A stretch of 64,000 nucleotides of DNA from Acholoe squamosa (lineage: Eukaryota > Annelida > Polychaeta > Phyllodocida > Polynoidae), in NCBI GenBank assembly GCA_949317995.1, contig OX439047.1, forward strand, positions 482,501 through 546,500, in the 5' to 3' direction. Position 1 is the stretch's first letter; every line of letters starts with the position of its first letter. The translations under genes and the position numbers were made by a program. Below are positions 1 to 64,000 of this stretch, one piece after another. The notes under the pieces were generated by a model. That model was not told the DNA's origin, searched no databases, and worked only from the letters and a program-made list of their open reading frames with translations.

Positions 1-3000
1 ATACCTTGTACAGCCTACACCAGTCTAAGTTTGTACTGTTGTATTGTAGGCCATGCATACCTTGTACAACCTACACCAGTCTAAGTTTGTACTGTTGTAT
101 TGTAGGCCATGCATGCCCTGTACAACCTACACCAGTCTAAGTTTGTACTGTTGTATTGTAGGCCATGCATACCTTGTACAGCCTACACCAGTCTAAGTTT
201 GTACTGTTGTATTGTAGGCCATGCATACCTTGTACAACCTACACCAGTCTAAGTTTGTACTGTTGTATTGTAGGCCATGCATACCTTGTACAACCTACAC
301 CAGTCTGACTAAGTTTGTACTGTTGTATTGTAGGCCATGCATACCTTGTACAACCTGGACCAGTCTAAGTTTGTACTGTTGTATTGTAGGCCATGCATAC
401 CTTGTACAACCTACACCAGTCTAAGTTTGTACTGTTGTATTGTAGGCCATGCATACCTTGTACAACCTACACCAGTCTGACTAAGTTTGTACTGTTGTAT
501 TGTAGGGCATGCATACCCTGTACAACCTACACCAGTCTAAGTTTGTACTGTTGTATTGTAGGCCATGCATACCTTGTACAACCTGGACCAGTCTAAGTTT
601 GTACTGTTGTATTGTAGGCCATGCATACCCTGTACAACCTACACCAGTCTAAGTTTGTACTGTTGTATTGTAGGCCATGCATCCCCTGTACAATCTACAC
701 CAGTCTGACTAAGTTTGTACTGTTGTATTGTAGGCCATGCATACCTTGTACAACCTACACCAGTCTAAGTTTGTACTGTTGTATTGTAGGCCATGCATAC
801 CTTGTACAACCTACACCAGTCTGACTAAGTTTGTACTGTTGTATTGTAGGCCATGCATACCTTGTACAACCTACACCAGTCTGACTAAGTTTGTACTGTT
901 GTATTGTAGGCCATGCATACCTTGTACAACCTACACCAGTCTAAGTTTGTACTGTGGTATTGTAGGCCATGCATACCTTGTACAACCTACACCAGTCTGA
1001 CTAAGTTTGTACTGTTGTATTGTAGGCCATGCATACCTTGTACAACCTACACCAGTCTAAGTTTGTACTGTTGTATTGTAGGCCATGCATGCCCTGTACA
1101 ACCTACACCAGTCTGACTAAGTTTGTACTGTTGTATTGTAGGCCATGCATGCCTTGTACAACCTACACCAGTCTAAGTTTGTATTGTTGTATTGTAGGGC
1201 ATGCATACCTTGTACAACCTACACCAGTCTAAGTTTGTACTGTTGTATTGTAGGCCATGTATACCTTGTACAACCTACACCAGTCTAAGTTTGTACTGTT
1301 GTATTGTAGGCCATGCATACCATGTACAACCTACACCAGTCTAAGTTTGTACTGTTGTATTGTAGGCCATGCATACCTTGTACAACCTACACCAGTCTAA
1401 GTTTGTACTGTTGTATTGTAGGCCATGCATACCTTGTACAACCTACACCAGTCTAAGTTTGTACTGTTGTATTGTAGGCCATGCATACCTTGTACAACCT
1501 ACACCAGTCTAAGTTTGTACTGTTGTATTGTAGGCCATGCATACCTTGTACAACCTACACCAGTCTAAGTTTGTATTGTTGTATTGTAGGCCATGCATAC
1601 CTTGTACAACCTACACCAGTCTAAGTTTGTACTGTTGTATTGTAGGCCATGCATGCCCTGTACAACCTACACCAGTCTGACTAAGTTTGTACTGTTGTAT
1701 TGTAGGCCATGCATGCCCTGTACAACCTACACCAGTCTGACTAAGTTTGTACTGTTGTATTGTAGGCCATGCATGCCTTGTACAACCTACACCAGTCTAA
1801 GTTTGTACTGTTGTATTGTAGGCCATGCATACCTTGTACAACCTGGACCAGTCTAAGTTTGTACTGTTGTATTGTAGGCCATGCATACCTTGTACAACCT
1901 ACACCAGTCTAAGTTTGTACTGTTGTATTGTAGGCCATGCATACCTTGTACAACCTACACCAGTCTGACTAAGTTTGTACTGTTGTATTGTAGGCCATGC
2001 ATACCGTGTACAACCTACACCAGTCTAAGTTTGTATTGTTGTATTGTAGGCCATGCATACCCTGTACAACCTACACCAGTCTAAGTTTGTACTGTTGTAT
2101 TGTAGGCCATGCATGCCCTGTACAATCTACACCAGTCTGACTAAGTTTGTACTGTTGTATTGTAGGCCATGCATACCTTGTACAACCTACACCAGTCTAA
2201 GTTTGTACTGTTGTATTGTAGGCCATGCATACCTTGTACAACCTACACCAGTCTGACTAAGTTTGTACTGTTGTATTGTAGGCCATGCATACCTTGTACA
2301 ACCTACACCAGTCTAAGTTTGTACTGTTGTATTGTAGGCCATGCATACCTTGTACAACCTACACCAGTCTAAGTTTGTACTGTGGTATTGTAGGCCATGC
2401 ATACCTTGTACAACCTACACCAGTCTGACTAAGTTTGTACTGTTGTATTGTAGGCCATGCATACCTTGTACAGCCTACACCAGTCTAAGTTTGTACTGTT
2501 GTATTGTAGGCCATGCATACCTTGTACAACCTACACCAGTCTAAGTTTGTACTGTTGTATTGTAGGCCATGCATGCCCTGTACAACCTACACCAGTCTAA
2601 GTTTGTACTGTTGTATTGTAGGCCATGCATACCTTGTACAGCCTACACCAGTCTAAGTTTGTACTGTTGTATTGTAGGCCATGCATACCTTGTACAACCT
2701 ACACCAGTCTAAGTTTGTACTGTTGTATTGTAGGCCATGCATACCTTGTACAACCTACACCAGTCTGACTAAGTTTGTACTGTTGTATTGTAGGCCATGC
2801 ATACCTTGTACAACCTGGACCAGTCTAAGTTTGTACTGTTGTATTGTAGGCCATGCATACCTTGTACAACCTACACCAGTCTAAGTTTGTACTGTTGTAT
2901 TGTAGGCCATGCATACCTTGTACAACCTACACCAGTCTGACTAAGTTTGTACTGTTGTATTGTAGGGCATGCATACCCTGTACAACCTACACCAGTCTAA

Positions 3001-4453
3001 GTTTGTACTGTTGTATTGTAGGCCATGCATACCTTGTACAACCTGGACCAGTCTAAGTTTGTACTGTTGTATTGTAGGCCATGCATACCCTGTACAACCT
3101 ACACCAGTCTAAGTTTGTACTGTTGTATTGTAGGCCATGCATCCCCTGTACAATCTACACCAGTCTGACTAAGTTTGTACTGTTGTATTGTAGGCCATGC
3201 ATACCTTGTACAACCTACACCAGTCTAAGTTTGTACTGTTGTATTGTAGGCCATGCATACCTTGTACAACCTACACCAGTCTGACTAAGTTTGTACTGTT
3301 GTATTGTAGGCCATGCATACCTTGTACAACCTACACCAGTCTGACTAAGTTTGTACTGTTGTATTGTAGGCCATGCATACCTTGTACAACCTACACCAGT
3401 CTAAGTTTGTACTGTGGTATTGTAGGCCATGCATACCTTGTACAACCTACACCAGTCTGACTAAGTTTGTACTGTTGTATTGTAGGCCATGCATACCTTG
3501 TACAACCTACACCAGTCTAAGTTTGTACTGTGGTATTGTAGGCCATGCATACCTTGTACAACCTACACCAGTCTGACTAAGTTTGTACTGTTGTATTGTA
3601 GGCCATGCATACCTTGTACAGCCTACACCAGTCTAAGTTTGTACTGTTGTATTGTAGGCCATGCATACCTTGTACAACCTACACCAGTCTAAGTTTGTAC
3701 TGTTGTATTGTAGGCCATGCATGCCCTGTACAACCTACACCAGTCTAAGTTTGTACTGTTGTATTGTAGGCCATGCATACCTTGTACAGCCTACACCAGT
3801 CTAAGTTTGTACTGTTGTATTGTAGGCCATGCATACCTTGTACAACCTACACCAGTCTAAGTTTGTACTGTTGTATTGTAGGCCATGCATGCCCTGTACA
3901 ACCTACACCAGTCTAAGTTTGTACTGTTGTATTGTAGGCCATGCATACCTTGTACAGCCTACACCAGTCTAAGTTTGTACTGTTGTATTGTAGGCCATGC
4001 ATACCTTGTACAACCTACACCAGTCTAAGTTTGTACTGTTGTATTGTAGGCCATGCATGCCCTGTACAACCTACACCAGTCTAAGTTTGTACTGTTGTAT
4101 TGTAGGCCATGCATACCTCGTACAACCTACACCAGTCTGACTAAGTTTGTACTGTTGTATTGTAGGCCATGCATACCTTGTACAACCTACACCAGTCTAA
4201 GTTTGTACTGTTGTATTGTAGGCCATGCATACCTCGTACAACCTACACCAGTCTGACTAAGTTTGTACTGTTGTATTGTAGGCCATGCATACCTTGTACA
4301 ACCTACACCAGTCTAAGTTTGTACTGTTGTATTGTAGGCCATGCATGCCTTGTACAACCTACACCAGTCTGACTAAGTTTGTACTGTTGTATTGTAGGCC
4401 ATGCATACCCTGTACAACCTACACCAGTCTAAGTTTGTACTGTTGTATTGTAG
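1..4453 (+). repeat. Minisatellite of 56/60-bp units, each carrying a 3' splice site
   Basis: Roughly 78 head-to-tail units fill this stretch. Units are 56 bp, or 60 bp when an extra TGAC is present. Each contains a pyrimidine-rich tract ending TTGTATTGTAG, followed by GCCATGCAT and a version of CCTTGTACAACCT. The last unit is the real acceptor and start of the carbonic anhydrase exon at 4454. Open frames of 67-87 codons here come from unit periodicity and are not genes. The array runs off the left edge of the window. Confidence 0.95.
2461..3531 (+). repeat. Higher-order copy of the array segment 1-1071
   Basis: The pattern of variant units at 1-1071 recurs at a fixed offset of 2460 bp. It includes rare variants such as TAGGGCATG, ATCCCCTG and CCTGGACC. 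The copies first differ at 1072 (T) versus 3532 (G). A block of about 19 units was therefore copied recently within the array, or the assembly collapsed or duplicated it. Confidence 0.8.
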
Positions 4454-4672
4454 GCCATGCATGCCTTGTACAACCTGGACCAGCAGCCGAGCGACTCAGC
4501 CATGGCCATGTGGGTGCAGCGTCACGCCTCGTCCAGCCTGACTAAGTTTGAGCACCTCATGGCGCTCGGCAGCTCACAGCCGCTCACCTTCAGCACTGAG
4601 ACCAAGGAGAAAGAGATCAAGGCCTACGTAGACCCTGAGAATCAGTTTGAACCTGTTGACAAACTCTCACAG
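4454..4672 (+). CDS. Beta-carbonic anhydrase, internal exon
   Basis: This 73-codon exon follows the acceptor TTGTATTGTAG and ends at CTCTCACAG before a GTTGGT donor, in phase 0 at both ends. The product reads AMHALYNLDQ and continues through SSLTKFEHL to DKLSQ. In beta-class carbonic anhydrases a segment of this kind follows the second zinc-ligand pair (H-x-x-C), so the zinc site itself should lie in exons upstream of the window. The enzyme family catalyses reversible CO2 hydration; in animals it is often mitochondrial, but no targeting peptide is visible here. The next exon (9004-9207) joins in frame. The exon start is the seed of the minisatellite to its left. The family call rests mainly on the next exon. 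Confidence 0.75.
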
Positions 4673-5664
4673 GTTGGTGTTTATGTTTTTGAAATTGTTG
4701 TTGTTCACCTAAAGAGGCTACTTGAAAAAAAGTTTTTTCTCACACACCACTTTATTACGAGGAGAGTTCTTCACCATGGTTACTATCGCCAATGTTAATT
4801 GGCTTGATGGGACTCTACCTCATTTTACCAGGCGACTTTGACGAAAATTGACGAAAATGAATTTCTCAATATCTCCCTGGAAAAGTTTTGCCTTAATATA
4901 TGTTAATATATGTGTCATAATATATATTGTGTGAAAGGATTTTCCTAGGTTTTCGATATTAAGTTAAATATGAACGATTACATTTTCAGGCCCAAAATGG
5001 AGACAGTTCCTACTTATTGGCCCAGGTCCTCCTGGGTCATTGGCAGTGCCTTTTCAGCAGTTTTCAGTCAGTCAAGATGGTCGACTTTAATTGGGAATTG
5101 CTTCTATAAAAAAGGGGTCTAGAAATTAATGGAAAGTTGTTCCTTAGATCCTTGTCTGTCTGTACAGGGTAACAATTCCAGAAAAAGAAATTTCTTTACC
5201 TATGAAAAAGGGTGAAGAAAAAACCTGACATGTTTGAACTACTTTCTCATGAAAACGAGGCTCTATAGGATTGCATTGGGCGGTCAATTTCGGCTGTCGA
5301 CAGGGGGTCGAAATAACACATTGGCTCCTATGGGAATTGGTCAATTAAGGTGTGTTTTTTTTAGCAGGTAAGGTGGAATTTTCTGTATAGGACAGGTTAA
5401 TACCGTTTATATTTAAGAAGCTGTTAATCGGACCACCATATTTTTGTTATCTTGCAGCCGATCGTCAGATTTAATTTTTCGTTTAAGAAAAAATTGAGGG
5501 GATGTCATCGATTCAAATCGATTAATATTGCCAAAAATGCATGGATTATATTCAAAAAGCCATTAATTTCAAGTTAAATCGATAGAATTAATCGTTTCTC
5601 CGTCGAAAATGTAACTTCCGGCAAGGAAGGGGTCGCGCATGCACACAGAACAGCAAAATCCAAA

Positions 5665-5880
5665 ATGGCGGGAGACGATCGACTTATGGTGCCATCAAAA
5701 CTGCTTGATTATAACAAAATTGAGGAGAATTACAGTGTCTCATGCATTTTTAAGGTTAATATGGATCCTTATTTAAGACCTGCTGATATTGTGCAATGCT
5801 TAACTTGCCAGGAGAGGAGTTATTTGCCAATGAAAAATGTGAGCAATAATGGGTGCATTCTCCATAGCCTAAACCATTGA
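5665..5880 (+). other. Unassigned 71-codon ORF in intron
   Basis: This short ORF starts in the context CCAAAATGGCGGGAG, which resembles a YY1-type promoter/initiator motif. It encodes a protein with CLTCQERSY and a late C-x(n)-H. I recognise no family. It could be a remnant of another gene's first exon, a nested gene, or chance. No splice or poly(A) evidence supports it. Confidence 0.2.
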
Positions 5881-6048
5881 CAACTTGGACACACTGTCAC
5901 TATATTGACAGTCCCCTACGGTAAGTAGTGGAAGACCTGGGCCAGTCGTGCATTGCACGCCTTCAATCGCTTTTTTACAGTGTAGACGCTAAACTTACGT
6001 GTACTGCATGAAAACAGTTGAGAGTTGATTGTTATCTTAAGTTTCTCC

Positions 6049-6225
6049 TGGTTCCTTAATAGTTTATCATGTTGGATGCCTTATTTATTTCCACTTCAAT
6101 AAATCATTTAAGGTAGTTATTGATCGAGAAAGAAACGGGCAGCTGCCGTAGTCGGTCTAAAACACGCCATTTTCACTGCTGTAGTTGTTTTCATAACGTC
6201 CCTGTAGGTGGCGCTGCTAATTTGC
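6049..6225 (+). repeat. Arm of a dispersed inverted repeat (partner 8370-8512)
   Basis: The stretch with TTGGATGCCTTATTTATT, the TAGTCGGTCTAAAACA block and the TGTAGGTGGCGCTG block recurs in reverse complement at 8370-8512. The two arms are diverged and separated by about 2.1 kb. They are either two opposite insertions of one repeat family or the ends of a larger element. Confidence 0.65.
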
Positions 6226-6549
6226 AGCGCATGCGCAACAACCTGGGTCGTCGCGGATGCGCCGCAAATTAGTGCTTGATGTTGTAGGCCACGTGCAGGT
6301 GCAGGCCACGTGTAGGCCCAATATTGAGGAGCAGTGGTGTGTGGATTTACATTATACAAAAAATATGAGACAAACAGTCATTGATTGTCACAGTGTAGGT
6401 GGATTATTGTTCCAACTCGTCAGTGTTTGTCGCATGGTACCGAGAAATTGAAGGGAAATGTTAGATTTGTACAATGTGCGGATGCCAAAATTCACCTGTC
6501 CATATATCTGTCTACCTCTCCAGGTCCTAATTGTTTGCACAGCTCATGC

Positions 6550-6660
6550 CCCAGAGACAGCTGCCCTGCTAGCTCAGGCAGGAGAGGGTGGGCCTCAAAC
6601 ACGAGAGGACCCTGGATCGATCCTCAGCCAAGCCCACTGACGTTTTTCGTTTTTTGATTA
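6550..6660 (+). mobile_element. Possible tRNA-derived SINE head
   Basis: TAGCTCAGGCAGG resembles a tRNA A box (TRGCNNAGYNGG) and GGATCGATCCTC, about 40 bp downstream, resembles a B box. That spacing fits an internal RNA polymerase III promoter of a tRNA-derived SINE. I found no clear target duplication, so the element limits are uncertain. Confidence 0.45.
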
Positions 6661-7719
6661 GCCATGCCAATGTTTTTCCTTTATTTTTGCCCTAATGCAT
6701 TCAAAATACACATTTATTGCTAGTATTAATCGTTATATAGCTTCGAAAGGGCAGAAATCCGTCCTGGTAACGTTTTATTCGTTCTCAGACCCTACGAGTG
6801 AGAGCCGATTACCTTGGGGATTCCAAAGCTGTTTGTTTTTCTTTCCCATGACGATCTAATGTGAAGTTATGGGCCTTTATGATTTTTCACCCTCAAAATA
6901 TCGTTGTAGAGGCCAAAATTATCAATAACTTTGGATACATTTGTCACATTTGCAAATAAACACCACCACGATGATCGCCAGCTCGAGATACCCTTAAGTC
7001 ATAGGTCACACTATTGGAGAACTCCTATATCAGGTTTTCTGCCCCCCCCCCCACACCCCAGTCCCCACTCCATACCCCCTCCCCAAAAAAAACCAACTTT
7101 TTTCGACCCTCTCTTCCCTAAAATGGTTAGATTTTTGGCCAGTCATCGCTGCAAAAAGAGCCATTAGATAGGTACACTCAGACCGTGGTTTGCGCACACA
7201 GAGAGCGTCTGCGGAAAGTGGTGAAAAATTTATTTCGCTTATTCTTTTTCGAAACAAATCTTTTTGGGGCATCTTCTTTAGGGGGACGAAACACCCCAGA
7301 TTTATACCAAACACTCCATATCCACGCATATTATTTGCATAATTAGCATAATTATGCAGTGTCCTGGTACTTTTCAATATACATAGATATGTGCTATTGC
7401 TCCTTTGTAGAATCCATATGCTTACAAATTTAAACTACTAATATATGGTGACTGAGTGTGTGCAGTGTTTTCGTGTTTAGACTTCAAGATTAAAAAAAAA
7501 ATTAATTAAATTCAGTGGGGGTTCATAATTCAGACTTTTGGTACGTCTGATTGCATTCAGCACATTCGATTTACCCTATTTTCATAGTTTGTGAATCCCA
7601 ATGCCAAAGTCGACCTTAAAGCAGGCATCATGTCAAGATTCGAAACAATTTTTTTTTCGGCGGGGGTTCATAATTCGGACTTGTAGTACATCTCATTGCG
7701 TTCGGCACGTTCAATTTAC

Positions 7720-8345
7720 CCTAATTTTCATAGTTTATGCTTTGCCTTGGCATGATGCACTCTATCTCAGCAACCATCAGGAATATTGGTGTATAAGTTG
7801 AAAAAAATAGAATCAGTATGCTTGAAAACATTAAAATAGATATATTACATTTTGAAATGCCAATCAGGGCATGATGCACTCTATCTCTGAATCCATCATC
7901 TAACTCAGCTACCATTAAGAATATGGATCTAAATCTGTTGATAAACAGCTGAGAAATAAATAGGCATTGATTCATTGATGCATCATGCCCATGTTGGCAT
8001 GATACACTCTATCTCTGAATCCATCAGGAATATGGATCTAAAAGTTTTAAAAAAAATAGAATCTGCATGGTTGAAACCCCGAAATTAATATATTACATGT
8101 TGAAATATGTCGATAAACAGCCGAGAAATAGGCATTGATTCATTTGTGCATCATGTCTTAGCTTGCATGATGCACTGTCTCAGCAACCATAAAGAATATG
8201 GATGTTAAAGTGTAAAAAATGGAATCGGCGTGGTTGAAAACCTTGAAATTAATATATTACATGTTAAAATCTGTCAATAAACAGAGAATATGCATTGATA
8301 AATTTGTGCATCATGCTTTGCATGGCATGATGCACCCTACCTCAG
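7720..8345 (+). repeat. Degenerate tandem repeats of about 150-200 bp
   Basis: Four diverged units share GGCATGATGCACTCTATCTC, an AGGAATATGGAT-like block, AATATATTACATGTT, GATAAACAG and GCATTGATTCATT. Unit junctions contain the short palindrome TGCATCATGC/GCATGATGCA. Confidence 0.6.
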
Positions 8346-8369
8346 AAACCATAATCTAGGATGTTTTCC

Positions 8370-8512
8370 CGATAAAGAAAATGTAGCAATTGAAAGCAGC
8401 GCCAACTACAGGGACATTATGAAAACAACTACAGCAAGTGCAAATGGCATGTTTTAGACCGACTACGGGTGGAAATAAATAAGGCATCCAACATGCTAAC
8501 CTATTAAGGAAC
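8370..8512 (-). repeat. Second arm of the inverted repeat (partner 6049-6225)
   Basis: Reverse-complement match to 6049-6225, including the GTCGGTCTAAAACA and GGATGCCTTATTTATT blocks read on the minus strand. It lies about 490 bp upstream of the last carbonic anhydrase exon. Confidence 0.65.
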
Positions 8513-9003
8513 CAAGAGTTCTAGTCTTGAAAGAAGAACTCTCCTCATTCGTTACAGTCCTCAGTTTAAGTTTTAAAGGCTTGCTTCACTTGCTTGTCTT
8601 ATGTTATGAATGATTGATTTGTTTAATGTTCAGAGACCCTTTGGGGCTGTGCCATTAGTTTGCAAATATTCTGTCCTTTGATTTCTCGGTTTGGACAAAT
8701 ATCTAGAAGCCGCATATTTGAAACAGTGATCGTATCCATAGCTCCTATGGATGACTTTATATACGAGTTGAATGATTGGATCTATGAGGAGTAGTAAGGG
8801 AAAAATATAATGCTACAGGGGCACACTTTTTGAATGGTTACCATTCCTTACCATATTTTCACTAATATTAATGTAAAACCCTGACCTGGTAGTCCACACA
8901 TTACATCATAACAAGGTGAGTTACCCATTCTTGATTATCAATGCGATTAGAACATATTATAGCCAATTACCATACCTGAAGTACTGATTCCATCTTTTTT
9001 TAG

Positions 9004-9207
9004 GTGAACACACTACAACAGTTACAGAATATAGCAAGTTACCCCTGGCTGAAGGAGAAGTTGGCCAGCGGGCAACTCAAACTACACGCCATGTGGTTTG
9101 ACATCAACACCGGAGACTTTCACGTCTTCAGCAGGGAACAGAGTCGGTTTGTTGAACTGGACGAGACCACCACTAAGCAGTACGAGAAGGAAATCAAAAA
9201 CTGGTAG
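9004..9207 (+). CDS. Beta-carbonic anhydrase, last coding exon
   Basis: The exon follows a TTTTTTTAG acceptor and runs 67 codons to a TAG stop. The product contains ASYPWLKEKLASGQLKLHAM, then WFDINTGDFHVF. This is the conserved C-terminal strand and helix of animal beta-carbonic anhydrases, where a tryptophan-phenylalanine-aspartate motif precedes a G-x-(F/V)-x-V strand. Together with the exon at 4454-4672 it gives the last 140 residues of an enzyme that is usually about 260-280 residues long. The two exons join in phase 0 without a stop. The first codon here is GTG (valine), read as an internal codon and not a start. The N-terminal exons with the zinc ligands lie left of the window. Confidence 0.85.
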   Translation: MNTLQQLQNIASYPWLKEKLASGQLKLHAMWFDINTGDFHVFSREQSRFVELDETTTKQYEKEIKNW

Positions 9208-9572
9208 CTATTTTAGATTCCAGAAGTTAAGTTAAACCTACCACAATGTTTCCCCGACAGCTGATTGTTTCCATTACTAGGTAAAAGTTATATTATTTGT
9301 TTGAGTCATAATGTAAGAAGCCTGACCATTTATAACATGAGTAGATGAGGACACCAGACTACAGCAATATATTTGTCTCCATGTAGGCATAATGACTAAG
9401 GCAACATATTCTTATTAATGGCAAGACTGTGAAGTGAATATAATCTATGGCTAGGCGGCCTAAATAAATAAATAAATAAATAAATGTACACTATGATATT
9501 ATGTTTAGTCCACTTGTACATATTTACTGACTGTTATGGTAGAGCGTGTTACTATTTACATGAGTTTCGGTC

Positions 9573-9578
9573 AATAAA
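9573..9578 (+). terminator. Candidate poly(A) signal of carbonic anhydrase
   Basis: AATAAA lies 366 bp after the stop codon and is followed by an A-rich run. A (AAAT)n run near 9462-9484 also contains AATAAA and could be used instead. Confidence 0.5.
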
Positions 9579-11120
9579 CACTGTTAAAAAAACAATTAGG
9601 TGTATATGAGGACAAGCTGTCCATGACTAGATAGTAGCAACTGTTGTAAAGACTCAATTCATAAACTGGGATATGTATATATCCAACTAATCCACAATAA
9701 GGCGTTCTGTGAAAACATGTTTCTAAACCTTTGATTATTTAACTACCTACCCTCTTTTCCATCCCTACTTTAAATCCTTTGGGTTTTGTGGAGAAAACAA
9801 TTTCTTGGGGTTCATGAAGAAAAGAAAAATGGAAAATATTAAGGACCCCAATGATGAAATGAGCATCAAAATGTACAAAAAATTACATACACAAATATTC
9901 TGAACGTTACCTTAAGACAACAATTTCCCTCTTTTTGGATTGATTTGAATCATTATTGTAGGTATTGCTATGGGGCCATCCATAAATGACGTCACACAAA
10001 ATTTGACCATTTTTGACCCCCCACCTTCCTCACATTTTTTGTCAAATTTGCAATGCTGAAGGTATATGGAAAATTAATTCTGTCACGCAGAGCCTGACCC
10101 CCCCCCTCCATCCCCCATCATTTGTGGATGCCCTCCAGGCTTTATTTGTTGACAGTTTTAGCATGAATGTAGAAGATTGTGCTATTGTCTGGTGTTGTGG
10201 TGATTTTGTTGATGAATAGTGCATAATCATGAGTATTGATGTATACAAAATTTGGGATAGACCCCAGAGTAAGCGGATATAGAGAGCCTGCGGCAAGTTT
10301 TGCATTGCTGTGCTTTATATTGTGTGCTGCCAATTAGAACCAAAGATACCCTGGTAATTATTTAGAGAATAGACAACGATCTGTCTGTTGTCCTATAATG
10401 CACGCAGATGCATTCGTGACACAGACAGTCTTGATGTGAAGAAGAAGTACATTTCATTCCAATCTCTTAAATACCCAATTAAGGTATGTCTAGACCAATT
10501 AATGGCCCTTGACTTGTTTACAGCTATGGTGACCTTGCTTAGGTGTGCACTACACTCCTATAATGCACTCAAGATATTCTTCATGTTGAGGTCTCGAGCC
10601 TTATGAAGGCCCTCAATCATTTTGCGTTATAGTCCAACAGAGTCAAGACATGAAGAATGAGTTGTCTATTGTCTTTATAAAACGTGTTAGCATTTTCATC
10701 ACATTGATTAAAAGTCTTAAGCCTCTGATATCCCACTGGAAGGATAGACAAGCCGTGACCTTGCTCAGGTGTGCGCTGTACTCCTATAATGCACTCAAGG
10801 TCACTTCTACCGTGCAGCAGTGCATGGGCTGCCGTTTTATAACATGCAGCAATGCACTACCAACCGTTTTATATTGATGACCAATGAAACAGGAGGATTG
10901 ATTGTAGACAGTTGGACAAATCTTGATGTGTGTATACATTGTATTGATTTATGTTGTATTATAAGTGCATGTTTGAGTGCAGGCGTCTCAAATTAGGTTC
11001 CATATAGCGCGGTATCGTTTCCTTGAGCCCTGGTAACACTATAATGAGGCTTATAACATCCTCTCTAACTCAAGGTACGGCTTATACGAGGGAATTCACA
11101 GGAGTGCTGCATCCAGTCAA
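9579..11120 (+). other. Intergenic stretch with transposon fragments
   Basis: No gene is visible. At 9972-10125 the sequence GGGGCCATCCATAAATGACG and a C-rich follow-on look like the terminus of a dispersed DNA-transposon repeat. At about 10388-10620 and 10640-10870 there is a diverged tandem duplication sharing a TCCTATAATGCACTCAAG block. At 11050-11100, CCTCTCTAACTCAAGG with CGGCTTATACGAGGGAATT is a small relative of the right end of the element at 34393-39809. Confidence 0.5.
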
Positions 11121-13046
11121 CAACCAAGGGTAGACATGACGGAGGCATTGTGACCAATGTGATAATGAGTGAACACATTACAACCAAGGGTGCACATGAT
11201 GGAGGCATTGTGACAAATGTGAAAATTAGTGAACACAGTACAACCAAGGGTGGACATGACGGAGGCATTGTGACAAATGTGAAAATTAGTGACAAATGTG
11301 ATAATTAGTGAACACAGTACAACCAAGGGTAGACATGATGGAGGCATTGTGACAAATGTGAAAATTAGTGAACACAGTACAACCAAGGGTGGACATGACG
11401 GAGGCATTGTGACCAATGTGAAAATTAGTGAACACAGTACAACCAAGGGTGGACATGACGGAGGCATTGTGACCAATGTGAAAATTAGTGAACACAGTAC
11501 AACCAAGGGTAGACATGACGGAGGCATTGTGACCAATGTGAAAATTAGTGAACACAGTACAACCAAGGGTGGACATGACGGAGGCATTGTGACAAATGTG
11601 AAAATTAGTGAACACAGTACAACCAAGGGTGGACATGACGGAGGCATTGTGACCAATGTGAAAATTAGTGAATACAGTACAACCAAGGGTGGACATGATG
11701 GAGGCATTGTGACAAATGTGAAAATTAGTGACAAATGTGAAAATTAGTGAATACAGTACAACCAAGGGTAGACATGATGGAGGCATTGTGACAAATGTGA
11801 AAATTAGTGAATACAATACAACCAAGGGTAGACATGACGGAGGCATTGTGACAAATGTGAAAATTAGTGAACACAGTACAACCAAGGGTAGACATGACGG
11901 AGGCATTGTGACCAATGTGAAAATTAGTGAATACATTACAACCAAGGGTGGACATGATGGAGGCATTGTGACAAATGTGAAAATTAGTGAATACAGTACA
12001 ACCAAGGGTGGACATGACGGAGGCATTGTGACCAATGTGAAAATTAGTGAACACAGTACAACCAAGGGTAGACATGACGGAGGCATTGTGACCAATGTGA
12101 TAATGAGTGAACACAGTACAACCAAGGGTAGACATGACGGAGGCATTGTGACCAATGTGATAATGAGTGAACACAGTACAACCAAGGGTAGACATGATGG
12201 AGGCATTGTGACCAATGTGAAAATTAGTGAATACATTACAACCAAGGGTAGACATGACGGAGGCATTGTGACAAATGTGAAAATTAGTGAATACAGTACA
12301 ACCAAGGGTAGACATGACGGAGGCATTGTGACAAATGTGAAAATTAGTGAACACAGTACAACCAAGGGTGGACATGACGGAGGCATTGTGACCAATGTGA
12401 AAATTAGTGAACACAGTACAACCAAGGGTAGACATGACGGAGGCATTGTGACCAATGTGATAATGAGTGAACACAGTACAACCAAGGGTAGACATGACGG
12501 AGGCATTGTGACAAATGTGAAAATTAGTGAATACAGTACAACCAAGGGTGGACATGATGGAGGCATTGTGACCAATGTGAAAATTAGTGAACACAGTACA
12601 ACCAAGGGTAGACATGACGGAGGCATTGTGACCAATGTGATAATGAGTGAACACAGTACAACCAAGGGTAGACATGACGGAGGCATTGTGACAAATGTGA
12701 AAATTAGTGAATACAGTACAACCAAGGGTGGACATGACGGAGGCATTGTGACAAATGTGAAAATTAGTGAATACAGTACAACCAAGGGTGGACATGACGG
12801 AGGCATTGTGACCAATGTGAAAATTAGTGAATACAGTACAACCAAGGGTAGACATGACGGAGGCATTGTGACAAATGTGAAAATTAGTGAATACAGTACA
12901 ACCAAGGGTGGACATGACGGAGGCATTGTGACCAATGTGAAAATTAGTGAACACAGTACAACCAAGGGTAGACATGATGGAGGCATTGTGACCAATGTGA
13001 TAATGAGTGAACACAGTAAAACCAATGTGATAATGAGTGAACACAT
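11121..13046 (+). repeat. 60-bp minisatellite, about 32 units
   Basis: Near-perfect 60-bp units (ACAACCAAGGGT(A/G)GACATGA then GGAGGCATTGTGAC(A/C)AATGTG and AAAATTAGTGAA(C/T)ACAGT) run head to tail. Two short units near 11289 and 11728 shift the frame. Because 60 is a multiple of 3, the array gives long open frames on both strands (586 and 444 codons). I treat these as artefacts of periodicity, because every frame repeats the same 20 residues and no start context or flanking gene structure exists. Confidence 0.95.
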
Positions 13047-13922
13047 TACTTTACTCAGTTAATGAGTTTATACAGAAATGTTATACTGTGTATTCCTTGT
13101 GCACAGTTCACAGTTTACCTACTGTACTCATGTATCATGTCTATTAGTTGTAATGATGTGTCAATGTAGCCGTCTCGAGTCTCCTCGCATCACAGTGAAC
13201 CTTCAGGGGTACCGGCATTCACACTGTACTTCCAGTATGTGAGTAATGTAGTGAAATGCTTTTCCCTTTATTAGACAACTATATTATCCGCCTTGCTTGA
13301 TCATGCTTAATTAAATGCAAACTATTATTCATTATTTACTATATACATCTGTTATTGTTGGACTCATGTCTTAGTCTAGCAGTTTATATTATATTAAATG
13401 TAGTCAACTGGTTGATATAAAATAAGAAGAGTAAATATTTATGGCTACGTCTTGTTTACATTTACTAAAACACCAATGTATTTGCTCCTTAGAATGTGGC
13501 CCGGTCCCACCAAATGAAGATCAGTGATAAGTCTATTGAGTGAGCTTCTATTGCATCTATATTCACCAGAGCTATGTTGTCATGTATATCAACCTACAAC
13601 TAAATGATACCACTGCTGCTCTTCAAATACTGCCAACAGAATTACGTTTGTTTTTGTTTCCAAAAGTAAGTGTACTCACAATGAATGAAAATGTAGGAAG
13701 ACTCATATGTACATGATAAATAAATGTTTAAATAAAATGCTTTATTAACCAGCTTTTGTTTTACATGTATGTTTTCTCATTTTGACAGATGAAAAATAAT
13801 TATTCAAAAAACTCTGCACAAGTTTATACATATTTTATTTAAAAGATCACTTGTGTTCACAAATTTGGTTGTCAGCGCTTTGACTCTGTTGAGTCTTGTA
13901 CAGGACTTTTTCACACAAATTA
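13047..13922. other. Intergenic AT-rich stretch
   Basis: No ORF of note, no RNA gene and no clear repeat was recognised here. It lies between the 60-bp array and a MITE, in the interval between the convergent carbonic anhydrase and CUB-CCP genes. Confidence 0.5.
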
Positions 13923-14221
13923 GGCCACACCAAAAAAATAAGTTAGTCTACTGATCACCCTCTCCATATTTTCGGAAATACAATTTTTTTTTTTCTCTGA
14001 AAAAAATCTTATCTACGGATTTCGCTCGCTTCATTTTATGAAAATGATTATCTTTGTGATGTTTGGGAAAATTTAGAAAAAAATTAAAATTGGTTCACTT
14101 GCCTCAATTTCCCAGTAAGGAATCCATTGGACGCCAAAGAATTCTTAAAAAAAAAAGAAATTCACTCGCACCATTTTTTCAAAACCAAAATCCATAGACC
14201 AACTTATTTTTTGGTGTGGCC
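13923..14221. mobile_element. MITE, family with GGCCACACC termini, copy 1
   Basis: Terminal inverted repeats begin GGCCACACCAAAAAAATAAG and end with the reverse, GGTGTGGCC. The inner repeat continues into GTTAGTCTACTGAT on the left and ATCCATAGACCAACTT on the right. Flanks read TTA and TCA, which suggests a 3-bp target duplication of the PIF/Harbinger kind. A second copy lies at 52086-52346. No transposase is encoded. Confidence 0.8.
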
Positions 14222-14964
14222 TCATATAGATATATTTTACATTTTTATGTTGGTATACATGCTACAACTATTTTATTCATATTCACATTTGATATTTAAG
14301 TATAAAAATATGCATATTCTGTACCGGGGGTATATAACATGACATCTACATTAATACCATTGCTCTCTTTACAATGTGAGGGTTGTATTCAGAAACCATT
14401 CAGAATTTTGATTCTTTGCTACAGTGTGTTTAGATATCAACAAATACGAGATTATACATTACATTGATCTGGTCATTGGCAGATCCCGGATGTGCAAAAG
14501 GAGGGGGTATAGCTCATAGCTGTGAAGATGGGGCATGGCAGATAATCTTGCAAAAGGACAGGCAGCCCATAGCCGCGTTTCTGGTATCGCCCAAAAAGCC
14601 ATGACACCGTATAGGGGAGGTGGATGTATTGATTTTTCAATCCCCCTTAAAAGTAACTAATTTCAACCATCCACCATTCTAAGTTTGTGGAATCGATGGG
14701 GAAGGTATTGGATCTCAATTTAAAAATTATATTTTATAGCGAAACAGTATATTATTATACCTCAGCTTCAAATAAAGAGTCAGCTGAGATGAACAACTAT
14801 ATTCAGCTGAAAGCAAGGAATTTGAGCTGAGATTTCAGCTCATAGATGAAAGATTTGGCTGAAATCTTAGTTGAAACGGATTGAGCTGAGTTTCACCAGA
14901 GATCTTAAGCAAGATTAAATAATACTTCAGCCTATTTGGCTCTGCCCCAAATCCCCCTTAAGTG
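14222..14964. other. Downstream region of the CUB-CCP gene
   Basis: This should hold the 3' UTR of the minus-strand receptor gene, but I cannot fix a poly(A) site. At about 14560-14640 there is a reverse-complement match to 34095-34175 (TTTTTGGGCG and GTCATGGCTT blocks), a dispersed repeat. At 14775-14880 short AGCTGA(A) motifs recur. Confidence 0.45.
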
Positions 14965-15386
14965 TTAACATGCTAGTGGCAGTGCTGTCCCCTGCATACT
15001 ATCTGATTGGCCAGTTAGTGTCACATGACGCCCTGTTGCAGTGCCCGTGCCCTGGTCGTCCCAGAGATACATTGGCCACCTTATGTAGCTCAAACCAGGC
15101 CTGCGCAATGTCTCTGGTGCTGCAGATAATCCAAGATGGCCGCCACCCTCCCACGGGGTGGTCACACGGTGCAAAGTGAGGGCGTGGTGCGGGGTGGGAG
15201 ACTTGAAGGTCAGGTCACATGACCTGCTACTGGTGTCATGTGACCCGGTAGCACTCCTCCTGCGGTGCCCCCTGGCAGCGAGCAGGGACACCACAAGGAC
15301 CAGGAGTATCAGGAGGAAGGAGAGGCACACGGCCGTACCAATCACTGTAGGTCTGGCCAACGATGGCTTCCGCTGGGGCTTTGTTT
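14965..15386 (-). CDS. CUB-CCP receptor, transmembrane and cytoplasmic exon
   Basis: Last coding exon of the minus-strand gene. It follows a TTTCCATCTGCAG acceptor and joins the CCP5 exon in phase 1. A short linker (ETKPQRKPSLARP) leads into a hydrophobic span (VIGTAVCLSFLLILLVLVVS), then a basic stop-transfer cluster (RGHRRRS) and a tail of about 95 residues ending in TAG. This makes the product a type I membrane protein with an extracellular CUB-CCP region. The tail has many Ser, Thr and Pro residues and one SYIRW stretch, but no signalling motif I can name. The protein is not assignable to a named orthologue. Confidence 0.8.
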
Positions 15387-15721
15387 CTGCAGATGGAAAA
15401 AAATGATTTAATTTTGAATTTAATTACTGAAAGACTTTTGTCGCTGTAGTGGCAAAATAGCAAATGAAGCCTTAACATATCAAAATAATTGGTTCTGAAT
15501 GCATGACATGCTTAGCAATGAATCATAAATCACCCAAGATCCAGCTCACAAATACCTTACCCACTGTACCACAGAACTACATCGTACTGGGTTCATAAAG
15601 GCATTTTATTCAAGATGAAAACATCTACCATTTTTGTTGCCTAATTAAAACTTCTAGGAATTATTGAGACACATTTTGTACTGGTAACATTCCCTTGACC
15701 CTATTTTACCTCCCTACATAC

Positions 15722-15937
15722 CAGTGTTAACCACACACACAAGTTGCGTCCCGTTGAACGTCCCGTTGTCTTGACACACACGTAGGGTGTCTCCGGTTGT
15801 GGCGGTATACCCCGGGCGGCAGGTGTAGATCAGGGTCTCACCATAAGACACTAGGTCTACCCCATCATCGTTCCCATCCTCACCGGCTTTACGCATAGTG
15901 CCCACCCCCGCCACAGGCCACTTACTGCACGGGTTAG
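15722..15937 (-). CDS. CUB-CCP receptor, CCP domain 5 exon
   Basis: One CCP (sushi) module in a single phase 1-1 exon of 216 nt. Acceptor GTTGTACAG, donor GTATGT. The four expected cysteines are visible in NPCSKWP, IYTCRPGY, LRVCQDNG and TQLVCV, with the usual G-Y after Cys2 and no Trp before Cys4. The insert DGNDDGVDLVSYGE recurs in the sister modules, so these CCPs arose by internal duplication. It sits directly before the membrane-span exon. Confidence 0.85.
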
Positions 15938-16209
15938 CTGTACAACATTAATATTACACCAATCACAATTTTACTCCATTCAAAGATTACTTCTCAAAGT
16001 TTCAAAGTGTTAAAAGGACAAGTATTTTGTTGTGTCATACTGAAATGATTACTGTTATCCCATTTGGTAAAATGTTGAACACAAAGAAATTACAGTTCTA
16101 GTTGTATGTAACTTGTCTAATGTTGGCAGATGAAGTTGCAATCTACTGGGAACTGGGAATTTGCAGCATGTCCATACATATCAATTTTTATTGTATGTGA
16201 ATGTCTTAC

Positions 16210-16413
16210 GTTGACAGAGTATATCTGTGCCGTTGAGGGCACCAGTGGCGGTACAGACGCGGGTGTGTGGTCCCCCTGTAGGGCTGTACCCAGGTACACA
16301 GGAGTAGGGTACAACCTCCATGTAGGAGATGTGAACCTCTCCGTCCATGTTAACATCATCTTGGTGCATGATACGGGAACCACGAGGCACCGGGATCGGC
16401 TTACACACACGTG
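16210..16413 (-). CDS. CUB-CCP receptor, CCP domain 4 exon
   Basis: A 204-nt phase 1-1 exon with acceptor TTGTTACACAG and donor GTAAGA. It encodes one sushi module with cysteines in RVCKPIP, PYSCVPGY, TRVCTATG and DILCQ. The central segment DVNMDGEVHISYMEV matches the equivalent position in CCP2 (DVNMDGRDIITYKDV), supporting duplication within the gene. Confidence 0.85.
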
Positions 16414-16594
16414 CTGTGTAACAAGACAATAGCTACTACCGGCACTATACAAGCACACAAATTGGGTTTAAAATATATTAATGTCTAATAAAAGACAATT
16501 TGGTACTCTACAGCCATCTTCCTAATGCACACCCCTGCAAAGGGTTTTAGGGATAAGAATAAAGATTCTTATTATCAAGGGTGAAAAAACATAC

Positions 16595-16795
16595 GTGCAC
16601 AGACCAGGTCCTCCCCGCTATACGTCCCATCCTCCTGACACTTTCGTACTGAATTCCCACGTACCTCCTGGTAACCATGGTGACAGGTGTAAACAATAAC
16701 CTCCCCGTAGGACACAATATCCGCCCCATCCTCCTGACTGTCCATAGGTAGGGCGGTACTGTGGGGGAGGGACGGGTACATGGCACACTGCTTCA
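16595..16795 (-). CDS. CUB-CCP receptor, CCP domain 3 exon
   Basis: A 201-nt phase 1-1 exon (acceptor ATATTACAG, donor GTATGT). It encodes one sushi module with cysteines in VKQCAMYP, VYTCHHGY, VRKCQEDG and DLVCA. The D-G-A-D-I-V-S-Y-G-E insert matches CCP5. The order and phase fit a module inserted between CCP2 and CCP4. Confidence 0.85.
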
Positions 16796-17076
16796 CTGTA
16801 ATATAGGGAAATAGGGGTGTAATAAGGTAGATATACAATTGTGAGTTCATTGTAAAACTAATATTGGACCAGGCTTCATTCAACAACTCTGAAGACATTC
16901 ATGGATGTCGAACTGGGAAAATTCTGAAACCAGGCAATATTCTGAAAACTTACCATCCTTGGGTAATAGAGTGCCAGTTTAAACCATATATATAGATTTG
17001 CAGACATGTAGAGCCACACACATGTGTGACAAACTACCTCAGTTATACACAAACAGTCAAGTGTGTCATTCCTTAC

Positions 17077-17277
17077 CTATACACACCAGGTCGTGTCCAC
17101 TCAGGGTACCCTCTGCCTGACAGGCGCGCTCTGTGTCACCACTGGTAGGCACGTACCCTGTTATACATGCGTACCTCAACACGTCCTTGTACGTGATGAT
17201 GTCACGCCCATCCATGTTCACATCCAGCGTCTGATGTGACGTGAAGCGGGGTGACGGTATGTCCTCACAACGTACAG
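17077..17277 (-). CDS. CUB-CCP receptor, CCP domain 2 exon
   Basis: A 201-nt phase 1-1 exon with a GCTTATTTCAG acceptor and a GTAAGG donor. It encodes one sushi module with cysteines in VRCEDIPS, RYACITGY, ERACQAEG and DLVCI. The intron upstream of it (17278-39884 on the plus strand) is 22.6 kb and contains the complete LTR retroelement and the large inverted-repeat satellite element. The left LTR ends only about 130 bp from this exon. Confidence 0.85.
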
Positions 17278-17409
17278 CTGAAATAAGCAGGTTACAAATC
17301 AACCTTTTTAATGTAAAACCTTTAGATTAAAGAAATATAGACTGCTTGAACTATGTTCAAGAAACGCAGTGCAAAAGAGAACGCCTACAGCGGACAGCTC
17401 GGGTGGGAC

Positions 17410-18943
17410 TGTCATACTAGTGATTGGCATGATCAAGTTGTCATATGAGAAATATCATAAGACTAGTGGTATATAGTGTAATTATCTCAAGGCTCTTATA
17501 AATAGTGTTATTTCCAGTTGTCACTGGTTTATTCAGCTTTAGGCAACATGTAAGAAATATCAATCATACAGTAGTTAGTATGTAGGTAATTTGTACATAC
17601 AGTAAACATACAGTAATTTATAAAGTATAATGTTCAGTTCCACTCCACCTGTGAGGTATTAATAATACAGTGTCCAGCATACTTCTAGGTGGGTTCCCAC
17701 ACCTAGCTCCTGACCTGCTGCTTAGAGGAATAATGTAATAATGGATAACTTTACCCTCTGGTGGAAGTCTTGAAGAAGATAGCCTCTGGCCACTAATGGT
17801 AGGAAACCAATGCCTGTCTAGCATAGTTAGTTAGTTAGTTAGTGTTTAACGGCACGTCAGCTACTGGTGATGGCTATTTGTGCCTAAAGGTTTTATGGAA
17901 GAAAGTTTCTACTGTTTAAATTTGACTGTAGTATCCCAGGTTCTTGACATATGCAAGTATTGTATCCGGTCTGCAGGTATCAAATAACTCTTTCAGTGTG
18001 TCTAGCATAGTTTCCCCATAGTGCAGTGGTATAGCAGGTAGCAGGAGATGACTGGAGATGTTACCTCTAGAGCGGTTCTTGGTGATGTGTCTTCCTGGAG
18101 GTGCAGGCAGGCTATTTGTAGCAAATCTTGGAAAGGCACCTCCAGACTGACTGGAGCCAGCAGCATCTGCCTAACTCTACAATTGTTTGAGGGGACCCTT
18201 TCAAGTGTCACAGGGGGACAAAGGGCCCCCATGGACGCCGCTATGGCCCCCATTGTCTTGGTCGGTTCTGCATCTTTAGACCCTCATATCTCGGCCGTTT
18301 ATGCTTGTATAACCGCCATTTTGGGCATGCGCAGAGCTGAATGTGCCAAGATTATAATGCCCGCTGGATAGGCGCGTAACTCCCGCCGGTTTGTCTGTAG
18401 CTCACTCGGAGGTCGATTCAGTCTCCATGGCGTAACTTCCTTAATACTGGGAGTTCAGCCTTGATCTTGGGCTCATTCTGACCGTCTAATTATGGGCTTT
18501 CCATAGAATTTTTGATATTTGACCTAGGTCGCTCAGGAGCGACGCTAGAGCGACCGGAAGGTTATGGCGTCGTGCTTATGTAACCCATTGTTCAGTCCTT
18601 AGAGTGCTCAGACACTCATGACGGCGTCAGCGGTGCTCAGGCACCCGTGACGGCCGGTTGCATTCACTTACAGGTTATTAATTTGTGCATTGAACCATGA
18701 GGTCGCACACTGAGACCCTCATTTTTATTATATTGTGCAGTGAACCATTAGGTCGGACCTTTTGATGTCATAAACTCAGTCTAACTGACTGTGGCTGGTG
18801 TGCAGTGGGGCATGAACGCTCTTATACAAAGTTTGAGCGCTCTTATAGCTCTTAGAACCAACCTATGTATTAATTTCATAGATATTTCTTTGATTAATAC
18901 AAAATATGTTAGAATTTATGGAACAATAAAATGGTATATCATA
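17410..18943 (-). repeat. 3' LTR of element 1 (contains a SINE)
   Basis: Direct copy of 32237-33586. On the minus strand it starts TATGATATACC and ends GTATGACA. Without the SINE at 17829-17998 and its duplicated target it is 1350 bp. AATAAA on the minus strand at 17528-17533 is a plausible poly(A) signal, about 120 bp before the LTR end. An AT-rich ATATAATAAAA on the minus strand near 18725-18735 could be the TATA element. Confidence 0.95.
17829..17998 (-). mobile_element. SINE-like insertion inside the 3' LTR
   Basis: This 170-bp insert is present in the left LTR and absent from the right one, and is flanked by the 14-bp duplication TGTCTAGCATAGTT (17815-17828 and 17999-18012). The right LTR shows the empty site. 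On the minus strand it ends GCCGTTAAACACTAACTAAC, a GTTAAAC end plus a 4-bp microsatellite tail that recalls lophotrochozoan SINEs. It landed after the LTR element did. Confidence 0.9.
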
Positions 18944-18948
18944 GAATA

Positions 18949-18961
18949 CTCCCTCTCCCCC
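18949..18961 (-). promoter_or_regulatory. Polypurine tract of element 1
   Basis: On the minus strand GGGGGAGAGGGAG lies 5 nt upstream of the 3' LTR, the position of the plus-strand DNA primer in LTR elements. Confidence 0.75.
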
Positions 18962-19199
18962 GAAAGAATGCGAAACTCCGTCATTTCGCCGAGGGAATGT
19001 ACAATTTATACAATTTTTACCTTATTTTGGAGTTATATACTGTTTTGTAAGAGGATTTGAAGTGATGGGGAGTGCTTCAAATGCAATTTTTGTGGTAGAG
19101 CTTTGTCAGTATAAACAATTTTCTCCTGGGTATAAGTACATTTCCGAGTTTCTATATCTTACCATACCATAGCTTATTTGCTTATGTAACATCAATATT

Positions 19200-19915
19200 G
19201 GGTACAATTTTCCATTTTTTTATGTACAACATACAATTTGGCAAATAGTGTGCAATTTTGGCATTTAATATTCAATTTAGCGTGCAAATTGAACATAAAT
19301 GACAATTTCAGTGTGCAAATTTACAATTTCGCGTGTAATTGCATTCAATTGACAATTTCAGTATGCAAATATATAATTTTTGCGTACATTTGGCAATTTA
19401 AGTGTGCAAATATATAATTTTCGCGTATATTTGGCAATTTTAGTGTGCAAATATATAATTTCGCGTACATTTGGCAATTTGAGTGTGCAAATATATAATT
19501 TTCGCGTATATTTGGCAATTTTAGTGTGCAAATATATAATTTCGCGTGCATTTGGCAATTTTAGTATGCCAATGTATAATTTTGCGTTCAATTGATAGTT
19601 TCTGTATGTACAAATATAATTTTGCGTACAGCTTGGATACACATAGAAATGTTGATTTTCTAAAAATCTGACTTCAGTGTATGAATTGGGTACAGACATA
19701 CAGTATAATGTGCAACATATAATTCAAATGTAAATTGGATACAACTTACAATCTAGTGTGCAAACATACAATTTTAGTGTGCAAATTGGGTACGAGCGTA
19801 CAATCTGGTGTGCAAACATACAATTTTAGTGTGCAAATTGGGTACAAGCGTACAATCTGGTGTGCAAATATACAATTTTAGTGTGCAAAATTGGGTACGA
19901 GCGTACAATCTGGAT
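19200..19915. repeat. AT-rich tandem repeats between 3' LTR and antisense ORF
   Basis: Units of about 40 bp (TTTGGCAATTTTAGTGTGCA, then AATATATAATTT and CGCGTA) fill 19370-19620. About three 52-bp units (GCAAATTGGGTACGAGCGTA type) fill 19725-19915. No ORF of note lies here. The position, between the LTR and an antisense gene, could make this an antisense leader or control region. Confidence 0.75.
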
Positions 19916-20123
19916 TACACTATTCAATTTATGGGATTTGAGACAAATTTTTCCGAGGGCCGGAAAAACAAAGTACTTCATGTACAATAGGCTTGTTTGT
20001 CTCTGAGTTACTCATTGATTTTGCTATATGGGTGTATTAATTGGCAATTTCGGCAGTGGGCCGCTGCTTAATTGACTATTCCCCTAGCCTTTTGAGTATG
20101 TGTCCCTGAAAGAGATTTATTTG

Positions 20124-20487
20124 GTGAGTATCTTAAGTAAACATGTTTTATGTCAACAATTTTCTCAACAATTTTTTTTTTTTTCATTCATTTTTCCAAC
20201 AATTTTCTTGGATACCTAAAGTGTGTTACTTTAAGTAAACCTTGGCATAGTATACAAGTGCTAGTGGGTACAAAAACTGTCTTAGTTATCTACCTGCATT
20301 CATGTATATTAATGTTAGATTTGTACAATTTTACAATTTGTAATTTGCAATTTCGCAATTTTGCGCGTATATGTGCGCATTAATCATTGATTTTTGTGAG
20401 AATACCATAGATTTTCATATTATACATCAACAAGTGGCTGTGTATATAATTTTTTTTTTTCTAATACTTTGATAATTTCATTGACAG
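20124..20487 (+). promoter_or_regulatory. Candidate intron upstream of the antisense ORF
   Basis: A strong plus-strand donor (TTG|GTGAGTA at 20124) precedes a textbook acceptor. The acceptor has a T run, a CTAATAC branch-point-like motif at 20461 and TTTCATTGACAG ending at 20487. Removing the 364 bp would place a leader exon from the LTR side next to the antisense ORF. Splicing is inferred from the sites only. Confidence 0.45.
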
Positions 20488-20710
20488 TGGAGGTGTGTCA
20501 GGAGTGAGATGTGAGTCTCCTCCCTGGTGTGCTCATGCAGTGGTGGCACTTGAGGTGTTAGGTGCCAGATTTTGGCATGTGTCTGTGGCAGTGCCTAGCT
20601 TGGTGTCAGTGGACAGTTCAGGGTGGGGGGGGGGTGTGTGTGTCCATTTAAGGAGTGTGTGGCTGGTATTGGAGCATCAGTTCCTCTCTGGAAGTCACTG
20701 CTGTAGTACC

Positions 20711-21190
20711 ATGGCCCACCTACAAGCTCTCTTCGCTCTGCCTGTCCCCCAGGTGATGGAGGTGGGGAGTCCAGCTAGGGCCCTGGTTGAGTCTAACCAG
20801 ACCATCCATTATGGGTACATAGTGAGTAATTTCAAAGAGATCATAGAGCATGGTGATGTGATGGTCTGTAATTACTCCTGCCATTATTTCCTGGGCTCAG
20901 CCTTGCGTCGGGGGGCCACTGTGGCCCTTCTGACTAGGGCCTTGGGCAGTATGGGTTTCTGGCCCATGGATTATAACCTAGGGCCGCGGGAGCGAGTGCT
21001 ATGGGATTATTTGTTGGCGGCATCCCTCCTCGATCTTGCGGCATCCGGGAATCCATCCACGGCTGCCGAGTATGGACTGGGGATGCTGGAGGCCCGGCTC
21101 GCTGAGTGGGAGCAGGATCACGGCCATATGTATGGCTCGGACTCGGCCCCGGACTCTCCCATTGATGTTGAACCCGAGGATCTGTGGTAG
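20711..21190 (+). CDS. Antisense ORF between env and 3' LTR of element 1 (159 aa)
   Basis: This plus-strand frame is opposite to gag, pol and env. The ATG has a good context (GTACCATGG). The same frame is open without a stop back to the acceptor at 20487 (20495-21190 as an uninterrupted frame). Third positions are GC-rich while the flanks are AT-rich, and the product is of mixed composition, as expected for a real protein. It contains a Cys pair (VCNYSCHYF), a central RERVLWDYLLAASLLDLA stretch that looks helical, and an acidic C-terminus (SAPDSPIDVEPEDLW). I recognise no family. The stop is followed after 47 nt by a histone-type stem-loop. The placement resembles the HTLV-1 HBZ antisense gene by position only. 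Confidence 0.55.
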   Translation: MAHLQALFALPVPQVMEVGSPARALVESNQTIHYGYIVSNFKEIIEHGDVMVCNYSCHYFLGSALRRGATVALLTRALGSMGFWPMDYNLGPRERVLWDYLLAASLLDLAASGNPSTAAEYGLGMLEARLAEWEQDHGHMYGSDSAPDSPIDVEPEDLW

Positions 21191-21237
21191 GATCCCGACT
21201 GACTGAAACCTAGGGTGTAAAAACCCGCCATCCCAAA

Positions 21238-21276
21238 GGCCCTTTTCAGGGCCGGCAAATTGTCCGAAAAGTTCTG
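21238..21276 (+). terminator. Histone-type mRNA 3'-end signal (stem-loop plus U7-type element)
   Basis: CCCAAAGGCCCTTTTCAGGG, completed by GCC to 21253, is an exact metazoan histone stem-loop: 6-bp stem GGCCCT/AGGGCC, loop TTTC, and AAA on the 5' side. Thirteen nt after the stem, AAAAGTTCTG (21267-21276) matches 8 of 10 positions of AAAAGAGCTG, the complement of the mammalian U7 snRNA 5' end as I know it. The stem lies 47 nt after the antisense stop codon and the whole signal ends 63 bp before the env stop at 21340. The 3' flank (GGCAA) departs from the usual ACCCA. Confidence 0.65.
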
Positions 21277-21339
21277 AATACTGTCTCTGATGTGTTGTCT
21301 CCTGGTGGTGGACTGGGGGCAGCCTAGGCTGTGGGCAGT

Positions 21340-23964
21340 CTAGGCTGTTTCCACAGTCACCGGGGAGGGCTGGTGGTTTAGAAAATTAGCAATAGTCTGC
21401 ATGTTTGACCTTGCGGTCTCCTCCTGTTGTTCGTCAATAATTATATCTGTTGTATTTTCCAGTGCTGTCATGGTCACCGGGCTGGTGCCACAATCATTCT
21501 GGAGAAGCATGGAGTAGTACAGTCCTTTGTTTTTAAGGGCTGGTATAGTACTGAACCTAGTGCGCCAAGGTAGGTGTATCACCTGAGGGAGGTGATAAGC
21601 AAATTCTCCTCTCTGTGTTGTTATAACTGCTGGTCCATTCCAGGTAAATATAGCCTTAGGTAGTGGGAAGGTTTTAACCACTATATCCTTATAGGTAGGG
21701 GCAGCTGCTGATTTAATCTCATCAAATTCATGTGGTATTGGCCTCAAGGGTAGCGCGAAGTTTGAGTCTCCACAATATATTTTAAAATATATTGTGGGGT
21801 TTGTGCGCTTGGCCACATTTTTCTTGCCACAGTGTGTCTGTGCAAATTTCTTAAGGTACTTCATTATTCTGTAGGCTGAGTAGATGGTCAGGGTGAATAA
21901 TATAGCAATTATCAGGGTGTGGGTTTCCTGAATTGTGAGGAAAGGGGTGTGGGTTTCCTCTGTAGGGGTTAGTTTGGTAGGATTCTTATCTGGGAGCATT
22001 TTGTGTAGGGGCAGCTCGGTGACTAGTCTGAATGCTTTGGCTGTAGGCAGGTAGGCTACAGTTCCTCCTAGTCTGTATAATTTGAGTAGTATGTATACTA
22101 TAAAAATGTGAGCTGATATCCCTAGGATGAGTGCTAAGCTTTGGAAGATTGGATGCTCTGTATCTCGACGTAGGTATGATTCCTCGTAGCGCGTTTCCAT
22201 TTCCTTATTAAGGTTGGAGGCATCTTTTAATACTGTTTTAGCAAAGGGCTCTAAATTTAGTTGAGTAATATCATCCATGATTGGATTTTCCTGTAGTTTT
22301 TCTAAGGTTCTAGAAAGGTTTACTACTGGGAAATTTGGAAGATTCTCTCTTTCATCTGGTTTGGTTTCAGAAATTTTGTTAAGTGCTGCCATGAATGGTA
22401 AATTAATTGTCTTGAGAATGTAATGAAATGATAAGGTTGAGTTACAGGGCAACCTTGTGTTTGGAAGAGAAAATTCTCCTACACTGATCGTGCACCCACA
22501 GGGTACACCTATGATTGAGTAGGACTGGGCCTTCCGGGTTTCAGACGTTTTACCATGGCAGTTGATAAAGTAATGGGGTTCATTAGTAGTGACCAGATAC
22601 TCATCTTCAGAAATGGAAATAGCATGGGTGGTAGGTGCTTGCAGTGGTGAAACTGTAAACTTGCAATGTTCCTTAATCTGTTGAGCCTGGTTAGTAAAAA
22701 TGGCTACAGGGCATGTAGGCCTGTGTTTATAGATTCTACCATTTACATCTCTGCATACCTTTACTGTAGTACCTTCACATGCCTGCATATCTGCTGAGTC
22801 CAATTCGATAAATAATGATTCATCGTAAGATACTGCTAGAAACTCAGTTGTGGTTTGTAGTTTGGTGACTCCTCTGGTGGGGGTCTCCTGTGTGTCTATA
22901 GGCATGGGTGATGTAATCATTTGGTACAGCTTGAAGGTTGAGGTGGTAGATTGAATTATAATGTCCAGATGAATATATATATGGTGAGCTGAGTAAGTGT
23001 ATGAGGTCAGCTTCTGTGAATAATAGAAATCTAAGTCATTAATTGCGACTTGTGCTCCAGGGTGTGTAATCCTAAGTTTGTTATTAATGTCAACTAGGTA
23101 TCTAGCGAGGTCTGAGGGTGGTACTATATCAGGGGTTAGGATCCCTGATGATAGCATCCTCAGGGCTGCATTTGTCCTTTGCAGTGATTGAACTGTATTC
23201 ATTCTTGCTGCTATGATAATTAGTGCATCATTTAATACTTGCATTTTCTCCCTTTGAGTTTTCTCGTGCCTTGAATATGAGTCAAGTGACCTGGACATGT
23301 TAGAGGCCCACAGGTTGACAGTGTCACCTATGGTGTTGATTGTGCTGTCCAGCACCTTCTTATCTTGGATGTATGCTTTAACAAACTTATCTTGTCTGTC
23401 TGTGATCTTTTCAATGAGACTAGCTGCTTCCTGATCTTGTTTAGCAAATTTTCTTAGTATTTCATCTATGTTCTTGAGCTGTCCCATTACTTGGTTTACA
23501 TCTTCTACTGTGGCTAGACCTAGCACACCGCGAAACAGGGGTGCTAGAAAACCCAGTATGGCCTCTCTTTTGGCCTTGTCCAATGTGTTTATGGGGTTGG
23601 ATAAGAACAATTTGATGGAGGCTAGTGTTTCATTTATCTCCTTGTCTGCAATTTCCAGCAAGGTGTCTAGCTCCTTAGCTTGTTGGATAATTTGGCCAGA
23701 GGTATGATCTTGTAGAGTAGGAGTGGTCAAATGGAGTATTCTATCCCTTATGGATCCTTGGGTAACGGGTGCCCGAGGTATCTTGTAGGGAATAGCTAAC
23801 AACAGTGTTGTGGTTGTATGTCCATTGACCAATGGTTGAGGGCTAGGTTTGAATACTACTCCTATGTTTTGTCTCACCACAGGTGTATAACCTGCAGTAA
23901 GTGGTTCAATAGTATATAATAACAGCATAGTTAGCAGTATGGGTGAAACTCTCAGTGTCCCCAT
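21340..23964 (-). CDS. env: Env of element 1 (baculovirus F-like/errantivirus-type fusion glycoprotein)
   Basis: The likely start is the ATG at 23964 in the context AGCACCATGG; an upstream TTG extends the frame by six codons only. A signal peptide (residues 1-24) is followed by a coiled-coil-rich ectodomain. The basic site KAKR (about 130-133) precedes a fusion-peptide-like stretch, EAILGFLAPLFRGVLGLA. Cysteines cluster in the distal ectodomain (PCGCTISVG, RLPCNST). A membrane span lies at about 606-629 and a second hydrophobic segment at about 683-702, followed by about 170 residues with an unusual globular-looking tail (KIYCGDSNF, TFPLPKAIFTWNGPA). Site plus downstream fusion peptide is the F-protein layout of errantivirus Envs, but 874 residues is longer than usual. 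The frame is intact. Confidence 0.75.
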   Translation of the reverse strand: MGTLRVSPILLTMLLLYTIEPLTAGYTPVVRQNIGVVFKPSPQPLVNGHTTTTLLLAIPYKIPRAPVTQGSIRDRILHLTTPTLQDHTSGQIIQQAKELDTLLEIADKEINETLASIKLFLSNPINTLDKAKREAILGFLAPLFRGVLGLATVEDVNQVMGQLKNIDEILRKFAKQDQEAASLIEKITDRQDKFVKAYIQDKKVLDSTINTIGDTVNLWASNMSRSLDSYSRHEKTQREKMQVLNDALIIIAARMNTVQSLQRTNAALRMLSSGILTPDIVPPSDLARYLVDINNKLRITHPGAQVAINDLDFYYSQKLTSYTYSAHHIYIHLDIIIQSTTSTFKLYQMITSPMPIDTQETPTRGVTKLQTTTEFLAVSYDESLFIELDSADMQACEGTTVKVCRDVNGRIYKHRPTCPVAIFTNQAQQIKEHCKFTVSPLQAPTTHAISISEDEYLVTTNEPHYFINCHGKTSETRKAQSYSIIGVPCGCTISVGEFSLPNTRLPCNSTLSFHYILKTINLPFMAALNKISETKPDERENLPNFPVVNLSRTLEKLQENPIMDDITQLNLEPFAKTVLKDASNLNKEMETRYEESYLRRDTEHPIFQSLALILGISAHIFIVYILLKLYRLGGTVAYLPTAKAFRLVTELPLHKMLPDKNPTKLTPTEETHTPFLTIQETHTLIIAILFTLTIYSAYRIMKYLKKFAQTHCGKKNVAKRTNPTIYFKIYCGDSNFALPLRPIPHEFDEIKSAAAPTYKDIVVKTFPLPKAIFTWNGPAVITTQRGEFAYHLPQVIHLPWRTRFSTIPALKNKGLYYSMLLQNDCGTSPVTMTALENTTDIIIDEQQEETARSNMQTIANFLNHQPSPVTVETA

Positions 23965-24789
23965 GGTGCTTGTGTAAAGCAAGTTTGCTGTTTAAAGTCT
24001 TGTCAAATTTGTAGTGATTTGGTGCTGGTAAAGTCTAAGTGTATGGTGTAACACTTTAAATGAAGTGGTTCAAACTGTACCTTTGCAAGATTGAGCTGTC
24101 TTGGCAATATGTCCGGTGAGTCTATAGAGGTTGACCAGTAAATGGTAAGGTCAGGTTGAAGGTGAAGTAGGTGTGTTCTTTATCCTAGTGCAGTCTCTCC
24201 TAATGGAGAAGTGGGCTGGCTAATTCCCAAGTGGGGTCCTGTAGACTTGTGTTCCAGACTGCAGCTGGATGAAGACTGATGGTGGGCTATGGTCCACAGT
24301 GCTTCTTATGTAGCCTACCCTACCCACATCCATTGTGGGCCTGGTATTGTTTCTCTGGAGTCATGTACCTAATCTCCAGTGTCTGCAACTGAGGGGTTCT
24401 ATTGTGTAATCTGTGTACTGGTAATTAGCTCCTCCTGTCATCCAGGACAGCCATTCATGACCGTCTAGACAGTTGTCTGAGTGTAGCTTATAAGGTCAAT
24501 TGATCTCTATAGACTGCTGTGTTGGCATAGCGCGCTCTTTCATGTGGGGATTAGGCTTTAGACACTCCATTGTGTTACCCTTACTCTTCTTAGACTTCAT
24601 GTCTGCTTTACTTGGGGGGTCCCAGTCTTTGACCCTTTCAGAGGCAATAACCTACTGATATATTTACAAATTTGATTGGCTTTATATACATAGTTATTCA
24701 TTATCAGTCACACATGTCTTATGTGTGGCTGAAGGGAATTTGTAATACATTTTGAAAATCTTATGTCTTTTGGTATCTCAATCCTGTTT
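23965..24789 (-). other. Pol-env spacer of element 1
   Basis: These 825 bp between the pol stop and the env ATG contain no substantial ORF on the sense strand. They probably hold the splice acceptor for a subgenomic env mRNA. ACTTTAAACAG just upstream of env is one possible acceptor. No other motif was recognised. Confidence 0.5.
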
Positions 24790-27700
24790 CTAATTTCTTG
24801 AAACTGCACCACACCTAGATGTCTTTCTTAGTATGTGGTGTGCAGGCCTAGGCTTGATAGGGCCTATGCCTGTGGTTTCTCTTGTAAGGGTGATATCATT
24901 TTTGTTCCTTACAATTTTGCTGTAGTATTTGGCCTCATGTGGAATAAGCCTGTGTGCAAATTCATTGTTTCTGACAGCCACAACCTTTTTCAGTCTGTCT
25001 ATGTGCACTGGTCTGGCCACCAATAGATTGGTGTCCAAGTTTTTGAGTTTGGCACTTGTCAAACTAGGTCTATCTACTACAACATATGGTCCCATAAAAA
25101 GGGGTTGAAGTTTCTTACACTCTGTATTGGTCAGGATTCTTGGTATGTTTAGGTACACCATGTCGGTGACCCTGATTTCCTGTGGTGTAAGTTTCTTATC
25201 ATATCTATCCTTTCTTTCCTTTTGTAGCTTGGCGACCCTTTCTATAGCTTTCCTCCTAGAGGTATCTTGATTTGTTATCATGTTGGCTACGTGGTCTGCT
25301 ACTGTGGATATGTCTTCCTGTATTCCCAGCCCTAAGTCCATTGGGGTGGCTGGGTTTCTTCCATGGAGTAGGAAAAAAGGGGTGAATCCTGTGGTTTGGG
25401 ATTCAGTGTTGTTTAATGCAAAGGTTATGGGTTCAATAAATGAATCCCAATTGTTTTGGTGCTTTGAGCAGAATGCTCTGAGTGCTGTGCCTATGCTAGC
25501 ATTGAATCTCTCTACAAGCCCATTTGATTGTGGCCTGTATGGTGAGGAGAATTTATGTTTGATCTTGAGGTGTTTAGTTAACTTTGTGAACTTTGCACCT
25601 GTATAACATGTTCCATTGTCTGTTTGAAGAGTGGCTGGTGTTCCATGATGACAAATTATATTCTTGTAGAACTCTGCTGCTGTTGTCTCAGCTTTTAAGT
25701 CAGTAGTAGCCCAAGCTGTTGCATATCTGGTAGCATAATCTATGCAGACTTGTATATGTTTGTTTCCCCTGGCAGTTGTGGGAAGTGGTCCCACCGCGTC
25801 TAGGTTTAGGAACTTCATTGGTGAAGTCATGTACTCTCTCACTGTCATTGGTGTTTTGTGTGAGTGTACTTGCCTTTTTGCTGTGAGGCATGTGTGGCAG
25901 GTGGAAACATATTTTGTTGTGTCTGCTAGCATAGACTTCCAATATACCCTAGGTCGGAGTGCTGACAGCATCCTACTTGAACCAAGATGGCCGCCGGTAG
26001 GTGAGTCATGGAAATACTGTAGTGTACTTGTTACCCATTGCTGTGGTATAACAATTTGAAGTGGTACAGTATTGGTTTTTCTCCAATTTATGGGGCATAT
26101 ATGGACTAATGTACCATTTACCAAGGTGTATGTCTGGCCTTGGTTGATGATTCTATTTCCTTGTGCTTTTGGTGCAGGCAAGGTCCCATCCTCAAGATAC
26201 TGTATGAGGGGCAATAGGTCCTTGTCTTTCCTTTGTTCCAAGCCAAGGTTTGTTCCTGAGATGGATGTGTCGGGAATCTGATCCAGTAGTTGATTTATAT
26301 CTAGCACATGTTGTTTTATTCTGTCTCTTTCTTTTTCTTTTTCATCGACTATTGGCCTATCTTGTGCCTTTTGTTGGGGTGTGTCACTCTTGTTTTGGTG
26401 TGTAGGCTCCTTTGGAGGGCCTATTTTCGCCTTAATGGGAGTGGCAACCTTTTTCTTTAAAGGCACAATTTGCTTTTTGTCATTCTTCTTTGTCTCAGAG
26501 TTCTTTGACTTAGTAGATGCAGTGTCTTTTGTGACATTTTTCCTGGCAGGTGGGGTTTTGGTAGGTTTGTTTCCTGTGACCTTTTTCTCATTTAGAATAG
26601 TTTGTGATTGTGTGGGGGGTTTTGGTGTGCCCTCCTGAATCATTTCTCTAGTCTTTGAGCGTGTGGTCATAGGACACAAATGGTTTGATGTTTCCTCTCC
26701 CTGCATAGGTTCAAAGAATCTGACTGATTTAGAAGTTGCTTGAGTAATCGCATATATTGTGTCTTCTGGATCTTCATCATCTGAGTCAGGTGGGGTGAAG
26801 GGTGGCTCCTTAGGAGTTGCCTTCACTATCTGATTGAGTGATGAGAATTCAATAGGCTCGAAGTCATTATCTGGAAAGAGTTGTGAGTATTCTCTCTCAC
26901 AGTGGCAAAACACATAGTGTGTAGATTGCTTCAAGATACCCCTAATGGGTGTCTCTGGCCTTTCAATGGTGTTGGGTGGATCATCCCTTTTGAATGGTAC
27001 TTTCTTTGTTACTTTTGCAAACTTGGTTCTACTGGCTGCTCTAACTCTCCTTGGTGGGGGTGGAGGGTTAGTCATGGGTCCAGAGTCTGGGTATTCTCTT
27101 CTAGACATAGCATCTGGTGGTGTGTTATCATCACCTTTCACGTGTTGGATGGTGAATGAAAATTGTTGTATGTCTAGAGCCCATCTGGCCCATCTATGTG
27201 TGAGTCCTGTATTGGTTAATAGTGGGATTAGGGCTGCATGGTCTGTGTATAATTGGAAGTGTCTGGTCTCTAGATAGTGTCTGAAGTGTAATACTCCATA
27301 CACTACTCCCAGTAGTTCTCTCTCTGTGGTATTGTAATTTCTCTCATGTTTTGAGAGGGTTCTACCTGCAAAGGCTACTGGTCTGAGCACTCCCTCATTA
27401 TCTCTCTGTGAGAGTACAGCTCCTAAACTCACATTGGAAGCATCAGTTGCCAAACTGAACTCTTTCTCATAGTTTGGATATCTGAGAAGAGCATTGGTAC
27501 AGAGGGCATGCTTTAATGTTTTGAAAGCATTATCTGCCTCTTCTGTCCAGACAAAGGCTTTGAGATGTGTCTGTAGATCATACAATGGTCTAGCAATTTG
27601 GGCATAACCTTTGATAAACTTTTTGAAGTATTGGCATAGGCCTGTGAAGGATCGGACATTTTTGACTGATTTTGGTGTTGGGAAGGTTTTGATTGACTCC

Positions 27701-29520
27701 ACCTTTGTGGGAGATGGTTGTAGTCCCATGGGTGTGACTCTCATTCCCAAGAAGTCTATTCTGTCTATGAAGTATTCACATTTTGATTTCTTCAGTTTGA
27801 GTTTACCAACTCTTAGGCTGTTGAACACATCTTCCAGGTCATGGAAGTGTTGTTCGATTGATGGTGATAATACCAATATGTCATCTAGGTATGGTAGGGC
27901 ACATTTGTACTTGAGTTTGTTCAGAATTAATGTGACTAGATGACAGAATCCCGCCGGTGCCGTCGCTAAACCCATCGGCATCCTTTCATAGACATATTTT
28001 TTGTCATTTGCTATGAATGCGGTTTTATGCTGATCCTCCTGTCTTATAGGAATTTGAAAAAATCCCTGTTGGGCATCTAGCTTACTGAATACTCTTGGTC
28101 TGAGTGACCCTATCATGTCTAGAGTGTCATCGGCCCGGGGTGTAGATAAGGCTTGATTTATCGTGTTCTGGTTCAAATAACGAAAATCTGTGACGAGCCG
28201 ATGGCCTCCCGATGATTTTTGTACTAAAAAGGATCTGGAGGCCCAGGGGCCCTCGGCACATTCTCTCAGAATGCCCTGTTGTACTAGCCTTTCACACTCT
28301 TCCCCTATTGCGGCCTGTTTTTCTGGTGTTTGTCTATATGGTAGGAAATGACATGGTACTGCCTCAGGTTTTACATGTATTGAGTGTGTATACAGGTGTG
28401 TGGCGCCAATGTCTCCATCTTTTCCTACAAATACATCATCATACTTGGTCAGCAGTGATTTTAATCTATCATGCTGATCTTTGGATGTGAGCACAGATTT
28501 TGGTGGAACATTCTCTTCCAATTCTGGCTCGAGGTCATGTGCCTCACTATGTATAGCAGCTATTTCAGAGAGTCTGATTGAGTTGGGTTCAGGGTCAGCA
28601 TATGTGGACTCACAGTCTGAGTCTGTGTCACTGAATTGAGTTACATCCTCAGGCCGTATGGCTGAGATGGATTGATCAGTGTGTGGGGTAGTGTCTGACA
28701 CCTGTTGAGGTTTTTCTAAATCAGATTCCTTGACTTCCTGAAATAGAGCTATGATGGCACCCTTTTTGATTTTATGTGGGCGCCTGCTGGTGTTGAGTAA
28801 CACTAGGGGATGTTTGTTATTTTCCCTGGGGGTTACTGCTGCCCTTTGAACTAGATATGGGGCATTGTTATTTCTTTGGAGGTTATCTACTACTCCAGTT
28901 TTCCCTTGCAGTGATTGAGTAGATGTTACTTTACCCAATACTGCAAGTTCAGAGAATGGAGGGATGGTAAAATCCCTCACTGCCCTAATGGGTTTGAGAA
29001 TTTGTTCAGGATCAACATTAAATTCAATTTGAGATTTTGTAGTGCTTAAGAAATCTGTGCCGAGTACAATGGGCTGTGTGAGGTTGGGTATTACAGCAAA
29101 TTGGTATTGGAATCTGACACCTTGGATTCTAAAGTTCAGCATAGCTGAATGTCTAACATGACACACCGATCCATCTGCCAAGTGGATGTTGATTTTAGAT
29201 TTCCTCAGTTGGATATGGAATCTCTTTTGGAGATCCATGAGGAATGATTGTCTGACACAGGTGATAGTAGCACCTGTATCAACCAAACATTGTACATCTG
29301 AAACATCATATAGATTTGCATTGATACAGCCATTTTGAAGAAGTACAATAGAAAGCTTGGTACTCTCACCTGTATCCTTTGATGATGAATCTGGTGGGGT
29401 GATGTGTATCACTGATGGACGTCTCTGTCTGTTAGATGGTAGATTGGCACTAGCAATTGTCTCTGGTTGGATCTTTGTTAATCCTGATTGATTGTTTGTA
29501 TTTGGGGTGTCACAGTGCAC
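24790..29520 (-). CDS. pol: Pol polyprotein of element 1 (PR-RT-RH-IN)
   Basis: The frame is -1 relative to gag and open back past the gag stop, so it is probably made as Gag-Pol by frameshifting; the GTG at 29520 is not a needed start. Residues counted from 29520 show protease DTGA (81-84) and IVLGTDFL (151-158), RT with RLVTDFRYLN and YLDD (544-547), and RNase H with TDAS (692-695), TERE and YTDHAAL. A Lys/Pro-rich linker spans about 810-1090. Integrase follows with HHCC (H1171, H1178, C1208, C1211) and DDE (D1241, D1301, E1337, 35-residue spacing), then a GPY module (FMGPYVVVDR). All catalytic motifs are present and no stop interrupts it. The linker of nearly 300 residues between RNase H and integrase is far longer than usual. 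Confidence 0.93.
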   Translation of the reverse strand: MHCDTPNTNNQSGLTKIQPETIASANLPSNRQRRPSVIHITPPDSSSKDTGESTKLSIVLLQNGCINANLYDVSDVQCLVDTGATITCVRQSFLMDLQKRFHIQLRKSKINIHLADGSVCHVRHSAMLNFRIQGVRFQYQFAVIPNLTQPIVLGTDFLSTTKSQIEFNVDPEQILKPIRAVRDFTIPPFSELAVLGKVTSTQSLQGKTGVVDNLQRNNNAPYLVQRAAVTPRENNKHPLVLLNTSRRPHKIKKGAIIALFQEVKESDLEKPQQVSDTTPHTDQSISAIRPEDVTQFSDTDSDCESTYADPEPNSIRLSEIAAIHSEAHDLEPELEENVPPKSVLTSKDQHDRLKSLLTKYDDVFVGKDGDIGATHLYTHSIHVKPEAVPCHFLPYRQTPEKQAAIGEECERLVQQGILRECAEGPWASRSFLVQKSSGGHRLVTDFRYLNQNTINQALSTPRADDTLDMIGSLRPRVFSKLDAQQGFFQIPIRQEDQHKTAFIANDKKYVYERMPMGLATAPAGFCHLVTLILNKLKYKCALPYLDDILVLSPSIEQHFHDLEDVFNSLRVGKLKLKKSKCEYFIDRIDFLGMRVTPMGLQPSPTKVESIKTFPTPKSVKNVRSFTGLCQYFKKFIKGYAQIARPLYDLQTHLKAFVWTEEADNAFKTLKHALCTNALLRYPNYEKEFSLATDASNVSLGAVLSQRDNEGVLRPVAFAGRTLSKHERNYNTTERELLGVVYGVLHFRHYLETRHFQLYTDHAALIPLLTNTGLTHRWARWALDIQQFSFTIQHVKGDDNTPPDAMSRREYPDSGPMTNPPPPPRRVRAASRTKFAKVTKKVPFKRDDPPNTIERPETPIRGILKQSTHYVFCHCEREYSQLFPDNDFEPIEFSSLNQIVKATPKEPPFTPPDSDDEDPEDTIYAITQATSKSVRFFEPMQGEETSNHLCPMTTRSKTREMIQEGTPKPPTQSQTILNEKKVTGNKPTKTPPARKNVTKDTASTKSKNSETKKNDKKQIVPLKKKVATPIKAKIGPPKEPTHQNKSDTPQQKAQDRPIVDEKEKERDRIKQHVLDINQLLDQIPDTSISGTNLGLEQRKDKDLLPLIQYLEDGTLPAPKAQGNRIINQGQTYTLVNGTLVHICPINWRKTNTVPLQIVIPQQWVTSTLQYFHDSPTGGHLGSSRMLSALRPRVYWKSMLADTTKYVSTCHTCLTAKRQVHSHKTPMTVREYMTSPMKFLNLDAVGPLPTTARGNKHIQVCIDYATRYATAWATTDLKAETTAAEFYKNIICHHGTPATLQTDNGTCYTGAKFTKLTKHLKIKHKFSSPYRPQSNGLVERFNASIGTALRAFCSKHQNNWDSFIEPITFALNNTESQTTGFTPFFLLHGRNPATPMDLGLGIQEDISTVADHVANMITNQDTSRRKAIERVAKLQKERKDRYDKKLTPQEIRVTDMVYLNIPRILTNTECKKLQPLFMGPYVVVDRPSLTSAKLKNLDTNLLVARPVHIDRLKKVVAVRNNEFAHRLIPHEAKYYSKIVRNKNDITLTRETTGIGPIKPRPAHHILRKTSRCGAVSRN

Positions 29521-29553
29521 TGGCCCATCGGCACTGTGACATCCTAGTTTTCC
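29508..29553 (-). promoter_or_regulatory. Candidate -1 ribosomal frameshift site, gag-pol of element 1
   Basis: On the minus strand the heptamer G-GAA-AAC (29547-29553) ends directly at the gag stop TAG. After 5 nt comes a perfect 11-bp stem, TGTCACAGTGC (29531-29541) with GCACTGTGACA (29508-29518), and a 12-nt loop. Heptamer, spacing, stem and the -1 frame of pol all agree. G-GAA-AAC is a non-canonical slippery site (the first three bases are not identical), like G-GAU-UUA of some retroviruses. Confidence 0.75.
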
Positions 29554-31181
29554 TGGTTCTGTGGGGTGGTTGAGATGCTTGCCACCAGGAGCTTAGAGAT
29601 TTGATCCATCACGTGAGGTGGTATTTGGGGGTTACTTTGTTGGTTCCCCTGGTAACCTCTTGTGTCCGGTTTGTAATCCTCCTGGCGTGGGTTGGAACCC
29701 TGGTTATATCGACCAGAGTTGCTGTATTGACCAGAGTTGTTGGATCTCTGATTGTTGTAGGCGCCATTGTTGTTGTAGGATCCACTGTTGTAGTTCCTAT
29801 GTGGACTCTGGCCCCTACTGTTGGATCCTTGACTATAGGATCCAGAGTTGTTTGAACCCTGGCTGTTGTTGTAGGATCCGCTGTTGTTGTAGGATCCAGA
29901 GTTGTAGTTCCTATGTGGACTCTGGCTCCTACTGTTGGATCCTTGATTATTATAGGATCTGCCATTACTTGGGGTTCTGTCTCTCCTATCACTGTATGAA
30001 GAGTTACCATTGTTGGAGTTGGAAGAGCTGTTGTCTTTCCTACTGTTGTGACCCCCCCGGTTGTTGTTGTTGCCCCCTCTACCTCTACCTCTATTGGATT
30101 GGTAGTTGGGGTCATAGTTATTTCCTCTGTATCTACCGGTAGGGTCTCTTGATGCAACCTTAGCTTCCTGTTGCCTTACATGGGCACTAGACATTAGGTT
30201 AACATCTTCATCTGAACTAGTGCTGATTTCCTGGACCTTTTTCTTAGTAGGCTGTGGGTTGGTTTCTGCATCCCTTACCTTCCTAGATCTCTCTTGGGTC
30301 TCAACCTCTAGGGCTAGGTCTAGGGCTTGGTCAAAAGAGTCTATTTTCTTGTTCTCAAGAGCTATAGAGATCCAGGGCCTCATGCCTTGGGTAAATGCCT
30401 TGCTTAGGGTTTCATCATTCTGGCGTTGGGCATTACACACTTTCCTGAGATGGCATGCATAGTCTAGAACAGGTTCATCTATCTTTTGTGCACGGAGTGC
30501 AGTCCTTGAGATTATATTGTCTCGAGTAGCAAAATACTCTTTTAATTTATTCACTACATTGGTCCATGTCAACATATCAGGTGTGGCACTCTCCCTGAAG
30601 GATTCAAACCAAGCTAGTGCTTGTCCTTCGAGGTACTTGGGTAAATATGTTACCATGGTGTCACTGTCTGTCACTTTGTACTTATCCTTCAGATATTCTG
30701 GGAATTTGTGATCAATGAATAATGCTGTTGACATGAGTGGTGATGGGTGTGAAAAGGTTTTGGGTTTTGTTACCTCATGTATCCTGATCTTTCTGTCGTC
30801 CTGCTGTTTATTGTCTATGAGCTTGGTCATGTTGGACACCATGGAGATTATGATGTCATCTTTGGATCCAGAGGCAGATGGTGTGACAACAGGTGTGATG
30901 GCAGGTGTGGGAGGTTGTGGGGTCTGGGATGATACCATCTTCATGAGATCTGCTATCTGTTGTTGTTGTCTCTCTAGGGACTTCCGCTGATCTTCCATGG
31001 CCTTCTGTTGAGCATCTATTGCTGCATTCCTCTCTGCCAGTTGTTGGTTGAGGATCCTCTCCCTTTCCTCCTGCTGGGACTTGTTGGTCTCTAGGGCAGT
31101 AACTGCATCTTGGATGGCCTTCTCATAGGCCCTTATCTTCTCAGCTGTCTGATTAGGTTGGGGGCCTTCATCGGTGTCCAT
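29544..31181 (-). CDS. gag: Gag of element 1 with Arg-Gly/Asn-Ser-rich tail and no zinc knuckle
   Basis: A 545-residue frame from an ATG at 31181. Residues 15-85 form a charged, Gln-rich coiled coil. Residues 150-300 match the retrotransposon gag capsid region (YLEGQALAWFESF, TWTNVVNKLKEYF, FTQGMRPWI). From about 350 to 530 the protein is low-complexity: RGRGRGGNNNNRGG, then repeated NSRGQSPHRNYNSGSYNN blocks. There is no C-x2-C-x4-H-x4-C knuckle, so the RG-rich tail probably does the RNA binding. It overlaps the open pol frame near its stop. The coding strand is the same as pol and env. Confidence 0.9.
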   Translation of the reverse strand: MDTDEGPQPNQTAEKIRAYEKAIQDAVTALETNKSQQEERERILNQQLAERNAAIDAQQKAMEDQRKSLERQQQQIADLMKMVSSQTPQPPTPAITPVVTPSASGSKDDIIISMVSNMTKLIDNKQQDDRKIRIHEVTKPKTFSHPSPLMSTALFIDHKFPEYLKDKYKVTDSDTMVTYLPKYLEGQALAWFESFRESATPDMLTWTNVVNKLKEYFATRDNIISRTALRAQKIDEPVLDYACHLRKVCNAQRQNDETLSKAFTQGMRPWISIALENKKIDSFDQALDLALEVETQERSRKVRDAETNPQPTKKKVQEISTSSDEDVNLMSSAHVRQQEAKVASRDPTGRYRGNNYDPNYQSNRGRGRGGNNNNRGGHNSRKDNSSSNSNNGNSSYSDRRDRTPSNGRSYNNQGSNSRSQSPHRNYNSGSYNNSGSYNNSQGSNNSGSYSQGSNSRGQSPHRNYNSGSYNNNGAYNNQRSNNSGQYSNSGRYNQGSNPRQEDYKPDTRGYQGNQQSNPQIPPHVMDQISKLLVASISTTPQNQEN

Positions 31182-31550
31182 GATGGAGGGTGTGGGGGAG
31201 GTGTCTCTGGAGGAGTGGCTGTCAAAGGCTGGAGCTGGGGTGGAGGATCTAGATGAGGGTGTGGATCCACCCCCTGAGACAGATCCTTCTTCCCCTGAGG
31301 TAGATAGCGTGAGTTGGGCGTCCTGTAGAGATCCCTGGGAAATGTTGGATCCCTGAGAACTGGTTGTTCCCTGAGTAGACAGGGTGGGTGGTGTGGGGTC
31401 TACTGAGTGTGGGTCTGTTGTATTGGAGGCTGGTTTGCCTCCTGCGGGCCTCCTAGATCTTGGTGGGAGGGAGACCTCTTCAACAGGCCCCTGACTACGT
31501 AAGGTCTTTGTGTGTTGTTCTGCCAGCTTGACTGATAAGGCCTTGATGTG

Positions 31551-32012
31551 TGTGTGGTGGACCTCACTGACGCGTGGGAGACCTCACTGACGTGTGGGAG
31601 ACCTTACTGACGTGTGGGAGACCTCACTGACGTGTGGGAGACCTCACTGACGTGTGGGAGACCTCTCTGACGTGTGGGAGACCTCACTGACGTGTGGGAG
31701 ACCTCACTGACGTTTGGGAGACCTCACTGACGTTTGGGAGACCTCACTGACGTTTGGGAGACCTCACTGACGTTTTGGGAGACCTCACTGACGTTTTGGG
31801 AGACCTCACTGATATATTAGAGATCTTACTGTTGTGTGAGAGATCTCATTGATGTATGGGAGATCTCACTGATGTGTGGGAGATCTCATTGATGTGTGGG
31901 AGATCTCACTGATGTGTGGGAGATCTCATTGATGTGTGGGGGATCTCACTGGTATGTGGGAGATCTCACTGGTATGTGGGAGATCTCACTGGTATGTGGG
32001 AGATCTCACTGG
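31551..32012 (-). repeat. 20-bp tandem array in the leader of element 1
   Basis: About 23 units form two subfamilies on the plus strand: ACCTCACTGACGTGTGGGAG (31561-31800, about 12 units, many with a TGACGT CRE-like core) and AGATCTCACTGATGTGTGGG (31801-32012, about 11 units). Unit length is exactly 20 bp except two 21-bp units. The location between LTR and gag is that of the Su(Hw) insulator array in Drosophila gypsy. Confidence 0.9.
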
Positions 32013-32218
32013 TGACCTTGGTGGGTATGGTGTCAAGGTCAAGGTCACTGGGTGGGTGGAGTGGGTCTAACTGTGTGTATGCAGTACCAGCTTTAATTTA
32101 CTGTGTGCATGATTGTTCCCAGTTGCGGTACCAGCTTTAACTTACTGTGTGCATGATTGTTTTTAGTTGTGTTACCAGCTTTAAATTTTATGAGCCTGTG
32201 AGATATGGGATCTTAGTA

Positions 32219-32233
32219 GGATGTTCTCCACCA
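32219..32233 (-). promoter_or_regulatory. Candidate tRNA primer binding site of element 1
   Basis: On the minus strand TGGTGGAGAACATCC starts 3 nt after the 5' LTR end. The leading TGG pairs with the CCA end of a tRNA. The tRNA identity cannot be told from here. Confidence 0.6.
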
Positions 32234-32236
32234 CTT

Positions 32237-33586
32237 TGTCATACTAGTGATTGGCATGATCAAGTTGTCATATGAGAAATATCATAAGACTAGTGGTATA
32301 TAGTGTAATTATCTCAAGGCTCTTATAAATAGTGTTATTTCCAGTTGTCACTGGTTTATTCAGCTTTAGGCAACATGTAAGAAATATCAATCATACAGTA
32401 GTTAGTATGTAGGTAATTTGTACATACAGTAAACATACAGTAATTTATAAAGTATAATGTTCAGTTCCACTCCACCTGTGAGGTATTAATAATACAGTGT
32501 CCAGCATACTTCTAGGTGGGTTCCCACACCTAGCTCCTGACCTGCTGCTTAGAGGAATAATGTAATAATGGATAACTTTACCCTCTGGTGGAAGTCTTGA
32601 AGAAGATAGCCTCTGGCCACTAATGGTAGGAAACCAATGCCTGTCTAGCATAGTTTCCCCATAGTGCAGTGGTATAGCAGGTAGCAGGAGATGACTGGAG
32701 ATGTTACCTCTAGAGCGGTTCTTGGTGATGTGTCTTCCTGGAGGTGCAGGCAGGCTATTTGTAGCAAATCTTGGAAAGGCACCTCCAGACTGACTGGAGC
32801 CAGCAGCATCTGCCTAACTCTACAATTGTTTGAGGGGACCCTTTCAAGTGTCACAGGGGGACAAAGGGCCCCCATGGACGCCGCTATGGCCCCCATTGTC
32901 TTGGTCGGTTCTGCATCTTTAGACCCTCATATCTCGGCCGTTTATGCTTGTATAACCGCCATTTTGGGCATGCGCAGAGCTGAATGTGCCAAGATTATAA
33001 TGCCCGCTGGATAGGCGCGTAACTCCCGCCGGTTTGTCTGTAGCTCACTCGGAGGTCGATTCAGTCTCCATGGCGTAACTTCCTTAATACTGGGAGTTCA
33101 GCCTTGATCTTGGGCTCATTCTGACCGTCTAATTATGGGCTTTCCATAGAATTTTTGATATTTGACCTAGGTCGCTCAGGAGCGACGCTAGAGCGACCGG
33201 AAGGTTATGGCGTCGTGCTTATGTAACCCATTGTTCAGTCCTTAGAGTGCTCAGACACTCATGACGGCGTCAGCGGTGCTCAGGCACCCGTGACGGCCGG
33301 TTGCATTCACTTACAGGTTATTAATTTGTGCATTGAACCATGAGGTCGCACACTGAGACCCTCATTTTTATTATATTGTGCAGTGAACCATTAGGTCGGA
33401 CCTTTTGATGTCATAAACTCAGTCTAACTGACTGTGGCTGGTGTGCAGTGGGGCATGAACGCTCTTATACAAGGTTTGAGCGCTCTTATAGCTCTTAGAA
33501 CCAACCTATGTATTAATTTCATAGATATTTCTTTGATTAATACAAAATATGTTAGAATTTATGGAACAATAAAATGGTATATCATA
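32237..33586 (-). repeat. 5' LTR of element 1
   Basis: 1350 bp, identical by eye to the left LTR except G at 33473 and the absence of the SINE. It starts TATGATATACC and ends GTATGACA on the minus strand. It holds the promoter and poly(A) signals described for the 3' LTR. The flanking GGAC at 33587-33590 is the target duplication. Confidence 0.95.
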
Positions 33587-33590
33587 GGAC

Positions 33591-34392
33591 CTTCCCCTAC
33601 AAACTCCGCCAGCACCTTGGCACCATGCCAGCCTCCCTCCCTGGGCACTGATCATCTCCCTTTACAGTCACCATTTTGGTATTTTCTCGCCATGGCTGGC
33701 AGAAATGATTTGTTTAGGCCTTGAAGAGGTGCCTATACTATCACTGTATAGAATGGGACAGCTCAAATCGCTTTTACTAACCTGTTATTAACCCATGTAC
33801 TCCTCTCTCCCTAGCCATCCGCCATTTTCATACTGTCTCCATCTCTTTGTCAGCAGTTCTGTTTACAGTATCAATCTCTAAATCATAGACAGCTTGCACA
33901 AACTCTCGTGATTTCTTGCAATATGCACCAGATACTTTAAAATGTCTTAAAAGAACGTCTTATCAGGACTTTACTACCATTTTTCCCAAAATAATACACT
34001 GTTTTGCAAAGAAATATCAGGATTAAATGGTGTGCCAACATGTTCCCTTCATTTCCACATAATTAGAATAGAGGATGGTTGAGATTTATTACTTTTAAGG
34101 CGGATTGTAAAAACAATACATCAAGCTCCCCTATATGTGTGTCATGGCTTTTTGGGCGCTACCAGAAACGTGGCTGCCCGCGTTAATAATACTTCAGGCT
34201 AGTAGACTAGCCAGGACTGCAGTGTGCATCATGTTGATCATACCAAGTCAATATAGGCACTACAGATGGGTCAGCATGTGCAATAATGGACTTATGGTGA
34301 AAAGACTCTCTGGGCTACATTCATTAACAGGAAAAACCAATCAGTACATATAATGTGTTAATGCATTGATCCCCTTGCATCAATTCACACTT
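33591..34392. other. Intron segment between element 1 and the satellite element
   Basis: Intronic sequence of the CUB-CCP gene. About 34095-34175 matches 14560-14640 in reverse complement (ATCAAGCTCCCCTAT and TTTTTGGGCG blocks), so a dispersed repeat lies here. The rest shows nothing I recognise. Confidence 0.5.
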
Positions 34393-37300
34393 CCATAAAT
34401 TCTTTCGTATAAGCCGCAGCTTGCAATAGAACCCAAATGAAAATGAGACTAATCTCATGACGAAAGTCAGGGTGCGGCTTATAGGGGGCTGTCTTACCCT
34501 GTATAACAGTACTAAAACATCAATTTTCAGCCCTCACTCGCAGCATATAACTTCCTCTCTAACTCAGGGTGTGGCTTATAGGGGGCTACCTTACCCTATA
34601 TAACAGTACTAAAACATCAATTTTCAGCCCTCACTCGCAGCATATAACTTCCTCTCTAACTCAGGGTGCGGCTTATAGGGGGCTCTTACCCTATATAGCA
34701 GTACTAAAACATCAAATTTCAGCCCTTAGTTGCAGCCTATAACTTCCTCTCCAACTCAGGGTGCGGCTTATAGGGGGTCATTTTACCCTATATAACAGTA
34801 CTAAAACATCAATTTTCAGCCCTTACTTGCAGCCTATAACTTCCTCTCTAACTCAGGGTGTGGCTTATAGGGGTCATTTTACCCTATATAACAGTACTAA
34901 AACATCAATTTTCAGCCCTTACTTGCAGCCTATAACTTCCTCTCTAACTCAGGGTGTGGCATATAGGGGTCATTTTACCCTATATAACAGTACTAAAACA
35001 TCAATTTCCAGCCCTTAGGTGCCTATAACTTCCTCTCTAACTCAGGGTGCGGCTTATAGGAGGTCATTTTACCCTATATAACAGTACTAAAACATCAATT
35101 TTCAGCCCTTACTTGCAGCCTATAACTTCCTCTCTAACTCAGGGTGTGGCTTATAGGGGGTCATTTTACCCTATATAACAGTACTAAAACATCAATTTTC
35201 AGCCCTAAGGTGCCTATAACTTCCTCTCTAACTCAGGGTGCGGCTTATAGGGGGTCATTTTACCCTATATAACAGTACTAAAACATCAATTTCCAGCCCT
35301 TACTTGCAGCCTATAACTTCCTCTCTAACTCAGGGTGTGGCTTATAGGGGGTCATTTTACCCTATATAACAGTACTAAAACATCAATTTTCAGCCCTCAC
35401 TTGCAGCCTATAACTTCCTCTCTAACTCAGGGTGCGGCTTATAGGGGGCTGTCTTACCCTATATAACAGTACTAAAACATCAATTTCCAGCCCTTAGGTG
35501 CAGCCTATAACTTCCTCTCTAACTCAGGGTGTGGCTTATAGGGGTCATTTTACCCTATATAACAGTACTAAAACATCAATTTTCAGCCCTTAGGTGCCTA
35601 TAACTTCCTCTCTAACTCAGGGTGCGGCTTATAGGGGGTCATTTTACCCTATATAACAGTACTAAAACATCAATTTCCAGCCCTTACTTGCAGCCTATAA
35701 CTTCCTCTCTAGCTCAGGGTGTGGCTTTTAGGGGGTCATTTTACCCTATATAACAGTACTAAAACATCAATTTTCAGCCCTTACTCGCTGCCTATAACTT
35801 CCTCTCTAACTCAGGGTGCGGCTTATAGGGGGCTCTTACCCTATATAGCAGTACTAAAACATCAATTTTCAGCCCTTACTTGCAGCCTATAACTTCCTCT
35901 CTAACTCAGGGTGCGGCTTATAGGGGGTCATTTTACCCTATATAACAGTACTAAAACATCAATTTTCAGCCCTCACTTGCAGCCTATAACTTCCTCTCTA
36001 ACTCAGGGTGTGGCTTATAGGGGGTCATTTTACCCTATATAACAGTACTAAAACATCAATTTTCAGCCCTTACTTGCAGCCTATAACTTCCTCTCTAACT
36101 CAGGGTGTGGCTTATAGGGGTCATTTTACCCTATATAACAGTACTAAAACATCAATTTTCAGCCCTCACTTGCAGCCTATAACTTCCTCTCTAACTCAGG
36201 GTGTGGCTTATAGGGGGTCATTTTACCCTATATAACAGTACTAAAACATCAATTTTCAGCCCTTACTTGCAGCCTATAACTTCCTCTCTAACTCAGGGTG
36301 TGGCTTATAGGGGTCATTTTACCCTATATAACAGTACTAAAACATCAATTTTCAGCCCTTACCTGCAGCCTATAACTTCCTCTCTAACTCAGGGTGCGGC
36401 TTATAGGGGGTCATTTTACCCTATATAACAGTACTAAAACATCAATTTTCAACCCTTACTTGCAGCCTATAACTTCCTCTCTAACTCAGGGTGTGGCTTA
36501 TAGGGGGTCATTTTACCCTATATAACAGTACTAAAACATCAATTTTCAGCCCTCACTTGCAGCCTATAACTTCCTCTCTAACTCAGGGTGCGGCTTATAG
36601 GGGGCTGTCTTACCCTATATAACAGTACTAAAACATCAATTTCCAGCCCTTAGGTGCAGCCTATAACTTCCTCTCTAACTCAGGGTGTGGCTTATAGGGG
36701 TCATTTTACCCTATATAACAGCACTAAAACATCAATTTTCAGCCCTTAGGTGCCTATAACTTCCTCTCTAACTCAGGGTGCGGCTTATAGGGGGTCATTT
36801 TACCCTATATAACAGTACTAAAACATCAATTTTCAGCCCTTACTTGCAGCCTATAACTTCCTCTCTAGCTCAGGGTGTGGCTTATAGGGGGTCATTTTAC
36901 CCTATATAACAGTACTAAAACATCAATTTTCAGCCCTTACTTGCAGCCTATAACTTCCTCTCTAACTCAGGGTGTGGCTTATAGGGGGTCATTTTACCCT
37001 ATATAACAGTACTAAAACATCAATTTTCAGCCCTTACTTGCAGCCTATAACTTCCTCTCTAACTCAGGGTGTGGCTTATAGGGGTCATTTTACCCTATAT
37101 AACAGTACTAAAACATCAATTTTCAGCCCTTACCTGCAGCCTATAACTTCCTCTCTAACTCAGGGTGCGGCTTATAGGGGGTCATTTTACCCTATATAAC
37201 AGTACTAAAACATCAATTTTCAACCCTCACTCGCTGCCTATAACTTCCTCTCTAACTCAGGGTGTGGCTTATAGGGGTCATTTTACCCTATATAACAGTA

Positions 37301-39809
37301 CTAAAACATCAATTTTCAGCCCTAAGGTGCCTATAACTTCCTCTCTAACTCAGGGTGCGGCTTATAGGGGGCTGTCTTACCCTATATAACAGTACTAAAA
37401 CATCAATTTCCAGCCCTTAGGTGCAGCCAATAACTTCCTCTCTAACTCAGGGTGTGGCTTATAGGGGTCATTTTACCCTATATAACAGCACTAAAACATC
37501 AATTTTCAGCCCTTAGGTGCCTATAACTTCCTCTCTAACTCAGGGTGCGGCTTATAGGGGGTCATTTTACCCTATATAACAGTACTAAAACATCAATTTT
37601 CAGCCCTTACTTGCAGCCTATAACTTCCTCTCTAGCTCAGGGTGTGGCTTATAGGGGGTCATTTTACCCTATATAACAGTACTAAAACATCAATTTTCAG
37701 CCCTTACTTGCAGCCTATAACTTCCTCTCTAACTCAGGGTGTGGCTTATAGGGGGTCATTTTACCCTATATAACAGTACTAAAACATCAATTTTCAGCCC
37801 TCACTTGCAGCCTATAACTTCCTCTCTAACTCAGGGTGCGGCTTATAGGGGGCTGTCTTACCCTATATAACAGTACTAAAACATCAATTTTCAGCCCTCA
37901 CTTGCAGCCTATAACTTCCTCTCTAACTCAGGGTGCGGCTTATAGGAGGTCATTTTACCCTATATAGCAGTACTAAAACATCAATTTCCAGCCCTTACTT
38001 GCAGCCTATAACTTCCTCTCTAGCTCAGGGTGTGGCTTATAGGGGGTCATTTTACCCTATATAACAGTACTAAAACATCAATTTTCAGCCCTTACTCGCT
38101 GCCTATAACTTCCTCTCTAACTCAGGGTGCGGCTTATAGGGGGCTCTTACCCTATATAGCAGTACTAAAACATCAATTTTCAGCCCTTACTTGCAGCATA
38201 TAACTTCCTCTCTAACTCAGGGTGCGGCGTATAGGGGGTCATTTTACCCTATATAACAGTACTAAAACATCAATTTTCAGCCCTCACTTGCAGCCTATAA
38301 CTTCCTCTCTAACTCAGGGTGTGGCTTATAGGGGTCATTTTACCCTATATAACAGTACTAAAACATCAATTTTCAGCCCTTACCTGCAGCCTATAACTTC
38401 CTCTCTAACTCAGGGTGCGGCTTATAGGGGGTCATTTTACCCTATATAACAGTACTAAAACATCAATTTTCAACCCTCACTCGCTGCCTATAACTTCCTC
38501 TCTAACTCAGGGTGTGGCTTATAGGGGGCTCTTACCCTATATAGCAGTACTAAAACATCAATTTTCAGCCCTCACTTGCAGCCTATAACTTCCTCTCTAA
38601 CTCAGGGTGCGGCTTATAGGGGGTCATTCTACCCTATATAACAGTACTTAAACATCAATTTTCAGCCCTTACCTGCAGCCTATAACTTCCTCTCTAACTC
38701 AGGGTGCGGCTTATAGGGGGCTCTTACCCTATATAACAGTACTAAAACATCAATTTCCAGCCCTTACTTGCTGCCTATAACTTCCTCTCTAACTCAGGGT
38801 GTGGCTTATAGGGGGTCATTTTACCCTATATAACAGTACTAAAACATCAATTTTCAGCCCTTACCTGCAGCCTATAACTTCCTCTCTAACTCAGGGTGTG
38901 GCTTATAGGGGGCTCTTACCCTATATAGCAGTACTAAAACATCAATTTTCAGCCCTTACTCGCTGCCTATAACTTCCTCTCTAACTCAGGGTGCGGCTTA
39001 TAGGGGGCTGTCTTACCCTATATAACAGTACTAAAACATCAATTTCCAGCCCTCACTCGCTGCCTATAACTTCCTCTCTAACTCAGGGTGCGGCTTATAG
39101 GGGGTTATTTTACCCTATATAACAGTACTAAAACATCAATTTCCAGCCCTTACTTGCAGCCTATAACTTCCTCTCTAACTCAGGGTGTGGCTTATAGGGG
39201 TCATTTTACCCTATATAACAGTACTAAAACATCAATTTTCAGCCCTTAGGTGCAGCCTATAACTTCCTCTCTAACTCAGGGTGTGGCTTATAGGGGGTCA
39301 TTTTACCCTATATAACAGTACTAAAACATCAATTTTCAACCCTCACTCGCTGCCTATAACTTCCTCTCTAACTCAGGGTGCGGCTTATAGGGGGTCATTT
39401 TACCCTATATAACAGTACTAAAACATCAATTTCCAGCCCTCACTTGCAGCCTATAACTTCCTCTCTAACTCAGGGTGTGGCTTATAGGGGGCTGTCTTAC
39501 CCTATATAACAGTACTAAAACATCAATTTTCAGCCCTTACCTGCAGCCTATAACTTCCTCTCTAGCTCAGGGTGCGGCTTATAGGGGGCTGTCTTACCCT
39601 ATATAGCAGTAATAAAACATCAATTTCCACCCTTACTTGCAGCATATAACTTCTTCTCTAACTCAGGGTGCGGCTTATAGGGGGCTGTCTTACCCTATAT
39701 AGCAGTACTAAAACATCAATTTTCAGCCCTCACTCGCTGCCTATAACTTCCTCTCTAACTCAGGGTGTGGCTTATACGGGGAATGTGGCTTATATGAGAG
39801 AATTTATGG
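34393..39809. mobile_element. Inverted-repeat element with an internal 97-bp satellite (about 56 units)
   Basis: The ends are inverted repeats: CCATAAATTCTTTCGTATAA at 34393 and, reversed, CCATAAATTCTCTCATATAA at 39809. Between them, units of 88-97 bp run head to tail (CTCAGGGTGCGGCTTATAGG, TTACCCTATATAACAGTACT, AAACATCAATTTTCAGCCC, TATAACTTCCTCTCTAA). The unit itself contains the GCGGCTTATA motif of the terminus. Fragments of the same family occur at 11050-11100, 40110-40160 and 40590-40690. Short open frames inside are periodicity artefacts. Confidence 0.85.
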
Positions 39810-39884
39810 TACAAGCTGTTTTCTTTTATCCCACTTCCAAGGAATTACAATATTTCTTATATCTTATTTACTATGCATACTTAC

Positions 39885-40082
39885 ACAGACACAGGATTGG
39901 TTTTCCACTCATCGTCCCGTTCTCCCCACACACTCTACGCGGGTGTCCTGAGGTGGCCATGAATCCCTCGGCACACGTGGAGAGCACGCTCTCCCCTGGG
40001 GAGATAATGATGACACCATCCTTGTTCTCATCAGGGGAGCTCCATAACACGTTGGATGCACTCTCAGTGGGTGAGCACGTCC
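39885..40082 (-). CDS. CUB-CCP receptor, CCP domain 1 exon
   Basis: A 198-nt phase 1-1 exon (acceptor TTTCATTTGCAG, donor GTAAGT). It encodes one sushi module with cysteines in RTCSPTES, LSTCAEGF, RRVCGENG and PILCLC. The segment DENKDGVIIISPGES matches the same position in CCP5 (DGNDDGVDLVSYGE). It follows the third CUB domain in frame and, across the 22.6-kb intron, is in phase with CCP2. Confidence 0.8.
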
Positions 40083-40815
40083 CTGCAAATGAAAGAATAC
40101 TACAGTAATTTTTTTCGTATTAGCCATAACCTTGTATAAGCCGCATCCCCGACTTTAGGATAAGCTATAATACATAACCAAGGCTTGAAAATTAGCAATT
40201 TACTCCTTTTTTATAGTATAATACTAGTGGCTTTGCCACTAGAGTTTGAAGCAGTAGCCCTAGTGTAAATATATGCAATTTCACGGCAAACTGTGGCTTG
40301 TGTTCATGGCAAAGTGTGGCCTTTGTTCATGGCAGAGTGTGGCCTTTGTTCATGGCAAAGTGTGGCCTTTGTTCATGGCAAAGTGTGGCCTTTGTTCACG
40401 GCCACCTCCATATTTTGGAACCTCAAAACATTAACTACCGGTAAGAGTAAATCGAGTTAACTCAGACTTTCCTAACTGCTTCATAGGCTGAAAATTTTGC
40501 TTCATCTGGTACCTCAAGAGTACTGTAGGCTGATGCAGTCAATAAATCAAAATTTTGTAACCAGCGAACCAATAATGCCTTTTTTAATGGAAAATAACCT
40601 TGTATAAGCCGCCGCATTGACTTTGGGCTATGCCTCATTTTTGTTTGGTTTCTGGTATTAGGGGAGGCGTGAGAGAATACGGTAAGTCATAATTCACATG
40701 GACCTCACAAAGTCCCATGAGAATTTCAGACTGTCCCTAAATGATCTCACAGTACCTTTTAACGCCCTCTTGCTGGGGACTGCCCCTTAAGCCCTCAGTC
40801 TGAAGTTATACTCAC
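40083..40815. other. Intron with short repeats
   Basis: Contains two fragments of the GTATAAGCCGC repeat family (40110-40160 and 40590-40690) and five 22-bp units of GTTCATGGCAAAGTGTGGCC at about 40290-40402. No gene feature is seen. Confidence 0.65.
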
Positions 40816-41051
40816 TAGAATATCTCAGTGTGAAACCCTTCCCCTGCGTGTACTCGTTACTCAGACTCTCTGTAGCGAAGAAGACCTCCAATTGGTGGTG
40901 GTGTGGCATGATGACTGGTGGAGGGGCTGACCGACCGTTACAGTAAACACGGACCCCGGAGGCTGACCTGTCTCCTCCCTCACGTAGCACTACAATGTCA
41001 CGACTACAGCTACCCTCTGTGTAACGTGACGTCACATCAAACGTCACAAAC
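40816..41051 (-). CDS. CUB-CCP receptor, CUB domain 3, second exon
   Basis: A 236-nt exon with acceptor TTGATTCCCCCAG and donor GTGAGT. It completes the Lys codon split from the exon at 45894-46050 and continues FVTFDVTSRY, then CSRDIVVLREGG, VRVYCNG and GKGFTLRYS. This is the C-terminal half of a CUB beta-sandwich (Cys3-Cys4 pair and the closing G-F-x-L-x-Y-S strand). A LINE fragment starts only about 25 bp upstream of the acceptor. Confidence 0.85.
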
Positions 41052-41450
41052 CTGGGGGAATCAAGGGTAGATGTATACATACATACGGTACATATGGGTA
41101 GAAGGCATCATTAGTCCTCTACACAAGAAAGGTGACACAGGCAATCCTGATAATTATAGGAAAATTACTATTATGAACAGCACCTGTGAATTGTTTGAAA
41201 TCGTCATCAATAATAGACGTAAGTTCAATAATGCTATGGTAAACCAGAATGATCCACTACAAAATGGATTTGTTAAAGACAGGCAGACATCTGATAATGT
41301 ATTTATACTCTACACAGCTGTCAAGACAGTGCAAGCTGAGTGTAAGCCCTTATATTGTTGCTTTATCAATTTCACTAAAGCTTTCGACTAAAGTAATAGA
41401 AGAGCTGTTTTCTACAAGCTCATGTGTAGCAAGGTCAAAGGGAAGTCATT

Positions 41451-42463
41451 AACTCGGAAAGTTTACTTTTCCGAGTTTTTAGAGACAGGTGGGGGCAGGG
41501 TGACACTTTAAGAACTAAATTGCCTGTTTCAGAGATGGGACTGTTCCCTTCAACCTCAAATAACATGAAAATGCTTAAATATGAAGCAAAATGAAACCTG
41601 TCATGAAATAGTGTACATATTCAGGAACATAGAGGTGTAATTGTTACCTGTTATCTGGTTCTTATCTTTCTGATATTAAGGTTTTAAAAAAGTAGGTCAT
41701 CTCAAAATGGGAGCAACATCCTTTGTGCTCTCAATGCTTTTCTATTGAGGTGTCAGCTTAGGGTGTCAGGTTTCCCGCCGTTTTTAAACAGGGTGATGGT
41801 CTCATTGTTCATTATTTAGCAGGGGGAACTGAGGTGTTTCCAGCTAGGGGGTAATGGGAAATGAATATTCTATACCATAGTGTTTTCTTCTTGGTTTATT
41901 CTACTTGAATATAGCAGCATATAACTGTGTATAATAGCATTACTCTAACACATAATATTACATGCATATATAGCGATAGATAAGATATTTTGAAAGGGGA
42001 GAGATATTCTGATACTTGGTCCACCTATGTTAAGTACATCCTGTGTCCTACCCTGATAAAATATGAGCCAGCTACAACCCTTCAGTCTGCCTAGTTCACT
42101 CATTTCTCACTAGGAGCCACCACCTCTATAGAACAGTGCTGATGTCAGCTACATCCTGTCACCCACTGTGGCTCATTATTTAGCAGGGAGGACTGAGGTG
42201 TTTTTCATGAATGGGCACATTATCACTCTTATTGTTAACTTTTTTATAGGGGGCAGAGAAGTGTTTGACACTGTCACAACACTTCCACCTGACTCCCGAC
42301 ATCACAAAATTTTCGATATTTTGCTGTTTGGGATTTAACCTCTTGGTGAAGGTTTGGTAATTTTATGATTCCTTTTCAGGCCTCAGTTATTATTTAAGCA
42401 CTTGTCAGAGTTATGTGCAATTCAAATCGCTTCACCCCTCGTTGGTATGAACCTTTCCGAGTT
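41451..42463. mobile_element. Possible inverted-repeat insertion inside the LINE
   Basis: The LINE frame is interrupted here. AACTCGGAAAG at 41451 and CTTTCCGAGTT near 42453-42463 are inverted copies and could be the element ends. A block around TTATTTAGCAGGG and GACTGAGGTGTTT occurs twice inside. There is no coding region and the limits are tentative. Confidence 0.35.
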
Positions 42464-42572
42464 ACCTGCAATATAAATTGCTTCAACACTCGTTACAAAT
42501 CCTTATGAATTTGTATGAGAAATCCCATTCTAAAGTGTGAGTAAACTCTATCTTAAGTGAGGACATAGATAG

Positions 42573-42801
42573 TACCGTAATCTCCCACGTATAAGGCACA
42601 CCCCCAACTAAGGGAGGCCTGTCCCACGTATAAGGCGCACCTCTAAGGGCAGATTTTCGTTAATTTAGTACTGTTCTATAGTAAAAATACCCCCCCTATA
42701 AGGCGCACCCCAAACTCAAGGCAATGTCCCTCCCACGTATAAGACTCAGCAGCATTTTGTTTGGCGTATAAGACGCGCCTTATACGCGGGAGATTATGGT
42801 A
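42573..42801. mobile_element. MITE, family with TACCGTAATCTCCC termini, copy 1
   Basis: Terminal inverted repeats are TACCGTAATCTCCCACGTAT on the left and, reversed, TACCATAATCTCCCGCGTAT on the right, with AAGGC following. At 229 bp it is non-coding, and it lies immediately before the resumed LINE frame. Other copies are at 49666-49960 and 51545-51781. Confidence 0.85.
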
Positions 42802-43063
42802 CATATGGTGTACTACAAGGAGGATTCCTGAGCCCAAAGTTGTTTAACACCTTCTTAGCAGATATTAATGAATACCTGGTTGCTGAGAGTGGAGTAAACA
42901 TAAATGGTTCAGCCATTGCATATCTTCTGTATGCAGATGACCTGGTGTTACTTGCTACCTCATCAGAGGAACTTCAAAAACATTGACAGGTTATTTCAAT
43001 ATTGCAAAAACTGGCATTTAATAGTCAACATGGTCAAGTCAACGAGATAAAGGCTGGAAGCCA

Positions 43064-43268
43064 TCTGTTTTAAGATGGGTTTATCTGCTCAGTGAGAAAC
43101 TCATGTGGACGACGACATGACCGGAACAACAGTTGTTTTAATAACGGAAATGCGGAAGTACGGTTACGCGTAGGTCGGGCAACCCATTACAACACTACAG
43201 CAGTAGTACATAACTCTAACACCAGCGGCAGCACTGCGCGGTAGACGCGAGTGACGCGGTTCTTACAA
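43064..43268 (+). repeat. 205-bp dispersed repeat inside the LINE (copy 1)
   Basis: Nearly the reverse complement of 47745-47955. Shared blocks include AAACTCATGTGGACGACGAC, CGGTTACGCGTAGGTCGGGC and CATTACAACACTACAGCAGT. It interrupts the LINE and is therefore an insertion. It is non-coding with no recognised ends. Confidence 0.7.
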
Positions 43269-44252
43269 CACCATCTACCAATCATACTCATGTTGCTATT
43301 AGATTATTGGGAAACCAAATCCTAGACTATCCCTTCTTTGACACCCAAATACGACTATGCCTTGACTATGGATGCGAGTTATGGAGCCTGAATAACTTTG
43401 AACTGATCCATCTTAAATATCTGAAGTCTATGCTTGGTGTAAGGAAGCAGACAACTTCAGCTGCAGTATATGCGGATACGGGTAGAGTGCCTCTGAAGGC
43501 TCTATGGGAAGTAAGAGCACTAAAATATTGGGAAAGAGTTGTTAACTTTGAGGAATCACATATCCTACATAGATGTTACATGACACTGCACCATCTTGAC
43601 CAGCAAGGACAGAATAACTGGTGTACAAATGTTAAAGGTTTGCTATATTTGCTTGGTAGAAAACATAGTCAGCTTTGGGAAAACTACTCGACAGCTAATA
43701 ACTCTAACATCTTAGCTAGTGTAACTGAACAAATTTTTAGTAAATATTCAGAGAAAATTATGAATGAAATTGCACTTGCTGGGGAGGTAAAAAAGTTAAG
43801 AACATTAAAAAAATTCAAGACTGAGTTCAGGCTAAGATGTTGAACTGTGTTCACAGGACTGCATTAGCACAATACAGTCTTAGTTCCCATAATCTTGGTA
43901 TTGAGATGGGGAGGCATTGTAGGCCCCCCAAACCTGAATGTGACAGAGTATGTCTATACTGCTCTACTGGTGCTATTGATGATGAGGTACATTTTCTGAC
44001 AACATGTGAACTACATAAGGCAGCTCGAACAACTCTTGAAAATCATATAGATGGTAAAATCTGTAATTACCAGGATATGTCAAATATGGAAAAGTTTGTT
44101 ACGGTTATGAAAGAAAATGACCCTAGTATATTAAATGCACTTGCAAAGTTTGTGTATACTGCCTTTAAGCAGAGGCAGCAGCAGCAGCTTTGAACTACCC
44201 TCTGTGGAATCCAACTATTACTCTAGGTACTATGTATATTGTACAGTTTCAC

Positions 44253-44429
44253 ACGGGCTTCCCTAGCCCACTTAAAAGGGTCTATATCTCCTCTTTCCTA
44301 TCTCCTCAGGATGTGTGTGGTGCACATATGCGCGGGCACTGACACATTCCTCTGTTAAATTATCAACCTGTGAAGCACGGGATAGCCACTTAGTGCCGCT
44401 AAAGTGCTGTAAAACACAAATTAATTAAT
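44253..44429 (+). mobile_element. SINE family S, copy 1
   Basis: This 177-bp element starts at ACGGGCTTCCCTAGCCCACT and ends in AAGTGCTGTAAAACACAAAT with a short tail. It is flanked by the perfect 14-bp duplication TTGTACAGTTTCAC (44239-44252 and 44430-44443). It sits just after the LINE. Confidence 0.9.
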
Positions 44430-44760
44430 TTGTACAGTTTCACCTATTATCATATCATCACATACATAAAATGTATATAAATATAAGAGTTATAGGTATG
44501 GTACAGTTGACCCACCTAGGTTATGTATGCCGTGTGTGTATTTGTGTCTGTATCTCTGTAGGGATTTTGGTCTACATGATACCTTGTAAGCATGCTTGTG
44601 TGTGTGAATGTGTGAGTGATCGTGTGAGTGATATGTGTTATACAGGTATATATGTTTTCATAGACATAGTTATATAGTACTGTATACTATGCATGTAGTC
44701 TGTAAAACATAGAGCATATACATTATTGTAGTAGACTTACTGTATGACACATAGGTCAGC

Positions 44761-44941
44761 CGGGCTTCCCTAGCCCACTTAAAAGGGTCTATGTCTCTTC
44801 TTTTCTATCCCCTCAGGATGTGTGTGATGCACATATGCGTGGGCACCGACACATTCCTCGGTGAAATTGTGTAATGTCGTTCTCGCCATGAATATGACCT
44901 TAGATGTCGAAATGGCATTAAACATCTATTACTCACTCACT
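44761..44941 (+). mobile_element. SINE family S, copy 2 with a different 3' end
   Basis: The first 110 bp or so match copy 1 (CGGGCTTCCCTAGCCCACTT to GACACATTCCTC). The 3' end differs: GTCGAAATGGCATTAAACAT with an ACTC tail. It is flanked by the 11-bp duplication CATAGGTCAGC (44750-44760 and 44942-44952). Confidence 0.85.
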
Positions 44942-44952
44942 CATAGGTCAGC

Positions 44953-45257
44953 AATGACCTCACTTTTTGTTGTCAATAAAAGCTATTATTATATTGGTAA
45001 CATGGACACAATACGCCCCGACAGCATCATGTCACATCAAGCCCCTTAACCCTTTAAAGGCTGCTGATGCAGGAGGTTATCATTGTTGGCATGGTGCACC
45101 AATGAAGTGGAGGTGAGACTGCTTGCCAGCACTTCATTGATGTATCATGCTGACCGTCCGGGACCGTATCAACCCCATAGGGTCAGTTAAGGGTTAAAGT
45201 TGTAGAAGGAATATGAGATACTAATGGTTATAATTGAATATGTACAATCATAGTCAG
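44953..45257. other. Intron segment with a 20-bp-arm hairpin
   Basis: Inverted arms CATGGTGCACCAATGAAGTG (45090-45109) and CACTTCATTGATGTATCATG (45130-45149) form a hairpin related to those at 50296-50355. No gene is seen. Confidence 0.65.
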
Positions 45258-45433
45258 TTTGATTGATTTGTGTTTTACAGCACTTTAGCGGCACTAAGTG
45301 GCTATCCCGTGCTTCACAGGTTGGTAATTTAACAGAGGAATGTGTCAGTGCCCGCGCATATGTGCACCACACACATCCTGAGTGGATAGGAAAGAGGAGA
45401 TATAGACCCTTTTAAGTGGGCTAGGGAAGCCCG
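45258..45433 (-). mobile_element. SINE family S, copy 3
   Basis: Reverse-oriented copy, 176 bp, with the copy-1 type of 3' end (AAGTGCTGTAAAACACAAAT and an AATC-type tail on the minus strand). It is flanked by the perfect 13-bp duplication CAATCATAGTCAG (45245-45257 and 45434-45446). Confidence 0.9.
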
Positions 45434-45455
45434 CAATCATAGTCAGGGCATCATG

Positions 45456-45459
45456 CCTT

Positions 45460-45512
<53 letters not shown>
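45456..45512. repeat. (TA)n microsatellite
   Basis: More than 20 TA dinucleotides between AGGGCATCATGCC and ACACATAGGGG. Confidence 0.95.
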
Positions 45513-45514
<2 letters not shown>

Positions 45515-45530
45515 GGGGCCAGCATCGTCA

Positions 45531-45866
45531 TGTATATATTAGTGCGGTTCATCCGAGAGATGTGCTCGTGTGGTGCTCGTTCCTTCTATGCCAACCAGGT
45601 GTCGCTTCGCGATACCCGTTTAGTACAAGAGGGGGCAGCACCACGCCTCGCATCCAGCTCCTACTAAGGAGCCGGGTGGTCCGCAGAAGGGGACTGGACC
45701 TAGTCCAGTCCAGACGTGAATATGCACTTCTCAAATAAAGCCCACCCGAACAGTTGGGAAGTCTAAAGGGCTTTGCCCAACCCGAACTTCTCGTGTTGTG
45801 TCATATTTCTAGCATTAAGCGAGCCTAAGAGCCACCCAACATAAACACATAAAACGAACCGTTACA
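45531..45866 (+). mobile_element. Candidate solo LTR
   Basis: This 336-bp stretch starts TGTATATATTAGTGCGG and ends CGAACCGTTACA. It contains AATAAAG at about 45736 followed by a TAAAGGGCTTTG stretch, a layout like U3-R-U5. No target duplication is clear and no partner LTR is in the window. Confidence 0.35.
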
Positions 45867-45893
45867 CATAGCGTTAAAATCTTGTTGACTTAC

Positions 45894-46050
45894 TTGAGTA
45901 CCAATTGTACACCAGGTGGCGCCTGGAGCCTCCAGCGGCAGCGAGATAATGGGGTGTATGTACCAGAGTCCTGTAACCGGAATGAGCTGAGCTCACCTGA
46001 CGTCCCTGTCAAAAGGAAGGCTCCCCCACACCCGCTCTGTCTCACCGGGT
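45894..46050 (-). CDS. CUB-CCP receptor, CUB domain 3, first exon
   Basis: A 157-nt exon with acceptor ATCTCTTCCCCCAG and donor GTAAGT. It reads YPVRQSGCGGAFLLTGTSGE, then LSSFRLQDS, CRWRLQAPPGVQLVLK. This is the N-terminal half of a CUB domain: Cys1, the GGxFLLTGTSG strand, and the C-x-W-x-L-x-A-P-x-G signature. It starts in phase 1 after CUB2 and its split Lys codon is completed by the exon at 40816-41051. The intron between (4.8 kb) holds the LINE, three SINEs and a MITE. Confidence 0.85.
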
Positions 46051-46521
46051 CTGGGGGAAGAGATAAAGGGAGTGATCAATTTTTAACAATGGGGGTTGGT
46101 ATATTTCCTGCAGACACATGAAAAATATTTTGCCCCCCCCCTCTTTTGCACCCCCCCCTAAAAGGAACTGAAAATCATGTGTAAACTTCTGACCTCTAGT
46201 CACATTCAGGCTTTTTGGCAGAAAACAGGTACAATGATTCAGAGGGGGTGAGAAAATTCCCTCTGCATGGTCAAGGAGTATTCCTTCCCAATCTCTGATA
46301 TACAATGATTTAGATTAGAAAACCAACATGCAAGTGAAATAACTGAATTTTATGTTTTTATCCCGGGAAGAGTTGATGATGCTAGTTGTTACTGATTTGT
46401 CACCTGGGAGGCCTTACAAAACTGATAGTTGATACTAAATGTTGATTTTAAGACATCAGGGGGATTTACAGAAGTTGTAGTAGATACTAAATGTTGATGT
46501 TAAGACACCGGGGGGACTTAC

Positions 46522-46636
46522 AGAAGCGGTAGGAGATGTTGAATCCCAGGCTGTGACTGGCCCACCGGTCTGTGTACATCAGGTGTAGATGGCGCCCTGA
46601 GGCGGCCAGCGGGGACACTTGGTCTGTGCATGTTAG
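46522..46636 (-). CDS. CUB-CCP receptor, CUB domain 2, second exon
   Basis: A 115-nt exon entered in phase 0 (acceptor TTCATCATGCAG) and left in phase 1 (donor GTAAGT). It encodes LTCTDQVSPLAASGRHLHLM followed by YTDRWASHSLGFNISYRF. The S-G-x-x-L-x-L-x-Y-x-(S/T)-D and G-F-x-I-x-Y elements are the last strands of a CUB domain. It joins in frame with 47455-47693. Confidence 0.85.
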
Positions 46637-46998
46637 CTGCATGATGAAAAAAAACTTTGGGTTACCGAAAACTTCTTAGAGACTTTCAACAAACAGTTGA
46701 ATAGACTTTCAAAGAAAAAGGTAGACATAAATAACAGTAAGCTCAATCTTAAGCATTTTTTTTTTCTCTAACCTGAATTACAGCAATTCAAGCTATATGG
46801 AAAAAAAACATGTCAAAGTGTTGTACTCAAAACCTGAGCATCCTGTTGTATACCACTTAAATTCTTATGCCTTTGAAGTAATTGTGATGCAAAGTATAGT
46901 CCGATGTATCACTAAAATCAATGACAATGATGTCTATCATAAACTTCCCACTTTGTACCACAGATTAAGGTGTGTGGCAGCCATCTTGGATTCCACAA
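46637..46998. other. Intron segment inside CUB domain 2
   Basis: AT-rich intronic DNA between the two CUB2 exons. A 106-codon plus-strand frame (46797-47117) runs into the adjacent tandem array and is not supported as a gene. Confidence 0.5.
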
Positions 46999-47454
46999 CT
47001 TACCACCACAACGAGACTGTTAATGTTTACCTACTTACCACCACAATGAGGCTGTTATTGACCTACTTACCACCTCATTGTAGGCTGTTGTTGTTGCCCT
47101 ACTGTCCACCACAATGAGGCTGTTGTTGTTGACCTACTTACCACAATAATGAGGCTGTTGTTAGTGACCTACTTACCACCACAATGAGGCTGTTGGTGTT
47201 GACCTACTTACCACCACAATAAGGCTGTTGGTATTGACCTACTTACCACCACAATGAGGCTGTTGGTGTTGACCTACTTATCACCACAATGAGGCTGTTG
47301 GTTTTGACCTAGTTACCACCACAATGAGGCTGTTGGTGTTGACCTACTTACCACCACAATGAGGCTGTTATTGACCTACTTACCATGTCATTGTAGGCTG
47401 TTGTTGCTGACCTACTTAACACAACAATGAGGCTGTTGTTAGTGACCTACTTAC
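46999..47454 (-). repeat. 35-bp minisatellite, each unit carrying a 5' splice site
   Basis: About 13 units on the minus strand read AACAGCCTCATTGTGGTG, then GTAAGTAGGTCAAC, 35 bp in full-length units. This is the last 18 nt of the adjacent CUB2 exon (47455-47693) plus its own donor and the first intron bases. Shorter and altered units occur near 47060-47100 and 47380-47420. About ten units keep the GTGGTGGTAAGT donor intact. Confidence 0.9.
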
Positions 47455-47693
47455 CACCACAATGAGGCTGTTGTTGTTCTGCTTGTTCCCATCATATACA
47501 GCGAGTGTCTGCCACCCGGCCACACAGTGTAGGTCCACCCTGCCTCCTACTAGCGCCGGGTACTGCCCCTCGGGTGCTGTCAGGGTCCACGTGCACTGGC
47601 TGCCCGCCTCCACTGCCCAGCTCCCTGCCCCAGGATGAGAAGCAAACCACCAGGGGGCACCACTCAGCTCACGACTGCTGCTACAGCCTGGCT
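47455..47693 (-). CDS. CUB-CCP receptor, CUB domain 2, first exon
   Basis: A 239-nt exon (acceptor TTGTGTTACACAG, phase 1 in, phase 0 out). It encodes EPGCSSSRELSGAPWWFASH, then QCTWTLTAPEGQYPALVGGR, VDLHCVAGWQTLAVYDGNK. This is Cys1-Cys2 and the Trp and Tyr-Asp-Gly positions of a CUB domain. The donor is the first of a run of repeated donors, because the exon end and splice site seed the minisatellite at 46999-47454. Use of a later donor would add 35 bp and shift the frame. Confidence 0.85.
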
Positions 47694-47744
47694 CTGTGTA
47701 ACACAATAGGGTTTTTTTCATTCATCTAACTTTTTGTAATTCTT

Positions 47745-47955
47745 ACTCTTGTGAGAACCGCGTCAGTCGCGTCTACCGTGCAGTGCTGCCGCATGGTGTT
47801 AGAGTTATGTACTACTGCTGTAGTGTTGTAATGGGTTGCCCGATCTACGCGTAACCGTACTTCCGCATTTCGGTTATTAAAACAACTGTTGTTCCGGCCA
47901 TGTCGTCGTCCACATGAGTTTCTCACTGAGCAGATAAACCCATCTTAAAACACTT
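47745..47955 (-). repeat. 205-bp dispersed repeat, copy 2
   Basis: Reverse-complement partner of 43064-43268, here in the intron between CUB1 and CUB2. A 66-codon minus-strand frame in it is not supported as coding. Confidence 0.7.
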
Positions 47956-48221
47956 ACATGATTTATTTGCATCAGATTTTTACCTTCAGTTACAAATTAT
48001 CAAACATGTACATATTTATAAAAGTTTGAGATCAACTTTGGATCATACCATGAAAATATGGCTCACTTCTAATTTGGCCCATGTCGGGTAATCCACAATG
48101 GATGAGTCAATTTCTAGTAAATAGGAGTTTTGGTAGTTTGGGTGTTTTAACCTGGAGCTCTAAGATTTAAGCTTAAATATACCCAGAGGAAGGAATATCT
48201 TACAAAGTAGCAGACGCTCAC

Positions 48222-48379
48222 CTCTAAAGCCATAGGAAGCAGAGAAGCCAGTCGTTAGATCCGGGAACTTATTACCACGATAATGTACACGTAACCACTG
48301 ATCCCGGGCTGATGCAAGGTGGTATGGGGTGCCATCTAGTGGGAAGTAGCCCTGCGGACAAAGGTTCCAACCAGGGTAT
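48222..48379 (-). CDS. CUB-CCP receptor, CUB domain 1, second exon
   Basis: A 158-nt exon with acceptor CTCCATACAG and donor GTGAGC. It completes the Arg codon of the previous exon and reads YPGWNLCPQGYFPLDGTPYH, then LASARDQWLRVHYRGN and TTGFSASYGFR. This is the second half of a CUB-like domain, ending in G-F-x-A-x-Y. It leaves in phase 1 into CUB2. Confidence 0.8.
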
Positions 48380-48455
48380 CTGTATGGAGAATGAAGTTTT
48401 GAGTGAATGATACCGAATGTCATATCTGGGCATCAGGAATATTGTTTGTTAAAGA

Positions 48456-49378
48456 AAGCAGTAATGGAAGATGACAGACACAGTGTGACAGTGACAGACA
48501 AAATGTGACCGTGATGGGCCCAATGTGACAGGGACAGACACAATATGGCAATGACAGACACAATGTGACAGTGACACAAAATGTGGCAGTAATGGACACA
48601 ATGTGACAGTGACAGACACAATGTGACAATGACAGACAAAATGTGGCAGTAATGGACATAATGTGACAGTGACACAAAATGTGGCAGTAATGGATACAAT
48701 GTGACAGTGATGGACACAATATGAGTGACAGACACAAATGTAAGTTACAGACACAATGTGACAGTGACAGACACAATGTGACTGTGATGGATGCAATGTG
48801 ACAGTGACAGACACAATGTGACAGTGACACAAAATGTGGCAGTAATGGACACAATGTGGCAGTGATGGACACAATATGACAGTGAGGGAAACAATATGAG
48901 TGACAGACACAAATGTAAGTTACAGACACAATGTGACAGTGACAGACACAATGTGACCGTGATGGACAGAATGTGACAGTGACAGACAAAACCTGACAGT
49001 GACGGACACAATGTGACAGTGACAGACACAATGTGACAGTGACCGACACAGTGTGACAGTGATGGACACAATGTAACAGTGACAGACATAATGTGACAGT
49101 GACAGACACAATGTGACAGTGACAGAATCAATGTGACAGTGACAGAGACAATGTGACAGTGATGGACACAATGTGACAGTGACAGAATCAATGTAACAGT
49201 GACAGACATAATGTAACAGTGACAGACATAATGTGACAGTGACAGACACAATGTGACAGTGACAGAATCAATGTGACAGTGACAGACACAGTGTGATAAT
49301 GACAGACACAGTGTGATAATGACAGACAGTGTGACAATGACAGACACAATGTGACAGTGACAGAATCAATGTGCCAGT
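48456..49378 (-). repeat. Intronic minisatellite of about 18-21 bp
   Basis: Imperfect units of the type ACAATGTGACAGTGACAGAC fill most of the intron between the CUB1 exons and stop about 15 bp from the donor of the first CUB1 exon. Long minus-strand frames (up to 229 codons, LSLSHCVCHCHIVS-like) come from the repeat. Confidence 0.95.
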
Positions 49379-49393
49379 GTACATGATACTGAC

Positions 49394-49643
49394 CTGTTAT
49401 CGTCTAGGTAGGTGTAGACAAACAGCTGAGTGTGACACGAGATATTCCCCATGTCGTGTATGGTGAGACTGACGTACAGACCCGGGGGCGGAGTCAGGAC
49501 CCACTCACAGAATGATGCCGGGGCCAGAGTCTGTCGATACCCTGGGTGTGACGTCAGGGTTTCTTCATACCCCGGGTTTGATGTCAGACCTGATGCCACC
49601 ACCGGACCCCGCAGGTCTCCCTCATTGCCACATCCTGAGTCAG
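49394..49643 (-). CDS. CUB-CCP receptor, CUB domain 1, first exon (most upstream exon found)
   Basis: A 250-nt exon with acceptor CTCCACATTACAG and donor GTCAGT. It starts in phase 1 and ends in phase 2, matching 48222-48379. It encodes DSGCGNEGDLRGPVVASGLT, then FCEWVLTPPPGLYVSLTIHD, and FVYTYLDDN. Cys1, the C-x-W-x-L-x-x-P-P-G signature and the acidic turn are those of a CUB domain. A phase-1 start means more exons, including the signal peptide, lie further upstream. A MITE sits 22 bp upstream of the acceptor. Confidence 0.8.
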
Positions 49644-49665
49644 CTGTAATGTGGAGAATAATGAT

Positions 49666-49960
49666 TACCGTAATCTCCCGCGTATAAGGCGCGTCTTTTT
49701 TACGGAGTTTTTAGTTCTCATTGGATCCACAAGGGGGACATCAAGACCTTTCATTTGATATCTCACATACCCCCTTGGTCATAATAGGACATAAGGGGGG
49801 CCAGGAGGGTCCAGGGTGGCCCAAGCTCCCATAGGTTTTTGAATTTTGAAAATTCATTAAGTAGAACCAAAGTTATGAATTTTTCATTTTTTGAGAATTT
49901 TCCAAAACTCTAGGTGCGCCTTATACGCAGGCTGCGCCTTATACGCGGGAGATTACGGTA
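49666..49960. mobile_element. MITE, family with TACCGTAATCTCCC termini, copy 2
   Basis: At 295 bp, its termini TACCGTAATCTCCCGCGTAT and its inverted copy at 49941-49960 are perfect over 20 bp and continue into AAGGCGC. Non-coding. Confidence 0.9.
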
Positions 49961-51544
49961 ACTGTAATCTGGATCTATTCCCTTTTCTTTTATTAAATAG
50001 ATGTATATGACACTCTAGCCAATTTAACTAGAATCCTGGTTCCATAAAATTCATTTTCAATTTATATATGTTTGCAAATTTTACTAGATTTAGCATACTT
50101 TGAATTCTTTTTTAAACTATTGTTATTAAAAGGAAAAAAGAATGCAGACAAAAAGTATGCTAGCACAATGGTATCAGGATGCCAATTTCATTAATTTGAT
50201 CACCTGTCTCATTTACAATTTTGCTTAACTCTATAAGAGCCGCTGAGTATATTCCGCAGTACATGCAAGTATATATATCAACCCTGTAAGGTCGGCATGA
50301 TGCTCCAATGAAGTGCTGGCGAGCAGTCTCGTCAGCACTTCATTGGTGCATCATGACGACCAATGGCTATGACGCATTGATGCATCAGCGGCCCTTAAAG
50401 AGTTGACAGATACTGGAAACAATGAGGCAGACATCCTGGGGTTTGACACCCTGCTGGCTTTGGCCAGACAACTTATTTTGTCCTCGGTTAACTGCTAATA
50501 GCTGAATGAATGGGGGCCTGGCTACATTAATAGACCATGCCAAACCTAGGGTTTGATACACTTCTAGATGGCAGATATGATACTCCAATGAAGTTCTGCC
50601 AAGCCCACTCATCATCTATTCATGAGTGCATCATGCTGATATGATGTGTACTCCTCAATAGAACCCCTATCACCATTACAAGTCCCCTCCAACAAAGGTC
50701 ATGCACAATATGCGATGACAAAGTTTCCCGCATAGATCACTGTCGGCCTTTGAGAGATTTTATGACTCATGTGGGCACTATTCTATTTAATCTAAAGAGC
50801 ATAAATACTCAAAACAATGCACTCCCCACTTTTTTTGCAGCCTAAACCCAGACTTGTTTTATGACAAAAACAGCATTTTAGTGTAAATAAGACCATTTTT
50901 CATATAACAACAATACCCTGTGGGATTTATTTTAGCATTTATTAGAATCACTTTTTGGTTTGTGTTTTGAGCACCAAAAACTTTTTTCTCTCTTTCTATA
51001 CACAGATATGTCTATTAAACCGGATGTCACAAAGATGATTTCTTTTCTTTTTATATAAATCTGGCCATTTTGTTCTATCAATATGTGTCACTCCATACAC
51101 CTCACATCATGTACAAAAAGTTTGCTTCCACATCAGTCTTTCATGTCAGCAGAATGGCTCTTGGGCTGGTAAAAAGTTGTCAGACTGCTGGCCCCGTCCA
51201 TGCCTTTGGCTTTCGTAATCTACTGGATAGACGCACCCCTTTCTCAGGGAAGGCTATTTCGAGTAGAAGAGGTACCTCTGAGGGGAGATTTTTGTAAGTT
51301 TAGTACTGTTCTATAGTAAACAGCCTGAGAGAATGCTATAAGACGCAGCACCCTTTTTGTTTGGCGTAGCAGACGCATCTTTTACGTGAGAGATTACAGC
51401 ATTAATCTTTCTTTGTTCACATGATATCAATATCAGAGGCAGATAGCCTGGTAACTAAAAGCTTAAACATGGCTATACATAGGGGGGGGGGAGCTTATTC
51501 AGTCAAATTGATGATAGGAATGGGAGTACACCTCCAAAAGATGC
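49961..51544. other. Upstream or intronic region with hairpin repeats
   Basis: AT-rich. It holds a strong hairpin at 50296-50355, a weaker relative near 50574-50636, and a degenerate TACCGTAATC-family remnant near 51295-51400. No exon was recognised. Confidence 0.55.
50296..50355. repeat. Long hairpin, 23-bp arms
   Basis: Arms CATGATGCTCCAATGAAGTG (plus CTG) at 50296-50318 and the inverse at 50333-50355 match at 22 of 23 positions, with a 14-nt loop. Related hairpins are at 45090-45149 and, degraded, near 50574-50636. They share CCAATGAAGT and GCATCATG. Confidence 0.8.
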
Positions 51545-51781
51545 TACCGTAACCTCCCGCGTAGAAGACGCGCTGCACGTATAAGACGCACCCCAAACTC
51601 AGCACATGCATTTTCGCGTATAAGACGCACATTTTAATGCTCAATTTTGTAAATCCAGTACTGTTCTATAGTAAAATTACCCCTCGTATAAGACGCACAC
51701 CCAACTTGAGAGAAAGCTATAAGACCCCCCAGCATTTTGTTTGGCGTAGAGGACGCATCTTATACGCGGGAGTTTACGGTA
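51545..51781. mobile_element. MITE, family with TACCGTAATCTCCC termini, copy 3
   Basis: At 237 bp, its termini are TACCGTAACCTCCCGCGTAG and, reversed, TACCGTAAACTCCCGCGTAT. Inner sequence shares AGTACTGTTCTATAGTAAAA with copy 1. Confidence 0.85.
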
Positions 51782-52085
51782 CTCATCATGAGAAACAAGA
51801 ATCTGGGGTTCGTTTTTGATTTTAGGCACTCTAACCCCCCCCCCCCGGACCACCCCCTCCGAAGTTAAAAAGTTAGAAAATATTTAATCAATTCATTTTT
51901 ACTGTTTCCCACCACACTGGAGTACCCCAAAATGCATTTCGTTTCAAGAAAAAAAATCAAGAAGTCAAAATAACATTATTTTGAACTTTTTGGAAAATCC
52001 AATATGGCCACCAGGAGCCAAAAATGGGTATTTCAAGCACACATGCACCCACAACTCAACAGGCATCACTTGCAATATGTAATTA

Positions 52086-52346
52086 GGCCACACCAAAAAA
52101 AAAGTTGGTCTACGGATCGCCCTCTCCACATTTTCGGAAATACAATTTTTTTTTTTTTTTTTTGAAAAAAATCTTGTCTACGGATTTTGCACGCTTCAGT
52201 TTCTACAAGTTTTCTCTTTGTAATGTTTGACAATATTTAAAAAAAAATTTGTTTGCTCGCCTCAATTTCCCAGCAAGGAATCCATTGGAGGCCAAAACCA
52301 AAATCAAAACCAAAATCCGTAGACAACTTATTTTTTTGGTGTGGCC
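52086..52346. mobile_element. MITE, family with GGCCACACC termini, copy 2
   Basis: Same family as 13923-14221. It is flanked by TTA and TAA and shares CTCAATTTCCCAG(C/T)AAGG in the interior. Confidence 0.85.
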
Positions 52347-55260
52347 TAATGAGTAAGATAAGGTCTAGGATCATAAGGAAAGCATGCTGAAACAGACTAA
52401 ACTGTATTACAATCTTATTTGGGTCACCGTATAACATATATAGGCTCGTGAAATAGTGGTAAATAGGAATAAGCCTATTGCAATTACCTATAGGATAACA
52501 ACTGTTCCTAAAGTCATAGTAAATGGGTGTTTGGGTAACTGCTACAAATCAAATCAGTAATAAGTAAATATTAAAGTGAATGGGTACTTAGTCTTATAGG
52601 ATTCAGATGGCTGCAGGTACTAAGATAAATATTATATTCATTCCTCACTTTTCCTCTATGGCCTATATCAAGCTTAAAATTCTTCTTATTCTATTCCTAC
52701 TTTGTAATATGTGTCTAGAACTAACTTCATGTTGCATATCATAAACCCTCCAAGGTCTAAATAAGACCTAATTGCACGCTAACCATTTGTTTTGTATGAT
52801 GCTGAATGCCCTGCTGAGTGTAATGCAAGTGTGCATACATGCAAACTCTGGATGAGAAAAAAAAAACTGAGTCCACACCCCCCCCCCCCCACTTATGAAT
52901 GATAAGGGATCTGGTTGAATCACGAGATTGACCTGGACAGATCTTCAAGAAACAACTGAGAAAACTGAAGAGTTTGCAGGTATGAGTGTGGCATACTGAC
53001 TGGATTGATATACCCACAAATTATATACAAGAGCGTAGTGGGGAAATATAAACTCAAGACCACTGGATTGGTCATCATGCAGACAATGTATAGTTTACTT
53101 GAGCAATCGTGTATGTATCAATAGTGTCGGGTAGTTATATATATTACAAGTAAACAAGGTTTAATATGTTGCTGTATGTTCATAGCTTTTTACAACAGTT
53201 TACCGTTAATAGGCCATCAGCAGGGCAGCCTAAGCTTAACTTGGGCTGATAGGCATCATTAATACATCAGCAGGGCAGCCTTAGCTTAACTTGGGCTGAT
53301 AGGCATCATTTATGGGTTGGGCAGCTCTAAAGATCACCATCTAAAGAATAGAAGGCACACCATAGGCCCTGCATACAAGACATGGCTTTATAAACCATTT
53401 CAGACCATTGGTACAGCTTTTAGGATTATTCTGAGCTCCGAGTGCAGTTTATACAAGGAGTTTTGTATATAGAGACTATACTAGGTATTGGGAACAATTA
53501 AAGGCCCAAGCTGCAGCTTATAGCGTTCTTCAAAAGTCGATGGGAAGCTTCTACATGGGTGTGGCTTCTACTTAGGGTTTTACAGTAGCTTCTGTCAATG
53601 AAACATACATTTTGAAATATCAACAGTTGATTGGATTCTGAGGGTTTTGATGGAAGAAATATGTCTTTGAGTTCAGCTAGATCTGTTACTCTGGCACTCA
53701 TGCGAAGCAATTCAATGGATAGAAGACGCAATATTATACATCAGGCTCCTACTTGCAACACCCGATTTCTTTTGATGTTCTCTCACATTGCTACTTCACA
53801 TTTCCTGTTAAGTCCTCAAAATCTACCCTGTGAAAATAGGCATAGTTTACAGTGCCTAGATCCGAGTATTTTTCTTTGATTCTTATTCTCTATAATGTAC
53901 TGCAATGTGAACAATGTCTTAGCCGCCATATTGGATGTCAAACATGCCATACCTGTATATTGACATCATTGTGTACCTTATGTTACTTATTTGTTGAGTA
54001 GCAGTTACCAGAACCTACTATGACTTGGAATAGGCAGGCATAAACGTATTTATCGCTATTTTATGAGCCTGTTTATGTAATTTCGTGGCCCAAATAGGGG
54101 TCCAATACAGTTTTATCTGATTCTGCATGCTTTCCACATGATCCTAGACCTTACCTTACTGTGATACGTGTAGGAGGTGCAGGAGGCGCCTGTGGGGTGA
54201 CAGGCCCCTCCTGGAGACTGGACACTGGGGCCAACCCCTTCAGGGTGCCTCCAGGGTCCTCCCTGCACCCCCAAAGTGTGACCCCTGCAGCCATGTGGAC
54301 AAAGGGTAGGCAGTGGAACCTAGGACCTAGTACAGTGAACATGTGCTTCCTTGGTTCTCCTCATATCTACAGCCCAAGGTGAGTCTCTGAGATTATGGTA
54401 CCAGTTGAAACTTATCATATTGGCGCCAGGAGTACTTACCCATGTGGCTGTAAAGAGTACATATAGTTTATGTGCTAAATCATGAAGGAGGAAAGACCTC
54501 CCATCATCATGGTACTGGTAGATAGCCTCTACCAGCCATCACCATGCCCATCTCTCCATCACTCAACCCAGAAAGAGTCAGGGCAGGGTCTGTCTCAGGA
54601 TAGCCCCACAAGGAGAATGTACATTATCCATTGGAAACCTGGATTACAACCATTCACATCATATAAAAGTGCCTCCAACTATAGGGTGAGTAAGGCCTAT
54701 GCATCACCTACCACATGTAGCCTACTGGAGCATGGCCATGTGGGACTGAGTAAAGCCTCCAGGGTGCATGGCCTCCCATCCCATACACTCACTCCTGCAT
54801 CCCTGCCTGAGTGGTGCTATGGTCACTCCATGTGTGACCACCACAACCACTAGCATCCTGCCTATCAAATAGCACTCACAGAACTTTAGGACACCTTCAA
54901 ACTTTCTGCTAGCTATACTTTAGAATTCATGATTATATGTGTATGTTTATAACCCTACCCTAAATTGGAAAAAGACATTAATTACTTATTCTGCCAATGT
55001 AAAACCATTTTGGAATTTTGGTAGACAAAGAGTTCTGCAATAGGAGAAATTTCTACCCTAAATTCAACCACCTCAACCCTGAAATGGGACATTAACCAGG
55101 CCAATATCAATCAATATCTGGTATAATAGGAAGAATGGACAATTGTTAATGAACACTGACATTTGGATAATCTATATTGCTGATTTTGTGGAATATATTC
55201 AGACCCACACTCCAACATCCCCTTCTCATAGAAGACTAAACCTATAATTCAAGACTGCCA
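52347..55260. other. Upstream or intronic region without a confident gene
   Basis: Contains a C-run (52878-52890) and a 50-bp direct duplication (CATCAGCAGGGCAGCCT type) at 53215-53310. A GC-richer minus-strand stretch at 54158-54289 has an acceptor-like CATGGCTGCAG and a donor-like GTAAGG, but no frame or domain fits the CUB gene with the required phase. A 123-codon plus-strand frame at 54482-54853 has no recognisable content. Confidence 0.45.
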
Positions 55261-55584
55261 CTTGTTAACTAGAGAAGAATAAGTATAGGTGTAGTATAGT
55301 CATGGTGTAGTATAAGTAGTGAGGAGTAGAGGGCGCCACCGCGTAGGGGTGGGATAGACAGATGGCTCTGTGGATTGCTGAGCGGCCCCTATAGGCCCTG
55401 GGGTGCCTTGGCAGCACTTGGCAGATCCATCTAGAACGCAGAGATAGAGAGGGACGGACGTGCGGTGACAGCTCCCTGTCCACACCAGTCCAGTGAATAT
55501 TGATTGACGAGTAATACACGACCTACAAGAAAAGAACCTGAGTTGCTTTTTATTAATGGGGACATACCATCCGACAACCCCACA
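55261..55584 (+). repeat. Probable 3' part of the 5' LTR of element 2
   Basis: The sequence ends ATCCGACAACCCCACA directly before a TGGTGCC primer-site-like motif, as LTRs do. The left LTR boundary is not determinable because the partner LTR lies beyond the window. Confidence 0.4.
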
Positions 55585-55585
55585 G

Positions 55586-55603
55586 TGGTGCCTTATGACC
55601 AGG
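55586..55603 (+). promoter_or_regulatory. Candidate tRNA primer binding site of element 2
   Basis: TGGTGCCTTATGACCAGG directly follows the CCCCACA(G) end of the presumed LTR. TGG would pair with a tRNA CCA end. Confidence 0.45.
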
Positions 55604-57785
55604 ATCTTGTAATTAGGTCAGTTCGTTAATCACTGGCTGGTGTGGCTGAGGAAGAGAAGGAAGAGCAAAATAACGGGCAAGACTCGCACGTGGCTCGTGA
55701 AGTGTTCAAGTCCTTCGAATAATAAGATGGCTGTCTCGGAATTCATAAAGAAGTGAGTAGGGAACACATTAATTAAGTGCCTAATTAGTGAATGAGAGAG
55801 TAAGTGCCAAGTAATTAAAGTGCCAAGTAATTAAAGTGCCAAGTAACCAAAGTGCCAAGTAATCAAAGTGCCAAATAACCAAAGTGCTATAAATGACTGA
55901 AACTGCCTCAGAAGTCTATTCACATGGAGCTGTACTGTAAATTGGAAATCTAAAGTCTTCTCTCTCTGTTCTATAGTAAAGGGAGGTTGATATGTTTTAT
56001 GTATAGAAAGTATCGGGTGTGTCCCTGACTGAAGGTCAAACTTCCGTTGTTGTCACACCTCTGTTATCAGAAGCAGACGGCAAGCACCGGGTCAGCTATC
56101 TGGATGCCATGGTAACAGTACTAAGGTTACCCAGACCAGGACTGTATTGTAGTAAACACCCAACCACTTTAGCTGTTTGTTTCAAGTAACCTGTATCTTG
56201 GATATAACAAGTGACTTAGGACCATTCATTTAAAATTTGGTTTCATTCAATTGTCCAATTAAAGGTGTTATTAGTAGACTGCTGTGCGCTATTTATTATG
56301 AGATATTGTAAGTGTGTTGTTATAAGGACAATATTGAGAAATTAGTATCGTTTTGATAAGAAGTTGAGTGATAATTATCTAATGGGTAGTACTGATGTAT
56401 GCAGTGAGATGTGGTATTGGAATTAAATGTTTAAGGGGCTGGATTACTATATAGTGAACTGTAGAGGCTTTATTCTGTACAAATTGGTCCTAGCTGAGAA
56501 GCTCAAAGCTAGCCCTTTCCAGCTGTGTAGACTGGCTAAATAATTCTATTTCACTGAGTAGCTGACTCAATGTTAAAAAGTGTCTCTGCCAGAGGTCAGA
56601 TCGGGGCCACTACTTCCTCAAACACGGAATGGATATATCACTTGTGGGCTGGTGGTTGTCTTGGCAACCAGTACAAGTTCAGACACTACCATACCAGGGG
56701 TAGACTTGAATAGTGCCTTGTTATCTCACTGTGTGTATACATGTATGCATGCCAATTAATTTTGACTTCTATTGCAGGGTTTTGTTTATGATTTCTGTCA
56801 ACTGTGGTTATGTAATTAATAGTCGTTAAGCATATTGGGGCTAATTGACATTAATTAGTGATAATTGGTGTTAAAATCAATAATTGCATAAAATAAGAAA
56901 AACGGGTTCAGCTTTTTCATAATTGAGCCTACATGCAAAAGTAAAATGAGATAAAGTAATTATTTATAAAAACTAGGTCAATAAGCCCCCAAAAATTTCG
57001 GACTCGTCAAGCTCATTTTTCATAATTATTGAATAGTATATCATTCGTAGATCACAAATATATATAGCATGGTATACTCTGGCAAAGGTTAAAGTTTAAT
57101 TTGGCACTAACGAGCTGGCAGAGTGGAGCTGTAACGTTTGCCTGCAATCAATGGTGAGTGAAGTTTTATATTAAGGTGATCATCCCAAGCCAATATTTAA
57201 TAAAGCAGTGGATGATTGCCAAGGGGTGGCTAAGCATTGGCGAAATAACAGAGTCATCTAGTGGCAGAATCTAAAAGTAAGAGTTAGAGTGTAACAAACG
57301 CAAGGGGGTGAGTTAGCTGGGTAAGTCTGTTAGTTTGGGTTAGCTGTTTAGTCTGTGTAGAATAGAGATTGGGATGGATGGCGACCAGCTTGTTCCTGCA
57401 GGTCTGGTCAGGCATACAGCTCTGCCATCTAGGAGTCTAGGCTAGAAGTAGGAATAGCCAGAACCTTGGAGCCCTCTGGTGAGTAAGTATAGCATTAGGG
57501 TTGGATTGATGAAGGTCTCCTGGAACCAAAACTAAAAACACCATAGTACTACTGCCACCACCTGGTAGGAAGGGTATAAACTATAACAGTTGAGACTAGT
57601 GGTTTCAGCTTTTGCCACTAGGGGGAGGCTCTGTGTATGATGATGTCAATAGTGGCACTGGTAAGCACTAGGGGTTCTTTGTGTTACCTGGTGTCTGTAT
57701 GTGAGGCACATAGGCTTACTTAGAGAAGAAGTTAGGGACATTTTTTTTTTTGAGACACATTAAAGTATAGTGAGAATAAACTACA
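55604..57785 (+). other. Long 5' leader of element 2
   Basis: These 2.2 kb lack a convincing ORF. At 55802-55890 there are about five 17-18-bp units of the AAGTGCCAAGTAATTA type. The start of the env mRNA (a splice donor with an ATG-bearing leader exon) is expected here or in gag but I could not place it. Confidence 0.55.
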
Positions 57786-58919
57786 ATGGAGGAGCTACAG
57801 AGACTTCTTGCGGATCGGGAGGCCCGCCTGAACCAACAGCAAGGGGCTATGGATGTGCTACAGCAGAGTGTAACGCAATTGCAAGGGCAGTTGGCGGCTG
57901 CACAGGCCCCTGGCGAGGGAGAGGTTGTGCGATCAATAAATCGCATGAGCAAGGAGCTAGTGGTCTCTCAGTTGCTTTCGGGGGTACCTCAGTACAAAGG
58001 CGATCCACGAGGGTACAGGGACTGGGTACGAACCATCGAACGGGCAGGAGTTGCTACAGAGGATGCCGACGAGATAAGGATCCGTCTGGCTGTATGTTCT
58101 GCTAAAGGTCCTGTCGGTGACTTCATTACTCGATATATGAGGGACGACCGAGTGACCACTTGGGCTGAATTGGAAGAGGAGATAAAACTCCGATTCGCAG
58201 ATGAACCAGATGAGAGTATATCCGCTGGGTTGCTTAGAAGAATCAAGCAACGTACTGGAGAGAGTGCTGCCCTCTTCGGAGAGAGGATAGTGACAGTAGC
58301 CTCTGAGGCGTTCCCAGAGCATGCTATCGACAACCCGATCATAACCACCATGATGATAGAGGCTTTCATCGATGGGGTATTGGACCCTGGGACATCTAAG
58401 AAAGTTCTTAGACTAAAAAAGGATGGCAAAATAAAGAGGATAGAAGACGCTGTAAGGGTGGCCAAAGATGATGCCGACGTGGCACAGCGGATAAAAGCGC
58501 GAAGGGGGGATATTCCCACCCCAATGGACGTTGACCCCATACAAGGCCAGGGTAGAGGTCAAAACCCGTCGGGGAATCATGGTCAAGGTCAAGGTCAGGA
58601 AAAGTCTTGGGGTCGGGGTCAAAGAAAAACAACCTTGGCATGTTACCAGTGTGGACAGAAGGGTCATATGAGAAGGGATTGTCATAGCATTATGTGCTAC
58701 GCGTGTAATGGGTATGGTCATATGGCGCGAAACTGTCCTGTGCTTAAGGAAAGGTGGCACCAACCGCAACCAGGGTGGCAACAACCACAACAAGGATGGC
58801 ATCGACAACAGCCACAACAACAGGCTCAGTACAGGCAGCCACAAGAGCAAGCACAGTATCAACAGCCTTTAAACATTCAAGGGACCCGTCAGCCGCCGGT
58901 ACAGGGCCCAAGGTTGTAA
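57786..58919 (+). CDS. gag: Gag of element 2 with two CCHC knuckles
   Basis: A 377-residue frame starting at ATG after GAATAAACTACA. Residues 1-45 form a Gln-rich coiled coil, and 60-235 a capsid-like gag domain (PQYKGDPRGYRDWVRTIERA, LFGERIVTVASEAFP). A basic Gly/Gln stretch follows, then two zinc knuckles: C286-x2-C289-x4-H294-x4-C299 and C304-x2-C307-x4-H312-x4-C317. The C-terminus is Gln/Pro-rich (QPGWQQPQQGWHRQQ). It overlaps the pol frame by 166 nt in the -1 frame. Confidence 0.92.
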   Translation: MEELQRLLADREARLNQQQGAMDVLQQSVTQLQGQLAAAQAPGEGEVVRSINRMSKELVVSQLLSGVPQYKGDPRGYRDWVRTIERAGVATEDADEIRIRLAVCSAKGPVGDFITRYMRDDRVTTWAELEEEIKLRFADEPDESISAGLLRRIKQRTGESAALFGERIVTVASEAFPEHAIDNPIITTMMIEAFIDGVLDPGTSKKVLRLKKDGKIKRIEDAVRVAKDDADVAQRIKARRGDIPTPMDVDPIQGQGRGQNPSGNHGQGQGQEKSWGRGQRKTTLACYQCGQKGHMRRDCHSIMCYACNGYGHMARNCPVLKERWHQPQPGWQQPQQGWHRQQPQQQAQYRQPQEQAQYQQPLNIQGTRQPPVQGPRL

Positions 58920-61900
58920 GGCGGCCTGGCCATAGTAAAAAGAGAATTAGACAGAGGAACGAGGGCGACAATGAGATTTTATATAAAGACAAGGGTGGGG
59001 TCGCATTAATAAATAGTTCAGAGGAAAAGGCGACATGTCAAATTAAAATGGGAAGAATGCGAACACGGGCGCTTGTGGACACGGGTGCTCAGGTCTCCTT
59101 GGTCTCGTCCTTGTTTTTTAGACAAATAAGAAGACAGGGGGGCATAGCTGTGCGTCCCAGCAGTATTCTTCTGAATGCTGCTAACCAGAGTCAAATAGTC
59201 AATCTTGGGCAGTGCCAGATAACAGTTGACCTGGGGGAGGGGGTCTCGAGGACACACAGCTTTATCATTGCCGAAGAACTGAATAACCCGGTCATCTTAG
59301 AGTGGAATTTCATAACAGAGCAGGGCATTATCATAGATGGGGAACATAAGCAAATGCGATGCAGCAATGTAGTCATACCTCTTCAGGACCAGACTCTTGC
59401 GTCATTGGTGAGAATAACCTGTGATGTAGAATTGTACCCCTACAGTGTGACTTATACCCCAGTAAAGAAGGCTAGAACTTTGGGACACAAAGATGGTATT
59501 TATGTTTGTGAGTCACCTACGAACGGGGCGCTTGCTGAGGAGCCTGGGGTAGACATTGTCAATTCTATTTGTGAGGTTAAGAAGGGTCGGAAATTTATGG
59601 TCAGTTTGATTAACGAGACAGGTAGATTAATCAAACTCAAGAAGGGCAACGTAGTGGGCCTGTTGAAAGAAGTTCAAGAGGTAGAAGCAGATGCATTGGA
59701 CATCGAGTTGCCCAATAAGAGAAGTGTGACTGTGACCTCCAGTGTTGGTCATGGTCAGATGATGAGTAAGAAACCCCAGAGTCTAGAGGAATTGTTAGAG
59801 GCGAACAGAGATCTTTTTGCTGAGTCGGAAGAAGAACTTGGCAGAACGCATCTCATAGACATCGGGATAGACACCCAGGGTAGTCCACCTATAGGTTTAA
59901 GGGCCTATAGAGCGCCCTTGGGGAAGAGAAAATTCATTGAAGAGCGAGTGGAAGAGCTCCTAAGGGCCGGTGTTATAAGACCTAGCCGATCTCCGTGGTC
60001 TGCCCCAGTAGTCATAGTTAAGAAGAAAGATGGCACAGAAAGGCTGTGTGTGGACTATAGGCAGCTTAATGACATTACTGTGAAATATACATGGCCTTTA
60101 CCCCACATAGATGATCTTTTGAGCTCGTTTCATGGAGCCAGGTTCTTCAGTTGTCTCGACCTCCGCTCTGGCTACCATCAGATTCCTGTCCAGGAGAGAG
60201 ACAAAGAAAAAACAGCATTTACCACCCATATTGGTAACTATGAGTACAACGTTATGCCATTTGGGTTATGTAATGCACCCTCAGTATTTTCTGAACTTAT
60301 GTATAAGGTCTTGGATGGACTGGGCAATTGTACTAATTATCTTGATGACGTACTTGTCTATTCATCCACCGAGGCAGAACATCTAGAGGATCTGGAAAGA
60401 GTGATGGAACGTCTGAGAAAGGCTGGGTTGAAACTTAAGAGGAAAAAGTGTGAATTTTTCAAGGATTCATTGGATTTCTTAGGACACACTGTCACCGCTA
60501 GTGGAATAACACCTCAAACCAAGAAGATCGAGGCCATAACTGGAATGGAGAGACCGCGAACAGTGACAGATGTAAGGTCCTTTCTGGGTATGACCTCATA
60601 CTATAGAAGATACATCCCTCACTACACAGAGCGGGCTCGTCCATTAATAGATCTCACCAAGAAAAAGAAACCATTTGAATGGACTGTGGAGGTGGAGGAA
60701 TCATTCCAGTTTTTGAAGAAAGCCTTGACTTCTCAGCCCGTCTTGGCATACCCTGACCTGAATAAGGCGTTTGTGGTGCAAACAGATGCATCAAAAGAGA
60801 GCGTGGGTGCAGTCTTGCTTCAAGAACAAGATGGAGAGGTAAGAGCTATAGAATTTATGAGCGGAAGCTTATCTGACTCTCAGCGACGATGGGGTACTAT
60901 TCAACGGGAAGCTTATGCTATTTTGCAGGCTGTGCATAAGTTTAAGCCCTACCTATACGGACACAGGTTTGTTGTGAAAACCGACCACAAGCCCCTAGTC
61001 CATATGTTCAAAGCTGAGCTTGAGAATGAACAGCTTAAGACTTGGGCGATGGAGTTGTCACAATACGACTGTAGTATAGAATATATTACGGGAGCCAAGA
61101 ATAAACAAGCAGACATCTTGAGTAGACTGAAGAGCGTAAATGTTATCAACATGGATGAATTACCTGGCCAGAGTACTCTAGAAGAAGATAGGGAATTTGT
61201 AGAACAGGTAGGGGAGGAAGAAGCCTTACCAACCTTAGTGCTAGGAGAGGAAGAAGTAGATATCCAGGAAGAACAGAGAAAGGATAAGAGCCTCCTAAAG
61301 TTAAAAGGCAATAAGAAGTACTTGGTGGTTGATGGAGTGCTATATTATGTCAGTGAACAACCAAGTCCGGGCCTCAGGGTGGTTGTGCCGACCCATCTTA
61401 GATCTGCTGTGATAGAAGCAGCTCATAGAGAACTGGCACACATGGGCATAGAGAAGGTGTACTACCGACTTCAAGAGTCGTACCATTGGCCACACATTTT
61501 TAGAGATGTGGCCAGAGCGATTGGAAGGTGTGTTCCATGCAATGAGAGAAAGCTCAAAAGGCAAACACCTCCAATGCAAGAAATGGATCAGCCGGAAGTG
61601 CCTTTCTATAAGATAGCCATAGATATGGTTGGGCCATATCCCCCAAGTGAAGATGGAAACAAGTATTTGCTGACAATGGTCGACATGTACACAGGGTGGG
61701 TAGAAATGTTTCCTGTACCAAATAAAGAGGCAGCTACAGTGGCTGGGAAGATACTGGACGAGATCATACCTCGTCATGCCGTTCCACAGGTTATCCTTAG
61801 TGACTGGGGCTCTGAGTTCGTAAACGAGATAATTAATGATCTCTGTGAAAACTTGAAAATAAAAAGAATAAAAACAAGTATCTACCACCCGCAATCTAAT

Positions 61901-63253
61901 GGGCTCCTAGAACGAAGCCACAGGGTTTGGGGTGATATTGTGTCCAAATATGTCAGTCATGAGGATGATTGGGATAAGGCAGTTCCTGCGGCGCTTTTGG
62001 CCATGCGCACAGCCAAGAGTAAGCGGACGGGGTTCTCACCATTTTATTTATTGCACTTGCGGGACCCAGTCCTTCCATTGGACACCTTACTGAAACCCAG
62101 ACGCCGGTATTTAGGAGAACAACAGCATTTGAAGTCATTGGAAAAGTACCATCAGACTCTGAACACTGTACGTAAGAACATGAAAAAGGCAAGAGAAAGA
62201 AATAAGAAGTATCATGATAGAAAAGCAAGAGAGGAGGACATAAAGGTGGGAGATCCTGTTTATCTGTACAACTACGCCAAAAAGAATAAACTTGAAAGAC
62301 CTTTCAAGGCGTACTACAGGGTCGTAGAGAAACTCAGCCCTGTAAACTTCAGAGTGAGGAATGAACTCACAGGGGAGTTGTTTAAAATCCATAAGTTGCA
62401 CCTAAGAAAAAGTCAGGAAGAATGGAAAGTGCCTGCACTAGATAAGAACATTCGTCGTGCTGCACTTGCTGCTTCACCGTCGGGGAAAGACGTTCCTACC
62501 AGCGATGATAGTAGTGACTGGAGTGACGGCGACTGTATACCTCTCTCAAGGTGGCGAGATACCGGGGATAGTCCTAGTGACTGGAATAGTTCAGAGTGTG
62601 TGCCTCTTGCACATCTTGTAGAACCAGGAGCAGTGACTAATACTGCACCGGAAGTAGTGGAGGGAACTGATCAACCCTCTACTATTCCACTACCTTCATC
62701 ATCTGGAGAAAGTGCAAGCATGGAAGAACAAAGTGGAGCAGTAGGTGGCAGTACCAGTGGAAATAAGAGGAGAAGAAGCTCTTCTAGTGGAGAGGAAACA
62801 AGGGGTACAGAACCTAAATATCGTATAGTAGAGAGTGAACCTACATCAGGTTCTTGCAGTGAAAAGAGGCCTCGAAGCCATACTGCAAGCCCTGAAGAAG
62901 AGAGTCCTGATAAAATTAGAAGGGTAGAAGAGATAGAGGAGACGAGAGAACAAGAAGAGAATATTCATAAGGGTACAATTGAAGAGAGAGAAAATCAAAA
63001 TGAATCTATTTATCAGACTTGTAGCGATGGGGAGCTGAATAGCTCACTCTGTAGCGCAGTGGATGAAATTCCCAACAAGTCCTACATTATGAGTGGAGTA
63101 GAAGGTGAAGAAGAAGTCAAAGAAGTAGAAGTTATGAAGAGTAAGAGAGAAGGAGAGAAAAGAGAAAGTGAGAGTAGAGAGAGAGAGGTGAATCTAATAG
63201 GAAATTATGAAATTCGCAACAGTAGGCTGAGAGCCTACTATTGCACCCAATAG
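58754..63253 (+). CDS. pol: Pol polyprotein of element 2 (PR-RT-RH-IN)
   Basis: The frame is -1 to gag. The part before about 58868 overlaps gag and is probably not translated. Counting from 58754, protease DTGA is at 109-112, RT has CVDYRQLND and YLDD at 529-532, RNase H has VQTDASKE and KTDHKPL, integrase has an HHCC finger from H894, and DDE is D957, D1017 and E1053 (35 residues between the last two). The second Asp lies in SDWGSEF, a departure from the common D-x-G forms. There is no GPY module, only AYYRVVEKL. After about 1215 comes a tail of nearly 290 residues rich in Ser and Glu with KRRRSSSSGEE, unusual for Pol. The stop is TAG. Confidence 0.93.
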   Translation: MAPTATRVATTTTRMASTTATTTGSVQAATRASTVSTAFKHSRDPSAAGTGPKVVRRPGHSKKRIRQRNEGDNEILYKDKGGVALINSSEEKATCQIKMGRMRTRALVDTGAQVSLVSSLFFRQIRRQGGIAVRPSSILLNAANQSQIVNLGQCQITVDLGEGVSRTHSFIIAEELNNPVILEWNFITEQGIIIDGEHKQMRCSNVVIPLQDQTLASLVRITCDVELYPYSVTYTPVKKARTLGHKDGIYVCESPTNGALAEEPGVDIVNSICEVKKGRKFMVSLINETGRLIKLKKGNVVGLLKEVQEVEADALDIELPNKRSVTVTSSVGHGQMMSKKPQSLEELLEANRDLFAESEEELGRTHLIDIGIDTQGSPPIGLRAYRAPLGKRKFIEERVEELLRAGVIRPSRSPWSAPVVIVKKKDGTERLCVDYRQLNDITVKYTWPLPHIDDLLSSFHGARFFSCLDLRSGYHQIPVQERDKEKTAFTTHIGNYEYNVMPFGLCNAPSVFSELMYKVLDGLGNCTNYLDDVLVYSSTEAEHLEDLERVMERLRKAGLKLKRKKCEFFKDSLDFLGHTVTASGITPQTKKIEAITGMERPRTVTDVRSFLGMTSYYRRYIPHYTERARPLIDLTKKKKPFEWTVEVEESFQFLKKALTSQPVLAYPDLNKAFVVQTDASKESVGAVLLQEQDGEVRAIEFMSGSLSDSQRRWGTIQREAYAILQAVHKFKPYLYGHRFVVKTDHKPLVHMFKAELENEQLKTWAMELSQYDCSIEYITGAKNKQADILSRLKSVNVINMDELPGQSTLEEDREFVEQVGEEEALPTLVLGEEEVDIQEEQRKDKSLLKLKGNKKYLVVDGVLYYVSEQPSPGLRVVVPTHLRSAVIEAAHRELAHMGIEKVYYRLQESYHWPHIFRDVARAIGRCVPCNERKLKRQTPPMQEMDQPEVPFYKIAIDMVGPYPPSEDGNKYLLTMVDMYTGWVEMFPVPNKEAATVAGKILDEIIPRHAVPQVILSDWGSEFVNEIINDLCENLKIKRIKTSIYHPQSNGLLERSHRVWGDIVSKYVSHEDDWDKAVPAALLAMRTAKSKRTGFSPFYLLHLRDPVLPLDTLLKPRRRYLGEQQHLKSLEKYHQTLNTVRKNMKKARERNKKYHDRKAREEDIKVGDPVYLYNYAKKNKLERPFKAYYRVVEKLSPVNFRVRNELTGELFKIHKLHLRKSQEEWKVPALDKNIRRAALAASPSGKDVPTSDDSSDWSDGDCIPLSRWRDTGDSPSDWNSSECVPLAHLVEPGAVTNTAPEVVEGTDQPSTIPLPSSSGESASMEEQSGAVGGSTSGNKRRRSSSSGEETRGTEPKYRIVESEPTSGSCSEKRPRSHTASPEEESPDKIRRVEEIEETREQEENIHKGTIEERENQNESIYQTCSDGELNSSLCSAVDEIPNKSYIMSGVEGEEEVKEVEVMKSKREGEKRESESREREVNLIGNYEIRNSRLRAYYCTQ
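58868..58935 (+). promoter_or_regulatory. -1 ribosomal frameshift site, gag-pol of element 2
   Basis: The heptamer T-TTA-AAC (58868-58874) lies in the gag frame (CCT TTA AAC) and is among the most efficient known -1 slippery sites. Slippage moves reading exactly into pol. The GC-rich stretch after it can pair GCCGCC (58893-58898 region) with GGCGGC (58920-58925 region), spanning the gag stop; a hairpin or pseudoknot is possible. A second possible heptamer, G-GGC-CCA, lies just before the gag stop. Confidence 0.8.
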
Positions 63254-63325
63254 AATAGCAGGCTGAGAGCCTACTATTACATACAATAGCACATAGGTGT
63301 GTCTGATCAGAGTGTTATCTCTTGC

Positions 63326-63327
63326 AG
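63326..63327 (+). promoter_or_regulatory. Candidate env splice acceptor of element 2
   Basis: TGTTATCTCTTGCAG precedes the env frame. The frame has no ATG near its start and is closed upstream by TAG, so a spliced leader must supply the start codon, as in errantiviruses. A short direct duplication (AGGCTGAGAGCCTACTATT) at 63224 and 63261 lies just before it. Confidence 0.65.
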
Positions 63328-63328
63328 A

Positions 63329-64000
63329 CTCCTACTCATCATCGTGTTGTCCGCTGGCGTGCTAGGAATTCAAGCAGAGAGAGAGACCCAGAACATAGAA
63401 CATGTGTTCTTCAGAGACAAGGCTGAGGTTTATACCACTAGGTCGAGGTGGATCGTTGGCCTAGTCATCGATTTCCAGGCATACGAACGGTATATGGTCT
63501 TCACAAACAAAACCTTAGAGGAAACTTTTAGGGTAACCCAGAGAGGAAAACTACATTTCGATGGCTTGTACTTCAGTAGTGCATACAGGAAGGAGGAATT
63601 AAGCAGGATCAATGCCACTGTTACAGCAGAGAGAGATACGATGGCCCAGTACTATATCACTCTGAGGTCACAACTTCAAGAGCTCATTATTCTTCAAGAA
63701 CTACACAATAGAAATTGGCTTGACTTTACAGAGATTCAGAAAATAGGGCACAGTGAACTTGAGGTTATAAGAAATGAGAACAGACAGACAGTAAGGGAGA
63801 AAAGATCACTTGCCATTCTGGCAGGTATATTTAGTGGGGTAGCTTTCTATAGGACAGAGCAGTTGAGGTCAGAGGTGAACAATCTGAGAGATAATCAGGA
63901 AACAATTAGAACAGTTCTTAAAGAGAGCCTCTCATTGATAAACCTGACTAGACTTGAAGTAAGACAAAATCGCTTGGCGATAAATAAGGTCATAGAAGGC
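63329..64000 (+). CDS. env: Env of element 2, 5' part (F-like fusion glycoprotein)
   Basis: An open frame of 224 codons to the window end, starting without ATG at a signal-peptide-like stretch (LLLIIVLSAGVLGIQA). N-glycosylation sites (FTNKT, INATV) follow. A dibasic site REKR at about 156-159 precedes a hydrophobic glycine-containing stretch, SLAILAGIFSGVAFY, then a heptad-rich region (TEQLRSEVNNLRDNQETIRT). Cleavage site, fusion-peptide-like stretch and coiled coil in this order are the plan of baculovirus F and errantivirus Env proteins. The transmembrane end lies beyond the window. It is not closely alike to the element 1 Env. Confidence 0.75.

Follow-up and report, generated by a model that had tools for sequence, protein, structure and literature searches.

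A young Ty3-type LTR element of 16.2 kb, located on the minus strand of the window (the whole stretch of 64,000 nucleotides of Acholoe squamosa DNA analysed here), very probably carries a protein-coding antisense gene whose mRNA would be ended by the replication-dependent histone pathway of the host. This reading rests on the combination of an ORF with the marks of purifying selection, a fixed place after env and a 3' signal that matches that of the host. Antisense accessory genes are known as a kind; the novelty is the 3' end, which resembles that of histone mRNAs. Histone-type 3' ends are regarded as almost exclusive to replication-dependent histone genes, and we know of no earlier mobile-element gene with such an mRNA end. 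Among open-licence papers, searches judged by title and abstract opening brought up none that describes an end of this type in a gene of a mobile element.

The 5' LTR of the element (32237..33587) forms a direct repeat with two parts of the 3' LTR (17410..18944), namely 17410-17828 (419 bases, 100% identity) and 17999-18944 (946 bases, 99.9% identity). The two parts are separated by a 170-bp insert (17829-17998), which begins with a GTTAGTTAG repeat and appears SINE-like by eye. Because the LTRs are so alike apart from this insert, the insertion of the element is young. The gag ORF (545 residues, 29544..31181) matches the Ty3 capsid, and the domains of the pol ORF (1576 residues, 24790..29520) follow the order protease, RT, RNase H and integrase. 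A polypurine tract recognised from its sequence (18945..18961) adjoins the 3' LTR. The LTRs, the polypurine tract, gag and the domain order of pol place the element within Ty3/gypsy (Metaviridae). The third large ORF (880 residues, 21340..23982) is called env-like from its position and from a possible likeness, by eye, to F-type env; it has no Pfam match over the cut-off and no relatives in IMG/VR. All of these features map to the minus strand. The 2.4-kb stretch that separates the env-like ORF from the polypurine tract has, on its sense strand, no ORF of at least 120 residues with a usual start; the longest stop-to-stop frame on that strand measures 128 residues. A second Ty3-type element, with 29% identity over the matched part of pol, is found on the plus strand at 57786-64000; tblastn revealed no relative of the antisense protein alongside this element or locus L088.

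The putative antisense gene features an ORF of 159 codons (20711..21190, plus strand) with a conserved start and an acidic C-terminal end. As an earlier note on this DNA had claimed, the ORF lies opposite to gag-pol-env, between the env-like ORF and the 3' LTR, a position like that of HBZ; it is GC3-rich, starts in a good context (ACCATGG) and belongs to a long frame, which is open stop-to-stop from 20465. The GC content by codon position is 0.63/0.43/0.64, and the GC3 of 0.644 compares with 0.38-0.51 in env, pol and gag. Five intact antisense ORFs have stops in all of the other five frames. A plus-strand frame of at least 241 codons occurred in 5 and 8 of 3000 simulated 2.4-kb stretches, and a frame of this length on either strand in 64 and 81 of 3000. 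The length of the frame by itself is only moderately unusual and is not used as evidence.

No relatives of the antisense protein were found among 5.8 billion predicted proteins, either with the single sequence or with an alignment of six sequences, and none were found in IMG/VR. A sequence search of the PDB returned a single match (E 0.12). The protein of the window has no match in Pfam; two of six relatives match Rpn9_C (best E 0.08), the only Pfam match among them. HBZ carries a bZIP domain, and the lack of a Pfam match sets the antisense protein apart from HBZ, to which no relationship was found. AlphaFold2 models are mostly helical and of low confidence, with a mean pLDDT of 44.2 for the sequence alone and 54.6 with six sequences. 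A Foldseek search of the PDB with the model gave 22 matches, the best at E 1.1, and no fold is claimed. The product would be a small, probably helical accessory protein.

Downstream of the ORF, the plus strand features a composite signal. A CCCAAA flank (21232..21237) precedes the histone-type stem-loop GGCCCT-TTTC-AGGGCC (21238..21253), which begins 47 nt after the stop, and the box AAAAGTTCTG (21267..21276), which resembles a histone downstream element, follows 13 nt after the stem. The end of the box is separated from the stop of env (21276 to 21340) by 63 nt. The arrangement is exactly that described in the earlier note. The stem-loop fits the consensus GGYYYT..ARRRCC, with a stem of 6 bp, a loop of 4 nt and CAAA ahead. 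For the bare 16-nt pattern, 0.11 occurrences per window are expected by chance; 10 of 100 shuffles contained it, and none of the 100 contained it with CAAA in front. The Rfam Histone3 model gives the signal 23.5 bits (E = 7e-4, 1.2 kb against 4227 families). This score is below the gathering score of 34, as are those of the host core histone ends (17.8-23.1 bits).

The earlier note had proposed comparing the box with the U7 snRNA of the species; the comparison with the species' processing signal was made through its histone genes, and flank, stem and AAAAGTT all turned out to be shared. One host histone unit (L140, about 4.9 kb) contains H3, H4, H2B and H2A together with a 5S rRNA gene. The four core histone genes end in CAAA-GGCCCT-NNNN-AGGGCC, with AAAAGTT 12 nt after the stem, and their stems start 28-46 nt after the stop, as against 47 nt in the window. 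In the host H1 genes (L096, L103, L104 and L114) AAAAGTT is found at +13 three times and at +14 once. In the element box, AAAAGTT is at +13, so that its distance from the stem exceeds that in the core histones by one base. The element thus shares with host histone genes the CAAA flank, the 4-nt loop and an AAAAGTT 12-14 nt after the stem, and with the core histones the GGCCCT/AGGGCC stem itself. The antisense gene differs from host histone genes in encoding a protein other than a histone, in residing in a mobile element, in apparently being interrupted by an intron, and in the shift of the box by 1 nt relative to core histones. Histone3 scores of host H4, H2B and H3 are 23.1, 19.6 and 17.8 bits, H2A not being listed at E <= 1; the window (23.5 bits) scores no lower than the host core histones, and six relatives score 21.4-34.3 bits, the highest being L099. 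Judged by the host's own standard, the element signal is an ordinary putative histone 3' end. A search for the host U7 snRNA gave seven sub-threshold matches, the best of which reached 25.9 bits (E 1.04) against a cut-off of 34.

The host genome (1.48 Gb, 63 contigs) contains many copies of the antisense gene. The best 150 of 1670 first-look candidates are full length and free of stops, 138 being 100% and 12 being 99% identical in protein sequence. Such near-identity among the best-scoring copies shows that the family is young and is not a sign of selection. For the nucleotide alignment, 78 copies picked by best protein score were added to the window (79 rows), leaving out the window's own copy (L014) and L046, which was excluded throughout. 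The stem-loop varies at 1 of 16 positions and the preceding spacer at 12 of 41, and the sole variable position (C21253T) leaves a G.U pair. The earlier note had allowed that other copies might lack the ORF or break the stem freely; neither is seen in these samples of young copies. The 27-nt box 21232-21258 includes two variable positions (Fisher p = 0.035 against the spacer, p = 0.054 against the intron body).

Intact relatives of the antisense ORF, which are 48-72% identical, keep the frame. A Histone3 search of the host genome had 291,945 first-look candidates, of which 75 were scored; it listed 71 matches, and 26 of these places were examined. Nine of them are relatives of the antisense ORF (tblastn, 37-65% identity in matched pieces) and four are histone H1 genes, leaving 13 without an assignment. 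The ORF is open in five of the nine (L099, L100, L105, L107 and L108), where it starts at the methionine used in the window; the L099 and L100 proteins stop three residues past a common tryptophan. Downstream of the signal, the stem-found relatives share the env end of the window, which indicates that the antisense gene occupies the same place. Pairs of the five open relatives and the window show dN/dS values of 0.08-0.21, with dS of about 1 or more, and saturated in several cases, in all pairs except the near-identical L099 and L100. Ka/Ks in other copies had been suggested as a check on the ORF, and these divergent intact relatives bear the ORF out, while the signal is lost in some copies, as described below.

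Since this first set had been found by its stem-loop, a second set was drawn by protein similarity. The L105 protein (48% identical) served as query, the best 150 of 1661 candidates were scored, and 20 of them were chosen by hand for variety; places on the Histone3 list were omitted, which if anything lowers the yield. An exact stem-loop is found 41-47 nt after the stop in 11 of the 20. Seven have a slightly changed stem-loop (L120, L121, L123, L124, L126, L127 and L132), and two have lost it, either the stem (L134) or the whole 3' end (L125). Among the 11 exact-stem relatives, eight carry AAAAGTT at +13, L122 and L135 have AAAGGTT, and L130 lacks the stretch. A strictly intact full-length ORF is present in seven of the 20. 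Their stems are exact in L128, L129, L135 and L137, changed at one position in L121 and L123, and absent in L134. Compared with the window, the seven give dN/dS values of 0.09-0.21 (dS 0.87-4.24, often saturated, and unreliable above 2). Over the 23 pairs of the protein-found sample with dS above 0.1, the median dN/dS is 0.17 (range 0.06-0.68). These ratios show purifying selection on the predicted coding frame, which, as far as codon substitutions can tell, is strongly selected across the relatives.

Conservation of the signal was assessed in a 3'-end alignment not selected for the stem, comprising the window and 19 of the 20 protein-found relatives (L125 was left out). The spacer and the linker have mean majority-base frequencies of 0.73 and 0.77, respectively; the stem-loop reaches 0.89 and AAAAGTT 0.94. 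The comparison of element and host signals included only rows with an exact GGCCCT/AGGGCC, and stem conservation there is thus a product of the choice of rows. No compensatory stem changes were found in the family, and the stem letters are invariant among exact-stem relatives, so that covariation, a check suggested in the earlier note, speaks neither for nor against the stem. Some observations count against a histone-type end: three strictly intact relatives (L121, L123 and L134) lack the exact stem, the box is displaced by 1 nt from its core-histone position, and dN/dS rises to 0.68 in some pairs.

Upstream of the ORF, a candidate intron (20124..20487, plus strand) is delimited by the donor TTG|GTGAGTAT and the acceptor CATTGACAG|TGGAGG; the leader of a candidate exon 2 (20488..20710), placed from the acceptor at 20487, would precede the ATG. 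The donor at 20124 is the best plus-strand donor of the stretch; L043, which had no exact anchor, was left out of the analysis that placed it. In the young copies, substitutions affect 3 positions of the 57-nt donor block and 70 of the 292 positions of the intron body (p = 0.0007), and one or two copies have deletions in the block. The AG at 20486-20487 is invariant in the 79 rows. The strong acceptor that the earlier note placed ahead of the ORF is present, but it is not the strongest: a rival acceptor ending at 20540 is conserved too, and outscores it on a crude scale. Among the relatives, L099, L108, L128 and L133 have the acceptor CATTGACAG|TGGAG, and L131 has it with one change. L128 and L133 also carry the donor, which does not rank among the top sites in L099, L108, L107, L105 and L131; only parts of the upstream regions of L105 and L107 match that of the window. 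An exon-intron structure of the antisense gene is likely from these patterns. To our knowledge, metazoan replication-dependent histone genes are free of introns. An intron in a gene with a histone-type end would be unusual, and counts against the explanation that we favour.

The place of the signal is compatible with a different function. Both the ORF and its histone-type end may be real, with the end serving only to stop antisense RNA before it reaches env, or acting as an SLBP/U7 decoy, and with S-phase timing being incidental. In the window, and in those examined relatives whose sequence extends far enough, the signal separates the ORF from env. Moreover, no poly(A) hexamer is found within 2.7 kb downstream, AATAAA and ATTAAA being absent from the plus strand over 20488-24000, an absence that also speaks for the favoured explanation. 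Set against this, the coding part is strongly selected, and in known animals ends of the histone type are linked to S phase. We consider this alternative rather unlikely, but it is the strongest competitor.

Conservation also bears on the possibility that the element once captured a host histone 3' end and that the stem-loop is its disused remnant. Its letters are the same as those of the host signal, and the stems of several relatives are damaged (9 of 20 are not exact). However, the stem-loop and the box have changed less than the spacer and linker, in young copies as well as in old subfamilies, and the signal persists in relatives with nearly saturated synonymous sites. A dead relic, which we regard as very improbable, was rejected on these grounds. 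Even less probable is an action of the hairpin on the sense strand, for instance in genomic RNA. The reverse complement forms a hairpin (GGCCCT-GAAA-AGGGCC) with a GAAA loop at least 63 nt past the env stop. Yet the sense loop also reads AAAA or TACA in relatives, so that a GNRA loop is not kept, and both the CAAA flank and the fixed spacing of AAAAGTT are features of one strand only and agree with host histones; the sense-strand reading was rejected for these reasons. Finally, a chance meeting of an open frame with a histone-like hairpin, for which the moderate rarity of the frame and the expected frequency of the bare pattern might speak, can be practically dismissed, since divergent subfamilies with low dN/dS share the composite signal and the host histone genes match it.

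For the histone-type end of an antisense mRNA, the following course of events would apply. Transcription would start in or near the 3' LTR or in the AT-rich repeats before 20124, and the transcript would be spliced. SLBP would bind the stem-loop, and the U7 snRNP would pair with AAAAGTT. As the distance between a histone stem and the cleavage site is about 5 nt, cleavage would occur some 5 nt after 21253. The mRNA, devoid of a poly(A) tail, would be exported and translated with SLBP and would be abundant only in S phase. The element could benefit in two ways, as a small accessory protein would be supplied during DNA replication, and antisense RNA would be ended before reaching env. The broader account towards which we lean is that a Ty3-type clade with several old subfamilies, one of them at chromosome ends, took over histone pre-mRNA processing for one S-phase accessory protein.

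Antisense genes at the 3' end of the element are described for HTLV-1 (hbz) and HIV-1 (asp) in PMC10186651. According to this review, transcription of the known retroviral antisense RNAs begins within the 3' LTR or close to it, and these RNAs are poorly polyadenylated and, for HTLV-1 and HIV-1, are nuclear. The antisense gene reported here is likewise at the 3' end, between env and the 3' LTR. In contrast, its element is of the Ty3 type and not a member of Retroviridae, and its mRNA would have a histone-type instead of a poly(A) end. Additional ORFs are also known in plant Ty3/gypsy LTR elements, in papers where antisense is a frequent term (PMC7264820, PMC11963269). These are plant elements, set beside ours by description, and the titles and abstract openings of the two papers do not mention a histone-type end.

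If the histone-type end is real, a mobile element ties its antisense gene to the clock of DNA synthesis, with no need for poly(A). The gene would then reveal how the SLBP/U7 pathway acts on a foreign mRNA, and would represent a way round the poor polyadenylation and nuclear retention of known retroviral antisense RNAs. Because mRNAs without tails are invisible to poly(A)-selected libraries, similar genes may have been overlooked in other genomes.

One antisense-gene subfamily has a distinct chromosomal distribution. Thirty-four Histone3 matches have the same score (34.3 bits) and, where checked (L099 and L100), represent a single subfamily; the 32 others include C3:32342, C16:7555 and C12:78525601, and further places agree with the protein-based search. 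Thirty of the 34 map to large contigs, all of them at most 340 kb from a contig end, and are found on 17 of 18 large contigs. This subfamily is subtelomeric.

The same signal may serve other genes of the host genome that do not encode histones. At L098, L109, L112, L115, L101 and L106/L113/L116 there are histone stem-loops, mostly followed by AAAAGT after 12-14 nt, which adjoin neither a recognised histone gene nor the antisense ORF. Four ORFs near these stem-loops have no Pfam match over the cut-off, and the loci may be further non-histone users of the predicted signal. A repeat found at L091-L095 features a stem-like GGCCCTTTTTAGAGCC (23-25 bits with Histone3) and no long ORF ahead; at L091, the one checked, no AAAAGT box is present. 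The host H1 genes L096, L103, L104 and L114 carry two or three stem-loops in a row, the last of which is GGTCCT/AGGACC.

Repeats are abundant in and around the element. AT-rich tandem repeats of 40-52 bp with TATAATTT words, located between the antisense gene and the 3' LTR (19267-19913), form a tract that differs in length among copies and is a possible antisense promoter region. Long tandem arrays occupy positions 1-4483, 11117-13062, 34464-39781, 46998-47478 and 48463-49383 of the window, and frames of about 440-590 codons are open on both strands of the array at 11117-13062.
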